Made by a program: the position numbers and the translations under genes. Positions 1-45,320 of a stretch of 45,320 nucleotides of DNA are shown one piece after another (positions within the stretch are counted from its first letter, which is position 1; each line of letters opens with the position of its first letter). The DNA is from Oscillospiraceae bacterium (GTDB lineage Bacteria > Bacillota > Clostridia > Oscillospirales > Oscillospiraceae): positions 1-45,320 of the forward strand of contig JAFSJE010000016.1 of assembly GCA_017439425.1 (NCBI GenBank), written 5' to 3'. The notes beneath the pieces were generated by a model. It was not told where the DNA came from. It saw nothing but the letters and a program-made list of their open reading frames with translations, and did not search any database.

Positions 1-476
1 GTGACAACAGTGACCTTCTCCTCGTCCTCGCCTATCTCATAGACGTCGACGATATTACCTGCGCGGAGAACGCTTGCGATACCGGCTGAGGCTGTGGGAA
101 ATGCGATAGTTACAAGGCATCTGCCGGAGCTTATGCCCTTTGTCTTTGCTTCCTCAAGCTCGCTATACGCTTCTTCCGTCATTATTCTGTCGCTCCAAAG
201 AAACTCTCCTGCGTAGAGCTGCTGGCTTGCGACCTTGCCGACCGCTTCATCGGCGGTAAGCACTACTTTCTTAGATAGGCTGTTGCCGTTAGTCTCTGCG
301 GTTGTGAGCATAGCTCGCGTTATAACTGTGCCGGTGGGTATATCCTGCGCGACTCGCACAACGCTTACTGTCTCAGCCTGCGAGCGATACACCCACGGCA
401 AAACACCGAAGGCAATCACCGCCGCCAGCAAGATGCACACAGCGCCGAGAAACGCTTTGCTTTTGAGTAGTTTCAA
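1..476 (-). CDS. SAF-domain / CpaB-like protein (partial, runs off the left edge)
   Basis: The reading frame is open from a TTG start at 476 to the window edge, about 158 residues, so the C-terminus is missing. The N-terminus has one membrane segment (about residues 9-27). It is followed by a SAF-like region containing AQDIPTGTVIT and, later, AVGKVASQQLYAGEFLW, which is how Flp-pilus assembly protein CpaB/RcpC begins. The start is supported by a purine-rich GAAGGGAAG about 6 bases upstream, and the gene begins 17 bases after parB ends, so it is probably co-transcribed with parA and parB. CpaB proteins act in Tad-type pilus secretion. Here, beside partition genes, a role in a mobile element's surface or secretion apparatus is an inference. 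Confidence 0.72.
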   Translation of the reverse strand, partial: MKLLKSKAFLGAVCILLAAVIAFGVLPWVYRSQAETVSVVRVAQDIPTGTVITRAMLTTAETNGNSLSKKVVLTADEAVGKVASQQLYAGEFLWSDRIMTEEAYSELEEAKTKGISSGRCLVTIAFPTASAGIASVLRAGNIVDVYEIGEDEEKVTVV

Positions 477-492
477 TTATTCTTCCCTTCTT

Positions 493-1431
493 TCATCGGG
501 CGTCCGCCCTGTCTCGCTGTCGCTCTCGGTACTGTTTGTAGTAATCCAGCGCCTTGAGGACATATTCTTCGGTCTGTCGCGGCGTGATATTTTCCGGCAG
601 ATAAGGCCGCAGCTTGTCTGCCCTGATTGAGAACTTCTCCTTTTGGTTCGGTTTTGCCTCGCACATGATATTGAGGATAGCATCCTCATTGAGCTGCCCG
701 CGTTCTGACATATTGCGCATCTTGATCGCCTGCACATGCGACGGCGTTGCGTCCTCGTAGGAGATTGTTTCGAGCAAAGCATCCTGTTCTTTTTCAGAAA
801 GGTAACTCAGCTCAACTGCGGGACGGAGCGCGATTTTACCATCGTCCACAAGATTGAGAAGCCCCGGACGGAGATTTGTAAGACGGATATAGCGGCGAAT
901 TTGTTCTCTACTTTCGCCGATTTGATTTCCGAATTCCTCATTTGAACGCAACTTTGACACCACTGGTGTCGAAGTTAAATCTGTCCGTTTCCCTTGCCGA
1001 TTCATCGCATCAAGTCTCATTTTGTACGCCTTAGCTTTCTCGCTTGGAAGTATCTCCGACCTCTGATAATTTGATTCCACCATAAGTACAATAGCCTCGT
1101 CCTTTGTAAGCTCCTTCACTTCCGCCTTGACAGTCTCCAACCCGGCAATCTCACAAGCTTTCTTGCGGCGATGCCCGGATACCATTTCATATCGCCCGTC
1201 ATCCTTTTTACGAAGCGTGACCGGAGTAATTACGCCGTTCAGCTTTATGCTCTCCACAAGCCTGTCCATATCCTCATCCAGTCTCACCTGATAAGGGTGG
1301 TCGGGGAAATCGTCTATCTCGCTAATGGGGATGTTATAGATTTTTGGGAGCTTTCTCTCTTCGCGCGACTTGCCGTCCATAAAAAGCTCATCGTAAGCGC
1401 TCTTCAGGCCGAGGTCTAACTCTTTCGCCAT
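493..1431 (-). CDS. ParB/Spo0J-family partition protein
   Basis: A 312-residue ParB-type DNA-binding protein. After about 35 variable residues comes the ParB N-terminal domain, with HPYQVR (about 46) and the characteristic VSGHRRKKACE (about 83-93). The central helix-turn-helix region contains ESREQIRRYIRLTNL. The C-terminus is basic and helical. The ATG has a good AGGAGGTG site and lies inside the 3' end of parA (44-base overlap), so the pair is translationally coupled. ParB proteins bind parS-like centromere sites and stimulate ParA ATPase. The divergence from chromosomal Spo0J and the neighbouring CpaB-like gene suggest it belongs to an integrative or conjugative element. Confidence 0.9.
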   Translation of the reverse strand: MAKELDLGLKSAYDELFMDGKSREERKLPKIYNIPISEIDDFPDHPYQVRLDEDMDRLVESIKLNGVITPVTLRKKDDGRYEMVSGHRRKKACEIAGLETVKAEVKELTKDEAIVLMVESNYQRSEILPSEKAKAYKMRLDAMNRQGKRTDLTSTPVVSKLRSNEEFGNQIGESREQIRRYIRLTNLRPGLLNLVDDGKIALRPAVELSYLSEKEQDALLETISYEDATPSHVQAIKMRNMSERGQLNEDAILNIMCEAKPNQKEKFSIRADKLRPYLPENITPRQTEEYVLKALDYYKQYRERQRDRADAR

Positions 1432-2209
1432 CGGAAAGCACCTCCTTTACAAGGTTTTCATAGGCTGCCGCAACCTTTCCGCGACCGTCATGCTCGAATA
1501 TGCTCTTTCCTTCGAGGCTCGTCTCAGCCGCTCTCACAGAGAAGGGTATCTCCGTATCAAAAACGCGGAGCATATTACCGGTCTGACGAAGCGCTGAGAT
1601 AATGGACTTCGCGTTATTTGTTCTTGAGTCCACCATCGTAAGAAGTACACCGTCAATGCGAAGATTCGGGTTTATCTGCCGCCGGACTTTTGCTATTGAA
1701 CCCATAAGAAGCGATAAGCCCTTTGTCGATAGATAGCTCGCCTGTGTTGGGATTATAACCCCATCTGCGGCTGCAAGGGCGTTGATGGTCATCAGGCCCA
1801 GCGACGGCATACAGTCTATGAGTATATGATCGTACTTAGCTTTAAGCGGCTCAAGCGCTTCTTTCAGTACAAACTCACGGCTCATTATGTTCGTAAGACC
1901 GACCTCAAAGCCGGACAGTTCGATATTTGCCGGTAGAAGATCGACGCCTTCTTTGTGATGAATGATGCCTAACCCCTCGGGAGGCGGCTTCTCCTCTATA
2001 ACACTCTGCAAGAGCTCAGTCAGCGTCGCATCCAGTTCATCCGGCGTTTTGACACCGAGGCTGACCGTTAGGCTCGCCTGGGGATCAGCGTCCACAAGCA
2101 GAACTCTTTTCCCTGCTCTGGCAAGTCCCACGCCAAGGCTGACTGTGGTAGTGGTTTTCCCGACTCCACCTTTTTGGTTTGCTATTGCGATTATTCTGCA
2201 ATCAGTCAA
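1388..2209 (-). CDS. ParA/Soj-family partition ATPase
   Basis: A 273-residue ParA ATPase. The deviant Walker A motif NQKGGVGKTTTT (about residues 11-22), DADPQASLT (about 41-49) and the Walker B-like ILIDCMPSLG are all present. The start is a TTG at 2209, preceded by GAGGAGG with 8 bases of spacing; no ATG fits as well. ParA partners the overlapping parB gene. The full-length, motif-complete sequence suggests an active partition system. It lies next to a 50-residue gene and behind a hairpin that could attenuate transcription entering parA. Confidence 0.93.
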   Translation of the reverse strand: MTDCRIIAIANQKGGVGKTTTTVSLGVGLARAGKRVLLVDADPQASLTVSLGVKTPDELDATLTELLQSVIEEKPPPEGLGIIHHKEGVDLLPANIELSGFEVGLTNIMSREFVLKEALEPLKAKYDHILIDCMPSLGLMTINALAAADGVIIPTQASYLSTKGLSLLMGSIAKVRRQINPNLRIDGVLLTMVDSRTNNAKSIISALRQTGNMLRVFDTEIPFSVRAAETSLEGKSIFEHDGRGKVAAAYENLVKEVLSDGERVRPRPEERLR

Positions 2210-2244
2210 ATTGTTTTCCTCCTCTCAAAGTAATGTAGATATGC

Positions 2245-2280
2245 AAAAAGGCACTCTCAGATTTCTCTAAGAGTGCCTTT
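2245..2280 (-). terminator. Hairpin terminator between the 50-residue gene and parA
   Basis: An 11-base perfect inverted repeat (AAAGGCACTCT, with AGAGTGCCTTT as partner) around a 12-base loop. On the minus strand it is followed by TTTTTG. It lies after the small gene and just before the parA ribosome binding site, so it could end or attenuate the upstream transcript. Confidence 0.7.
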
Positions 2281-2296
2281 AAACACCGTTATTAAG

Positions 2297-2449
2297 TTAT
2301 CCTGCGAGCTTCACAAGCATTTCATCAACAGCATCGGTATATTTTCCCTCTTCGATCAGCTTATTCCGAAGCATAAAAAGGCTTTCGATTATAGTTCGGA
2401 TTTCCTTTGAAGTAACTTCCAGGTAAAACTTCTTTTTGTTCCAAAACAT
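2297..2449 (-). CDS. Small conserved-looking protein, 50 residues
   Basis: A 50-codon frame starting MFWNKKKFYLEVTSKE and ending VDEMLVKLAG. The ATG follows a near-perfect GAGGAGG site with 7-base spacing, and an intrinsic terminator follows the stop. The composition (basic N-terminus, then an amphipathic helix with IIESLFMLRNKLIEEGKYTDA) looks like a genuine short protein. Similar short proteins are, to my recollection, frequent in Clostridia mobile elements, but I know of no assigned function. It overlaps the end of a longer frame in another phase (2361-2630). Confidence 0.7.
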   Translation of the reverse strand: MFWNKKKFYLEVTSKEIRTIIESLFMLRNKLIEEGKYTDAVDEMLVKLAG

Positions 2450-2630
2450 TATATCGCCTCCTCGAAGAGATTATCTCACCAATTAGTGTTAATCTCAAAT
2501 GTGTGAAGCTCTTATCTAAGAGCCCGAAAGATTCTTCTCGGGCTTTTAGATAAATATGATATGCTATTTGTCCTCTCACGTCCCGCATATCTAGGGACTC
2601 ATAAGGTGCTCGGTTGCGATCCGATAACAT
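2361..2630 (-). CDS. Possible 89-residue protein overlapping the 50-residue gene
   Basis: A frame starting MLSDRNRAPYESLDMRD, with a textbook GGAGGTGA site 7 bases before its ATG. The first 60 or so residues look protein-like. The C-terminal 30 residues overlap the better-supported small gene in a different phase. A strong hairpin (2512-2553) lies inside it. It could be a real short gene, a leader peptide, or a gene whose original stop has been lost. No family recognised. Confidence 0.35.
   Translation of the reverse strand: MLSDRNRAPYESLDMRDVRGQIAYHIYLKAREESFGLLDKSFTHLRLTLIGEIISSRRRYNVLEQKEVLPGSYFKGNPNYNRKPFYASE
2512..2553. other. Long hairpin, possible regulatory RNA structure
   Basis: A 42-base near-perfect inverted repeat. 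The arm TTATCTAAGAGCCCGA is matched by the complement of TCGGGCTTTTAGATAA, with one G.T pair or mismatch. It has no long T-run on either strand, so it is not a clear terminator. It falls within the doubtful 89-residue frame and about 60 bases upstream of the 50-residue gene, where it could act as a leader structure. Confidence 0.5.
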
Positions 2631-2990
2631 AGGATTCTCACCTCCGCCGGGAACACCGCCGGCCGCCATCGCTTCGATGACGGAAGTATCATTATTCCCC
2701 CACATCTGTCATTGCCACCACCGGTTGCTGTCCGGCTTTCGATGTCTAAGCTTTATCGCTCGCTTCCTCATGGAAGGTCTTGGCGCGCCTACATCAACAG
2801 CTTGAGGTTTCCCTCGATGCGGGTTTTTCCCATATGAGTGATATTGGTTTTTCAAGGTTCGACCAAGAGTCTCTTTTGAAGCCCTCCACTTTCGAGGCAA
2901 CGAGAAGGGCCAAAAACGGACATTTTTTTAAAACTTTTTTGTTTTTGTAGGATTGCACAATTTTCACCTCCCAGTTTTTGTGCGATGTTA
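2631..2990. other. Gene-poor stretch between the mobile element and ppdK
   Basis: About 360 bases with no convincing gene. Two minus-strand frames (up to 103 residues) lack good ribosome binding sites and familiar composition. The right part (about 2930-3000) is T-rich on the plus strand. This is where the junction between the left mobile element and the core chromosome should lie, but I could not identify an attachment site. Confidence 0.4.
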
Positions 2991-3003
2991 CAGTGTTTTT
3001 AAA

Positions 3004-3043
3004 GTAAAAAAGCCCCTGTGTGACTTTTACATCACACAGGGGC
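3004..3043 (-). terminator. Intrinsic terminator of ppdK
   Basis: A perfect 12-base stem (GCCCCTGTGTGA with TCACACAGGGGC) around an 8-base loop, followed on the minus strand by a T-run. It lies about 70 bases past the ppdK stop. Confidence 0.92.
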
Positions 3044-3110
3044 ATAATTAATTGAATTGTCATCTTCGCTTTTTGCCTGAGATGGCAATCAGCAAAGTGC
3101 AGCAATCAAA

Positions 3111-5753
3111 TTATTGACGCGGATCGCGGATAGCGGCCTGAGCAGCAGCGAGACGCGCGATGGGTACGCGGAACGGGCTGCAGGAAACATAGTCGAGGCC
3201 GATCTTGTGGCAGAACTCGACAGAGGCGGGGTCGCCGCCGTGCTCGCCGCAGATACCGACGTGGAGCTTCGGATTTACGGGTCTGCCGAGCTGGATCGCC
3301 ATCTTCATGAGCTTGCCTACGCCGATCTGGTCGAGCTTGGCAAACGGATCGTTCTCGAGGATCTTTGCGTCATAGTAAGCGCCGAGGAACTTACCGGAGT
3401 CGTCACGGCTGAAGCCGTAGGTCATCTGGGTAAGGTCGTTGGTGCCGAAGCAGAAGAAGTCTGCGTTGGCTGCGATTTCGTCAGCGGTGAGAGCGGCGCG
3501 CGGGATCTCGATCATGGTGCCGACCTCGTACTTGAGGTCGATGCCGGCTGCCTTGATCTCCTCGTCAGCGGTCTCAACAACGATCTTCTTTACAAACTGG
3601 AGCTCCTTGACCTCGCCGACAAGCGGGATCATGATCTCGGGCTTAACAGTCCAGTCAGAGTGCTTCTTCTGAACGTTGATAGCGGCGCGGATAACGGCAC
3701 GGGTCTGCATCCTTGCAATCTCCGGGAAGGTGACGGCAAGACGGCAGCCGCGGTGACCCATCATCGGGTTGAACTCGTGGAGGCCCTGGATGATGGCCTT
3801 GATAGCCTCAACGCTCTTGCCCTGAGTCTTGGCAAGAAGCTCAATTTCCTCCTCGGTGGTCGGAACGAACTCGTGGAGAGGAGGATCGAGGAAGCGGATG
3901 CAGACGGGGTTGCCCTCAAGAGCCTCATAGAGCTTCTCGAAGTCGCCCTGCTGATAGGGAAGGATCTTTGCAAGAGCCGCCTCACGCTCCTCAACAGTGT
4001 CGGAGCAGATCATCTCACGGAAGGCTGCAATTCTGTCAGCCTCGAAGAACATATGCTCGGTACGGCAGAGGCCGATGCCCTCAGCGCCAAGCTCGCGAGC
4101 CTTCTTTGCGTCGCGCGGAGTGTCGGCGTTGGTGCGAACCTTGAGCACGCGGTACTTGTCGGCAAGAGCCATGATTCTGCCGAACTCGCCGGCGATCTCA
4201 GCGTCAACGGTCTTGATAAGTCCGTCATAGATGTTGCCGGTGGAGCCGTCGATGGAGATCTCGTCGCCCTCGTGGAAGGTCTTGCCTGCGAGGGTGAACT
4301 GCTTGTTCTCCTCGTCCATGATGATATCGCCGCAGCCGGATACGCAGCAGGTACCCATTCCGCGGGCAACAACGGCGGCGTGGCTGGTCATACCGCCGCG
4401 GACGGTAAGGATACCCTGGCTTACCTTCATGCCGGTGATGTCCTCGGGGCTGGTCTCGAGACGTACGAGAACGACCTTCTCGCCTCTCGCTGCCCAGGCC
4501 TCTGCGTCCTCAGCGGAGAAGACGATCTTACCTGCAGCAGCGCCGGGGGAAGCGCCGAGGCCCTTGCCCATAGGAACGGCTGCCTTGAGCGCGGCGGCGT
4601 CGAACTGCGGGTGGAGAAGGGTGTCGAGGTTTCTCGGGTCGATCATAAGAACTGCCTTCTTCTCGTCGATCATGCCCTCGTCAATGAGGTCGCAGGCGAT
4701 CTTGAGAGCAGCCTTTGCGGTACGCTTGCCGGAGCGGCACTGGAGCATATAGAGCTTGCCGTTTTCAACGGTGAACTCCATATCCTGCATATCACGGTAA
4801 TGCTCCTCGAGGGTTGCGCAGACCTCGATGAACTGCTTATAAGCCTCGGGGAACTTGTTTGCCATCTCGGTGATGGGCATCGGGGTGCGAACGCCTGCGA
4901 CGACGTCCTCGCCCTGAGCATTGGTAAGGAACTCGCCCATGAGCTTCTTCTCGCCGGTGGCGGGATCACGGGTGAAGGCAACGCCGGTGCCGGAATTCTC
5001 GTTGAGGTTTCCGAATACCATCGGCATTACGTTGACAGCGGTACCCCAGGAATAGGGGATATCGTTATCACGGCGATATACGTTAGCGCGGGGGTTATCC
5101 CAGGAGCGGAATACTGCGCGGATAGCTTCGTAAAGCTGAACCTTCGGGTCGGAGGGGAACTCCTCGCCGATCTTGTCCTTATACTCAGCCTTGAACTGCT
5201 TTGCAAGCTCCTTGAGGTCTGCGGCGGTGAGCTCGACGTCGAACTTGACGCCCTTCTCCTCCTTCATCTTGTCGATGAGCTGCTCAAAGTACTTCTTGCC
5301 GACCTCCATAACGACGTCGGAGAACATCTGGATGAAGCGGCGATATGAGTCATAGACAAAGCGCTCGAACTTGGGGTCGGGGTTGCCGGCGATCATAGCG
5401 GCAACGACGTCGTCGTTAAGACCGAGGTTGAGGATGGTGTCCATCATGCCGGGCATAGAAGCGCGGGCGCCGGAACGGACGGAAACGAGAAGAGGATTCT
5501 TGAGGTCGCCGAACTTCTTTCCGTTCAGCTCCTCCATCTTGGCGACGTACTCCATGATCTGTGCCATGATTTCATCGTTGATCTTGCGGCCGTCATCATA
5601 ATACTGGGTGCAGGCCTCGGTGGTGATGGTAAAGCCCTGGGGTACGGGAAGTCCGATGTTGGTCATCTCTGCGAGGTTTGCTCCCTTTCCGCCGAGAAGC
5701 TCACGCATGGTTGCGTTGCCCTCGGAGAAGAGGTAAACGTATTTCTTGCTCAT
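3111..5753 (-). CDS. ppdK: Pyruvate, phosphate dikinase
   Basis: An 880-residue cytoplasmic enzyme interconverting pyruvate + ATP + phosphate and phosphoenolpyruvate + AMP + diphosphate; full length for the family. The N-terminal ATP-grasp domain includes GGKGANLAEM (about 21-30) and SVRSGARASMPGMMDT. The phosphohistidine swivel domain carries GGMTSHAAVVARGMG, with the catalytic His near residue 458 and the usual regulatory Thr before it. The C-terminal PEP/pyruvate barrel has GICGEHGGDP with the catalytic Cys. The ATG has an AAGGAGG site. It is a single-gene unit with its own sigma-A promoter and terminator. In anaerobic Clostridia this enzyme often replaces or complements pyruvate kinase. 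Confidence 0.98.
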   Translation of the reverse strand: MSKKYVYLFSEGNATMRELLGGKGANLAEMTNIGLPVPQGFTITTEACTQYYDDGRKINDEIMAQIMEYVAKMEELNGKKFGDLKNPLLVSVRSGARASMPGMMDTILNLGLNDDVVAAMIAGNPDPKFERFVYDSYRRFIQMFSDVVMEVGKKYFEQLIDKMKEEKGVKFDVELTAADLKELAKQFKAEYKDKIGEEFPSDPKVQLYEAIRAVFRSWDNPRANVYRRDNDIPYSWGTAVNVMPMVFGNLNENSGTGVAFTRDPATGEKKLMGEFLTNAQGEDVVAGVRTPMPITEMANKFPEAYKQFIEVCATLEEHYRDMQDMEFTVENGKLYMLQCRSGKRTAKAALKIACDLIDEGMIDEKKAVLMIDPRNLDTLLHPQFDAAALKAAVPMGKGLGASPGAAAGKIVFSAEDAEAWAARGEKVVLVRLETSPEDITGMKVSQGILTVRGGMTSHAAVVARGMGTCCVSGCGDIIMDEENKQFTLAGKTFHEGDEISIDGSTGNIYDGLIKTVDAEIAGEFGRIMALADKYRVLKVRTNADTPRDAKKARELGAEGIGLCRTEHMFFEADRIAAFREMICSDTVEEREAALAKILPYQQGDFEKLYEALEGNPVCIRFLDPPLHEFVPTTEEEIELLAKTQGKSVEAIKAIIQGLHEFNPMMGHRGCRLAVTFPEIARMQTRAVIRAAINVQKKHSDWTVKPEIMIPLVGEVKELQFVKKIVVETADEEIKAAGIDLKYEVGTMIEIPRAALTADEIAANADFFCFGTNDLTQMTYGFSRDDSGKFLGAYYDAKILENDPFAKLDQIGVGKLMKMAIQLGRPVNPKLHVGICGEHGGDPASVEFCHKIGLDYVSCSPFRVPIARLAAAQAAIRDPRQ

Positions 5754-5797
5754 AAGCGCTTATTTCCTCCTTGGTTAATTATTTGTTTAACAGAATT

Positions 5798-5826
5798 ATT
5801 ATACCAATGTTTAGTTCTCTTTGCAA
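5798..5826 (-). promoter_or_regulatory. Sigma-A promoter for ppdK
   Basis: On the minus strand TTGCAA and TATAAT are separated by exactly 17 bases, about 45 bases upstream of the ppdK start. Confidence 0.8.
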
Positions 5827-5838
5827 TAAAAATAATAA

Positions 5839-7185
5839 TTATTTTCCGACGCAAAAGCGCGAGAAGATATCGTGAACAACGTCGTCGGTGACCCTTCTTC
5901 CGGTCATCTTCGCAAGGGATGCGGCGGCGTCCTCAAGCTCGGTGAGAACGGCGTCGGGCGTAAGTCCGAAGTCAAGCCCCTCGATCGCCGCGCCGAGCGC
6001 TCTTTGAGCCGCGCTCACAGCCTCAAACTGCCGCGCGCTCGTTATCATAACCGCGGTTTTATCCCTCGCCGTAAATTCACCCTTCACATATTCCGAGAGT
6101 GCGTCAAGTCCTTCTCCGGTCTTGGCGGAAACCTCAAAAACAGGAACATTTTCCGGCAGTTCAAGCTCTAAAACGCGGTTTTTATCGCTTTTATTCACAA
6201 GTGCCACCGCTTTTTCCGCATTCATGAGATGCTCCGCCGTTGCCTCGTCCTCTTTTGTGAAGGGCTCCGAGCCGTCGAAAACTCCGATAACCAGCGCCGC
6301 GCTCTTCGCCGCGCGCTCGCTTCTGAGAACACCCTCTCGTTCGATTTCGTCCTCGGTATCTCTGAGTCCGGCGGTGTCAGTAAGCCTCAGCGCAACTCCG
6401 CCGAGCGTGGCAACCTCCTCTATCGTGTCGCGCGTCGTTCCCGCCTTCGGCGTAACTATGGCGCGGTCAAAGCCCACAAGCGCGTTCAGAAGCGAGCTTT
6501 TGCCGACGTTCGGCCGCCCGATAAGCGCGCAGGGCACGCCGCTCTTCAGGTATCTGCCGCCGTTTTCAAAGCTTTCGGCGAGGGAATCAAGAGTCTTTTC
6601 CGCGTTTGCGAGCGTTTCGCGCTTCTCCGCAAGCACAAAATCCGGAGTTTCATCGTCCGGAAAGTCTATCGTAACCTGAAAATCCGATATTATGTTAACT
6701 ATTTTCCCGTAAATATCATCAATTTTCTCAAAAACCGCGCCGCCAAGCTGCTTTGCGGCCTCTTTAGCGGCGGAAATGCTCTCCGCGTCGATGAGATCGA
6801 CGACAGCCTCGGCGCCGGTGAGATCCATCTTTCCGTTGAGAAAGGCTCGCTTCGTGAACTCCCCCGCCTCAGCCTGCCTCGCGCCGAGCTTGAAGAGCGT
6901 TCTGAGCGCCTCTCCGAGCACTACAGGCGAGCCGTGGCACTGAAACTCCGCGGTGTCCTCGCCGGTATAGGAGGCGGGCGCGCGGGAAACTGTGCAGAGG
7001 CAGTGGTCGATGACTTCGCCGTCAGAGTTCAAAAATTCTCCGAAATACAGCCTTTTCGGCTCCAAAGAGCGTGCTTTTGTCCTGAAAACCCGCTCCGCAA
7101 GCTCTATCGCCCGATCTCCGGAAACTCTCACGATTCCGATGGCGCTGCGCTCATGGCCCGTTGCGATGGCGGCGATTGTGTCCAT
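5839..7185 (-). CDS. mnmE: tRNA-modifying GTPase MnmE
   Basis: A 448-residue GTPase that, with MnmG, builds the cmnm5 modification on wobble uridine of certain tRNAs. The N-terminal folate-binding domain is followed by a helical region and an embedded G domain: GRPNVGKSS (about 223-231), DTAG, NKSD. The protein ends in the diagnostic CVGK. A longer in-frame start exists about 180 bases upstream, but the ATG at 7185 has GGAGGT 7 bases before it and gives the normal family start (MDTIAAIAT). It follows the small membrane-protein gene, with a GC-rich hairpin between them. Its usual neighbours mnmG and rsmG are not in the window. Confidence 0.97.
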   Translation of the reverse strand: MDTIAAIATGHERSAIGIVRVSGDRAIELAERVFRTKARSLEPKRLYFGEFLNSDGEVIDHCLCTVSRAPASYTGEDTAEFQCHGSPVVLGEALRTLFKLGARQAEAGEFTKRAFLNGKMDLTGAEAVVDLIDAESISAAKEAAKQLGGAVFEKIDDIYGKIVNIISDFQVTIDFPDDETPDFVLAEKRETLANAEKTLDSLAESFENGGRYLKSGVPCALIGRPNVGKSSLLNALVGFDRAIVTPKAGTTRDTIEEVATLGGVALRLTDTAGLRDTEDEIEREGVLRSERAAKSAALVIGVFDGSEPFTKEDEATAEHLMNAEKAVALVNKSDKNRVLELELPENVPVFEVSAKTGEGLDALSEYVKGEFTARDKTAVMITSARQFEAVSAAQRALGAAIEGLDFGLTPDAVLTELEDAAASLAKMTGRRVTDDVVHDIFSRFCVGK

Positions 7186-7203
7186 AGTGTACCTCCGTTC
7201 AAT

Positions 7204-7235
7204 AAAAACAGGGCGGGCACAGAGACCCGCCCCCA
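7204..7235 (-). terminator. GC-rich hairpin upstream of mnmE, copy of a dispersed repeat
   Basis: A GGGCGGG / CCCGCCC stem around a short loop containing TCTCTGTG, followed on the minus strand by TGTTTTTATT. It could terminate or attenuate the glyS-ltaS-like transcript before mnmE. The hairpin is nearly identical to one at 24715-24737 downstream of the serpin gene. Confidence 0.65.
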
Positions 7236-7237
7236 GG

Positions 7238-7576
7238 TTACTCGCTGAAAGCAAACTGATTCTCGTTAAAATAGTGGATAACGGCAAAATGAAGCTTCTG
7301 AACGCTCTCCTTATCGCCGGAAACTGCGATAACGCCGCTTCTGACCTCGCAGGCAACGCCCTCAAGTCCCATCTTCGGGATAAGGCGCTCTTTTACCTCA
7401 TCGCACAGCTCGTCGATGTGCTGAGAGTAGTATTCGCGGCTCTCGGCGGGCGTGTAGCCCTCGACCGCAACGCCCTTTACGGTGAAAAGCATAATTGTTA
7501 CGATTATGAACAGTCCGAGTATAACCGCGGCGCCGGCGGGTCTTATCCACTTTACAAAGCTCTCGCCCGCGTTCAT
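7238..7576 (-). CDS. Small single-pass membrane protein, function unknown
   Basis: 112 residues. A short N-terminal segment precedes one membrane helix (about residues 14-34, AAVILGLFIIVTIMLF). The rest is a soluble domain of about 75 residues with no motif I recognise. The start overlaps the stop of the upstream LTA-synthase-like gene by 4 bases (ATGA), indicating translational coupling. By position it could be an accessory to that membrane phosphotransferase, but this is inference only. Confidence 0.8.
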   Translation of the reverse strand: MNAGESFVKWIRPAGAAVILGLFIIVTIMLFTVKGVAVEGYTPAESREYYSQHIDELCDEVKERLIPKMGLEGVACEVRSGVIAVSGDKESVQKLHFAVIHYFNENQFAFSE

Positions 7577-9438
7577 TCAGTCAGCTCCCCGTACTTAAAG
7601 TGTTCCTTTGTGTATTTCTGAGCGTAGAGCAGGCGGTTGAGCTCCTCGCGCGCCTCACCCTCCGGCGAGCGCGTGAAAACGCCGCCGCAGCGCCAGATTC
7701 CGGTTGTGTTTATGATATCCACCGTGCCTCTGACCTCGCGCTCAAGCTGCATATATGCGCTGCCGCTGACACCGATCTCCTCAAAAACCCTTCCCATAAG
7801 GAAGCAGGCTGACATATCCCCGCCATCGCCCTTAAACGTGCCGGAGGAAACGCGCTTCGCAGCGGCGTTCGCCCAGACTATGTATGGGGTCGAGTAGTAG
7901 TTGAAAAAGCCCTCCTCGGTGCCGAGGTCGACGTTTATCCCGAGCTCGTTTATAACGCTGTTGCCGTCGCCCATCCACGGCATATGGTCGCCGTAGAACA
8001 CAACGACGACCGGTGCGCTCTCCTTGTCGAAGTAGTGGCAGAAGTCGTACATTCTCTGCGTTGTATCAGCGACTCCGGTGAGGTAGTTGTTGAGAATGTT
8101 GTAGCTCGAATCGCTCATGGAGCCGCGCTCGAGCATCGGCTCAGCGGGGCTTTCATTTTGATTATAGCCGCCGTGGTTCTGAAATGAGATTGAAAAGTTA
8201 AAATATGGCCTTGACTTATCGCGGTTTTCCCACAGCTCAAGTATGCGTGAGAAAAGACGCGCGTCGGACTTGTCCGTTTCGGGGCGCGAGTCGGAAAAGT
8301 AGTATCGCTCAAAGCCGAGCATTTTATTTATATCCACCCTGCTGTAAAACCAGTCGTCGTAGGGGTGGAAGCCCTCTGTCGCGTAGCCCTGACTGCGCAG
8401 GTACCACGCAAAGGAATCGGTATAGCTCTGAAACTCCTCGATATTCGGGTAGCCGGTCACAAAGCTGCGCTCGGAGATGTTGGTTCCGCCGCCGAAGGTG
8501 TTTGCGACGAAGCGCCCGGTGAGCGACTCCTGCTGAAGCGCGTGAAGCGGGGCATATACAGATTCCCTGACGTTCACGCCGCGCTCGCCGAGATCGGTAA
8601 ACGCCTCAAGCTGAACGGCGATGATGTTGACCTTTTTATCCCCGGGGATCGTCTCGTCGGCAAATCTGTCGAGCTCCGCCTTTGCAGCCGCCTCAGAGTA
8701 GCCCTGAAGCGAGCCGGCGGCAAATATCTTTGCCGAGTTCAGAAAAGGGTAAACAAAGCCCTTAGACACGAAGCGGTCAAGCTCCGCCCACTGATCATAG
8801 CTCGCGGAAGTATTGGTCGCGGCGCTGTAAACGCCTTCGGAAATGTAGACGGTGAAGAAGAGCGTAACGAGAATGGCAAGGCAGAGTATCGCGCCGAGAA
8901 GTCTTACCCACCACTTTTTGAGCCTTCCCCTTGCGAGGAATGCCGCGGCAAAGACGCCGAGAGCGAGGGCGCAGACGATAAACACCGCTCTTCCGGTAAT
9001 TTCGATTCTGTATCTGCCGAGTATTCCCGCCGCCTCGCCCGCGATTGCGATATCCGACGCGGTAAAGGGCTCGGTGCGCAGGCGGATCTTGTAGTAGTCA
9101 ATGAGGCTCAGCACCGTGACTATCCCGCCGCCTGCGAGAAATCCCGCCCAGAGTCTGCCGAAGGCGAAGTAGAACGCCCCGACGAGCAGCACCGGCGGCA
9201 CAAGGTTCAGAAGAAGGATGAGCGGAGAGCGAAGATAGCTCAGAAACATCTCCCAGCCGAGGTTATCGCGGTAAGCCGAGCAGACAAAAAGGCTCGCAAG
9301 CCCTATGCCTATGCCGAGGAGCAGGCATACCGCGCCGCAGAGTATATAGTGGGGTACGGCGTATTTTTTCCAATAGTTGTTGCCGTTGGATGCGCCGCGC
9401 CCCCGGTTATAGTATATCGTATCCCACAGAGAGCGCAT
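7573..9438 (-). CDS. LTA synthase-like membrane phosphotransferase (sulfatase fold)
   Basis: 621 residues. About five membrane segments (about 30-52, 72-95, 100-115, 150-168, 180-200) precede an extracytoplasmic alkaline-phosphatase/sulfatase domain. Family features visible are QLEAF (metal-binding Glu near 278), TFGGGTNISE (likely nucleophile Thr near 319), FYGDHMPW (metal site) and the NHGGYNQN region. Such enzymes move glycerol-phosphate or similar head groups onto wall polymers or glycans outside the cell. The exact polymer cannot be read from the sequence, and a glycan phosphotransferase is an alternative to a true LtaS. It starts one base after glyS ends, so it is co-transcribed with it. 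Confidence 0.88.
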   Translation of the reverse strand: MRSLWDTIYYNRGRGASNGNNYWKKYAVPHYILCGAVCLLLGIGIGLASLFVCSAYRDNLGWEMFLSYLRSPLILLLNLVPPVLLVGAFYFAFGRLWAGFLAGGGIVTVLSLIDYYKIRLRTEPFTASDIAIAGEAAGILGRYRIEITGRAVFIVCALALGVFAAAFLARGRLKKWWVRLLGAILCLAILVTLFFTVYISEGVYSAATNTSASYDQWAELDRFVSKGFVYPFLNSAKIFAAGSLQGYSEAAAKAELDRFADETIPGDKKVNIIAVQLEAFTDLGERGVNVRESVYAPLHALQQESLTGRFVANTFGGGTNISERSFVTGYPNIEEFQSYTDSFAWYLRSQGYATEGFHPYDDWFYSRVDINKMLGFERYYFSDSRPETDKSDARLFSRILELWENRDKSRPYFNFSISFQNHGGYNQNESPAEPMLERGSMSDSSYNILNNYLTGVADTTQRMYDFCHYFDKESAPVVVVFYGDHMPWMGDGNSVINELGINVDLGTEEGFFNYYSTPYIVWANAAAKRVSSGTFKGDGGDMSACFLMGRVFEEIGVSGSAYMQLEREVRGTVDIINTTGIWRCGGVFTRSPEGEAREELNRLLYAQKYTKEHFKYGELTE

Positions 9439-9439
9439 A

Positions 9440-10837
9440 TCAGAAGTTTACGCGCTCGGCGATGTAGCTCTTAAGCTCTGTTATGGGGATTCTGACCTGC
9501 TGCATGCTGTCGCGCTCGCGGACTGTTACGCAGCCGTCGTTCTCGGTGTCGAAATCGTAGGTCACGCAGAACGGAGTGCCGATCTCGTCCTCGCGGCGGT
9601 ATCTCTTGCCGATGGAGCCTGCGTCGTCGAAGTCCACCATGAAGTCCTTGGCAAGCTCATTACGAAGCTCCATGGCCTTGTCGGAGAGCTTCTTGGAGAG
9701 CGGAAGAACGGCGCACTTGAACGGCGCGAGGAAGGGGTGAAGGCGGAGAACCGTGCGGACGTCCTCCTTGCCGTTTGCATCCACCATATGCTCCTCATCA
9801 TAAGCCTCGCAGAGGAATGCGAGAGCAACGCGGTCGCAGCCGAGAGAGGGCTCGATAACGTAAGGAATGTAGTGTTCGTTTGCCTCCTGATCGTAGTAGG
9901 TGAGATCCTTGCCCGATGCCTCCTGATGGCGGCCGAGGTCATAATCGGTGCGGTCGGCAATTCCCCAGAGCTCGCCCCAGTCGGTGAACGGGAAGGCGTA
10001 CTCGATATCGGTCGTCGCCTTGGAGTAGAAGGCAAGCTCAGCCGCCTCGTGATCGCGGTAGCGGAGGTTCTCCTCCTTTATGCCGAGGGTCTTGAGCCAG
10101 TTTATGCAGAAATCTTTCCAGTAAGCGAACCACTCAAGGTCAGTGCCGGGCTTACAGAAGAATTCGCACTCCATCTGCTCAAACTCACGGGTACGGAAGG
10201 TGAAGTTGCCCGGGGTGATCTCGTTGCGGAACGCCTTACCTACCTGGCAGACGCCGAAGGGCAGCTTGCGGCGGGTGGTGCGCTGAACGTTGGCAAAGTT
10301 GAGGAATATGCCCTGCGCTGTCTCCGGACGGAGATAGACGGTGGAGCTGGAGTCCTCAGTTACGCCGATAGCGGTCTTGAACATGAGGTTGAACTTGCGG
10401 ATCGGGGTGAAATCGTGCTTGCCGCAGACGGGGCAGACGATCTTGTCGTTCTCTGCGATGAACTTGTCCATTTCGTCGAAGCTCATAGCGTCCACGTTGA
10501 CGTCGGGGAACTCATCGCCGATGAGCTTGTCGGCGCGGTGACGCGCCTTGCACGCCTTGCAGTCGAGCAGCGGATCGGAGAAGGACGCGACGTGACCGGT
10601 GGTGATCCACGTCTGGGGGTTCATTATGATGGCGACGTCGAGGCCCACGTTGTACTGGGATTCCTGAACGAATTTCTTGAGCCACGCCTTTTTGACGTTG
10701 TTTTTGAACTCAACGCCGAGGGGGCCGTAGTCCCATGAGTTGGCGAGACCGCCGTAGATCTCGCTGCCGGGGTAGATATAGCCTCTGGATTTGCAGAGGT
10801 TTACGATCATATCAAGTGTTTTTTCGGAGTTTTTCAT
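9440..10837 (-). CDS. glyQS: Glycyl-tRNA synthetase (single-chain class II type)
   Basis: A 465-residue class II synthetase of the homodimeric type that charges tRNA-Gly; complete. Visible are [23 protein letters not shown] at the N-terminus, a Cys-pair insertion (CKACKARH and CPVCGKHDF), the motif 2 region around [24 protein letters not shown], and the C-terminal anticodon-binding domain. It heads an operon with the LTA-synthase-like gene and a small membrane protein. The leader is short, and I found no T-box sequence, although many Clostridia regulate this gene that way. Confidence 0.97.
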
Positions 10838-10892
10838 TATTTTTTACCTTTCCCGCGACCGGCTGCCGCGTAAAATAATTTTTTGCCGAATT

Positions 10893-10921
10893 ATTATATA
10901 CGATACGCGATTTTTTTGCAA
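10893..10921 (-). promoter_or_regulatory. Sigma-A promoter for the glyQS operon
   Basis: On the minus strand TTGCAA and TATAAT with a 17-base spacer, giving a leader of about 45-50 bases before the glyQS ATG. Confidence 0.8.
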
Positions 10922-10938
10922 GAGTTTTATACCTCTCA

Positions 10939-10970
10939 TAAAAAAACGGGCGGGTCCTGTGACACGCCCG
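10939..10970 (-). terminator. Intrinsic terminator after mscS
   Basis: A CGGGCG / CGCCCG stem with a 12-base loop, followed on the minus strand by seven T residues, just past the mscS stop. Confidence 0.85.
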
Positions 10971-10975
10971 GATGT

Positions 10976-11785
10976 TCATTTGTCCAGATGTACGTTCAGA
11001 TGGTCGTAGGTCATGGTGACGCCCTCTTCCTTGAACGCGTAGAATATGCGCTCGGTGAGCGCGTACTTTGTCGCAAGGAAGTTTTTATTCTCGCACCACG
11101 CAAAGAGCATATAGCCGATGGACGAGTTGCCGTAGCCCGTGACGTAAGCGACCGGCTCTCTGTCCTCGAGGACGTTTTCCGTCGTTCTCGCCGCCATCTT
11201 GAGGGTATCGAGCACCTTTTCCGGCTCATCGTCATAGCTGGCTGTGACCTCGATCTCGAGCCTTCTTACAGGCATATCGGAGTAGTTTACTACCTTCGCC
11301 GCGGTGACGCTGCTGTTCGGCAGATATACCGCCGCGCCGCCCGGAGTCTCAAGAACGGTGTGGAAAAGCGTTATCTTGCGGACTGTGCCGGCGATGCCGT
11401 CAGTCTCGATGTACTCCCCGACCTCGACGGGCTTCGTTATGAGTATCGTCATCCCCGCGAACACGTTAGCGAGGGTGTTCTGCAGGGAGAGCGAGAGCGC
11501 CACGCCGACGACTGAGACCGCCGCAACAAGGCTCGTTACCGGGATTCCGAGCCGCTCCGCCGCGATAATGACGATAAATGTCCACAAAACGATGTTTACA
11601 GCGCTCTTTATAAAGCTCTTTACTGACGGCGCGATGTGCGGCGACTTATCGAGAACGCGCACAACTATGCGCTTAATTATGTGCTTGAGGATATAGCCTA
11701 TGACGATTATTATCAGCACGCCCAGCACGTCGCCGAGGGTTATCGAGCCGATTATCTCGCTGTTTATGAATTGATTGTAATCCAT
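10976..11785 (-). CDS. mscS: Small-conductance mechanosensitive channel (MscS family)
   Basis: A 269-residue inner-membrane channel that opens under membrane tension to release solutes on osmotic downshift. Three membrane helices are visible (about 15-38, 60-80, 88-115). The third is pore-lining, rich in small residues and ends in SLSLQNTLANVFAGM. The cytoplasmic beta and alpha/beta vestibule domains follow (KPVEVGEYIETDGIAGTV, VYLPNSSV). Length fits the minimal MscS type. Its ATG shares a base with the metA stop (TAATG), so it is translationally coupled to metA. Confidence 0.95.
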   Translation of the reverse strand: MDYNQFINSEIIGSITLGDVLGVLIIIVIGYILKHIIKRIVVRVLDKSPHIAPSVKSFIKSAVNIVLWTFIVIIAAERLGIPVTSLVAAVSVVGVALSLSLQNTLANVFAGMTILITKPVEVGEYIETDGIAGTVRKITLFHTVLETPGGAAVYLPNSSVTAAKVVNYSDMPVRRLEIEVTASYDDEPEKVLDTLKMAARTTENVLEDREPVAYVTGYGNSSIGYMLFAWCENKNFLATKYALTERIFYAFKEEGVTMTYDHLNVHLDK

Positions 11786-12702
11786 TATGAAATCTCCCTT
11801 ATATCATAAGGCGTCGCCTGATATACAAAGTAGTTGAGCCAGTTTGAATAGAGCAGATTGGCGTGGCTGCGCCAGGTCACGATCGGCTCCTTTGTCGGGT
11901 CATCATCCGGGAAGTAGTTTTTCGGAACGTCGATTGGCAGTCCGAGGCTTTTATCCCTCAGATACTCGTTTTTGAGCGTGTCCGGGTCATACTCGGAGTG
12001 ACCGGTGACGAAAACCTGCCTGCCGCCCTCGGTAAAGAGCGCGTAGATGCCGGCTTCCTCGCTGGAGGCGAGGATCCTCAGCTCCGGGTGCTTCATAACG
12101 TCCTCGCGGCGAATGGTCGTATGGCGCGAGTGCGGCGCGTAGAAAACATCGTCGAAGCCGCGAAGAAGGATCGGATTTTTGTACTCAACCCTGTGCGGAA
12201 AAACGCCGAAAATCTTTTTCTCCGTCGGGTATTTCGGTATGCCGTAATGGTAGTAAAGCCCCGCCTGCGCGCCCCAGCAGATGTGGAACGTAGACTGGAC
12301 GTGGGTTTTCGTCCACTCCATTATCTCCGTGAGCTCGTCCCAGTACTCGACCTCCTCGAACGCCATGTGCTCAACCGGCGCGCCTGTGATTATGAAGCCG
12401 TCGAAGGTCTCGCTTCGCACATCGTCAAAGGTCTTGTAGAAGGCGAGCATATGCTCCTCGGAGGTGTGGGTAGCCTTGTGGGTCTTCGTCTGGAGAAGCG
12501 TAAGCTCCACCTGCAGCGGCGTATTGCCGAGAAGGCGCGTGAGCTGCGTTTCGGTGACGATTTTCGTCGGCATAAGGTTCAGAATCGCGATTTTGAGGGC
12601 GCGGATATCCTGGGTTCTCGCCCGCTCCTCTGTCATTACGAATATATTTTCATGGCGCAGGGTCTGCGCTGCGGGCAGCCCCTCCGGTATCTTGATTGGC
12701 AT
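11785..12702 (-). CDS. metA: Homoserine O-acetyltransferase, MetA family
   Basis: 305 residues. Acylates L-homoserine in methionine biosynthesis; cytoplasmic. The glutamine-amidotransferase-like fold shows HICWGAQAG with the nucleophile at Cys142, and VTGHSEYD with the catalytic His (about 236) and Glu (about 238). Residue 111 is Glu (in GAPVEHM). In characterised members Glu here marks acetyl-CoA use and Gly marks succinyl-CoA, so acetyltransferase is the better call despite the family name. It lies about 20 bases after rqcP and overlaps mscS by one base. No SAM or T-box riboswitch is visible in the short upstream region. Confidence 0.95.
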
Positions 12703-12721
12703 CGAATATCACCTCGGATTA

Positions 12722-12961
12722 TCAGATTTCGCGGTACATTCCTCCGGCGTCGTCCTTGCGGACTGTCTCCTGAACAGATAGCACCTCGACCTCGGTTTTG
12801 TGCTGACCGAAGGAGAGCACCAGTCTGTCTCCGACCTTGACGTCGGTGGAGGGCTTTGCCACCTTGCCGTTTACGGTTATATGGCCTCCGTCCGCCGCCT
12901 CAGCCGCGACGGTGCGGCGTTTGATGAGCCGCGAGACCTTGAGATATTTGTCAAGTCGCAT
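12722..12961 (-). CDS. rqcP: S4-domain RNA-binding protein RqcP (YabO)
   Basis: 79 residues, nearly all one S4 domain: MRLDKYLKVSRLIKRRTVA at the start, HITVNGKVAKPSTDVKVGD in the middle. Closely resembles B. subtilis YabO/RqcP, which works with RqcH on stalled 50S subunits to add poly-alanine tails in ribosome quality control. The strong similarity over the full length and the RLIKRRT motif separate it from Hsp15. It is the first gene of an operon with metA and mscS, an unusual pairing that may only reflect shared transcription. Confidence 0.92.
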   Translation of the reverse strand: MRLDKYLKVSRLIKRRTVAAEAADGGHITVNGKVAKPSTDVKVGDRLVLSFGQHKTEVEVLSVQETVRKDDAGGMYREI

Positions 12962-12982
12962 TTAATTCACCTCTGAAAGGAT

Positions 12983-13011
12983 ATTGTATCACGCTTTCGC
13001 ATTCGAGGCAA
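12983..13011 (-). promoter_or_regulatory. Sigma-A promoter for rqcP-metA-mscS
   Basis: On the minus strand TTGCCT and TACAAT are 17 bases apart, about 22 bases upstream of the rqcP start. Confidence 0.75.
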
Positions 13012-13013
13012 GG

Positions 13014-13047
13014 AAAAAGTAATCGGGGAGGTATTTCCCTCCCCGAT
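13014..13047 (-). terminator. Terminator after ccsA
   Basis: An ATCGGGGAGG / CCTCCCCGAT stem with a short loop. On the minus strand it is followed by TACTTTTT. It closes the cytochrome c maturation genes. Confidence 0.8.
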
Positions 13048-13050
13048 AAT

Positions 13051-13866
13051 TTATTTATAGCTGTGCAAGCCAGGTAAAAGCGTATTCACGCCGACGTAGG
13101 TGAACATCACGCAGATGAAGCCGGCAACCGCAAATATCGCCGCGCTTCTGCCCTGCCAGCCGCGGCGGATGCGCAGGTGCAGGTAGATTGCATAGGTTAT
13201 CCACGTCACGAGCGACCACGTCTCCTTGGGGTCCCAGCTCCAGTAGCTGCCCCACGCGCGCTCAGCCCAGATGGCTCCGGTCACGATGGTGAACGTGAGA
13301 AACAGTATTCCGAGCGCACAGGAGCGGTAGCTTATCATATCGAGCTTCTCTCTGTCTGGGATATGGCTGTCAAGAAAGCCCTGCGCGCGCATCTTATCAC
13401 GGAGCAGAAAGATTATCGAAATAACAAACGACACGCCGAAGGCGCCGTAGGCGATTATCGCGGTGGAAACGTGAAAGCCGAGCCAGCCCGATTGCAGCGC
13501 CGGCATAAGCTCCTTTACGTCCTTGCTCTGCATCGCAGCGTAGCCGATGATGAGAAATATCACCGGTGCGGCAAAGGCGCCGAGAATGCGGAACCTGAAG
13601 CGGAAGATGAAAATAAGGCTCACAAGGCACAGACCCCACGCGAAGCTCGTCGCAAACTCGTACTGATTCGTGAGCGGAAGCCTGCCCGCGCCGATTCCGC
13701 GGCACACAAGCGCCGCAGTGTGCAGTACAAAGCCCGCGCACTGTATCGCCACGGCGAGAGTCGAAATCTTATCGTTCTTTACGGCAACGAACAGGAAATA
13801 TGCTATCATCGCGCCGAAATAGCAGATCATGGCGGCGGTGAAGAGGAAGTTTTCAGCTTGCAGCAT
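13051..13866 (-). CDS. ccsA: Cytochrome c biogenesis protein CcsA/ResC (system II)
   Basis: A 271-residue polytopic membrane protein with about eight hydrophobic helices. The haem-handling WWD-type motif is present as WGSYWSWDPKETW (about 205-217). With ResB it exports haem and attaches it to CXXCH motifs of apocytochromes outside the membrane. It overlaps resB by 14 bases. Its obvious local substrate is the pentahaem nitrite reductase encoded upstream. The length is at the short end for the family but complete. Confidence 0.95.
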   Translation of the reverse strand: MLQAENFLFTAAMICYFGAMIAYFLFVAVKNDKISTLAVAIQCAGFVLHTAALVCRGIGAGRLPLTNQYEFATSFAWGLCLVSLIFIFRFRFRILGAFAAPVIFLIIGYAAMQSKDVKELMPALQSGWLGFHVSTAIIAYGAFGVSFVISIIFLLRDKMRAQGFLDSHIPDREKLDMISYRSCALGILFLTFTIVTGAIWAERAWGSYWSWDPKETWSLVTWITYAIYLHLRIRRGWQGRSAAIFAVAGFICVMFTYVGVNTLLPGLHSYK

Positions 13867-15109
13867 CGTTTTTTTCTCCTTGATTGATTGCTCTCAAAAA
13901 TGCGTCGGTAAAGAGAACTCCGCCCTTGCGGCACTCGCCGAAGAGTGTCCAGCTTTCGCCGTTCTTCACAGCCCAGACGCGTTTGGGCTGAAGGTAGAAG
14001 GCGAGGAACAGCCCGAGGGTCACGACAAGTCCGCCGAGAAGCGCGAGCGGCGTAAACGGGTCGCGCTTGACCGCGATGAGCGTGTAGCTCTGCGGCTCTG
14101 TGAAGCGCACCTCATACTCGTCGATGGTCAGCGGCTCATCGCCGTAGAGTATGTTCATGCCCAGTATCTCGCCCATGTAATATACCTGATAGAGATATGC
14201 GGGATTGTTGAGATTGCCCGAGGCCGTGGCGGGTCTGCCGCCGGACGAGGTGTAGTCGGGATAGAACGCGGTGAGGCTCACGATAAGCTCCGGCTTGTCC
14301 GCGATGGGGATATACTCGCCCGCGCAGAGAACCTCGCTTTGAAGCGGCTCGCCGTCCTTTGTGATATTCACTCTCGCCGCCCAGCCGGTGGAGTTCTGAT
14401 AGAACCTCATTCCGAAGAGGTCGGCGGGGTTATTTACACTTATCGTCGCGCTCCGGCATTCGCCGTTTTCCGGATTGCAGACCGTTATATCCGCGACGTA
14501 CTGTTCAACTGTGTCGTCCTCTCTGAGCAGAACCTGAAAATCGTCGATAGTGAGGTTGAGCCCGGTATCGCCCAGCGCGCGCGTCTGTCCTGCAACGCCG
14601 TAGGCGGTAAACTCCTGCTTGAAGCTCTGACCGAGGCCGAAGCCGATTATAAGGAGCAGTATTCCGAGGTGGCACACCCAGGCGCCCCACAGTCCGGCGC
14701 GGTTTTTCGACGATATGAGCCGCCCGTCGTCCAGCTTCCGCGGAGATGGCATTCCGAGGCGCTTCATCGCGCCCTCAGGGTCGTCCGTTTCACCGGAAAC
14801 CGTGCTGAAATCGGGTATCTCAGCGGCGCTTTTCGTGCGCTCGATGAGCTCCGGAAGTCTTATAAGATTGCAGAACGTGAGATTGAAGCAGAGAAAGCCG
14901 TTTATCAGAATGAACCACCAGCTGTGAAACGCGTCGTTGAGGCTGAGCGCAATGATCAGCGCGCCGACCTGTTCACCGTATTCAGAAGCGTAGTATTCGT
15001 AGCTCTTCCCCTGCTGAATGAAGCTGCCAAGACTGCACGCCGCCGCCAGGACAATGAGCAGTATTATCGCAAACTTCATCGAGGAAAGGAATTTCCAGAC
15101 TTTTTTCAT
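13853..15109 (-). CDS. resB: Cytochrome c biogenesis protein ResB/Ccs1 (system II)
   Basis: 418 residues. Membrane helices near 10-28, 55-78 and 140-160 and a last one near 368-388 flank a large extracytoplasmic domain, as in ResB/Ccs1. It starts WKFLSSMKFAIILLIVLAAACSLGS, the usual N-terminal helix. The protein chaperones apocytochromes and, with CcsA, forms the haem ligation complex. The gene follows nrfA by about 55 bases, with a terminator between. No promoter is visible in that gap, so expression may depend on read-through from the rnf-nrfA operon. The start has a GAGGT site 8 bases upstream. Confidence 0.94.
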   Translation of the reverse strand: MKKVWKFLSSMKFAIILLIVLAAACSLGSFIQQGKSYEYYASEYGEQVGALIIALSLNDAFHSWWFILINGFLCFNLTFCNLIRLPELIERTKSAAEIPDFSTVSGETDDPEGAMKRLGMPSPRKLDDGRLISSKNRAGLWGAWVCHLGILLLIIGFGLGQSFKQEFTAYGVAGQTRALGDTGLNLTIDDFQVLLREDDTVEQYVADITVCNPENGECRSATISVNNPADLFGMRFYQNSTGWAARVNITKDGEPLQSEVLCAGEYIPIADKPELIVSLTAFYPDYTSSGGRPATASGNLNNPAYLYQVYYMGEILGMNILYGDEPLTIDEYEVRFTEPQSYTLIAVKRDPFTPLALLGGLVVTLGLFLAFYLQPKRVWAVKNGESWTLFGECRKGGVLFTDAFLRAINQGEKNDAAS

Positions 15110-15122
15110 AGGTTTTTACCTC

Positions 15123-15152
15123 AAAAAAGTACGGCAGTTCTGACTGCCGTAC
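15123..15152 (-). terminator. Intrinsic terminator/attenuator between nrfA and resB
   Basis: A perfect GTACGGCAG / CTGCCGTAC stem with a 6-base loop, followed on the minus strand by TTTTTT. It sits between nrfA and resB, within what would otherwise be one operon. Confidence 0.88.
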
Positions 15153-15163
15153 CTTTTCAGTTT

Positions 15164-16471
15164 TTATTGTGCAAGAAGCTCCATGCCCTCCTTGACGAGC
15201 TCCTCGGCTCTGTCAAGGCAGCTGAACGCGAGGTCTGAGTTGTGAGCGCCCTCGCTGTTCTCAACGTAGCAGAAGTCGAAGTACCACTGCGCCTCGCGGT
15301 GGATGGCGCGGAGAGCGTCGAGCTCCTCCTCTGTCTTTGTTCCGGCGGCGACAGCCTCGGCAAGCGCGGTCTTGAAATCGGAAAGCTCGTTTCCGACCTC
15401 GGTCTCGCGGTTCTTTACGCGATCCTGAAGTCTGCGCACCATGTTGACCACATCTGTACCCTCGTGGCAGGTGGCGCAGTTCGAGAGAAGCGTCTCGTTT
15501 TCAAGCGGAGAGACAAGCTCGTGGCTGTGGTAGACCGTTCCGTCGTCCTCCATGACGAGCGCCATGTGGCAGTCGGCGCAGTTGAGAAGCTTACCGTGCT
15601 TGCCGGAGAGGAAGGTCTCCATCTCGGGGTGCTGAGCCTTGAGAAGTCTTGTTCCGGTGGATGGCTGAGTCCAGTCGGCAAAGCCCACTGTGCCGTCCGG
15701 CAGAACCATATTGGTATAGTAGTTGTATATCGCCTCCGGCGTCATCTCGGAAACGGAGTGATATGGCATCATCGTCTCGGAGTGGGATGGTGTGAAGTAA
15801 TACTCAATGTGGCACTGTCCGCAGGAGAGCGTTGCGGGGTCGATCTTCGCGGCGTTCGAGCCGAGCGCCTCATTCACATAGCTGTGGGTGATGGTGATCT
15901 GACCGGCATTGCCCGCGTCGTTGCCGTGGCAGGTGTAGCAGGAGACGTTCTCCTCCATCATCGCCTCAACCTCTTCAAAGGGCATCGAATAGACCTCTAC
16001 GCCGAGATCGTTCACGAGCTTTGCGAAGTTCGGGGTCTTGCAGGTGAGGCAGTTTGCCTTCGCGTGGGGTCGGAGAGTCTTATGCACGTCCTCAAGGGTG
16101 TACTCATGGCCTCTTGCCGAGCCGTAATCCTTCGCAAAGCCGTAGCCCTCGTAAATATTGACGAGGTACGGATCCTCCTCAAGATAGCTTGTTACATAGC
16201 TGTTTTTGGAGTTTGCACCCATGGTGGCAACGATGTAGGGATACTCCTTCTCCCAGTCGGAGGCGTTTACGGTGCCGTCCTTGCTCGTCGCTACCGGCGC
16301 GGCGACGTTTTTATATGTAACGTCCTCGCGCGTGAGCGGGCCGAGAGCGCCTCTGTTCAGGATATGGTACATCATATCCCCGCCGCCGAGCACGCCGCCC
16401 ACGAAAACTACGGCGACTATAACGGCGACCGCTGCGCATACGCCCTTTATTACTTTGGTTTTATTTTCCAT
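15164..16471 (-). CDS. nrfA: Pentahaem cytochrome c nitrite reductase (ammonia-forming)
   Basis: 435 residues. Reduces nitrite to ammonium with six electrons on the outer face of the membrane. An N-terminal membrane helix (about 8-30) is retained as an anchor or uncleaved signal. Five haem motifs occur in canonical order: CLTCK (141, the lysine-ligated catalytic haem), CYTCH (178), CGQCH (217), CADCH (298) and CATCH (332). Active-site landmarks are GSARGHEY (Arg about 120), HIEYYF (Tyr about 224) and KAQHPE (His 281). An in-frame extension of 17 codons exists, but the ATG at 16471 shares a base with the rnfB stop and has AGAGGT upstream. No nrfH lies in the window, so the electron donor is not the usual one by context. 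Confidence 0.96.
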   Translation of the reverse strand: MENKTKVIKGVCAAVAVIVAVVFVGGVLGGGDMMYHILNRGALGPLTREDVTYKNVAAPVATSKDGTVNASDWEKEYPYIVATMGANSKNSYVTSYLEEDPYLVNIYEGYGFAKDYGSARGHEYTLEDVHKTLRPHAKANCLTCKTPNFAKLVNDLGVEVYSMPFEEVEAMMEENVSCYTCHGNDAGNAGQITITHSYVNEALGSNAAKIDPATLSCGQCHIEYYFTPSHSETMMPYHSVSEMTPEAIYNYYTNMVLPDGTVGFADWTQPSTGTRLLKAQHPEMETFLSGKHGKLLNCADCHMALVMEDDGTVYHSHELVSPLENETLLSNCATCHEGTDVVNMVRRLQDRVKNRETEVGNELSDFKTALAEAVAAGTKTEEELDALRAIHREAQWYFDFCYVENSEGAHNSDLAFSCLDRAEELVKEGMELLAQ

Positions 16472-17280
16472 TACTGTACCTCTGTTTTGGCGCCCGCTCC
16501 TGTGATGACCTTGGCGGGGCACTTCTCAGCACATTTTCCGCACTGTACGCAGTTGTCGTAAACGACGTGGGCGAGGTTGTTCTCGACCTTTATTGCGTCG
16601 TGCTCGCACTGCTTTACGCACATCATACACCCGATGCAGCCCGCTGTACAGACTTTTTTTACCATCGGGCCCTTATCCCTGTTGGAGCACTGCACCCTGA
16701 CCTTCTTGGAGATCGGCACAAGCTCGATAAGTCCCTTCGGGCATGCCTTGGCGCATAGTCCGCAGCCGATGCAAAGCCTTCTGTCAACTATCGCCACGCC
16801 GTCCACAACGTGAATGGCGTTGTGCGGGCACGCTCTTACGCAGGAGCCGAGTCCGAGGCAGCCGTAATCGCAGTCTGCGACGTTGATTCCGGCGAGAACG
16901 GCGCTGCGGCAGTCCTGAACGCCGATGTAGTTGCCCTGATTTTTCGTTACCTCGCAATTACCCTTGCATTTTACAAAGGCTACGCGCTTTTCGCCCGCCT
17001 CGGCGGTGGTGCCCATTATCTCGCCGACCTTATCGGCAACGGGCTGACCGCCGACGGGGCAGCCGTTTACGGGCGCTTCGCCCTTTGCTATGGCGGCAGC
17101 CATAGCGTCGCAGCCGGCGTAGCCGCAGGCGCCGCAGTTGTTGCCCGGAAGGCACTCGCGGACGGCGGCCTCGCGCTCGTCGACCTCAACGTAGAACTTT
17201 TTGCCGGTGAACACAAGACCCGCGCCGACGATGACGCCGATGACCGTAATAACGAGGGTGGTTATAATAATTACCTGCAT
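16471..17280 (-). CDS. rnfB: Rnf complex subunit RnfB (ferredoxin-like electron entry)
   Basis: 269 residues. An N-terminal membrane helix (1-28) is followed by the Cys-rich domain with CLPGNNCGACGYAGC (about 43-57), then several ferredoxin-type cluster motifs including CIGCGLCAKACP, CIGCMMCVKQC and CVQCGKCAEKCP. RnfB accepts electrons from reduced ferredoxin on the cytoplasmic side. It is the last rnf gene here, 13 bases after rnfA, with a GAGGAGGTG site. nrfA follows with a one-base overlap, which ties nitrite reductase synthesis to the Rnf complex. Confidence 0.96.
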   Translation of the reverse strand: MQVIIITTLVITVIGVIVGAGLVFTGKKFYVEVDEREAAVRECLPGNNCGACGYAGCDAMAAAIAKGEAPVNGCPVGGQPVADKVGEIMGTTAEAGEKRVAFVKCKGNCEVTKNQGNYIGVQDCRSAVLAGINVADCDYGCLGLGSCVRACPHNAIHVVDGVAIVDRRLCIGCGLCAKACPKGLIELVPISKKVRVQCSNRDKGPMVKKVCTAGCIGCMMCVKQCEHDAIKVENNLAHVVYDNCVQCGKCAEKCPAKVITGAGAKTEVQ

Positions 17281-17293
17281 TTACCGCACCTCC

Positions 17294-17872
17294 TCAGAAA
17301 TTGAGCTGAGCAAAGCCCATAAAGGCGATACTCATAAGAGCGGCGGATATGAGAACGATAGGCGCGCCTCTGAGCGGAGCGGGGATATCCTCCTCGCGGA
17401 TGCGGCTGCGGATTGATGCGAGCAGCACTATCGCGATGGTGTAGCCGAGGGCGGTTCCGAAGCCGGAGAGAACGCACTCGATGAAGTTATAGCCGTTCTG
17501 CACGTTCGTGAGCGCTACGCCGAGAACTGCGCAGTTCGTGGTGATGAGCGGCAGATATATGCCGAGGGATTTGTAGATAGCGGGGCTCGTCTTCTTGAGG
17601 AACATCTCGACTATCTGAACGAGGGCGGCGATGACGAGGATGAAAACGATGGTCTTCATATAGTCAAGGCCGTTCGGCGCGAGAACGTAGTCATAGAGAA
17701 GGCTTGCAACGCCGGAGGCGATGGTGATAACGAAAATAACCGCGCCGCCGAGCGAGGCGGAGGCCTTCATCTGCTTTGAAACTCCGAGGAAGGAGCAGAT
17801 TCCGAGGAACTGGTTGAGAACCACGTTATTTATGAGCGCGCCGCTGATGATGATAAGAATAAGGTTTGTCAT
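17294..17872 (-). CDS. rnfA: Rnf complex subunit RnfA
   Basis: A 192-residue membrane protein with six hydrophobic helices, typical RnfA length. N-terminal region NNVVLNQFLGICSFLGVS and the mid-protein LIVNC-type cysteine motif (here LITTNCAVLG) are family marks. RnfA and RnfE together hold a [2Fe-2S] cluster within the membrane that links cytoplasmic and outer carriers. It overlaps rnfE by 4 bases (ATGA). Confidence 0.95.
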   Translation of the reverse strand: MTNLILIIISGALINNVVLNQFLGICSFLGVSKQMKASASLGGAVIFVITIASGVASLLYDYVLAPNGLDYMKTIVFILVIAALVQIVEMFLKKTSPAIYKSLGIYLPLITTNCAVLGVALTNVQNGYNFIECVLSGFGTALGYTIAIVLLASIRSRIREEDIPAPLRGAPIVLISAALMSIAFMGFAQLNF

Positions 17873-18555
17873 TTATTCTCCACCTCCCCGGGATTTTCGC
17901 ACTTCATGGCGCAGTTCGCGCAGCAGCCGTCGCAGCTCTCGACAAGCTCCTTCTGCCTTGTCTTGATGCCGATGGCGTTCATAATGCAGATTATGATCGC
18001 AAAGACGAGGAACGCTCCGGGAGGCTGAACGAAGATCGCGATGGGATCGACGGATTCCGGCAAAACTCTCATGCCGAAGAAGCTTCCGGCGCCGAGGAAC
18101 TCGCGCAGGATACCGGCTACTCCGAGGGCGCAGGTGAAGCCGACGCCCATTCCGATGCCGTCCATGATGGACAGCAGGGGGCCGTTTTTAGAGGCATACG
18201 CCTCGGCTCTGCCGAGGATTATGCAGTTAACGACGATGAGCGGAATGTAGATTCCGAGGGATTCGTAGAGCGCGGGCAGATACGCCTCCATAAGAAGCTC
18301 AGTCACCGTGACGAGCGAGGCGACAACGACGATGTACGCCGGAAGTCTGACCTCTGCAGGTATGAGCTTGCGCAACAGTGAGATAACGAAGTTAGAAAGG
18401 GTCAGAACGACGAGGGTGGAGAGTCCCATTCCGATGCCGTTCATCGCGCTTGTGGTAACGGCGAGCGCGGGGCACATTCCGAGCATAAGAATAAGCGTCG
18501 GGTTTTCCTTTACGATGCCGTTGTAGATTCGCTCAAGGTATTTGTTCTTCAGCAT
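17869..18555 (-). CDS. rnfE: Rnf complex subunit RnfE with Cys-rich tail
   Basis: A 228-residue polytopic membrane protein homologous to RnfA. NPTLILMLGMCPALAVTTSA at the N-terminus and IPLIVVNCIILGRAEA in the middle carry the conserved cysteines for the shared membrane iron-sulfur cluster. After the last helix there is a soluble tail of about 23 residues with five cysteines (CDGCCANCAMKC). Such tails are not part of the minimal RnfE core and could bind metal or a cluster. It starts one base after the rnfDG stop and overlaps rnfA by 4 bases. Confidence 0.95.
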   Translation of the reverse strand: MLKNKYLERIYNGIVKENPTLILMLGMCPALAVTTSAMNGIGMGLSTLVVLTLSNFVISLLRKLIPAEVRLPAYIVVVASLVTVTELLMEAYLPALYESLGIYIPLIVVNCIILGRAEAYASKNGPLLSIMDGIGMGVGFTCALGVAGILREFLGAGSFFGMRVLPESVDPIAIFVQPPGAFLVFAIIICIMNAIGIKTRQKELVESCDGCCANCAMKCENPGEVENK

Positions 18556-18556
18556 A

Positions 18557-20134
18557 TCACTCGCCTCCCTTCATGTAATTTGCCCAGAAGTCAAGTCCGG
18601 CGTTCACCGCGTTTACGACCGCCTTCGAGGTCGTTGTCGCGCCGGAAACGGAGTCTATCTCCTCCGGCTTCGTGCCGCCGCCGTCCTTCAGAACCTTGAA
18701 GGCGGTCACAAGGCGGCCGTTAAACTGATCTCTGAACTCCGGCTCGTCGCAGCGCATACCCATGCCCGGGGTCTCGTGTAGCTCTGTGAAGGAAATGCCG
18801 GTCACAGTTCCGTCCGGTGCAATACCGAGAGAGATAGTGACGTTGCCGTCATAGCCCTCGGCGCTCGTTGCGCTTACAACGTAGCCAACGATATTGCCGG
18901 CGCTGTCCTTACCCACGACGGCTTTATTGATATAAACTCTGCCGAAGGATGTTCCGTAAACTGCACCGTTGAGCTCAGAGAGCTTGTTATGCACCGCAAC
19001 GGTGGTTTCAAAGCTTTCTGCCGCCGGACATACGGCGCGGTAGGATTCAGCAGCCGCCGCCTCCTTCTGCGCGTCGATGGTGTCCTTCGTGAGGCTGAAA
19101 ACTCCGCTGAGCGCGATACCGGCGACAAGGGTGATTACAGTGAGCGCGATAACGGGCTTCGGGATCTTCTTCCAGAAGGGCAGCTTCGGCTCGCCGTTCT
19201 GGAGCGCGATGGCGCTCCTGCGGTAAGCGAAGGGCTTGGGGATGACGTAGGTATCAATAAGCGGAACAAAGAGGTTTCCGATGATGATCGAATAGCTGAA
19301 GGAGTCCACCGCTGTGCCGAAGATTCGGAAGAGCGCGCCGAGAACTCCGATTATAAGTCCGTAGGTGAGCTGGCCGAGCTTGGAGACGGGGCTTGTTGCG
19401 TAGTCGGTAGCCATGAAGAACGCACCCATTACGACGCCGCCGCCGCAGAGGTGGGCGAGGAGATAATGCGGGTCGAAGCCCTGACCGCCGAAGAGTCCGA
19501 GGGTTACGGTGAAGCCGCCGAGAACGGCAAAGCAGATCTCGCCGTGGATGATATCCATCGCCCAGAGGACAAGTCCGCCGATGAGCAGCGCGACGATGGA
19601 GGAGCCGATGACTCCGCCGCCGGTACCGAGAAACATCTTCGTGACGTTTACGGCGCGGCCGCTCATAAGCTCGGCGATAGGCGTGGCGCTCGAAACGCCG
19701 TCAAGTCCGAACATCGTCATCGCCTTGCCGAATGAGATGAGCGCAAAGCAGCGTCCGGCGAGCGCGGGGTTCAGAAAGTTCTTTCCGAGGCCGCCGAAGC
19801 ACATTTTGACTACGAGAATCGCAAAAATGGATCCGACAGCCGGTATGTAAAGCGGAACTGCCGGACTGAGCGACAGTGCGAGCAGAAGTCCCGTGACCGC
19901 CGCCGAGCCGTTTTTCCATGAATCCGGCCCGTGAGTCAGCTTATTGAAGATAAACTCCGTTCCGACCGCGCACGCGACGGCTACGATGATGACTAAAAGC
20001 GCGTTAATTCCGTTTACGATAACGCCGACTATGGTCGCGGGCAGAAGCGCGAGAATGACCGCCGTCATTATGTAGCCGGTGGTCCATCTGTCGCGGACGT
20101 GAGGGCCGGCGGAAATATTCAGTACACCGTTCAT
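18557..20134 (-). CDS. rnfDG: RnfD-RnfG fusion protein of the Rnf complex
   Basis: A 525-residue single frame containing two normally separate subunits. Residues 1 to about 310 are RnfD, a polytopic membrane protein with the flavinylation motif SSATPI (Thr about 151). A short linker follows. Residues from about 325 are RnfG: one membrane helix (about 325-345) and an outer FMN-binding domain ending in SGATTTS (497-503), where the final Thr of the motif should carry covalent FMN. No Met lies in the linker, so this is not two overlapping genes. It overlaps rnfC by 4 bases. Both flavin sites appear intact. Rnf drives ion translocation coupled to ferredoxin:NAD electron transfer. Confidence 0.95.
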   Translation of the reverse strand: MNGVLNISAGPHVRDRWTTGYIMTAVILALLPATIVGVIVNGINALLVIIVAVACAVGTEFIFNKLTHGPDSWKNGSAAVTGLLLALSLSPAVPLYIPAVGSIFAILVVKMCFGGLGKNFLNPALAGRCFALISFGKAMTMFGLDGVSSATPIAELMSGRAVNVTKMFLGTGGGVIGSSIVALLIGGLVLWAMDIIHGEICFAVLGGFTVTLGLFGGQGFDPHYLLAHLCGGGVVMGAFFMATDYATSPVSKLGQLTYGLIIGVLGALFRIFGTAVDSFSYSIIIGNLFVPLIDTYVIPKPFAYRRSAIALQNGEPKLPFWKKIPKPVIALTVITLVAGIALSGVFSLTKDTIDAQKEAAAAESYRAVCPAAESFETTVAVHNKLSELNGAVYGTSFGRVYINKAVVGKDSAGNIVGYVVSATSAEGYDGNVTISLGIAPDGTVTGISFTELHETPGMGMRCDEPEFRDQFNGRLVTAFKVLKDGGGTKPEEIDSVSGATTTSKAVVNAVNAGLDFWANYMKGGE

Positions 20135-21480
20135 TTGGCACCTCCCGCCTTTGCGCGCTTAAGCGCAAGGATCTCAGCCTTTGTCTCCTTGAATATCTGC
20201 GTGAGCGGGCGCTTTGCCGGGCAGACGTAGGTGCAGGAGCCGCAGGCTATGCAGTCAAGGCCGTAAAGCTTAGTTTCAAATCTCTCCCAGTCACCGACGT
20301 GGATCGCCTCAGCCATAAGCTGAGGCAGAAGCCCCTGCGGGCAGACCGTAGTGCAGCGGCCGCATCTGAGACAGCCGGTCATATGCTTGTGACTGTCCTC
20401 AACGGTGTCGCGTCCCAGAAGCGTAATTGCATTCGTTGTCTTTACGACCGGAACCTCGAGATACGCCATTGAAACGCCCATCATCGGGCCGCCGGAGAGC
20501 GCCTTTTTCACTGTAACGCCCTCTTTGATGCCGCCGCAAGCCTCGATGAGCTCCGTCATCAGCGTTCCGTCGTGAACGATGAAGTTCTCGGGCTCGCTCA
20601 CAGCGTCGCCGGTAACGGTGAGAACGTGGGTAAACAGCGGCTCGCCGTAGAGAACTGCTCTTCCGATGGCGTAGAGCGTTCCGACGTTGTCGACGATGCA
20701 GCCGACGTCGGCAGGGAGCTTTGAGACCGGGAAGTCGACCCCGGCGATAACGCTGATCAGGCTGCGCTCGCCGCCCTGCGGGTACTTCGTGTGAAGCGGC
20801 AGAACGCGGATGCCCTTTTTGCCCTCAGCAGCCTTCTGCATCGCGGCAATCGCCTCGGGCTTGTTGTCCTCGATGGCGATAACGCCCTCGGCGTTCTTAA
20901 ACAGTCTGAGCGTGACCTCAAGTCCCTCAACGATACCGTCCGCCATCGTGCGCATCATCTGATCGTTGCAGGTTATGTATGGCTCGCACTCGGCGCCGTT
21001 TGCGATGACGTATTTGATGGCGTCCGGGTTTTTCGGCATGAGCTTGACGTAGGTCGGGAAGCCTGCGCCGCCGAGGCCGACGACGCCAGCCTCCTTGACA
21101 GCGGCTACTATCTCCTCATTCGTCATCTTCCCGGCGTCGCGCCTCTGGCTCCAGTCGGCTGCGGGCGTAAAGAGCCCGTCATTTTCGATGACTACGCACT
21201 CCTGCATCGCGCCGGAGATGGTGCGGCGCTTTTCGATCGCCTTCACCTTGCCGGAGCAGGAGGAAATGACGGCAGCGGAAATGAAGCCGTCCGGTTCTCC
21301 GATTTTCTGACCCATAAGAACCTCATCGCCCTTTTTTACGATGGGCTTTGCGGGCTTGCCTATGTGCTGGGCGAGCGGAAATACCATCTCTCCCGAGGGC
21401 TTATATTCACGCAAAGCCTTATTCCGGCTCAGCTCCTTGTTGCCCTTGGGGTGTACTCCGCCGCGGAAAGTCATGTTCAC
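20131..21480 (-). CDS. rnfC: Rnf complex subunit RnfC (NADH-interacting)
   Basis: A 449-residue cytoplasmic-face subunit. An N-terminal barrel-sandwich domain is followed by the NADH/FMN-binding Rossmann-like domain (GLGGAGFPTYVKL about 135-147; NGAECEPYITCNDQMM) and two C-terminal [4Fe-4S] motifs, CLRCGRCTTVCP and CIACGSCTYVCP. It exchanges electrons with NAD(H). The start is taken as GTG at 21480, with GAGGAG 9 bases upstream; an ATG two codons later is possible. First gene of the rnf-nrfA operon, behind a clear sigma-A promoter. Confidence 0.96.
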   Translation of the reverse strand: MNMTFRGGVHPKGNKELSRNKALREYKPSGEMVFPLAQHIGKPAKPIVKKGDEVLMGQKIGEPDGFISAAVISSCSGKVKAIEKRRTISGAMQECVVIENDGLFTPAADWSQRRDAGKMTNEEIVAAVKEAGVVGLGGAGFPTYVKLMPKNPDAIKYVIANGAECEPYITCNDQMMRTMADGIVEGLEVTLRLFKNAEGVIAIEDNKPEAIAAMQKAAEGKKGIRVLPLHTKYPQGGERSLISVIAGVDFPVSKLPADVGCIVDNVGTLYAIGRAVLYGEPLFTHVLTVTGDAVSEPENFIVHDGTLMTELIEACGGIKEGVTVKKALSGGPMMGVSMAYLEVPVVKTTNAITLLGRDTVEDSHKHMTGCLRCGRCTTVCPQGLLPQLMAEAIHVGDWERFETKLYGLDCIACGSCTYVCPAKRPLTQIFKETKAEILALKRAKAGGAK

Positions 21481-21561
21481 CCTAACCGACTCCTCTCATT
21501 AATCATACACTTTTTGCCATTTTGTACAATGTGCATAAAAGCGCACTATGTTACTTTATCT

Positions 21562-21590
21562 ATATTAACAGACATTCCTACAATTGTAAA
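21562..21590 (-). promoter_or_regulatory. Sigma-A promoter for the rnf-nrfA operon
   Basis: On the minus strand TTTACA and TAATAT are 17 bases apart. The predicted leader is about 75 bases. The small palindrome ACAATTGT overlaps the -35 end. A second, weaker candidate (TTGTAC, 16 bases, TATGAT) lies nearer the gene. Confidence 0.7.
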
Positions 21591-21646
21591 CATAAATTCG
21601 ACAAATAACCGAGGATTTTTTGAGCAGATTGTTCAAAAAATAACAA

Positions 21647-21675
21647 TTGCCAGAAGCACCAATAAGTATTATACT
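21647..21675 (+). promoter_or_regulatory. Sigma-A promoter for the aminopeptidase gene
   Basis: TTGCCA and TATACT separated by 17 bases, about 31 bases upstream of the ATG. Divergent from the rnf promoter. Confidence 0.75.
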
Positions 21676-21706
21676 TATATATATTTAAATAGATGGAGAA
21701 ATATCA

Positions 21707-22984
21707 ATGAACGAACCGCTTTTCAAATTCATCGCCGCCTCACCCACCGCCTTTCACGCCGTAGAGGAATGCTCAAGGGAGCTTCGCGCCGCCGGCTTCA
21801 CGGAATTATATGAGGGCGAGGCGTGGGAGCTTACACCCGGCAAGGGCTATTTTGTGACCCGCAACGGCTCAAGCATCGTCGCCTTCCGCGCGGTCGATGG
21901 CGCAAAGGGCTATATGATAACCGCCTCGCACTGCGACAGTCCCTCCTTCCGCATCCGTGAGAACTCCGAGGCGGTGGACAAGCACTTTGTGCGTCTTTCC
22001 GTCGAGGGCTACGGCGGAATGCTCTATTCCACCTGGCTTGACAGGCCTCTTTCCGTTGCCGGCAGAGTTCTTGTCCGCACAGAGCACGGCATCAAAAGCC
22101 GGCTTCTTGACTTTAAGGAGCCGATATGCGTCATCCCCAATGTCGCTATCCACATGAACCGCAACGCAAACAAGGATATGTCCTTCAACCCGGCGATCGA
22201 CCTCCAGCCGCTCTACGCTGAGGCGACCGATTCGAGAACTACCTTCCGCCAGAGCGTAGCCGAAAGGCTCGGAGTTGAGGAGAAGGATATCCTCTCCACG
22301 GGCCTTTACCTCTATAACCCCGCCGCGGGCTTCGAGTGGGGCGATTTCATCTCCGCGCCGAGGCTCGACGATCTGCACTGCGTGTACTCCACGCTCCGCG
22401 CCTTTATCAACGCCGAGAGCTTCAAGAGCGTGCCGGTTTTCGCCGTATTTGACAACGAGGAGGTCGGCAGTCACACAAAGCAGGGCGCGGCGTCCACCTT
22501 CCTGCGCGACGTGCTGTCGAGAGTCGGCGATAAGCTCGGCATGGATCTCAGGACTTCCCTGCCCGCCTCGCTTATGCTCTCCTGCGACAACGCCCATGCT
22601 CTGCATCCGAACCATCCGGAGTACGCCGACAAGGCGAATGCACCCGTTATGAACGGCGGCGTAGTAATAAAGTACACTGCCTCCCAGCGTTACGCGACTG
22701 ACGCCGTATCCGCTGCGATGTTCACGCTGATCTGTGAAAAGGCGGGCGTAAAAACTCAGAACTACGCCAACCGCCCCGACATCCCCGGCGGCAGCACCCT
22801 CGGCAACATCTCAAACTCCCAGGTCAGCCTCAACACCATCGACATCGGACTTGCTCAGCTTGCGATGCACTCATCCTATGAGACCGCCGGCGCGCGCGAC
22901 ACGCAGGCGATGACAGACTGCTGCAAGACCTTCTTTGAGAGCGCCATCGCCGTAAAGGGCGCAGGCGAGTACGATATTATATAA
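21707..22984 (+). CDS. apeB: M18-family metalloaminopeptidase
   Basis: 425 residues. A cytoplasmic dinuclear-metal aminopeptidase that removes acidic or neutral N-terminal residues. Family metal-site regions are TASHCDSPSFRIR (first His ligand), SAPRLDDLHC (bridging Asp), VFDNEEVGSHTKQGA (catalytic and metal Glu pair) and the C-terminal ETAGARDTQAM segment. Length matches the bacterial M18 type. Monocistronic by its own promoter and a downstream hairpin terminator; divergent from rnf. Confidence 0.95.
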   Translation: MNEPLFKFIAASPTAFHAVEECSRELRAAGFTELYEGEAWELTPGKGYFVTRNGSSIVAFRAVDGAKGYMITASHCDSPSFRIRENSEAVDKHFVRLSVEGYGGMLYSTWLDRPLSVAGRVLVRTEHGIKSRLLDFKEPICVIPNVAIHMNRNANKDMSFNPAIDLQPLYAEATDSRTTFRQSVAERLGVEEKDILSTGLYLYNPAAGFEWGDFISAPRLDDLHCVYSTLRAFINAESFKSVPVFAVFDNEEVGSHTKQGAASTFLRDVLSRVGDKLGMDLRTSLPASLMLSCDNAHALHPNHPEYADKANAPVMNGGVVIKYTASQRYATDAVSAAMFTLICEKAGVKTQNYANRPDIPGGSTLGNISNSQVSLNTIDIGLAQLAMHSSYETAGARDTQAMTDCCKTFFESAIAVKGAGEYDII

Positions 22985-22992
22985 TCAGCTTT

Positions 22993-23018
22993 GGGCGGAT
23001 CGTATGAACGACCCGCCC
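22993..23018 (+). terminator. Terminator after apeB
   Basis: GGGCGGATCGT pairs with ACGACCCGCCC around a 4-base loop with one mismatch, followed by TGTTATTATT and then a T-rich tract. Confidence 0.75.
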
Positions 23019-23067
23019 TGTTATTATTCGACCTTTTATTTTTTTATTCCCGATCCCTCTCCTTGTA

Positions 23068-23096
23068 TTGACAAATTTTTCCATATATGGTATTAT
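23068..23096 (+). promoter_or_regulatory. Sigma-A promoter for the AbrB-like gene
   Basis: Perfect TTGACA and near-consensus TATTAT with a 17-base spacer, about 40 bases upstream of the ATG. The strongest promoter in the window by consensus match. Confidence 0.85.
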
Positions 23097-23135
23097 CTGG
23101 ATATGATAATCAAAATATATTGGGAGGAAGCTTAA

Positions 23136-23378
23136 ATGAAAGCAACCGGAATAATCAGAAAAGTCGACGAGCTCGGGCGCATCGTGCTGCCCATCGAGCT
23201 GAGGCGCAGTCTTGATATAGACGTCAAGGATCCCATCGAGATCTACACGGACGGCGACAAAATCGTTCTCAAGAAGTACACGCAGACGTGCTCATTTTGC
23301 GGAAAGTCAAAGGACCTGGTGCCCTTCCGCGACAGACTTGTGTGCAGAAAGTGCATTGAGGAGCTTTCTTCGCTCTGA
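23136..23378 (+). CDS. AbrB/SpoVT-type transcriptional regulator with C-terminal zinc ribbon
   Basis: 80 residues. The N-terminal 45 form a swapped-hairpin AbrB domain (GIIRKVDELGRIVLPIELRR). The C-terminus has two CxxC pairs (CSFCGKS and CRKC), a likely zinc ribbon seen in several Clostridia AbrB homologues. AbrB proteins act as transition-state regulators that bind curved AT-rich DNA as tetramers. The ATG has GGGAGGAAG 8 bases upstream. The serpin gene follows after 52 bases with no terminator, so they are probably co-transcribed. Confidence 0.93.
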   Translation: MKATGIIRKVDELGRIVLPIELRRSLDIDVKDPIEIYTDGDKIVLKKYTQTCSFCGKSKDLVPFRDRLVCRKCIEELSSL

Positions 23379-23430
23379 TTTGGAACAAAATGCCCCTTGC
23401 TTTGGTCATATAGAAAAAGGAGGCGTTACT

Positions 23431-24699
23431 ATGAAAAGTATTATTGCTCTCATTCTCTCGCTCGCGATCGTCTTATCCCTCGCCGCCTGCACCGCGCAGG
23501 AGGAGCCGGTCGATGTCGCGGACGAGCCGGTAGAAATCGTTGAGCCCGCTCCCGAACTGGAAAAGCCCGATACTCCCGCGGAGAAAACGGGTTACGCGAG
23601 CCTTACCGAAAACCGCCCCACAGCAGAAATAGACTGGGTGCAGGAGGGCGTGGACTACTCTTCTGTGGCAAGGCTCGGAGTCGGGCTTCTCAAAAAGGCT
23701 GAGGGCGACAACGCGGTAATCAGTCCGCTTTCCGCCTACATAGCGCTCGCCATGTGCGCCGAGGGTGCGGACAGCGCCACTAAAGACGAGTTTGAGAGTC
23801 TTATAGGCTCAGATACACGCCGCGTCGCGAATATTCTCTTAGACCGCATGAAAACCGACGAAAACGAGTTCTCGAGCGCAAATTCCGCGTGGGTCGGCTG
23901 GAACTCTCAGCTCAGAGAGCAGTATCTCAACGACCTTGTGATGTACTACAACGCCGAGGCGTATCTGACGGATTTCGATATCCGCATAATGAACGAGTGG
24001 GTAAACGAAAAGACGAAAGGTCTTATCCCGAGCGTTTTTTCCGATGAGCTCGACCCGATGACGCGTCTTGTGCTCATAAACATCCTCTATCTTAAGGCAA
24101 AGTGGGCTTCTCCGTTTGACGCGCAGGCAACTTACACCGACCTTTTCCACGCCGAGGGCGGCGACAGGGAAGCGGAGTTTATGCACAAAACCGCGCATTT
24201 TGAATATCTCGAGGGCGACGGCTACGAGGGCGTTGTCCTCCCCTACCGCGGCTGGGGAATGAAATTCATCGCGCTCAAGCCCACAAGCGGCACTGTCAAC
24301 GACCTTGTAAGCTCGCTTGAGGGCGTGAATCCCGAGGGCGAGAGCAGAAAAATATTCCTCTCCATGCCGAAGTTTGACGTTGATTATCGCTTTGATATGG
24401 TCGAGCCGTTAAAGTCGCTCGGGCTGTCGAGCGCGTTCACCGACGAGGCGGATTTCTCGCTTATGAGTGAGGAGCCGCTGTGCGTCAGCAACATCTTCCA
24501 GAAGGTCAAGGTAACGGTCGATGAGGACGGCACCGAGGCCGCCGCGGCGACAGTCGTCGAAATGGTTGCAACGAGCGCCGCGCCGGGATTCGTCGAGGAG
24601 CCGTATGAGCTTCGTCTTGACGAGCCGTTTGTGTATATGATAGTCGAGTCCGAGTCGAACGCACCGCTCTTTATGGGCGTTATGAACGACCCGTCGTAA
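23431..24699 (+). CDS. Lipoprotein serpin (serine protease inhibitor)
   Basis: 422 residues. A signal peptide with lipobox LSLAAC (Cys20) should anchor it outside the cell. A Pro/Glu-rich linker (about 25-60) precedes the serpin fold: ADSAT, NSAWVG, LVLINILYLKAKWASPF and SMPKFDVDY are typical blocks. The reactive-centre hinge is canonical (DEDGTEAAAAT). Counting from it, the P1-P1' bond falls at about Thr-Ser, which would suit an elastase- or subtilisin-like target; this is inference. An upstream in-frame extension exists, but the ATG at 23431 has AAGGAGG and gives the signal peptide. Serpins from gut Clostridia (siropins of Eubacterium siraeum) inhibit host neutrophil proteases. Confidence 0.95.
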   Translation: MKSIIALILSLAIVLSLAACTAQEEPVDVADEPVEIVEPAPELEKPDTPAEKTGYASLTENRPTAEIDWVQEGVDYSSVARLGVGLLKKAEGDNAVISPLSAYIALAMCAEGADSATKDEFESLIGSDTRRVANILLDRMKTDENEFSSANSAWVGWNSQLREQYLNDLVMYYNAEAYLTDFDIRIMNEWVNEKTKGLIPSVFSDELDPMTRLVLINILYLKAKWASPFDAQATYTDLFHAEGGDREAEFMHKTAHFEYLEGDGYEGVVLPYRGWGMKFIALKPTSGTVNDLVSSLEGVNPEGESRKIFLSMPKFDVDYRFDMVEPLKSLGLSSAFTDEADFSLMSEEPLCVSNIFQKVKVTVDEDGTEAAAATVVEMVATSAAPGFVEEPYELRLDEPFVYMIVESESNAPLFMGVMNDPS

Positions 24700-24714
24700 G
24701 CGCCGCACTGTGTA

Positions 24715-24737
24715 GGGGCGGGTCTCTGCGCCCGCCC
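24715..24737 (+). repeat. GC-rich hairpin repeat, second copy
   Basis: A GGGCGGG / CCCGCCC stem with TCTCTGCG inside, located just after the serpin gene. It matches the hairpin at about 7210-7235 on the opposite strand except for one base in the loop. There is no clear T-run here, so its value as a terminator is weak. Confidence 0.65.
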
Positions 24738-24763
24738 GAAAACCTGCAAAAAGGATCGATTTT

Positions 24764-25639
24764 ATGTCAGTCTGTAATCTCTGTCCCCGAGCCTGCGGAG
24801 TTGACCGCGGTGCAAGAAGCGGATTCTGCGGCGTATCGGATACTATCCGCGTCGCCCGCGCCGCCCCGCACTATTGGGAGGAGCCGCCCATCAGCGGCGA
24901 CAAGGGCAGCGGCGCGGTTTTCTTCTCCGGCTGCTCGCTGCGCTGCGTGTTCTGCCAGAACTACGATATCTCCGTCGGCGGCTTCGGCAAGGAGGTCACG
25001 CCGCAGGAGCTTCGCGCGATCTTTGACCGCCTTATATCTGAAGGCTGTCACAATATAAATCTCGTCACCGCAACGCATTACGCAGACAAGGTGCTGGAGG
25101 CGCTCATTGAACCGCTGTCCGTGCCGGTCGTATGGAACACCGGCGGCTACGAGAGCCTTGAAACGCTCAGAAAGCTATCCGGCAAGGTTCAGATCTACCT
25201 GCCCGATATGAAATACGCCCTCCCCGAACCCGCGCGGAAATATTCCTTCGCGCCGGACTATTTTGAGGTCGCCTCAAAGGCTATCGCGGAGATGTACTCT
25301 CAGGTCGGCGACTGCGAGTATGACGAGGACGGGCTGATGCGCCGCGGAATGATAGTGCGCCACCTCGTTCTCCCGGGAAACCTCGAAAACTCTTACCGCG
25401 TAATGGACTGGTTCAGCGAGAATTACGGCGACAAGGGCGTCTGCTTCTCGCTGATGAGCCAGTTTACGCCGATGGGCAGGGCTAAGGACTTTCCGGAGCT
25501 TTCACGCCGCCTCACCGAGGAGGAGTATGCTCTCGCCGTCGAATATATGGAAGAGCTCGGCATCGAAAACGGGTTTTATCAGGAGCTGTCGAGCGCAAAG
25601 GAAGAGTACACCCCCGATTTTGATCTGACGGGCGTGTGA
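24764..25639 (+). CDS. Radical SAM protein, PflX-like (COG1313 type)
   Basis: 291 residues. An N-terminal Cys-rich segment (CNLCPRACGVDR ... GFCG) precedes the radical SAM core with CSLRCVFCQNYDIS (CxxxCxxC, cluster site near residues 56-63). Resembles pyruvate-formate-lyase-activase-like proteins of unknown substrate. GGYES, YLPDMKY and VRHLVLPGN fit the SAM-binding barrel. Follows the serpin by about 65 bases; a weak AAGGATC site precedes the ATG. Its target protein is not evident, and no glycyl radical enzyme lies nearby. Confidence 0.9.
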   Translation: MSVCNLCPRACGVDRGARSGFCGVSDTIRVARAAPHYWEEPPISGDKGSGAVFFSGCSLRCVFCQNYDISVGGFGKEVTPQELRAIFDRLISEGCHNINLVTATHYADKVLEALIEPLSVPVVWNTGGYESLETLRKLSGKVQIYLPDMKYALPEPARKYSFAPDYFEVASKAIAEMYSQVGDCEYDEDGLMRRGMIVRHLVLPGNLENSYRVMDWFSENYGDKGVCFSLMSQFTPMGRAKDFPELSRRLTEEEYALAVEYMEELGIENGFYQELSSAKEEYTPDFDLTGV

Positions 25640-25650
25640 TAAACAGATAC

Positions 25651-25682
25651 AAAAAAAACGCGGGGATCCGACGGATCCCCGC
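25651..25682 (-). terminator. Terminator of pgcA, shared with the convergent radical SAM gene
   Basis: A perfect GCGGGGATCC / GGATCCCCGC stem with a 3-base loop. On the minus strand it is followed by eight T residues, so it mainly ends the pgcA transcript. It also stands at the end of the convergent plus-strand gene, where the T-run is poor. Confidence 0.9.
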
Positions 25683-25700
25683 ATTTACTATGTAATTCAA

Positions 25701-27428
25701 TTACTCAGCGAGCGAATTTGCCCACTTGACGTACTCCGCGACCTGAGCGCGGGTAGCCTCGAGATTCTCGCCGTGGGCGAGTATGTAGACCTTGACCTTC
25801 GGCTCGGTGCCGCTCGGGCGGACGAGGATAACGGTGCCGTCCGCAAGGATGAAGGAGAGAACATTGGAGTCGCAGAGCTCCATCTTCACGACCTCGCCGG
25901 TCTTGACATCCTTCTCCTCGCCGGGCAGATAGTCGCGGGTCTTGACGACCTCGACTCCGGCGATGGCCTTCGGAGCATTCTCGCGGAGGCTGACCATAAG
26001 CTGCGCCATCTTCTTCTGTCCGTCAAGTCCGGGCATAACGAGGTTGATGGTCTTCTCAGCGTATGCGCCGTACTTCTCATAGCATGCCTCGAGAGCGTCG
26101 ATGAGCTTGATGCCCTTGAGGGAATAGTAGGAAGCCATCTCTGCCATAAGGACTGCGGCGGTAACGGCGTCCTTATCACGGACATAGTCGCCGAACATAT
26201 AGCCGTAGGACTCCTCGAACGCGAAGATCACCTTGCCCTCGCCGCTGCCCTCGAGTGCGTTCTTCTTCTCGGCGATGAATTTGAAGCCGGTGAAGGTGTC
26301 GAAGTGGGCGATGCCGTTCTTCTCGGCGACGGCGTTGAACATGGAGGTCGTAACGATGGTCTTGAGACCGACGGGATTAGCCGGCATCTTTCCGGTGCGC
26401 TTGAGCGCGCCGATGAGATAGTCAAAGAGGAGAACGCCGGTCTGGTTTCCTGTGAGGGGGATGAACTTACCGTCGTGATCGCGGATCATAAGGCCGACGC
26501 GGTCAGCGTCCGGGTCAGAGCCGAGGATGAAGTCGGCGCCGACCTCGTTTGCGAGGTCAACGGAGAGATAGAAGCCCTCGGGGTTCTCGGGGTTCGGGGA
26601 GACAACTGTGGAGAAGTTGCCGTCCTTGATCATCTGTCTCGGCTCGCAGTGCAGGTGCTTTATGCCGAGGCGGCGGAGAGCCTCGGGAATGAGAACGCGG
26701 CCGGTGCCGTGGAACGGGGTGTAGACCATGTGGAAGTTGTCGGCGGCGGCCTTTACGGTGTCGTAATCGTTGACCATCGCCATTACCTCGTCGAGGAACG
26801 CCTCGTCGGTCTCTCTGCCCATCCACTCGATGATGCGCTTGTCAAGAGCCTCGTTGAAGTCCATGGTCTTGGGACCCTCGAAGATATCGAGCTCCTCCAT
26901 CTTCGCGGCGACCTCAGCGGCGTGCTTCGGGGGAAGCTGAGCGCCGTCAGACCAGTAGACCTTGTAGCCGTTGTACTCCTTCGGGTTGTGGGAGGCGGTG
27001 ACGTTGATGCCCGCCTGGCAGCCGTAGTGACGGACGGCGTAGCTGAGCTCAGGGGTGGGACGCATATCGTCGAAAAGACGGACGTGGATTCCGTTCGCAG
27101 CCATAACGCAGGCGGCCTCGCGGGCAAATATATCGCCGTTGTTGCGGCAGTCATAGCAGATCGCTACGCCCTTCTTCGCGGCCTCGGGGCCCTCTGCGAG
27201 AACTACCTCGGCAAAAGCCTGAGTTGCGTGGCGGATAACGTGAACGTTCATCTTGTAGGTGCCCGCGCCCATGGTGCCGCGAAGTCCGGCAGTACCGAAG
27301 GCGAGGTAGGACTGGAAGCGGGACTCGATCTCCTTGGGATCGTTCTTGATGGCTTCGAGCTCAGCTCTCTCCTCTGCGGTGATGTACGGGGAAGTGAGCC
27401 AGTGCTCATAGGTTTTCATGAAATCCAT
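25701..27428 (-). CDS. pgcA: Phosphoglucomutase / phosphomannomutase (alpha-D-phosphohexomutase)
   Basis: 575 residues. Interconverts glucose-1-phosphate and glucose-6-phosphate (or a related sugar phosphate). Visible are FGTAGLRGTMGAG, the active phosphoserine loop TASHNPKEYNG (Ser about 146), the metal loop GSDPDADRVG, the sugar-specificity loop EESYGYM and the C-terminal phosphate loop RPSGTEPK. Length fits the B. subtilis PgcA type. The start is the ATG at 27428, behind AGGAGG; a longer frame into the previous gene lacks support. Last gene of the murA-rlmH-DUF2007-pgcA run. Confidence 0.95.
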   Translation of the reverse strand: MDFMKTYEHWLTSPYITAEERAELEAIKNDPKEIESRFQSYLAFGTAGLRGTMGAGTYKMNVHVIRHATQAFAEVVLAEGPEAAKKGVAICYDCRNNGDIFAREAACVMAANGIHVRLFDDMRPTPELSYAVRHYGCQAGINVTASHNPKEYNGYKVYWSDGAQLPPKHAAEVAAKMEELDIFEGPKTMDFNEALDKRIIEWMGRETDEAFLDEVMAMVNDYDTVKAAADNFHMVYTPFHGTGRVLIPEALRRLGIKHLHCEPRQMIKDGNFSTVVSPNPENPEGFYLSVDLANEVGADFILGSDPDADRVGLMIRDHDGKFIPLTGNQTGVLLFDYLIGALKRTGKMPANPVGLKTIVTTSMFNAVAEKNGIAHFDTFTGFKFIAEKKNALEGSGEGKVIFAFEESYGYMFGDYVRDKDAVTAAVLMAEMASYYSLKGIKLIDALEACYEKYGAYAEKTINLVMPGLDGQKKMAQLMVSLRENAPKAIAGVEVVKTRDYLPGEEKDVKTGEVVKMELCDSNVLSFILADGTVILVRPSGTEPKVKVYILAHGENLEATRAQVAEYVKWANSLAE

Positions 27429-27462
27429 TTTTTTGCGTCCTCCTATGTAAATTTTTATTTTT

Positions 27463-27774
27463 TTATTCTTCAACATCCTGCACGTTTTCGGCGTTCAGGA
27501 TGTTTTTAGCGTCTTCAAGCATGGTCTCCGGCACGAAGATATCAACTCCGCCGCCGGCGTGACCGAGAATAATATTGCCGACCACTCCGTCGTTCGGATA
27601 CTCGCAGACGGTCGGGATATTGAAGGACTCCATAAGCGAGCGGACAAGCTCGCTTTCAAGCTCGTTTCCCGCCGTGTGCGTCAGAAGCGCGGGCGCGACA
27701 AACTCGCCCTGCTCAGTCTTCGGCCAGACGCCGCGCAGAGCGCTCTTATTCAGTCCCCAGTCCGATATTGCCAT
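27463..27774 (-). CDS. DUF2007-like small protein
   Basis: 103 residues with features of DUF2007 (putative signal-transducing protein): LLTHTAGNELESELVRSLMESFNIPTV and GVDIFVPETMLEDAKNIL. No catalytic motif and no membrane segment are seen. The family often binds or regulates by a ferredoxin-like fold, but its role is not established. The ATG has GGAGGTG 5 bases upstream. It lies between rlmH and pgcA on one transcript. Confidence 0.75.
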   Translation of the reverse strand: MAISDWGLNKSALRGVWPKTEQGEFVAPALLTHTAGNELESELVRSLMESFNIPTVCEYPNDGVVGNIILGHAGGGVDIFVPETMLEDAKNILNAENVQDVEE

Positions 27775-27791
27775 GTGAGCACCTCCATATA

Positions 27792-28244
27792 TTATTTGTG
27801 GTACTTTCCGCCGGAGGCGATGTTCATCGCGCGGTAAATCTGCTCAAGCAGCATTACCCGCGCAAGGTGGTGCGGCAGGGTCATGCGCGACATGCTCATT
27901 CTGAGCTTCGCGGCGCTCTTGACTCTTGGGCTGAGCCCGTCCGACCCGCCTATAATAAAGCAAATTTTACTTGCCTCAGCGGAGATTTTAACTATTTTAG
28001 CGGAAAACTCCTCGCTCGTCATCTCCTCGCCCTCAACGCACATCGCGCAGATGTACGCGCCCTTCGGCACGGCGGCGAGAATGGCGTCCGCCTCGTACTC
28101 CATGTTGTTCTCTTTTTTCGACTCCGGAAGCTCGTTAACCGCAATCCTGCAGTAGGCTCCGAGCCGCTTTATGTACTCGCCGCAGGCGTCGAGATAAAAT
28201 TTCTCCTTCAGCTTGCCGACGGCGATAATCGTGATATCGAGCAT
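27792..28244 (-). CDS. rlmH: 23S rRNA (pseudouridine1915-N3)-methyltransferase RlmH
   Basis: 150 residues, a SPOUT-class methyltransferase that modifies helix 69 of 23S rRNA on the 70S ribosome. The N-terminus ITIIAVGKLKEKFYL and the C-terminal knot region FIIGGSDGLSP ... MTLPHHLARVMLLEQIYRA with final YHK are diagnostic. Complete. Begins one base after murA ends. Confidence 0.97.
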   Translation of the reverse strand: MLDITIIAVGKLKEKFYLDACGEYIKRLGAYCRIAVNELPESKKENNMEYEADAILAAVPKGAYICAMCVEGEEMTSEEFSAKIVKISAEASKICFIIGGSDGLSPRVKSAAKLRMSMSRMTLPHHLARVMLLEQIYRAMNIASGGKYHK

Positions 28245-28245
28245 A

Positions 28246-29544
28246 TCAGCCGGCGTTCGGGATCGCGGTATCAGCTTCCGGTATTTCCACGCACTCTATA
28301 TCCGCGCCGACAGAGCGAAGCTTCTTTATAAGCTCCTCATAGCCGCGCTCGACGTACTCAACGCCCTCAATTTCGGTTACGCCCTCGGCACAGAGTCCGG
28401 CAATGACCATTGCGGCGCCGGCTCTGAGGTCGCACGCCTTGACGTGCGCTCCGGTGAGCTTCTGAACGCCCTCGACGTAAGCCGTTCTCCCATCGACGCG
28501 GATATTCGCGCCCATTTTGAGAAGCTCGTCGACGTATTTATATCTGCTGTCCCAAACTCCCTCGGTAACACGGCTTGTGCCGTTTGCAATAGCGAGAACA
28601 GTTGTCATCTGCGGCTGCATATCCGTCGGGAAGCCGGGATAAGGCTGAGTTTTAAAGTTAGTGCGGCGAAGCGGGCCGTGTCTGCGGACAAGCACCTCGT
28701 CCTCGCCCTCCTCGACCTCAACGCCCATCTCCTCGAGCTTGCCGGAGATGCAGTTCAAGTGCTTCGGGATGACATTTCGGATAATCAGCTCGCCGCCGGT
28801 GCCCGCAACGGCAGCCATATAGGTGCCGGCCTCGATCTGATCGGGGATTATCGAATAGAAGCCGCCGGTGAGGCGCTCCACGCCGTGGATCTTTATGACG
28901 TTCGTTCCCGCTCCGCGCACATCTGCGCCCATAGAGTTTAAGAAGTTCGCAACGTCGACTATGTGCGGCTCGCGCGCGGCGTTTTCAATGATAGTCCTGC
29001 CCTTTGCGAGGACAGCCGCGAGCATAAGATTAATCGTCGCGCCGACGGATACGACGTCGAGATAGATATAAGCTCCGCGGAGCCTGCCGCCCTCCGCCTT
29101 CGCGTATACGAGTCCGTTTTTCAGCTCAACCGTCGCGCCCATGGCCTCGAAACCCTTGACGTGCTGGTCAATGGGGCGAACACCGCCGAAGTTGCAGCCA
29201 CCCGGCATGGCGACCACTGCCTCTCCGAATTTTCCGAGAAGCGCGCCGATGAGGTAATAGCTTGCGCGGAGCTTCTGCATCATGTCGAAGTCCGCCACCG
29301 GCGTATGTATGCCGGTGCAGTCGATGTCCATAGTGTGGGGGGTCACCATCTTCACGGACGCGCCGAGGGTGCTGAGGATTCCGAGCTGGATATTCGTATC
29401 GGATATCTGCGGGATATTCTCTATGCGGCACACTCCGTCCACAAGTATGGCGGCGGGTATCATGCCGACGGCAGCGTTTTTGGCTCCGGAGATTTCGATG
29501 ATTCCGCTCAGCTCTTTTCCGCCGCGAACGATATACTTATACAA
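28246..29544 (-). CDS. murA: UDP-N-acetylglucosamine 1-carboxyvinyltransferase
   Basis: 432 residues. First committed step of peptidoglycan synthesis: enolpyruvyl transfer from PEP to UDP-GlcNAc. Catalytic Cys is present in MPGGCNFGGVRP (about 117), as are the early GAKNAA motif and DLRAGAAMVIAG near the end. The start is chosen as TTG at 29544 because GTGGAGG lies 8 bases before it; a GTG at 29559 would fall inside that site. Firmicutes commonly have two MurA paralogues, and which one this is cannot be decided here. It has its own promoter and a structured leader of about 150 bases. Confidence 0.95.
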   Translation of the reverse strand: MYKYIVRGGKELSGIIEISGAKNAAVGMIPAAILVDGVCRIENIPQISDTNIQLGILSTLGASVKMVTPHTMDIDCTGIHTPVADFDMMQKLRASYYLIGALLGKFGEAVVAMPGGCNFGGVRPIDQHVKGFEAMGATVELKNGLVYAKAEGGRLRGAYIYLDVVSVGATINLMLAAVLAKGRTIIENAAREPHIVDVANFLNSMGADVRGAGTNVIKIHGVERLTGGFYSIIPDQIEAGTYMAAVAGTGGELIIRNVIPKHLNCISGKLEEMGVEVEEGEDEVLVRRHGPLRRTNFKTQPYPGFPTDMQPQMTTVLAIANGTSRVTEGVWDSRYKYVDELLKMGANIRVDGRTAYVEGVQKLTGAHVKACDLRAGAAMVIAGLCAEGVTEIEGVEYVERGYEELIKKLRSVGADIECVEIPEADTAIPNAG

Positions 29545-29571
29545 GGCTCTGGCCTCCACTCAATATTTTGT

Positions 29572-29627
29572 AGGGAACGTCTGATTAAATCAGCAAGAGC
29601 GAAGAGCGCTGCGATTCAGAGGTTCCT
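29572..29627 (-). other. Palindromic element in the murA leader
   Basis: A 56-base segment with terminal inverted repeats (AGGGAACGTCTGA against TCAGAGGTTCCT, two mismatches) and inner palindromes (TGATTTAATCA; GCGAAGAGCGC). It lies in the 5' leader of murA, between the promoter and start codon. It could be a leader RNA structure or a small MITE-like insertion. Confidence 0.5.
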
Positions 29628-29704
29628 TAATATAGCTATTCCCGAAAGGGAGAGAAATACGCACAAAATAAATGCCCATAATGACACTTATACATGTTAA
29701 AATG

Positions 29705-29733
29705 ATTATACCATCATTTCCCGCGGGTGTAAA
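29705..29733 (-). promoter_or_regulatory. Sigma-A promoter for murA
   Basis: On the minus strand TTTACA and TATAAT with a 17-base spacer, about 160 bases upstream of the murA start. Confidence 0.78.
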
Positions 29734-29780
29734 GAGCAAATTCGGTCGAAAAAGCGTTCACCGATTTATATCAAAAATAT

Positions 29781-29809
29781 TTGACTATTAGTGTATTTTC
29801 TATTATAAT
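29781..29809 (+). promoter_or_regulatory. Sigma-A promoter for mrp
   Basis: TTGACT and TATAAT with a 17-base spacer, about 37 bases upstream of the TTG start; divergent from the murA promoter. Confidence 0.82.
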
Positions 29810-29845
29810 AGGCAAGTTAATATTTTTATTTTGGAGTGATATAGT

Positions 29846-30673
29846 TTGGCTGAAAACTGCACGTCTAACTGCTCCTCCTGCGGTCAGGACTGTTCCTCCC
29901 GCAGAGAGCCGCAGAGCTTCTTAAAGCCCCAGAACGAGGGCTCAAACGTAAAAAAAGTCATCGCAGTCGTATCCGGCAAGGGCGGCGTCGGCAAAAGCCT
30001 CGTCACCGCGCTCAGCGCCGTGAATATGGCAAAGAGAGGCGCTTCAGTCGCCGTTCTCGACGCCGATATAACCGGCCCCTCCGTTCCCGCAGAGTTCGGT
30101 ATCCGCGACAGAGCTGTTTCGGACGGAAAGAGCATCTTCCCCGCCGTTACGAAGTCCGGCATACAGATAATGAGCATGAATATGCTCCTCGACTCTGCCT
30201 CCGACCCCGTAGTGTGGCGCGGTCCGGTCATAGCCGGAGTTGTCGGTCAGTTCTGGACCGACGTCGCGTGGGGCGACGTTGACTATATGTTTGTCGATAT
30301 GCCTCCCGGAACGGGCGACGTTCCGCTCACCATCTTCCAGAGCCTCCCGGTGGACGGTATCATCGTGGTCACAAGCCCGCAGGAGATGGTCGGCACCATC
30401 GTCGAGAAGGCGGTCAAGATGGCGGCGATGATGGACAAGCCCATAATCGCCATCGTCGAGAACATGGCGTGGTTCCAGTGCCCGAGCTGCGGAGAAAAGC
30501 ACCGCATCTTCGGCTCCGGCGACGTCAAGGCGCTCGCTGAGAGGTACGGCGTTGACTGCACCGCCGAGCTGCCGATTAATCCCGACTTTGCCGCTCTTGT
30601 CGACAGGGGCGAGGTCGAGAGCATCGAGTGCGGCGCGCTCGACGAGGTGCTGAATAAGATAGAAAAGCTATAA
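29846..30673 (+). CDS. mrp: Mrp/NBP35-family iron-sulfur cluster carrier ATPase
   Basis: 275 residues. A Cys-rich N-terminus (CTSNCSSCGQDC, about 5-16) precedes a P-loop NTPase domain: SGKGGVGKSLVT (about 43-54), LDADITGPSVP and VDMPPGTGDVPLTI. The C-terminal CPSCG is the bridging cluster site of the ApbC/Mrp dimer. Mrp proteins hold and transfer [4Fe-4S] clusters to target proteins in the cytoplasm. The start is a TTG with GGAG 9 bases upstream. First gene of a plus-strand run with the DUF1846 gene, holB and ricT. Confidence 0.93.
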   Translation: MAENCTSNCSSCGQDCSSRREPQSFLKPQNEGSNVKKVIAVVSGKGGVGKSLVTALSAVNMAKRGASVAVLDADITGPSVPAEFGIRDRAVSDGKSIFPAVTKSGIQIMSMNMLLDSASDPVVWRGPVIAGVVGQFWTDVAWGDVDYMFVDMPPGTGDVPLTIFQSLPVDGIIVVTSPQEMVGTIVEKAVKMAAMMDKPIIAIVENMAWFQCPSCGEKHRIFGSGDVKALAERYGVDCTAELPINPDFAALVDRGEVESIECGALDEVLNKIEKL

Positions 30674-30700
30674 AAAGTTCACAAAGCAGGGGTGAAGGGA

Positions 30701-32185
30701 ATGAAAATCGGATTTTCCAGTGAAAAATACCGCAAGATGCAGGCTGAGCACATAAAGGAGCGCATCGAGCAGTTCGGCGGCAAGCTCTATCTCGAGTTTG
30801 GCGGCAAGCTCTTCGACGATTACCACGCCTCCCGCGTTCTGCCGGGCTTCGAGCCGGACAACAAGGTCAAAATGCTCCTCGAGCTGAAGGACAAGGCTGA
30901 GATAGTGATCGCAATCTGCGCGAGCGACATTGAGAAGAACAAGGTTCGCGGAGATTACGGCATTACCTACGATCTCGACGTTCTGAGGCTCATCGACGCC
31001 TTCCGCGGCTACGGGCTCTATGTCGGCAGCGTTGTGATCACGCAGTTTGCCGGTCAGTCCAGCGCAGAGAGCTTCCAGCAGCGCCTTGAGGCACTGGGAA
31101 TCCGCGTTTACCGCCACTACCCCATCGCAGGCTATCCCGCCGATGTTGAAAAGATAGTCTCCGACGAGGGCTACGGTAAAAATGAGTTCATCGAGACCAC
31201 CCGCCCCCTCGTCGTCGTGACCGCTCCCGGCCCCGGAAGCGGCAAGATGGCCACCTGCCTCAGTCAGATATACAACGAGCGCAAGCGCGGCGTAAGCGCC
31301 GGCTACGCGAAGTTTGAGACCTTCCCGATCTGGAATCTCCCCTTGAAGCACCCCGTAAACGTCGCTTACGAGGCGGCGACCGCCGACCTCAACGACGTGA
31401 ATATGATTGACCCCTTCCACCTCGAAGCCTACGGTGTAATGACCGTAAACTACAACCGTGACGTCGAGGTTTTCCCCGTTCTGCGCACGCTCTTCGAGCG
31501 CGTATACGACGGCGAGTGTCCCTACAAATCCCCCACCGATATGGGCGTAAATATGGCGGGCAACTGCATCGTAGACGACGAGGTTTGCTGTGAAGCCTCG
31601 AAAAACGAGATAATCCGCCGGTATTTTGCCGCTCTCTGCAACCGCACGAAGGGTCTTTCCGACGGCATGGACGTTGAGAAGATAAAGATACTCATGAACT
31701 CCGTCGGCGTTACCGAAAACGACCGCATCTGCCGCAAGGAGGCGCTCGCGCGCTTTGAGGAGACCGGCGAGCCGGGCTTTGCGCTCCAGCTGCCGGACGG
31801 CACCATAGTCACCGGCAAGACCACGAAGCTCCTCGGCGCCGCCTCAGCCGCGCTGCTGAACGCGCTCAAACAGCTCGGCGGCATCAACGACCGTATCCGC
31901 CTTCTCAGCCCCGCCATCATCGAGCCGGTACAGGACCTCAAGGTCAATCACCTCGGCGGTCACAACCCGCGTCTGCACACCGATGAGGTGCTCGTCGCGC
32001 TCAGCATTTCCGCGGCGACGAATCCCGTAGCCGAGATAGCCATGCAGCAGCTCGAGAAGCTCAAGGGCTGCGAGGCGCACTCCACCGTCATTCTCAGTCA
32101 GGTCGACGAGAATCTTATGAAGAAGCTCGGCATAAACCTCACCTGCGAGCCGGTGTACCAGACGAAAAAGCTCTACCATAAATAA
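30701..32185 (+). CDS. DUF1846 family protein
   Basis: 494 residues, full length for DUF1846, a conserved Firmicutes family of unknown function. Recognisable stretches include MKIGFSSEKYRKMQ, the P-loop-like APGPGSGKMATCLSQ (about 175-190), KFETFPIWNLPLKHPVN and LGGHNPRLHTDEVL. The P-loop-like segment suggests nucleotide binding, but no reaction is established. A GTG three codons upstream (30692) is an alternative start; the ATG is preferred because AGGGG lies 8 bases before it. Confidence 0.9.
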   Translation: MKIGFSSEKYRKMQAEHIKERIEQFGGKLYLEFGGKLFDDYHASRVLPGFEPDNKVKMLLELKDKAEIVIAICASDIEKNKVRGDYGITYDLDVLRLIDAFRGYGLYVGSVVITQFAGQSSAESFQQRLEALGIRVYRHYPIAGYPADVEKIVSDEGYGKNEFIETTRPLVVVTAPGPGSGKMATCLSQIYNERKRGVSAGYAKFETFPIWNLPLKHPVNVAYEAATADLNDVNMIDPFHLEAYGVMTVNYNRDVEVFPVLRTLFERVYDGECPYKSPTDMGVNMAGNCIVDDEVCCEASKNEIIRRYFAALCNRTKGLSDGMDVEKIKILMNSVGVTENDRICRKEALARFEETGEPGFALQLPDGTIVTGKTTKLLGAASAALLNALKQLGGINDRIRLLSPAIIEPVQDLKVNHLGGHNPRLHTDEVLVALSISAATNPVAEIAMQQLEKLKGCEAHSTVILSQVDENLMKKLGINLTCEPVYQTKKLYHK

Positions 32186-32205
32186 ATCCGGCAGTGGAGG
32201 AAAAA

Positions 32206-32985
32206 ATGGCGACTATTTCTGATTTAATAAAATCGCATATATCCTCCGGCAGGCTCTTTCATGCGTATATCATAACGGGCTCGGACGAGGATGGGCGCTT
32301 TGAGGGCGCAAAGGTTCTCGCGCAGAGCTGCGTCTGTGAGCGAGATGCGCGTCCCTGCGGCGTGTGTCACGCCTGTCAGAAGGCGTTGAAGGGTCTGCAC
32401 CCCGATATAACTGTCACCGGCAGGGTCGGCGACGATAAGGAAATCAAAATCGACGCGATGCGCACTGTCCGCGCTCAGGCGATGGTAATGCCAAACGAGG
32501 CAGAAAAGAGCGTTTTCATTATCCGCGAGGCGGATTATATGAACGCCGCCGCGCAGAACGCGATGCTCAAGGTCTTTGAGGAGCCGCCGAGCCACGCGGT
32601 ATTTATTCTTACCGCGGAAAACCCCGAAAAGCTTCTCGGAACAGTCCGCAGCCGCTGTGAGCTCATCACCCTCCCGCCCCGCGACCTCGTGATTGAGAGC
32701 GCGCTCGCGGATAAATTCTGGCGCGCCGCACTGAGGCGCGACCGCGTACTGCTCTCCTCTGCGGCGACGGAGCTCGAAAAGGAAAAGGATCGCGCCGTCC
32801 TCGCCGATTTCATAGCCGCACTCAAGCGCGGAGCCGTCGAAAGGATCCGCACCGGCGAGATAAGCGAGGCGCTTTTCACCTCCGTAACCGACGCCTGCAG
32901 CGATGCGGAAAAGTATATGATATTCAACATGAGCGCCGTTCACCTTGCAGGTCTTTATCTGAACGCATTTCTGGCGCACGTTTGA
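32206..32985 (+). CDS. holB: DNA polymerase III delta' subunit
   Basis: 259 residues from the ATG at 32206, which follows GGAGG by 5 bases; a GTG at 32194 lies inside that site and is rejected. Clamp-loader fold: HAYIITGSDEDG in the P-loop position, the Cys-rich zinc module (CVCERDARPCGVCHAC), IIREADYMNAAAQNAMLKVFEEPP and the SRC-like TVRSRCELI. The canonical Walker A lysine motif is absent, as expected for the non-ATPase delta' wrench. Followed by ricT, the usual Firmicutes pair. Confidence 0.93.
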   Translation: MATISDLIKSHISSGRLFHAYIITGSDEDGRFEGAKVLAQSCVCERDARPCGVCHACQKALKGLHPDITVTGRVGDDKEIKIDAMRTVRAQAMVMPNEAEKSVFIIREADYMNAAAQNAMLKVFEEPPSHAVFILTAENPEKLLGTVRSRCELITLPPRDLVIESALADKFWRAALRRDRVLLSSAATELEKEKDRAVLADFIAALKRGAVERIRTGEISEALFTSVTDACSDAEKYMIFNMSAVHLAGLYLNAFLAHV

Positions 32986-33004
32986 TATAATTTAGGAGAA
33001 TACA

Positions 33005-34120
33005 ATGGCAGAAGTAGTCAGCGTAAGATTCAAAAATAAAGGAAAGGTGTATTTCTTCGACCCGAACGGCATCAATGTCCGTCAGGGCGAGAACGTGATC
33101 GTTGACACCGCGAAGGGTCTCGAGTACGCCGAGTGCGCCGCAGGCAACCACGAGGTGCCGGACGATGCCGTCCACGCTCCCCTGCGTCCCGTCGTGCGCG
33201 TTGCAACCGCGGAGGATAACCGCCGTGCAGAGGAAAACCGCGCCGCCGAGAGGGACGCGTATCGCATCGGCCGCGAGAAGATCCGCGCTCACAAGCTCGA
33301 TATGAAGCTTGTCGACGTCGAGTATAACTTTGAGGGCAGCAAGATTCTCTTCTTCTTCACCTCGGACGGCAGAGTAGACTTCCGAGACCTCGTCAAGGAC
33401 CTCGCCGGCGTGTTCCATACCCGCATTGAGCTCCGTCAGATCGGTGTGCGCGACGAAGCGCGTATGCTCGGCGGTCTCGGTATCTGCGGAAGGCAGTACT
33501 GCTGTGCGCAGTTTCTTGACGACTTCCAGCCCGTCAGCATAAAGATGGCGAAAACGCAGGGCTTCTCTCTCAACCCGACCAAGATCTCCGGCGCCTGCGG
33601 CAGGCTTATGTGCTGCCTCAAGTACGAGGAGGCGGCGTATGAGGAGCTTGTCAAGAACGTACCGAAGCCCGATTCCTTCGTCGATACTCCCGCCGGAAAG
33701 GGCACCGTACTCGACGTTAATCTGCTCAAGAGCACCGTCCGCGTCCGCCTCGAGGATGTTTCGGAGATGAATATAAAAACCTTCCGCGCCGAAGAGGTCG
33801 CAGTCCTCGGCGGCAAGCAGAAGCGCGCCGAGTATCTTCAGATGAAGGCGGAGGGCAGGATCCCCGATGAGAAGCCCGCCCCACGCATAAAGCGGGTCGA
33901 GAAGCCGCAGGAGCCCGCTCCCGCCGAGCCTGTAAAGCAGGAGAAGTCCCACGCGCCGCGTCACAGAAGCCACGAGGTTCACAGGGTGAAGGCGGAGGTC
34001 GAGGAAAAGCCCGTTCAGCGCGCCGATGAGCCCAAAAAGGCGGATAAGCCGCAGTCGCATAACCGCCGCTTCCGCCGCAGAAGACCCTCCGGCGGAGAAA
34101 AATCGCATCAGGGAGAATAA
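33005..34120 (+). CDS. ricT: RicT (YaaT), PSP1-domain protein
   Basis: 371 residues. The PSP1 domain occupies about 1-270: VRFKNKGKVYFFDP at the start, GICGRQYCCAQFL (about 158-170) and CGRLMCCLKYEE carry the conserved cysteines that hold Fe-S clusters in the B. subtilis RicAFT complex. That complex adjusts mRNA processing by RNase Y and affects sporulation and competence. The last 100 residues are Pro/Lys/Arg-rich and low in complexity, which is common but variable. Encoded 19 bases after holB. Confidence 0.95.
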   Translation: MAEVVSVRFKNKGKVYFFDPNGINVRQGENVIVDTAKGLEYAECAAGNHEVPDDAVHAPLRPVVRVATAEDNRRAEENRAAERDAYRIGREKIRAHKLDMKLVDVEYNFEGSKILFFFTSDGRVDFRDLVKDLAGVFHTRIELRQIGVRDEARMLGGLGICGRQYCCAQFLDDFQPVSIKMAKTQGFSLNPTKISGACGRLMCCLKYEEAAYEELVKNVPKPDSFVDTPAGKGTVLDVNLLKSTVRVRLEDVSEMNIKTFRAEEVAVLGGKQKRAEYLQMKAEGRIPDEKPAPRIKRVEKPQEPAPAEPVKQEKSHAPRHRSHEVHRVKAEVEEKPVQRADEPKKADKPQSHNRRFRRRRPSGGEKSHQGE

Positions 34121-34136
34121 TGTCGCGCGATTTCTC

Positions 34137-34165
34137 TTGACTAAGCTCTGAAAGTGTGGTATAGT
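34137..34165 (+). promoter_or_regulatory. Promoter for the initiator tRNA
   Basis: TTGACT and TATAGT with a 17-base spacer, 40 bases before the tRNA. A small GC hairpin (GGAGCGCG / CGCGCTCC) lies between promoter and tRNA. Confidence 0.75.
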
Positions 34166-34205
34166 ATCTCTTACAAAGAGGAGCGCGTTTCGCGCTCCCG
34201 CATAT

Positions 34206-34282
<77 letters not shown>

Positions 34283-34283
34283 T

Positions 34284-34320
34284 AAAAGTGGCGATTTTCG
34301 ATGAAAATCGCCACTTTTTA
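34284..34320 (+). terminator. Terminator of the initiator tRNA
   Basis: A perfect 16-base stem (AAAAGTGGCGATTTTC with its complement) and a 3-base loop, ending in a T-run, two bases after the CCA. Confidence 0.92.
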
Positions 34321-34485
34321 TAACTTTTTGGGGCACTTAAGCGATTGTCAAAATCGGCTGACCCAGATTTTGACCCAGATTGCAAAATTCCCGGAAACTT
34401 TCAGACGGACTTAACAGCAAATTCCGAGCGTTTTGCAGAATTTTCAAAACTTTTTTAACAGTAAATGGCTTTTGTCAGAAGTGCA

Positions 34486-34530
34486 AAATCACGCATCGAT
34501 ACAGTTTCGATGCGTGATTTTTCTTTTCTT
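34486..34530. terminator. Hairpin terminator, probably bidirectional
   Basis: A 14-base perfect stem (AAATCACGCATCGA with complement) and 7-base loop. On the plus strand it is followed by a long T-rich tract, on the minus strand by four Ts. No plus-strand gene precedes it other than the tRNA. On the minus strand it would stop the island operon ending at 34629. Confidence 0.75.
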
Positions 34531-34567
34531 TGACTAAGGCGCGGAAGCTTTTGCCGGAGTTTTTACT

Positions 34568-34590
34568 TTTTTATTTCTCGTATTATTCGT
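34568..34590. repeat. 23-base direct repeat, left copy (possible attachment-like site)
   Basis: Contains TTCTCGTATTATTCGT and matches 44981-45003 at 22 of 23 positions. It lies between the initiator tRNA and the accessory island. The surrounding 34321-34628 stretch holds no gene; besides this and the hairpin I see only a doubled TGACCCAGATT at 34359-34381. Confidence 0.6.
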
Positions 34591-34628
34591 GGGGTAATCC
34601 GCGGGTGGGGAGGGAATATATTTTTCCC

Positions 34629-35318
34629 TTACTTGTTCAGCTTGCAAATTCTGTTTCTCTCGGAAATCGAGCCGATTGCGTCTTTACAGAGAGTTTTAAT
34701 CGATTCAATATCATCGTCTACTATCGCAGACTGGAGCACGTCAATAACGCTCGCGAGGTTATCCTCCGCTTCCCTCGTCGCATCCGAACTGACCGGATCG
34801 GAGTATTTCAGAGCGTCAGATACTTCCAAAACCGCTTTTCTTGCTTCGGGCGTTTTGCAAAGGCTTACAAGATGCGACGCCTTGGACTGGAGCGCGCGCA
34901 TACGATTAACATCGGCTTTAAGCTTCTCGTCCTGTCGCTCGACTTCGTCACGAGTTGCGTCCACCGCTATAAATCCTACTGCAGCGGCGCAGAAAAGCAG
35001 CACGAATACCACCACGCTTATCCATACCGGAATATACGCTCCCAACGCCATAAACAGTATGCTGAGTATGAGCTGAGCTATCAGATAAACGAGTCCGATT
35101 TTTCCGATTGGAAAGCCGTAGAATTTGCTTCTCGCAGGCATTCCGCTGTTAAACGCTTTTGACTGCACATAAGCCTGTGCGCAGATGGCTATAATGGCAA
35201 ACACATACGAAACCCAGAAAGCAGCATTTTTCTCAAACGGGACAACAAAAACGATCACCGAAAAAGCGACGAGCACTAATGCGAGAACAGCATAAAATCT
35301 TATAGTATTCTTACTCAT
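34629..35318 (-). CDS. Small multi-pass membrane protein with cytoplasmic helical tail
   Basis: 229 residues. About four membrane helices (about 8-26, 34-52, 72-92, 98-118) are followed by a soluble, charged, helical domain (TRDEVERQDEKLKADVNRM onward) with no motif I recognise. The ATG at 35318 shares a base with the SPFH gene stop (TAATG) and has AGAGGGGAG upstream, so it is translationally coupled to that gene. It is probably the membrane partner of the SPFH/zinc-ribbon protein, by position only. Confidence 0.85.
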   Translation of the reverse strand: MSKNTIRFYAVLALVLVAFSVIVFVVPFEKNAAFWVSYVFAIIAICAQAYVQSKAFNSGMPARSKFYGFPIGKIGLVYLIAQLILSILFMALGAYIPVWISVVVFVLLFCAAAVGFIAVDATRDEVERQDEKLKADVNRMRALQSKASHLVSLCKTPEARKAVLEVSDALKYSDPVSSDATREAEDNLASVIDVLQSAIVDDDIESIKTLCKDAIGSISERNRICKLNK

Positions 35319-37042
35319 TATTCTCCCCTCTTTCTTCCGCAATTAGGACAGAAATTCGACTTTATACCCTTTGTGCCGCAATCAGGGCAATCCCAGGTCA
35401 GCTCCGGCTTCTTTGCGCCGCAGTCCGGACAGAATTTAGAGGTAATTCCGACTTTTCCGCACTGAGGGCAAGTCCAGCCTTCGCTAGCTGGCTGCTGAGC
35501 CGGAGTCTGGAACCCCTGCATCATATTTCCGATCTGCGGAGCGATAGTCTGAGCCGCAGCCATGCCGACGCCGAGTCCAAGCATATCTCCGAGGATACCG
35601 CTGCTGCCGCCGGAAGAGATTGACGGTCCCATATTGCCGATACCCTCGGCGTAGGCTTTCTGAACCTCCGCCTGAAGCACGTCCTTCTGATTGTAACCCT
35701 TCGCCGCCATTATCTCGGCTTCGGTAAGACCCGCCATACGCTGCGCCTGCGCCTCAGCCTGCGCGCCGATAATTTTTCTCTCAGCCTCACGGCGCGCAAT
35801 TTCTGTCTCGGTCGCCTGCTGCTCGAGGACGTAACCGCGACGGGCAGCTTCGATCTCCGCCTTGCTGCGCTCCTCGGCTGTGCGATACTGCGCCTGGGCC
35901 TGAGCCTGAACAGTTTTTATCGTTGCCTCAGCCTGAATGACCTTCGACTGGAGAACGATGGTATGCAGCTCACGGATGCGCTTGAAGTTGGGATCATCCT
36001 CCGGCAGTACGACGCGGGTAACGTAAAACTGCGGAATCGTAAGACCGTATTCCTCAAAGCCGGACTTTATCTTCTCGCAAAGAGCGTCGGAAATGACGTC
36101 GAGCTTCTCGTCTATCTCAAGTATATCTATCTCCTCACGTTTTATGACGGCGGGGAGATTTGTTTTAACTGCGCTTGCGATAAGCGGACGGAACGAGGAT
36201 TGCAGCGACTGAGTAAAGCCTGCACCCTCGTCCCAGGAGATACCCTTCATCGTGCCGACGAGCTTGAGAAGCAGCTTTCGTCCGTCAGCGACCGCAAGAT
36301 TCATCTCTCCGGAGGCGCCAAGCTCAAGCGGCGTGCCGGTAAGCGGATCGATAAAGCGCACCTTTTCCGGCGTTCCCCATTTGACCGCCATCTGAACGGT
36401 CTTGTTGATGAAATACACCTCGGTGTGGAAGGTTCCCTCCGTATCAGTCGGAAGAGTGTAGAGCTTCTCCATGATCGGAAGCTGCTGAGTTTCAAGCGTG
36501 TATCTGCCGGGTCCGAAGAGGTCGAGAGCCTGTCCGTCGCGGAAGAATATCGCCTCCTGGCTCTCGTGAACTATGAGCTGAGAGCCGTAGTTGAAGTCCT
36601 CGATCGGGTGCTTCCAGATAAACGTGGAGTTGTCGCCCTCGTATTTGATTATTGAGGCAAGTCCGTCTGAGCGGATCTTCTCCATCTGTACCCGCTCGGC
36701 AACATCGTTTACGCAGTCGCAGACCGGGCAGGTGTATGTATCGGCACCCTTCGTCGTGTGCAGGCGGATACCGCACTGACGGCAGGAGAATTCAACCGTT
36801 TTGTCCTGCTCCGCCATTGTGTTTATCGGCTCATGGCAGACCGGGCATCTGGCGTTTTCGCCCTTTGACTGATTGAAAACTACGTTGTTTCCGCAGTGAG
36901 GGCACTGACGGCTCGTCATCTTGTCTGTGCGGACGTTGATGGTGTATCCGCAGTCGCAGTCTATCTTTTTGCGGGCAAAAAAGCCCGTTCTCGCCTCGGC
37001 ATACTTGCCGCAGTTCGGACATTCGATTACAAATTTAGGCAT
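35318..37042 (-). CDS. SPFH/band 7 protein flanked by zinc ribbons
   Basis: 574 residues. N-terminal zinc-binding pairs occupy about 1-110 (CPNCG, CDCG, CPHCG, CPVCH, CRQCG, CPVCDC). An SPFH domain spans about 150-370 (ESQEAIFFRDGQALDLFGPG, then VTRVVLPEDDP), followed by an Ala/Glu/Gln-rich coiled coil (about 370-455), a Gly-rich stretch and two or more C-terminal zinc ribbons (CPQCG, CPDCG, CPNCG). Related in plan to B. subtilis YdjI and the so-called virion core-like proteins that scaffold membrane stress complexes. The start at 37042 has GAGGAG and overlaps the ATPase gene by 8 bases. Its first 59 bases are duplicated at 38576-38634. Confidence 0.9.
   Translation of the reverse strand: MPKFVIECPNCGKYAEARTGFFARKKIDCDCGYTINVRTDKMTSRQCPHCGNNVVFNQSKGENARCPVCHEPINTMAEQDKTVEFSCRQCGIRLHTTKGADTYTCPVCDCVNDVAERVQMEKIRSDGLASIIKYEGDNSTFIWKHPIEDFNYGSQLIVHESQEAIFFRDGQALDLFGPGRYTLETQQLPIMEKLYTLPTDTEGTFHTEVYFINKTVQMAVKWGTPEKVRFIDPLTGTPLELGASGEMNLAVADGRKLLLKLVGTMKGISWDEGAGFTQSLQSSFRPLIASAVKTNLPAVIKREEIDILEIDEKLDVISDALCEKIKSGFEEYGLTIPQFYVTRVVLPEDDPNFKRIRELHTIVLQSKVIQAEATIKTVQAQAQAQYRTAEERSKAEIEAARRGYVLEQQATETEIARREAERKIIGAQAEAQAQRMAGLTEAEIMAAKGYNQKDVLQAEVQKAYAEGIGNMGPSISSGGSSGILGDMLGLGVGMAAAQTIAPQIGNMMQGFQTPAQQPASEGWTCPQCGKVGITSKFCPDCGAKKPELTWDCPDCGTKGIKSNFCPNCGRKRGE
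36984..37042. repeat. 59-base direct repeat, left copy (5' end of the SPFH gene)
   Basis: Identical over 59 bases to 38576-38634. It includes the start codon and first 19 or so codons of the SPFH gene. The ATPase gene ends inside it with GCC TAA. Confidence 0.95.
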
Positions 37043-38027
37043 CGTCGTTTGTCTCCTCATTAAGTATTTCTGTAATATCTGCCATAACTTGTCCGATTTT
37101 TTCCATCTCGTTGGTGTTTAGATAATTCTCGTTCAATCGGCTTTTGGTATATCTCAGATATGTTCCCTGACTGTGTTCCGTGAGCAAGGCGGTAAAAAAC
37201 TGCTCCCAGCTGAAATAGATAGCGCTATCAATATGCTCGGATGGCTCGTTCAATATCTCACGCACCTCTTTATCATCAATAATGTCCGATTTTAGTACAA
37301 GCCACTCAAACGATTCCGGCAGATACAGCATTATTCTTTTTACTTTTCCCAAAGCGACTATCCGCTCAATTTCCGGTCCGAAAGCCGCTCCGTCCACAAT
37401 TACAAGCGCGTTCTGATAATTTTTTTCTGCAAGCACACGGAACACGCCGGACTTGCCTCCTGCGGAAATGCATTCTATTCCAAACCGCTGAAAATAGTTA
37501 CGAAAAAATTCAAATCCCGCATTACTGTCTTCAACTACCACAATATCCGGAATCGAGCTAACCTCATTAAGCTTTTTATATAGCTGAAAAAACTCAGCAT
37601 AAAGCCGCTTTGTGCCTTGATAGCGATTCCCCGCAGTATTTTTTATACCGTAAATTTCTTTCGTGCTGTATGGAAGATTGAAAAGAGACGCTCTCGTCGC
37701 TATCACAAAATAATTATCAGACGCCTTTGCGGCCTCGGCAAACTCCTTGCTCGTTACAAACTTCTCGCCCTCATCGATAAATACTATGCTATTATGCGTC
37801 TGCGCTAACGAAAGCTGCCAGCTCACGCCTGTCAGTACCGCAAGAGCTTTATCCGAGCGCACCTCAACTCCGCTCTGCTTACCGAGTCGCTGGTATGACG
37901 CAATCATATCAATAAGCGTAGTTTTTCCCGTGGCGCTGTCCCCACGCAATATCGTTATGTTTCGCTCGACAGTAAATTTGTATTGCAACCTCGCGTTTTT
38001 TACGGTGACCTCATGCTTTCCCTTCAT
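37035..38027 (-). CDS. P-loop ATPase paired with DUF4869
   Basis: 330 residues. Walker A GDSATGKTTL (about 29-38) and Walker B SIVFIDEGE (about 84-92) mark an ABC/AAA-like ATPase. The N-terminus reads as a short beta-strand region (VKNARLQYKFTVERNITILRG). The C-terminal two thirds are unlike anything I recognise. It overlaps the DUF4869 gene by 4 bases (ATGA), so the two are made together. The final codon and stop lie within the 59-base repeat. A sensor or effector role is possible, but no function is known. Confidence 0.82.
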   Translation of the reverse strand: MKGKHEVTVKNARLQYKFTVERNITILRGDSATGKTTLIDMIASYQRLGKQSGVEVRSDKALAVLTGVSWQLSLAQTHNSIVFIDEGEKFVTSKEFAEAAKASDNYFVIATRASLFNLPYSTKEIYGIKNTAGNRYQGTKRLYAEFFQLYKKLNEVSSIPDIVVVEDSNAGFEFFRNYFQRFGIECISAGGKSGVFRVLAEKNYQNALVIVDGAAFGPEIERIVALGKVKRIMLYLPESFEWLVLKSDIIDDKEVREILNEPSEHIDSAIYFSWEQFFTALLTEHSQGTYLRYTKSRLNENYLNTNEMEKIGQVMADITEILNEETNDDA

Positions 38028-38485
38028 TGCACGTCACCTTCTCCCAAAAGCATTCCGGCAGCAAGAATAAGCTCACCCATATTTTTCACCACTTCACCCG
38101 TGTTTGCGATCCGGATATCAAACTTATTCGCTCCAAAGTCCATAATGTGATGGAGATTCACCGTTATATCCTCATCATGCCGTTTTGCGATTTTAAGGAG
38201 CCACTTTGCGCAGTTATCCCCGCAAGTGGATGCGTTGAATATCTTTTTGGGCATATGGTCGATGAGAAGCAGCGTTTTTACTCCGCCGGAAAGGCCTGTG
38301 ACAGGAATGACGCCAAGGGCTCGGCTGTCCACAGCCTGCGGGCTCAGCACCTTCGCTCGGTCTATGTCGTGGATTACCTTGCGTGAAAAATCCTCCTCTA
38401 TCCACGAATCGAGAAAGGTATTGTTAAAATATGACGCCGTATCATAAATCGCCTCCGGCATCTCACCAAAAAATATGTTCAACAA
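38024..38485 (-). CDS. DUF4869 family protein
   Basis: 153 residues from TTG at 38485 (reading MLNIFFGEMPEAIYD), preceded by GAGGTGA with 5-base spacing; a GTG at 38494 lies inside that site. The stretches GEMPEAIYDTASYFNNTF, TGLSGGVKTLLLI and FNASTCGDNCAKWLLKIA fit the DUF4869 family as I recall it, which has no known function. GGVKTLLL is not a proper P-loop. The gene overlaps the ATPase gene, and the pair sits between 59-base direct repeats. Confidence 0.75.
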   Translation of the reverse strand: MLNIFFGEMPEAIYDTASYFNNTFLDSWIEEDFSRKVIHDIDRAKVLSPQAVDSRALGVIPVTGLSGGVKTLLLIDHMPKKIFNASTCGDNCAKWLLKIAKRHDEDITVNLHHIMDFGANKFDIRIANTGEVVKNMGELILAAGMLLGEGDVQ

Positions 38486-38510
38486 AAAGATCACCTCGTA
38501 GCTTAGTATC

Positions 38511-38536
38511 TCATAAAACCGGTTAGATTAGTCAAT
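38511..38536 (-). promoter_or_regulatory. Possible weak promoter for the DUF4869/ATPase pair
   Basis: On the minus strand TTGACT and a GATACT hexamer, about 19 bases apart, lie just upstream of the DUF4869 ribosome binding site. The spacing is longer than optimal, so it is weak support. Confidence 0.4.
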
Positions 38537-38575
38537 TAGTTTTTTACGTCTGAAATTCATCAAGCGAATGAAAGC

Positions 38576-38634
38576 CCCGTTCTCGCCTCGGCATACTTGC
38601 CGCAGTTCGGACATTCGATTACAAATTTAGGCAT
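38576..38634. repeat. 59-base direct repeat, right copy (stranded SPFH gene start)
   Basis: Identical to 36984-37042. Here it is a remnant: it contains the SPFH start codon and about 19 codons but no continuing frame. The large TIR gene ends inside it with GCC TAA, just as the ATPase gene does in the other copy. Confidence 0.95.
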
Positions 38635-41233
38635 TCTCACTGTCCTCCGCTTTTAATCTATTAAGTATTTTTTCTAAGCTTGGCGTGTATCTCTTCTTAT
38701 CTTCACATTTATCAAGTGCATTTGATAGCGAATTAATTATACCTTCTATATCTTTTCCTAGAAGACCCATGCTTATGTCAAGCTTACTATCATCAATTAA
38801 GGTTGCTAAATATTTTTTAAATCCAGTTTGCTCCAACACTTGAGATTTGTTAATTATTTCTGGAGCAAACATAAGGCTTATGTCCTTTGGGTTAAACTTA
38901 ATTATAATCTTGTCAAAAGTTAGTTTTCCATATTTGTTTTCTGCATTTGTCAAATCAAATACTAATCTAAATTCTCTCTCGTATTCCCATGGGTAGTCTT
39001 TAATAAAATAGTTGTTTTTTTCAAATATTGAATAATCATTGCCAACATTATAAAATTTGCCTTTGAACTTAATGTTGTGCGAATCATCTTTTACATAGAA
39101 GATCCATCCATAACCATCATCGTTATTTCCAATGGCCATTACCGTTTTGCCTTTTTTTAATCCTACATTATGTGCTCGGCCAGCACTAATTGCAACCATA
39201 TCTGACCAGTCACCAATATTATTTCGATCATTTCCGTTAGACCCAGCACTCACGAGCGTTCCATTTAGCTTTAATCCAATTGAGTGCACACCTCCTGCAC
39301 TTATGGTTTCTCTATAAGCTAATTTATCCCAAACTTCAAGCACTTTTTCGGCGCTGTCTTTATAATATCCCAACTCAGAAAACAATGCAATTGCACCGGT
39401 ATAGTTTCCTCGGCTAAAAAGATCTGTTGCATCTGCATACTTCACCTCAAAAACTTTCTCGGCGCTGTCTTTATAATCTCCGAGCTCCGTAAAAGCAGCA
39501 ATAGCGCTGTCATAATCTCCCGCCTCGAACAATTCCTGTGCATGGTTATACTTGTTCATCGGAATAATCACAAGCGTCACTACGAAATACGCTGCGACAG
39601 CAAAGACTGCGATGCCCGCAACTATGCCTATAATCTTGTTCCTTTTTTTGCTCCGTTTCGCATCAGACTGCTCTCTTTTTTCAGCCTCATCGTGCAGACG
39701 TTTTATTTCATTCTCCTTGCTGTCAAGGAAGTTCTTATACTCATCTTTTATCCGCGCGATTTCAGCAACGTCATGCTCCTCGCTTTCCCTTATACATGAC
39801 TTAAACTTATCAAGAATTCGCTGCCTTATTTTCTCTATTTTATTCTTAAGCTCACCTTGAGCATATTTCTCCGCTCTCTTGAAGTTTTTATCTTCAAAAC
39901 GTTCAACCTGAGCTTCATACTCCTCCTTCGCGCTATTAGCACTTGACGAGAAGCTAAAATCTCTGAATTCAAGCATTGAACGAATTGTATCCGATGAAAG
40001 ATATTTTTTTATTTCATACTTGGACACAATGCTATCTACGCGTTTTATGTCTGCTTCGACAGCGTGCATTCCCTTTGGCTTGAGATTCGGTTCACATTGT
40101 TCCTCGTATTCGCTTAGGCTTGCAACACCATTATCAGCAAGGAACTTACCCAGAAATGCCTCGGCGCACTCGGCATCGATGTCAAGCACTCTATCGAAAA
40201 ACTCATCAGCTTTCTTGTATTCTCCATCCTCCAGAGCCTGATTGCCGCGCTTTAACAACGCAGTAACGTTTGCGTTTGCGCCACCTTCATTATGCACGAC
40301 GACGGTTTCTTTTACCGTTTCAACCGGCTTTTCCTGCGCTCTCAGCACCTTGCCGATACCGCGCACAAGATCCTGCATAAAGCCGATTTTGGACATATCG
40401 TAGCTCTGCAAAACACTGAGCTGCTCCGGCAGATCGTACGGGTCCATATTCTTGTAGCATGGCAGAAGAAGCTTCGAGCGATCCTTTTTCATAAGGCTAA
40501 GGAAGCGGCTCCACTCGTTCTTTACCCATACCGCGTTGAAATACTCCGGCTTTGAGCCTACGCAGACCATAACCTTCGCTGAATTCAGTGCCGCGAATAT
40601 GTAAGGCTCATATTCTGCTCCTGCCTTGTCCTCAAGCGTTATGCGCGAGAAGAAGACGCGATACCCCTCCTGCGTGAGATTATAATAGATCTCCTGCGCG
40701 TCGAGGCTGTCGCGGGTGCGCTCCTTGGTCTCGTCGTCCGTTTCCTTGTAGCAGATGAAAACGTCAAACGGCTCCTCCTTCTGCGAGGTAGCAAGTATGC
40801 CGCGCTGAACGTCCGCGATTTTTGCCGCGTCGCGCTGATACTGGCGCTTTGTAATGCCGTCAGAGTGCTCAAGGGCGGCGAGATAGTCCACGTCCTCAAG
40901 GAAGCTGTCGAAGCTTGCACGGTGGCAGGTCGGGAGATACTCGTAGGTGTTCGGGTCTTCGACGTACTCGATTCCGAAGCGGCAGAGAGCGCAGCACCAG
41001 TGCGCTTCGGCGTCGTTCTCGTCCTCCTGCACAATGCGCTCATACACGGCGAGAGCCTTGTCAAATTCGCCGATACGGCGGAAATGGTTGCCGCGGTTGA
41101 ACGCTGCCGCTCGCTGCTCGTCGTCGATTTTGGGCAGCGTCATAGTTGACCCGCAGTATTCGCAGGTGCCGAAGGTTTTGTCGGCGGACAGTTCAATATC
41201 GCCGCCGCACATTTTACATTTTATGATTGCCAT
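38627..41233 (-). CDS. Zinc-ribbon / TPR / TIR-domain membrane protein with RCC1 repeats
   Basis: 868 residues. Order: zinc ribbon (CKMCGG, CEYCGS; 6-28), TPR-like helices (40-100), TIR domain (about 156-290; DVFICYKETD, GYRVFFSRITLED, AVWVKNEW with the presumed catalytic Glu about 240), another TPR (about 325-365), charged coiled coil (430-530), one membrane helix (533-557), TPR-like repeats with KDSAEKV (565-635), two RCC1-like repeats (643-703) and a C-terminus from about 710 whose WEYEREFRLVF recalls DUF2971. TIR domains can cleave NAD or act as signalling adaptors. GGGGTG precedes the ATG. The 3' third is much more AT-rich than the TIR part. It ends inside the 59-base repeat. Confidence 0.9.
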   Translation of the reverse strand: MAIIKCKMCGGDIELSADKTFGTCEYCGSTMTLPKIDDEQRAAAFNRGNHFRRIGEFDKALAVYERIVQEDENDAEAHWCCALCRFGIEYVEDPNTYEYLPTCHRASFDSFLEDVDYLAALEHSDGITKRQYQRDAAKIADVQRGILATSQKEEPFDVFICYKETDDETKERTRDSLDAQEIYYNLTQEGYRVFFSRITLEDKAGAEYEPYIFAALNSAKVMVCVGSKPEYFNAVWVKNEWSRFLSLMKKDRSKLLLPCYKNMDPYDLPEQLSVLQSYDMSKIGFMQDLVRGIGKVLRAQEKPVETVKETVVVHNEGGANANVTALLKRGNQALEDGEYKKADEFFDRVLDIDAECAEAFLGKFLADNGVASLSEYEEQCEPNLKPKGMHAVEADIKRVDSIVSKYEIKKYLSSDTIRSMLEFRDFSFSSSANSAKEEYEAQVERFEDKNFKRAEKYAQGELKNKIEKIRQRILDKFKSCIRESEEHDVAEIARIKDEYKNFLDSKENEIKRLHDEAEKREQSDAKRSKKRNKIIGIVAGIAVFAVAAYFVVTLVIIPMNKYNHAQELFEAGDYDSAIAAFTELGDYKDSAEKVFEVKYADATDLFSRGNYTGAIALFSELGYYKDSAEKVLEVWDKLAYRETISAGGVHSIGLKLNGTLVSAGSNGNDRNNIGDWSDMVAISAGRAHNVGLKKGKTVMAIGNNDDGYGWIFYVKDDSHNIKFKGKFYNVGNDYSIFEKNNYFIKDYPWEYEREFRLVFDLTNAENKYGKLTFDKIIIKFNPKDISLMFAPEIINKSQVLEQTGFKKYLATLIDDSKLDISMGLLGKDIEGIINSLSNALDKCEDKKRYTPSLEKILNRLKAEDSENA

Positions 41234-41398
41234 ATCTTCACCCCAAAATTAAAGGTTATTGAAAAAATCAGGTTTATTTAATAATTTAATGCTTGACTTT
41301 TTTCTTTTTCTATGATAATAATCTTTTAGGTTGACGGAGTACTATTGAACTGTTTTCTTCGGAATACACTTCATAGCGCCAAGATGTCAGCCTTTTTT

Positions 41399-41417
41399 GA
41401 CCGCTTATTGAGCGGTC
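41399..41417. other. Hairpin after the second TIR gene
   Basis: A GACCGCT / AGCGGTC stem with a 5-base loop immediately after the stop of the 585-residue TIR gene. T-runs flank it on the plus strand only, so it is not a classical minus-strand terminator. The 41234-41421 gap otherwise holds no gene. Confidence 0.55.
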
Positions 41418-41421
41418 TTTT

Positions 41422-43179
41422 CTATTTTAAATCACTAATTTTATCATTCACTTCATCTATCAGCTCTCTAAGTTGCTTTTTCCTGGCAAATGCGAATATG
41501 CCTAGATTTGCCAACTCTTTTAGTAGAGCATTTTTTTCGTTTTCAAGCTTTTCCTTCGTGACCTTTTTCTTCTCTACTTCTATTTCTTGCAGACGCTCAA
41601 TTTCTTCATTGTGAATCTTCGTTCTTTTTTCAGTTTCTTCTTCCGACAAACTATATTTTGTTCTTCTGCCATCTGTAATTTTCTTCAATATACCATCAGA
41701 AATTAATGTCTCACAATTGCTTTGAATGTTACGCGAAGGTTTATGTGAAGATGAAAGCATTTCTCTTATTTCTCTCGCTGACAATGGCTCGTTCTCAGAT
41801 AACACATCAGGAATTAAACGAAGTGTATCTTCAATTTCTTTTCTTCTCTTCCGTTCGTTTAGAATTCTATTATTCTCTAATTCCAAACTTCTTCTACTTT
41901 TCGCTTCTCTAATCCTCTTATCCTTAGAATTTGCCTTAACCTGCTCAATTTCCTTAAAAAGATTCGAAACCTTTTGGTTAGCAAATTTTTTTGCTCTGAT
42001 TAAATTAGGACATTTAAGCTCATAGCTTTTGGCGGAAAGAAAATAGGATTTAAAAGCCTCCTTTGATGCACAATGCCATTCTGACATTACAAGTCCAAGA
42101 TATGCTTCAGCATTTTTTGCGTCTATATCGAGAGCTTTGTTGAAAAACTCTTGTGCCTTTTTCCATTCACTGTCTTCTAATGCCATATCACCTCTATCTA
42201 ACATTGCTTGAACATTTGGTCCGGCGCTATGTATTACCTGTTGCATAACAGGTTGATTAGGAGCATTTCCAGCATTCCCAACTTTTTTAGGTATAATCTT
42301 CTCGATTCCTCTCAGGAGATCCTGCATTGCGCCGACCTTTCCCATGTCCTGCGCCTGCAAACGCTGAAACTCCTTGGGCATATCGTAGGCGTCAAGATTC
42401 TTATAGCACGGGATAAGGTGCTTCGTCTTATCCTTTTCCATCAGCTTAAGGAAGCGGCTCCACTCGTTCTTGACCCATACCGCGTTGTAATACTCATAGT
42501 CCGTTCCGACTGCCAGCATAATCTTTGCGCTGTTCAGCGCCGCAAATATGTATGGCTCATACTCTACGCCGAGCTTATCCTCAAGCGATATGCGGGAGAA
42601 GAACACACGATAGCCCTTATCCGTCAGTGCGTCATAAATATCCTGCGCAATTACACTGTCTATCGTTCTGTCGCCGTCCTCTGCGGATTCCTTATAGCAG
42701 ATAAAGATATCATAAGGCTGTTCTTTGCCTGAAACCTCGATAATGCCCTTTCGGAGCTCCTCAATGGCTTTAGCCTCGTCACGGTATAGTCTTCTTGCGA
42801 TAGGATCGGCATTTTCGCACGCCTGCTCAAAGTTTGCGTCATCCATTACGCTGTCAAAGCTCGAGCGGTGGCAGGTTGGCACCTTCTTTGCCGTTGCCGG
42901 ATCGTCAACGTACTCAATGCCGTATTTGCAGAGAATAAGTCCCCAGTAGCCCTCCGCTTCCTCCGGGAAATCCGCGACTATGCTCTCATATATTCCGGCA
43001 GCCTTATCAAACTCGCAGGCGCGAAGCAGCCTGTTCGCGCGACCGAAAAGAGTGATCTTCTTCTCGTCATCGGCCTTCGGTACAGTCTGCTTAGAGCCGC
43101 AGTATTCGCACTCGGCTATGGTCGACTCCTCGTCGATAATAAGGTCTCCGCCGCACATTTTACATTTCAGATTAGCCAT
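41422..43179 (-). CDS. Zinc-ribbon / TPR / TIR-domain protein with winged helix
   Basis: 585 residues. Closely related to the 868-residue TIR protein over the first 300: zinc ribbon (6-28), TPR-like helices (40-100), TIR domain (156-290; DIFICYKESA, GYRVFFSRISLED, AVWVKNEW with Glu about 239) and TPR (about 325-365). The C-terminal half differs: a basic coiled coil (415-450), a likely winged-helix domain (about 452-512; LSAREIREMLSSS, DGILKKITDGRRTKYSL) and a terminal coiled coil. It has no membrane helix. The start at 43179 has GGGGGT upstream and overlaps the RHH gene by 8 bases. The 3' half is AT-rich. Confidence 0.88.
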   Translation of the reverse strand: MANLKCKMCGGDLIIDEESTIAECEYCGSKQTVPKADDEKKITLFGRANRLLRACEFDKAAGIYESIVADFPEEAEGYWGLILCKYGIEYVDDPATAKKVPTCHRSSFDSVMDDANFEQACENADPIARRLYRDEAKAIEELRKGIIEVSGKEQPYDIFICYKESAEDGDRTIDSVIAQDIYDALTDKGYRVFFSRISLEDKLGVEYEPYIFAALNSAKIMLAVGTDYEYYNAVWVKNEWSRFLKLMEKDKTKHLIPCYKNLDAYDMPKEFQRLQAQDMGKVGAMQDLLRGIEKIIPKKVGNAGNAPNQPVMQQVIHSAGPNVQAMLDRGDMALEDSEWKKAQEFFNKALDIDAKNAEAYLGLVMSEWHCASKEAFKSYFLSAKSYELKCPNLIRAKKFANQKVSNLFKEIEQVKANSKDKRIREAKSRRSLELENNRILNERKRRKEIEDTLRLIPDVLSENEPLSAREIREMLSSSHKPSRNIQSNCETLISDGILKKITDGRRTKYSLSEEETEKRTKIHNEEIERLQEIEVEKKKVTKEKLENEKNALLKELANLGIFAFARKKQLRELIDEVNDKISDLK

Positions 43180-43372
43180 TATCTTTACCCCCATTGTCTA
43201 AATGCTCAATTGCAAACTCTATGAAAATTGATAAAAGCTCATTTCTTGTTCTGCCGGTTTCAGCCGCGATTCTGTCAACGTCTCTCAGCATATCCTTTGG
43301 CATTCTCATGGAGACGACTGCTGATTCTCCGGTATATTTTTTCTTTGGTATATATAGTTTCGGGTCTTCCAT
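43172..43372 (-). CDS. Ribbon-helix-helix (CopG/Arc-type) regulator
   Basis: 66 residues from the ATG at 43372, which follows GGAGG by 7 bases; an upstream in-frame ATG lacks a site. The fold is visible as VVSMRMPKDMLRDVDRIAAETGRTRNELLSIFIEFAI, a strand followed by two helices. RHH proteins bind DNA as dimers and often repress their own operon. The gene overlaps the TIR gene by 8 bases, and its promoter region contains two dyads, so autoregulation of the RHH-TIR pair is likely. Confidence 0.85.
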   Translation of the reverse strand: MEDPKLYIPKKKYTGESAVVSMRMPKDMLRDVDRIAAETGRTRNELLSIFIEFAIEHLDNGGKDNG

Positions 43373-43386
43373 ATCCGGCCCTCCAT

Positions 43387-43439
43387 GTCTAATATAATTA
43401 GTCACTTTGTATTGTAATACATTTGTAGTGTCTTGTCAA
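43387..43439 (-). promoter_or_regulatory. Promoter and putative operators of the RHH-TIR operon
   Basis: On the minus strand TTGACA (43434-43439) and TACAAT (43411-43416) are 17 bases apart. A perfect dyad, TGTATTGTAATACA (43408-43421), covers the -10 box. A second near-perfect dyad (GTCTAAT / ATTAGTC, 43387-43403) lies just downstream. Both are plausible RHH binding sites. Confidence 0.75.
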
Positions 43440-43453
43440 TTAGTACGTGACAA
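43433..43453. other. Inverted repeat between the RHH promoter and int
   Basis: TTGTCA and TGACAA around 9 bases. It partly overlaps the -35 box of the RHH operon and lies between that operon and the integrase terminator. It may be a regulatory dyad or part of a recombination site. Confidence 0.4.
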
Positions 43454-43479
43454 ATTATGTCTTCGAAATGAGGGCATTA

Positions 43480-43506
43480 AAAAATCCGGGCATCCTGCTA
43501 TGCCCG
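43480..43506 (-). terminator. Terminator of the integrase gene
   Basis: A CGGGCAT / ATGCCCG stem with a 6-base loop, followed on the minus strand by GATTTTTTAA, just after the int stop. Confidence 0.85.
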
Positions 43507-43511
43507 AATAT

Positions 43512-44651
43512 TTATATCTCCAGCACATTCCCCATCGTATTCGCCGCCTCTTTTTGTGCGGAGGTGGTGACGTGGGCGTAGGTGTCGAGGGTAAAGCCGG
43601 CGGAGAAGTGACCGAGCATACCTGATACCGTCTTTATATCCACTCCGTTCTGCAGAGCAAGCGTTGCGAAGCTGTGCCTTAAATCGTGGAATCGAATCTG
43701 TTCCAGCCCGGCTCGTTTGAGCACTCGATGGAGCATATTGTTTACGCTGTCGGGGCTGATCGGCCCGCCCGTGGGAGATGCGAACACATAGTCAGAGCTG
43801 CTATGCGTTCTCATCTCCTTCAGCATTTCTACGGCGTTGTCGGAGATCGGAATGTTGCGGTAGCTGTTTTTCGTCTTGAGCGGCATCTCACGAATCACTC
43901 CGTCAATGCGCGAGATCTGACGGCGGATGTGGATTATGCCGTGAGCGAAATCTATGTCGCTCCATTTTAGACCGAGCAGCTCTCCCCTTCTCATACCGGT
44001 TGCGAGGTCGAGATAGTACATCTCATACACTCCGCTGTTCTTTGCTTCTCTGAGGAACGCTTCGAGCTGCTCTGCCGGAATCGTGTGCATCTCTTTTCGC
44101 TCGATCTTCGGAAGTGCGCAGCCGTTAGTCGGGTTCTCGGAAATTATCTTCTGCTCTATCGCAACGTCCATCGCAGAGGATATGACCTGGTTGATGTTCC
44201 TCACTGTTTTCGCACTCAGACCCTTCGGCTGATTCTTCGACTCGATTCTGTCTATGCGACCCTTCGTGAGAAGCGTTTTGTACATCCTCTGAAGCTGCAG
44301 GCTTGTCAGCTTGTTGAGCGGCACGTCACCGATGTACGGCTTTATGTGGTGCTCGATGTAACCCTTGTAGGTCTGGTGCGATGAAGGGCGAACCTTGAGC
44401 GTGCAGTAGTCCTCGAACCATATATCCATCCACTGACCGACCGTGAACTTATCCGTCTTGGTAATATCTATCTTCTCATTTTCTGCGATTGCCTTTTTCA
44501 GCTTTTCTTTAACCTCGGCTTGCGTTTTGCCGAGGACGTTTTTGTATATGACCTTGCCGTAGTCATCACGTCCTGCTGTGTATCGGCCTTCCCAGCGACC
44601 GTCCTTGCGCTTGCGGATGTTGCCCTCTCCGTTCGATCTTCGTTTTGCCAA
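43512..44651 (-). CDS. int: Tyrosine recombinase / integrase (Tn916-type)
   Basis: 379 residues. An N-terminal arm-binding domain (GNIRKRKDGRWEGRYTAGRD, 9-28) is followed by a core-binding SAM-like domain (about 68-165) and the catalytic domain. Catalytic residues are all visible: Arg in TGMRRGELLGLKW, His-Arg in HDLRHSFATLAL, His in LGHFSAGFT and the Tyr nucleophile in DTYAHVT. The start is TTG at 44651 with GGAG 10 bases upstream. It should integrate and excise a mobile element, with the excisionase encoded 100 bases upstream. The gene is complete with its own terminator. Confidence 0.95.
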   Translation of the reverse strand: MAKRRSNGEGNIRKRKDGRWEGRYTAGRDDYGKVIYKNVLGKTQAEVKEKLKKAIAENEKIDITKTDKFTVGQWMDIWFEDYCTLKVRPSSHQTYKGYIEHHIKPYIGDVPLNKLTSLQLQRMYKTLLTKGRIDRIESKNQPKGLSAKTVRNINQVISSAMDVAIEQKIISENPTNGCALPKIERKEMHTIPAEQLEAFLREAKNSGVYEMYYLDLATGMRRGELLGLKWSDIDFAHGIIHIRRQISRIDGVIREMPLKTKNSYRNIPISDNAVEMLKEMRTHSSSDYVFASPTGGPISPDSVNNMLHRVLKRAGLEQIRFHDLRHSFATLALQNGVDIKTVSGMLGHFSAGFTLDTYAHVTTSAQKEAANTMGNVLEI

Positions 44652-44751
44652 TCACTTTCATCTCCGTTCTGATTTAATTTTATTGCGTCGCGGCAATCAG
44701 AGCTTGTGCAGCACAAACAAATACCACACTTCATCGAAGAAAGCTACAACT

Positions 44752-44964
44752 TTATTCGTCGGTGCCGGAAGTTTGACGCTTTATCCAAACGATGAACTCA
44801 TCCTTTGGTACAATTATCCTCGTGCCGATCGTGATGGAGGGAAAGCCCTTTGACTTCACAAGCTCGTATGCGTGTGCCCTACCGATTCCTAGCACTTCCG
44901 CAACCTCCGGCACGGAAAGCATCAGCGGAAGATCGTCGTAGCTTTTGTACTTTGACTCATTCAT
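44752..44964 (-). CDS. xis: Excisionase-family DNA-binding protein
   Basis: 70 residues from ATG at 44964, with AAAGGAC upstream; a longer in-frame start adds 32 unlikely residues. The sequence LMLSVPEVAEVLGIGRAHAYELVKSKGFPSITIGTRIIVPKDEFIVWI is a MerR-like winged helix-turn-helix typical of excisionases encoded before tyrosine integrases. It would bend DNA at the element end to favour excision. Confidence 0.9.
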   Translation of the reverse strand: MNESKYKSYDDLPLMLSVPEVAEVLGIGRAHAYELVKSKGFPSITIGTRIIVPKDEFIVWIKRQTSGTDE

Positions 44965-44980
44965 TTGAGTTGTCCTTTCA

Positions 44981-45003
44981 TTTTTACTTCTCGTATTATT
45001 CGT
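44981..45003. repeat. 23-base direct repeat, right copy
   Basis: Matches 34568-34590 at 22 of 23 positions (one T to C change). It lies between xis and the partial gene to its right, 10.4 kb from the left copy. Confidence 0.6.
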
Positions 45004-45031
45004 CCCATCTTCTGCGGGCAGTGCGGCTGCG

Positions 45032-45320
45032 TTATATATCCCTCTGCACATCGAGCGCATGGTCGAAGCTTATCTGACCGCAGGAGCGTTTCACTTCCTC
45101 AACCGCGAACGCTCGAAGCTCTCTTCTGTCGATTTCATCTGCACCGAAGTGTGCCGCAACTGTGTGACAGCAGATGTTGAGCTCCACCGCCCACTTGAAC
45201 AAGAGACTGCGAAGGCGATTGTTGTTGTTTTCGAGTATGCCGTTTATGAGTACCGACAGCACCTCACACATATAACCCGACGCATCTTTAGTCTCAACAT
45301 AACCGCAGTAAAAGCTGATA
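45032..45320 (-). CDS. Partial protein of unknown function (runs off the right edge)
   Basis: The frame is open to the window edge, so only the last 95 or so residues are seen. Stretches such as SGYMCEVLSVLINGILENNNN and LRAFAVEEVKRSCGQISFDHA look like a well-folded helical protein. I believe similar proteins occur beside excisionase genes in Clostridia conjugative elements, but I cannot name a family. The gene stops 67 bases before the xis start. Confidence 0.6.
   Translation of the reverse strand, partial: ISFYCGYVETKDASGYMCEVLSVLINGILENNNNRLRSLLFKWAVELNICCHTVAAHFGADEIDRRELRAFAVEEVKRSCGQISFDHALDVQRDI

Follow-up and report, generated by a model that had tools for sequence, protein, structure and literature searches.

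Conserved linkage of rnf and nrfA genes points to a probable quinone-free, Rnf-fed nitrite-ammonifying unit in uncultured gut bacteria, mostly of ruminants

The window, by which we mean the whole 45,320-nt stretch of Oscillospiraceae DNA analysed here, carries on its minus strand (positions 21480 to 13051) a block of genes in the order rnfC-rnfDG-rnfE-rnfA-rnfB-nrfA-resB-ccsA, and both the open reading frames (ORFs) and their profile families confirmed this content. The block opens with rnfC (20131-21480; GTG start), which matched TIGR01945 at 490 bits as well as the Complex1_51K, RnfC_N and SLBB families, and which contains NADH/FMN and two 4Fe-4S motifs. It overlaps by 4 bases a fused rnfDG gene (18557-20134), a 525-aa ORF joining the RnfD membrane subunit to the outer-face FMN domain of RnfG (TIGR01946 and TIGR01947 over their cut-offs; PF03116 and PF04205, that is, RnfD and FMN_bind). 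After a 1-base gap follows rnfE (17869-18555; TIGR01948, 249.9 bits, over cut-off), which overlaps rnfA (17294-17872; TIGR01943, 254.1 bits, over cut-off) by 4 bases, and beyond a 13-base gap lies rnfB (16471-17280; TIGR01944 over cut-off, PF04060 and Fer4), coding for the Fe-S subunit expected to face ferredoxin. The ATG start of nrfA (15164-16471) shares one base with the rnfB stop in a TAATG junction, the shared base being one that had been noted before, and the ORF coordinates likewise bear out the tight linkage from rnfC to nrfA through overlaps or gaps of 1-13 bases. Genes for System II cytochrome c maturation complete the block: resB (13853-15109; PF05140, with no NCBIfam match at E<=0.001) starts 54 bases after nrfA and overlaps by 14 bases the haem lyase gene ccsA/ccsB (13051-13866; TIGR03144 over cut-off, PF01578). 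By consensus scan only, a promoter-like site (TTTACA-17-TAATAT with a TG; 21562-21590, minus strand) lies upstream of rnfC and a terminator-like hairpin with a 10-bp stem (13022-13047, minus strand) directly 3' of ccsA; the scanned region held 9 promoter-like sites against a shuffle mean of 4.0, and 17 terminator-like hairpins against 9.4.

All six Rnf subunit functions (RnfA, B, C, D, E and G) are encoded, with D and G fused, and the covalent FMN motifs of RnfD and RnfG and the cysteine pairs of RnfA and RnfE are present in the window and its relatives. In the related-locus alignments, RnfD T247 is kept in 72/72 sequences and [S/T]GA[S/T] in 67/72, RnfE C28 in 72/72 and C111 in 76/76, and RnfA C26 in 76/76 and C114 in 78/78; the Fe-S cysteines of RnfC are kept in 68/68, and its GxGGxGFP positions in 62 or 63 of up to 63. 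The rnfDG fusion appears as one ORF of more than 470 aa in 68 of the 71 loci read, the other 3 being incomplete at a contig end.

The nrfA product is a pentahaem cytochrome c nitrite reductase by its match to PF02335 (Cytochrom_C552; 249.4 bits vs a cut-off of 24.1) and its resemblance to NrfA in the PDB (E 1e-42); its matches to two more specific NCBIfam models, NF008339 and TIGR03152, stay under the respective cut-offs. It contains one CXXCK and four CXXCH haem motifs, the former present in 81/81 aligned rows. Six residues align with 1gu6 and are each kept in 81/81 rows: R120, Y224 and H281, the active-site Arg, Tyr and His, and the Ca ligands E223, K278 and Q280. The N-terminus bears a hydrophobic segment, and by a simple pattern is lipobox-like in 1/81 rnf-linked NrfA sequences, in contrast to 18/30 mainly NrfH-linked ones. 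A docking motif under special conservation in the juxtamembrane part of NrfA was not supported (mean conservation 0.70 vs 0.77 overall), and in a co-evolution test the distances of NrfA correlated about equally with those of the RnfG part (partial r 0.26) and of rnfC (0.27), a signal that is not RnfG-specific.

The original prediction depended on rnfB-nrfA adjacency being kept in relatives, and this is indeed the case. Among the related loci (the best 80 of 270 confirmed stretches), rnfB lies upstream of nrfA in 79/79 readable loci, in 72 of them within 100 nt; the 80th, L041, starts inside nrfA and its upstream side is therefore not readable. The whole rnfC-DG-E-A-B set is present in 61/62 loci, the exception (L077) being cut by the contig start, and resB is found downstream of nrfA in 77/80. 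The carrier metagenome-assembled genomes (MAGs) are labelled Clostridia, Lachnospiraceae, Erysipelotrichaceae and Spirochaetota, 69/80 record titles have ruminant-project tags, and no cultured carrier occurs among the 80 loci. These loci do not amount to 80 independent genomes, since L002 is near-identical to the window and L025 and L064 belong to one MAG (RGIG8324). Given that these loci come from MAGs or assemblies of uncultured organisms, a binning or assembly artefact could in principle have placed nrfA beside rnf; however, with the same junction in 79/79 contigs whose NrfA identities span 63 to 100%, the adjacency goes beyond chance, and we put the probability of an artefact at next to nil and count it as already refuted. 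In a separate case, L201, nrfA was recovered in two tblastn pieces, possibly reflecting a broken or misassembled gene.

NrfH, the usual quinol-oxidizing partner of NrfA, had been predicted to be missing, and it was not found. NrfH gave no match in the window genome (95.5% complete) even at E<=1, and PF03264 was found in 0/51 rnf-nrfA genomes, a set made up of the window genome and 50 MAGs from the 80 loci that also served for UbiA and PF00384; the completeness figure refers to the window genome only. Menaquinone synthesis needs a UbiA-type prenyltransferase, and with this enzyme as proxy a match was obtained in 3/51 of these genomes: that of the window genome classifies as a decaprenyl-phosphate phosphoribosyltransferase, one (G008) is uncharacterised and one (G043) falls below the family cut-off. 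The predicted lack of an NrfB-type pentahaem donor also held, as no other multihaem ORF was seen at the 100 of 109 CXXCH sites listed for the window genome, NrfA being the sole multihaem cytochrome among them; the 109 sites show no excess over the 136 of a reversed-pattern control. The exported-looking candidate L113, with two CXXCH motifs, was set aside since by eye its many CXXC repeats and glycines resemble a DnaJ-type zinc finger.

As these searches did not recover the customary connection through quinones, Rnf itself probably feeds electrons to NrfA, and we consider it probable that the block is a quinone-free respiratory unit for nitrite ammonification. Reduced ferredoxin as main donor, or NADH through RnfC, would deliver electrons to Rnf. 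Their transfer through the membrane would be accompanied by ion pumping and would lead, on the outer side, to the FMN covalently bound in the RnfG domain. From this FMN, in the domain fused to RnfD, they would pass to the five haems of a membrane-anchored NrfA, whose real substrate would be nitrite, reduced to ammonium with six electrons. ResB-CcsA would attach the NrfA haems, including that of the CXXCK motif.

As a control we took 69 further genomes of the phylum that carry NrfA (best E <1e-80; the 26 weaker of 95 other matching genomes were left out). NrfH was present in 55/69 of them, as opposed to 0/51 rnf-nrfA genomes, and in 48 of these 55, among the matches listed, nrfH lay within 1 kb of nrfA. 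Matches to PF03116, which does not tell RnfD from NqrB, occurred in 29/69; the nearest same-contig pair with nrfA was 32 kb apart, a distance to be read with short contigs in mind, as these may hide linkage (nrfA of G271, for example, sits on a 4.6-kb contig). RnfD/NqrB was carried by 14/14 NrfH-less NrfA genomes against 15/55 with NrfH, and by family by 6/6 against 9/32, comparisons for which the Fisher tests ignore relatedness. In a tree of NrfA built by a quick method and drawn with midpoint rooting (22 of the 80 related loci, the window, 5 class rows whose NrfH status was not part of the grouping, and 30 rows marked nrfH, taken from the top hits of the phylum search, 29 of them in genomes with PF03264), the rnf-linked rows formed one clade with four Spirochaetota rows nested among Bacillota rows, subject to a long-branch warning for L221, which grouped with the rnf-linked rows. 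The cassette therefore seems to move as a block. The lone NrfA of family f29 and that of G271 fell on the NrfH side, which speaks against the preferred reading; the G271 sequence (L158) is the one nrfH-marked row from a genome lacking PF03264, and is identical with L226 of the lone group.

Rnf is known as a ferredoxin:NAD+ oxidoreductase, and the NADH motifs kept in RnfC imply that the complex can also run in this ordinary manner, so that the linkage could be regulatory. Rnf would then be a plain ferredoxin:NAD+ pump in a merely co-regulated cassette whose linkage aids joint travel and expression, with NrfA fed by another outer-face donor: flavins in solution, small molecules in reduced form, or a membrane protein that is NapH-like or of the b-type. 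Apart from the intact NADH and Fe-S motifs, this fits the patchy spread of NrfA (5/391 genomes of the class, window included) and the apparent block transfer seen in the tree. We nevertheless regard it as unlikely, given the order kept in every readable locus, the lack of any quinone route or second multihaem cytochrome in the searches above, and the tendency of NrfA without NrfH to co-occur with Rnf also where the genes are non-adjacent.

The preferred reading, with Rnf as donor, leaves room for more than one use of the electrons. Molybdopterin oxidoreductase PF00384 is absent from 46/51 carriers, among them the window genome, which rejects a nitrate reductase there and suggests that most such cells probably make no nitrite from nitrate themselves. 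As NrfA enzymes also reduce NO and hydroxylamine, the linked NrfA might mainly be a stress enzyme, powered by Rnf for detoxification of nitrite, NO or hydroxylamine and not for energy-yielding respiration. We judge this distinctly unlikely: the profile search found a single RnfD in the window genome, so its sole Rnf is the nrfA-linked one, whereas most of the genus carries another type, a difference suggestive of a bioenergetic function; in any case Rnf could be the donor in either role. Within the genus, fused-DG Rnf at >=68% adjoins nrfA in 5/5 fetched loci besides the window, and unfused Rnf has no nrfA beside it in 7/7 (genome-wide nrfA absence was checked in G749 only).

Outer-face flavoproteins occur in the same operons at L059, L071, L077 and L203: at a fused-DG Rnf that is more distant, the place of nrfA is taken by an FMN/FAD flavoprotein with a Tat signal, and at three nrfA loci flavoproteins are encoded in the interval from rnfB to nrfA. 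The idea that DG fusion marks outward electron flow is weakened by L215 and L216, where DG is fused with no adjoining reductase. We tentatively propose, as a possibility somewhat short of an even chance, a second, quinone-free class of NrfA, anchored, NrfH-less and Rnf-powered, either linked to rnf (the ruminant cassette) or unlinked. The outer FMN of Rnf would on this view be a general socket for various outer-face reductases, be they NrfA or FMN/FAD flavoproteins exported by Tat. That Rnf might also power the unlinked enzymes is suggested by the RnfD/NqrB gene carried by all 14 NrfH-less NrfA genomes sampled.

NrfHA cytochrome c nitrite reductases are known from Wolinella and Desulfovibrio. 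The window NrfA shares with them the CXXCK haem, the Arg/Tyr/His active site and the Ca ligands, but differs in several ways: neither NrfH nor a menaquinone-type UbiA was found, rnf lies directly upstream, and, relative to mainly NrfH-linked enzymes, the N-terminus of rnf-linked sequences is hydrophobic and rarely lipobox-like. NrfH1A1 of Sporomusa ovata is another example (PMC12780646). In Methanosarcina, the multihaem cytochrome c MmcA is encoded with rnf and proposed to be reduced by Rnf, as the NrfA considered here would be; however, MmcA serves AQDS and extracellular electron transfer and is not known as a nitrite reductase, and its host is an archaeon that has methanophenazine (PMC6703419). 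A multihaem cytochrome c within the rnf operon is also found in Desulfovibrio gigas, where it is presented (PMC4287179) as a proposed link between the periplasmic cytochrome c pool and cytoplasmic NAD(P)H/ferredoxin, and not as a terminal reductase. The 'bifurcated' RNF, with a multi-flavinylated or multihaem RnfG as second path to extracytosolic acceptors, shares the idea of outward electron delivery but has its extra cofactors on RnfG, unlike the present case; NrfA has 0 occurrences in the text of that source (PMC8238504). The same source describes FMN-binding fumarate-reductase-like extracytosolic enzymes, a make-up shared by the flavoproteins at L059, L071, L077 and L203; those systems have a flavin enzyme with unassigned acceptor, as opposed to the haem nitrite reductase here.

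Should NrfA indeed be driven by Rnf, the six-electron reduction of nitrite to ammonium would be tied directly to an ion pump run on ferredoxin, without a quinone pool in between, and Rnf as electron source for outer-face terminal reductases becomes testable. Fermenting Clostridia and Spirochaetes would thereby be able to respire and to dispose of electrons that they would otherwise release as H2. Carriers would be nitrite consumers and competitors of methanogens for reductant, which bears on nitrate feeding of ruminants against methane and on nitrite poisoning. Should the proposal of a second NrfA class also be true, ferredoxin respiration would be a strategy of anaerobes in general, disseminated among rumen organisms by gene transfer.

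The cassette rnfC-rnfDG-rnfE-rnfA-rnfB-nrfA-resB-ccsA occupies positions 21480 to 13051 of the minus strand as eight ORFs, and family searches back each gene as RnfC, an RnfD-RnfG fusion, RnfE, RnfA, RnfB, NrfA (Cytochrom_C552), ResB and CcsA/CcsB, respectively. The one-base overlap of rnfB and nrfA claimed in the original prediction is present, with TAATG holding both the end of rnfB and the start of nrfA. The encoded NrfA has a hydrophobic N-terminal segment and carries four CXXCH motifs besides a single CXXCK. In its alignment with the PDB entry for E. coli NrfA (E 1e-42) the active-site and calcium-ligand positions are retained. A candidate promoter 5' of rnfC and a candidate terminator hairpin 3' of ccsA (consensus scan only) fit a single transcription unit. 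Within the 54 bases separating nrfA from resB lies a perfect 10-bp palindrome (15129-15152), which might act in RNA processing or attenuation. The flanking genes, coding for an M18 peptidase and homoserine O-succinyltransferase, look unrelated to the cassette; on the plus strand lies a bacterial serpin (23338-24699; PF00079, E 7e-77) with a lipoprotein-like N-terminal signal, as judged by eye.

The juncture of rnfB and nrfA is conserved among relatives. A species-level genome scan for relatives of the window NrfA gave 270 confirmed stretches, of which the best 80 (63 to 100% identity) were retained, and their gene order was counted following tblastn with the eight window proteins. All 79 loci whose upstream DNA could be read have rnfB 5' of nrfA, in 72 of them at a distance of at most 100 nt, and a complete rnfC-DG-E-A-B set precedes nrfA in 61 of the 62 sufficiently long loci, the single exception (L077) beginning inside rnfDG. 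Of 71 loci read, 68 have RnfD fused to RnfG; in the remaining three the ORF is cut short by a contig end. resB follows nrfA in 77/80 loci. Among the exceptions, L042, from a Solobacterium-labelled MAG, has a doubled nrfA before resB, in the form of an 811-aa ORF (10001-12436, plus strand) with two NrfA units and 10 haem motifs, which could be a true fusion or an assembly effect; in L045 and L067 rnf-nrfA is present but tblastn found no resB or ccsA after nrfA, and a different haem lyase may serve NrfA there. By their record titles the 80 loci are MAGs or uncultured bacteria, 72 of Bacillota and 8 of Spirochaetota, and 69 carry a ruminant-project tag. One MAG, RGIG8324, contains two rnf-nrfA contigs (L025 and L064) with distinct NrfA proteins, 70 and 67% identical to that of the window.

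The lack of NrfH extends beyond the window: PF03264 was not found in the window genome at E<=1, nor in any of 51 rnf-nrfA genomes (the window genome and those of 50 of the 80 loci). In a control, an even sample of 69 other genomes of the phylum with strong NrfA, it was present in 55, and in 48 of these a listed place lay <1 kb from nrfA. UbiA-type prenyltransferases are required for menaquinone, and matches to them occurred in 3/51 rnf-nrfA genomes: that of the window genome is of the decaprenyl-phosphate phosphoribosyltransferase class (213 bits; cut-off 207), one (G008) is of an uncharacterised type and one (G043) falls under the family cut-off. CXXCH codes in the window genome did not exceed a reversed-pattern control (109 vs 136), and ORFs read at 100 listed of the 109 sites revealed no multihaem protein besides NrfA. 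Molybdopterin oxidoreductases were not found in 46/51 rnf-nrfA genomes, including that of the window, so that nitrate is probably reduced to nitrite by other organisms.

Across the aligned rows, the expected acceptor threonine of RnfD is kept in 72/72 and the [S/T]GA[S/T] site of RnfG in 67/72; the cysteines of RnfA and RnfE are conserved, as are the nucleotide and Fe-S motifs of RnfC. Electrons would likely enter from ferredoxin at RnfB, cross via RnfA/E to the outer-side FMN of RnfG, and from there reach nitrite through the NrfA haems. An NADH branch via RnfC is also possible, so Rnf may equilibrate with NAD as well as supply NrfA. A distance-correlation test gave NrfA no special link to RnfG (partial r 0.26 vs 0.27 for rnfC).

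Only one RnfD match occurs in the window genome, where the nrfA-linked Rnf thus stands alone. With RnfDG as query, 57 of 60 genomes gave a match; among the 34 belonging to the window's genus, an unfused RnfD (39-44% identity) was found in 26 and the fused form at >=68% in six, including the window genome, with no match in two. In G835 and G829 the unfused RnfD is accompanied by another form, fused or partly fused (51-55%). nrfA follows rnfB at the fetched loci of all five non-window genomes with the close fused form (in L201 it appears in two pieces), whereas it was not seen at seven fetched unfused loci of the genus (L205 to L210, L212), indicating that in this genus nrfA goes together with an Rnf type of its own. 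The fusion should not be over-read, since two distant fused loci (L215, L216) have no reductase alongside.

Some related operons encode other candidate reductases. The fused Rnf locus of G835 (L203), where nrfA was not seen within the 14 kb fetched, has two tatA/B-like genes, tatC and a flavoprotein gene directly 5' of rnfC (82-3612, plus strand); the flavoprotein has a twin-arginine start and FMN_bind and FAD_binding_2 domains. In L059 the stretch between rnfB and nrfA contains Tat genes related to these (52 to 59% identity) together with a flavoprotein sharing both domains, and a flavoprotein with two FMN_bind stretches occupies this place in L071 and L077, making 3/80 nrfA loci in addition to L203. 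Weaker flavoprotein matches lie beyond ccsA in L051, and no flavoprotein of the FMN_bind/FAD kind was seen in the inserts of L013, L018 and L027. This pattern suggests that what the nrfA-type Rnf delivers is electrons outside the membrane, to be used by differing reductases.

In the phylum sample (n=69), an RnfD/NqrB gene is present in 14/14 NrfH-less vs 15/55 NrfH-bearing genomes (Fisher p 5e-7), or 6/6 vs 9/32 per family (p 0.002); both tests ignore relatedness, PF03116 also covers NqrB, and short contigs limit the view of linkage. Same-contig RnfD genes lie >=32 kb from nrfA, and NrfA of the NrfH-less genomes is alone or adjoins resB-ccsA. The lone NrfA genes of loci L219-L233 come from 14 genomes, spread over 6 families, that have no NrfH and an RnfD/NqrB gene elsewhere. 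A lipobox-like start occurs in 2/15 NrfH-less, 18/30 mainly NrfH-linked and 1/81 rnf-linked NrfA proteins. In a quick-method, midpoint-drawn tree the rnf-linked NrfA form one clade (100), which groups with 8 lone rows and 4 rows from class genomes (98), away from most NrfH-linked rows; G271 and the lone rows of family f29 are placed on the opposite side, and four Spirochaetota rows are nested within Bacillota. The tree suggests that these NrfA are a lineage apart and that the gene has been transferred from one phylum to another.

Full-text searches of open-access papers brought up no description of an rnf-nrfA operon, but cannot exclude one. As far as the accessible text of these papers goes, RNF with multi-flavinylated or multihaem RnfG is presented as a second outward path (PMC8238504), with NrfA not mentioned; PMC11334425, also among the nearest, mentions neither nitrite nor NrfA. 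Near comparisons are MmcA (PMC6703419), the rnf operon of Desulfovibrio gigas, which includes a multihaem cytochrome (PMC4287179), and Sporomusa NrfH1A1 (PMC12780646). The accessible parts of other papers name Rnf and NrfA as electron-transport components of rumen genera, with no operon (PMC6479175), count nrfA (PMC10811737) or cite NrfA as a marker gene (PMC12578642). The rnf-nrfA cassette is a real, conserved respiratory operon, apparently undescribed so far. Its parts are already known; what is new is their predicted coupling, a variant of Rnf-linked outward electron transfer.
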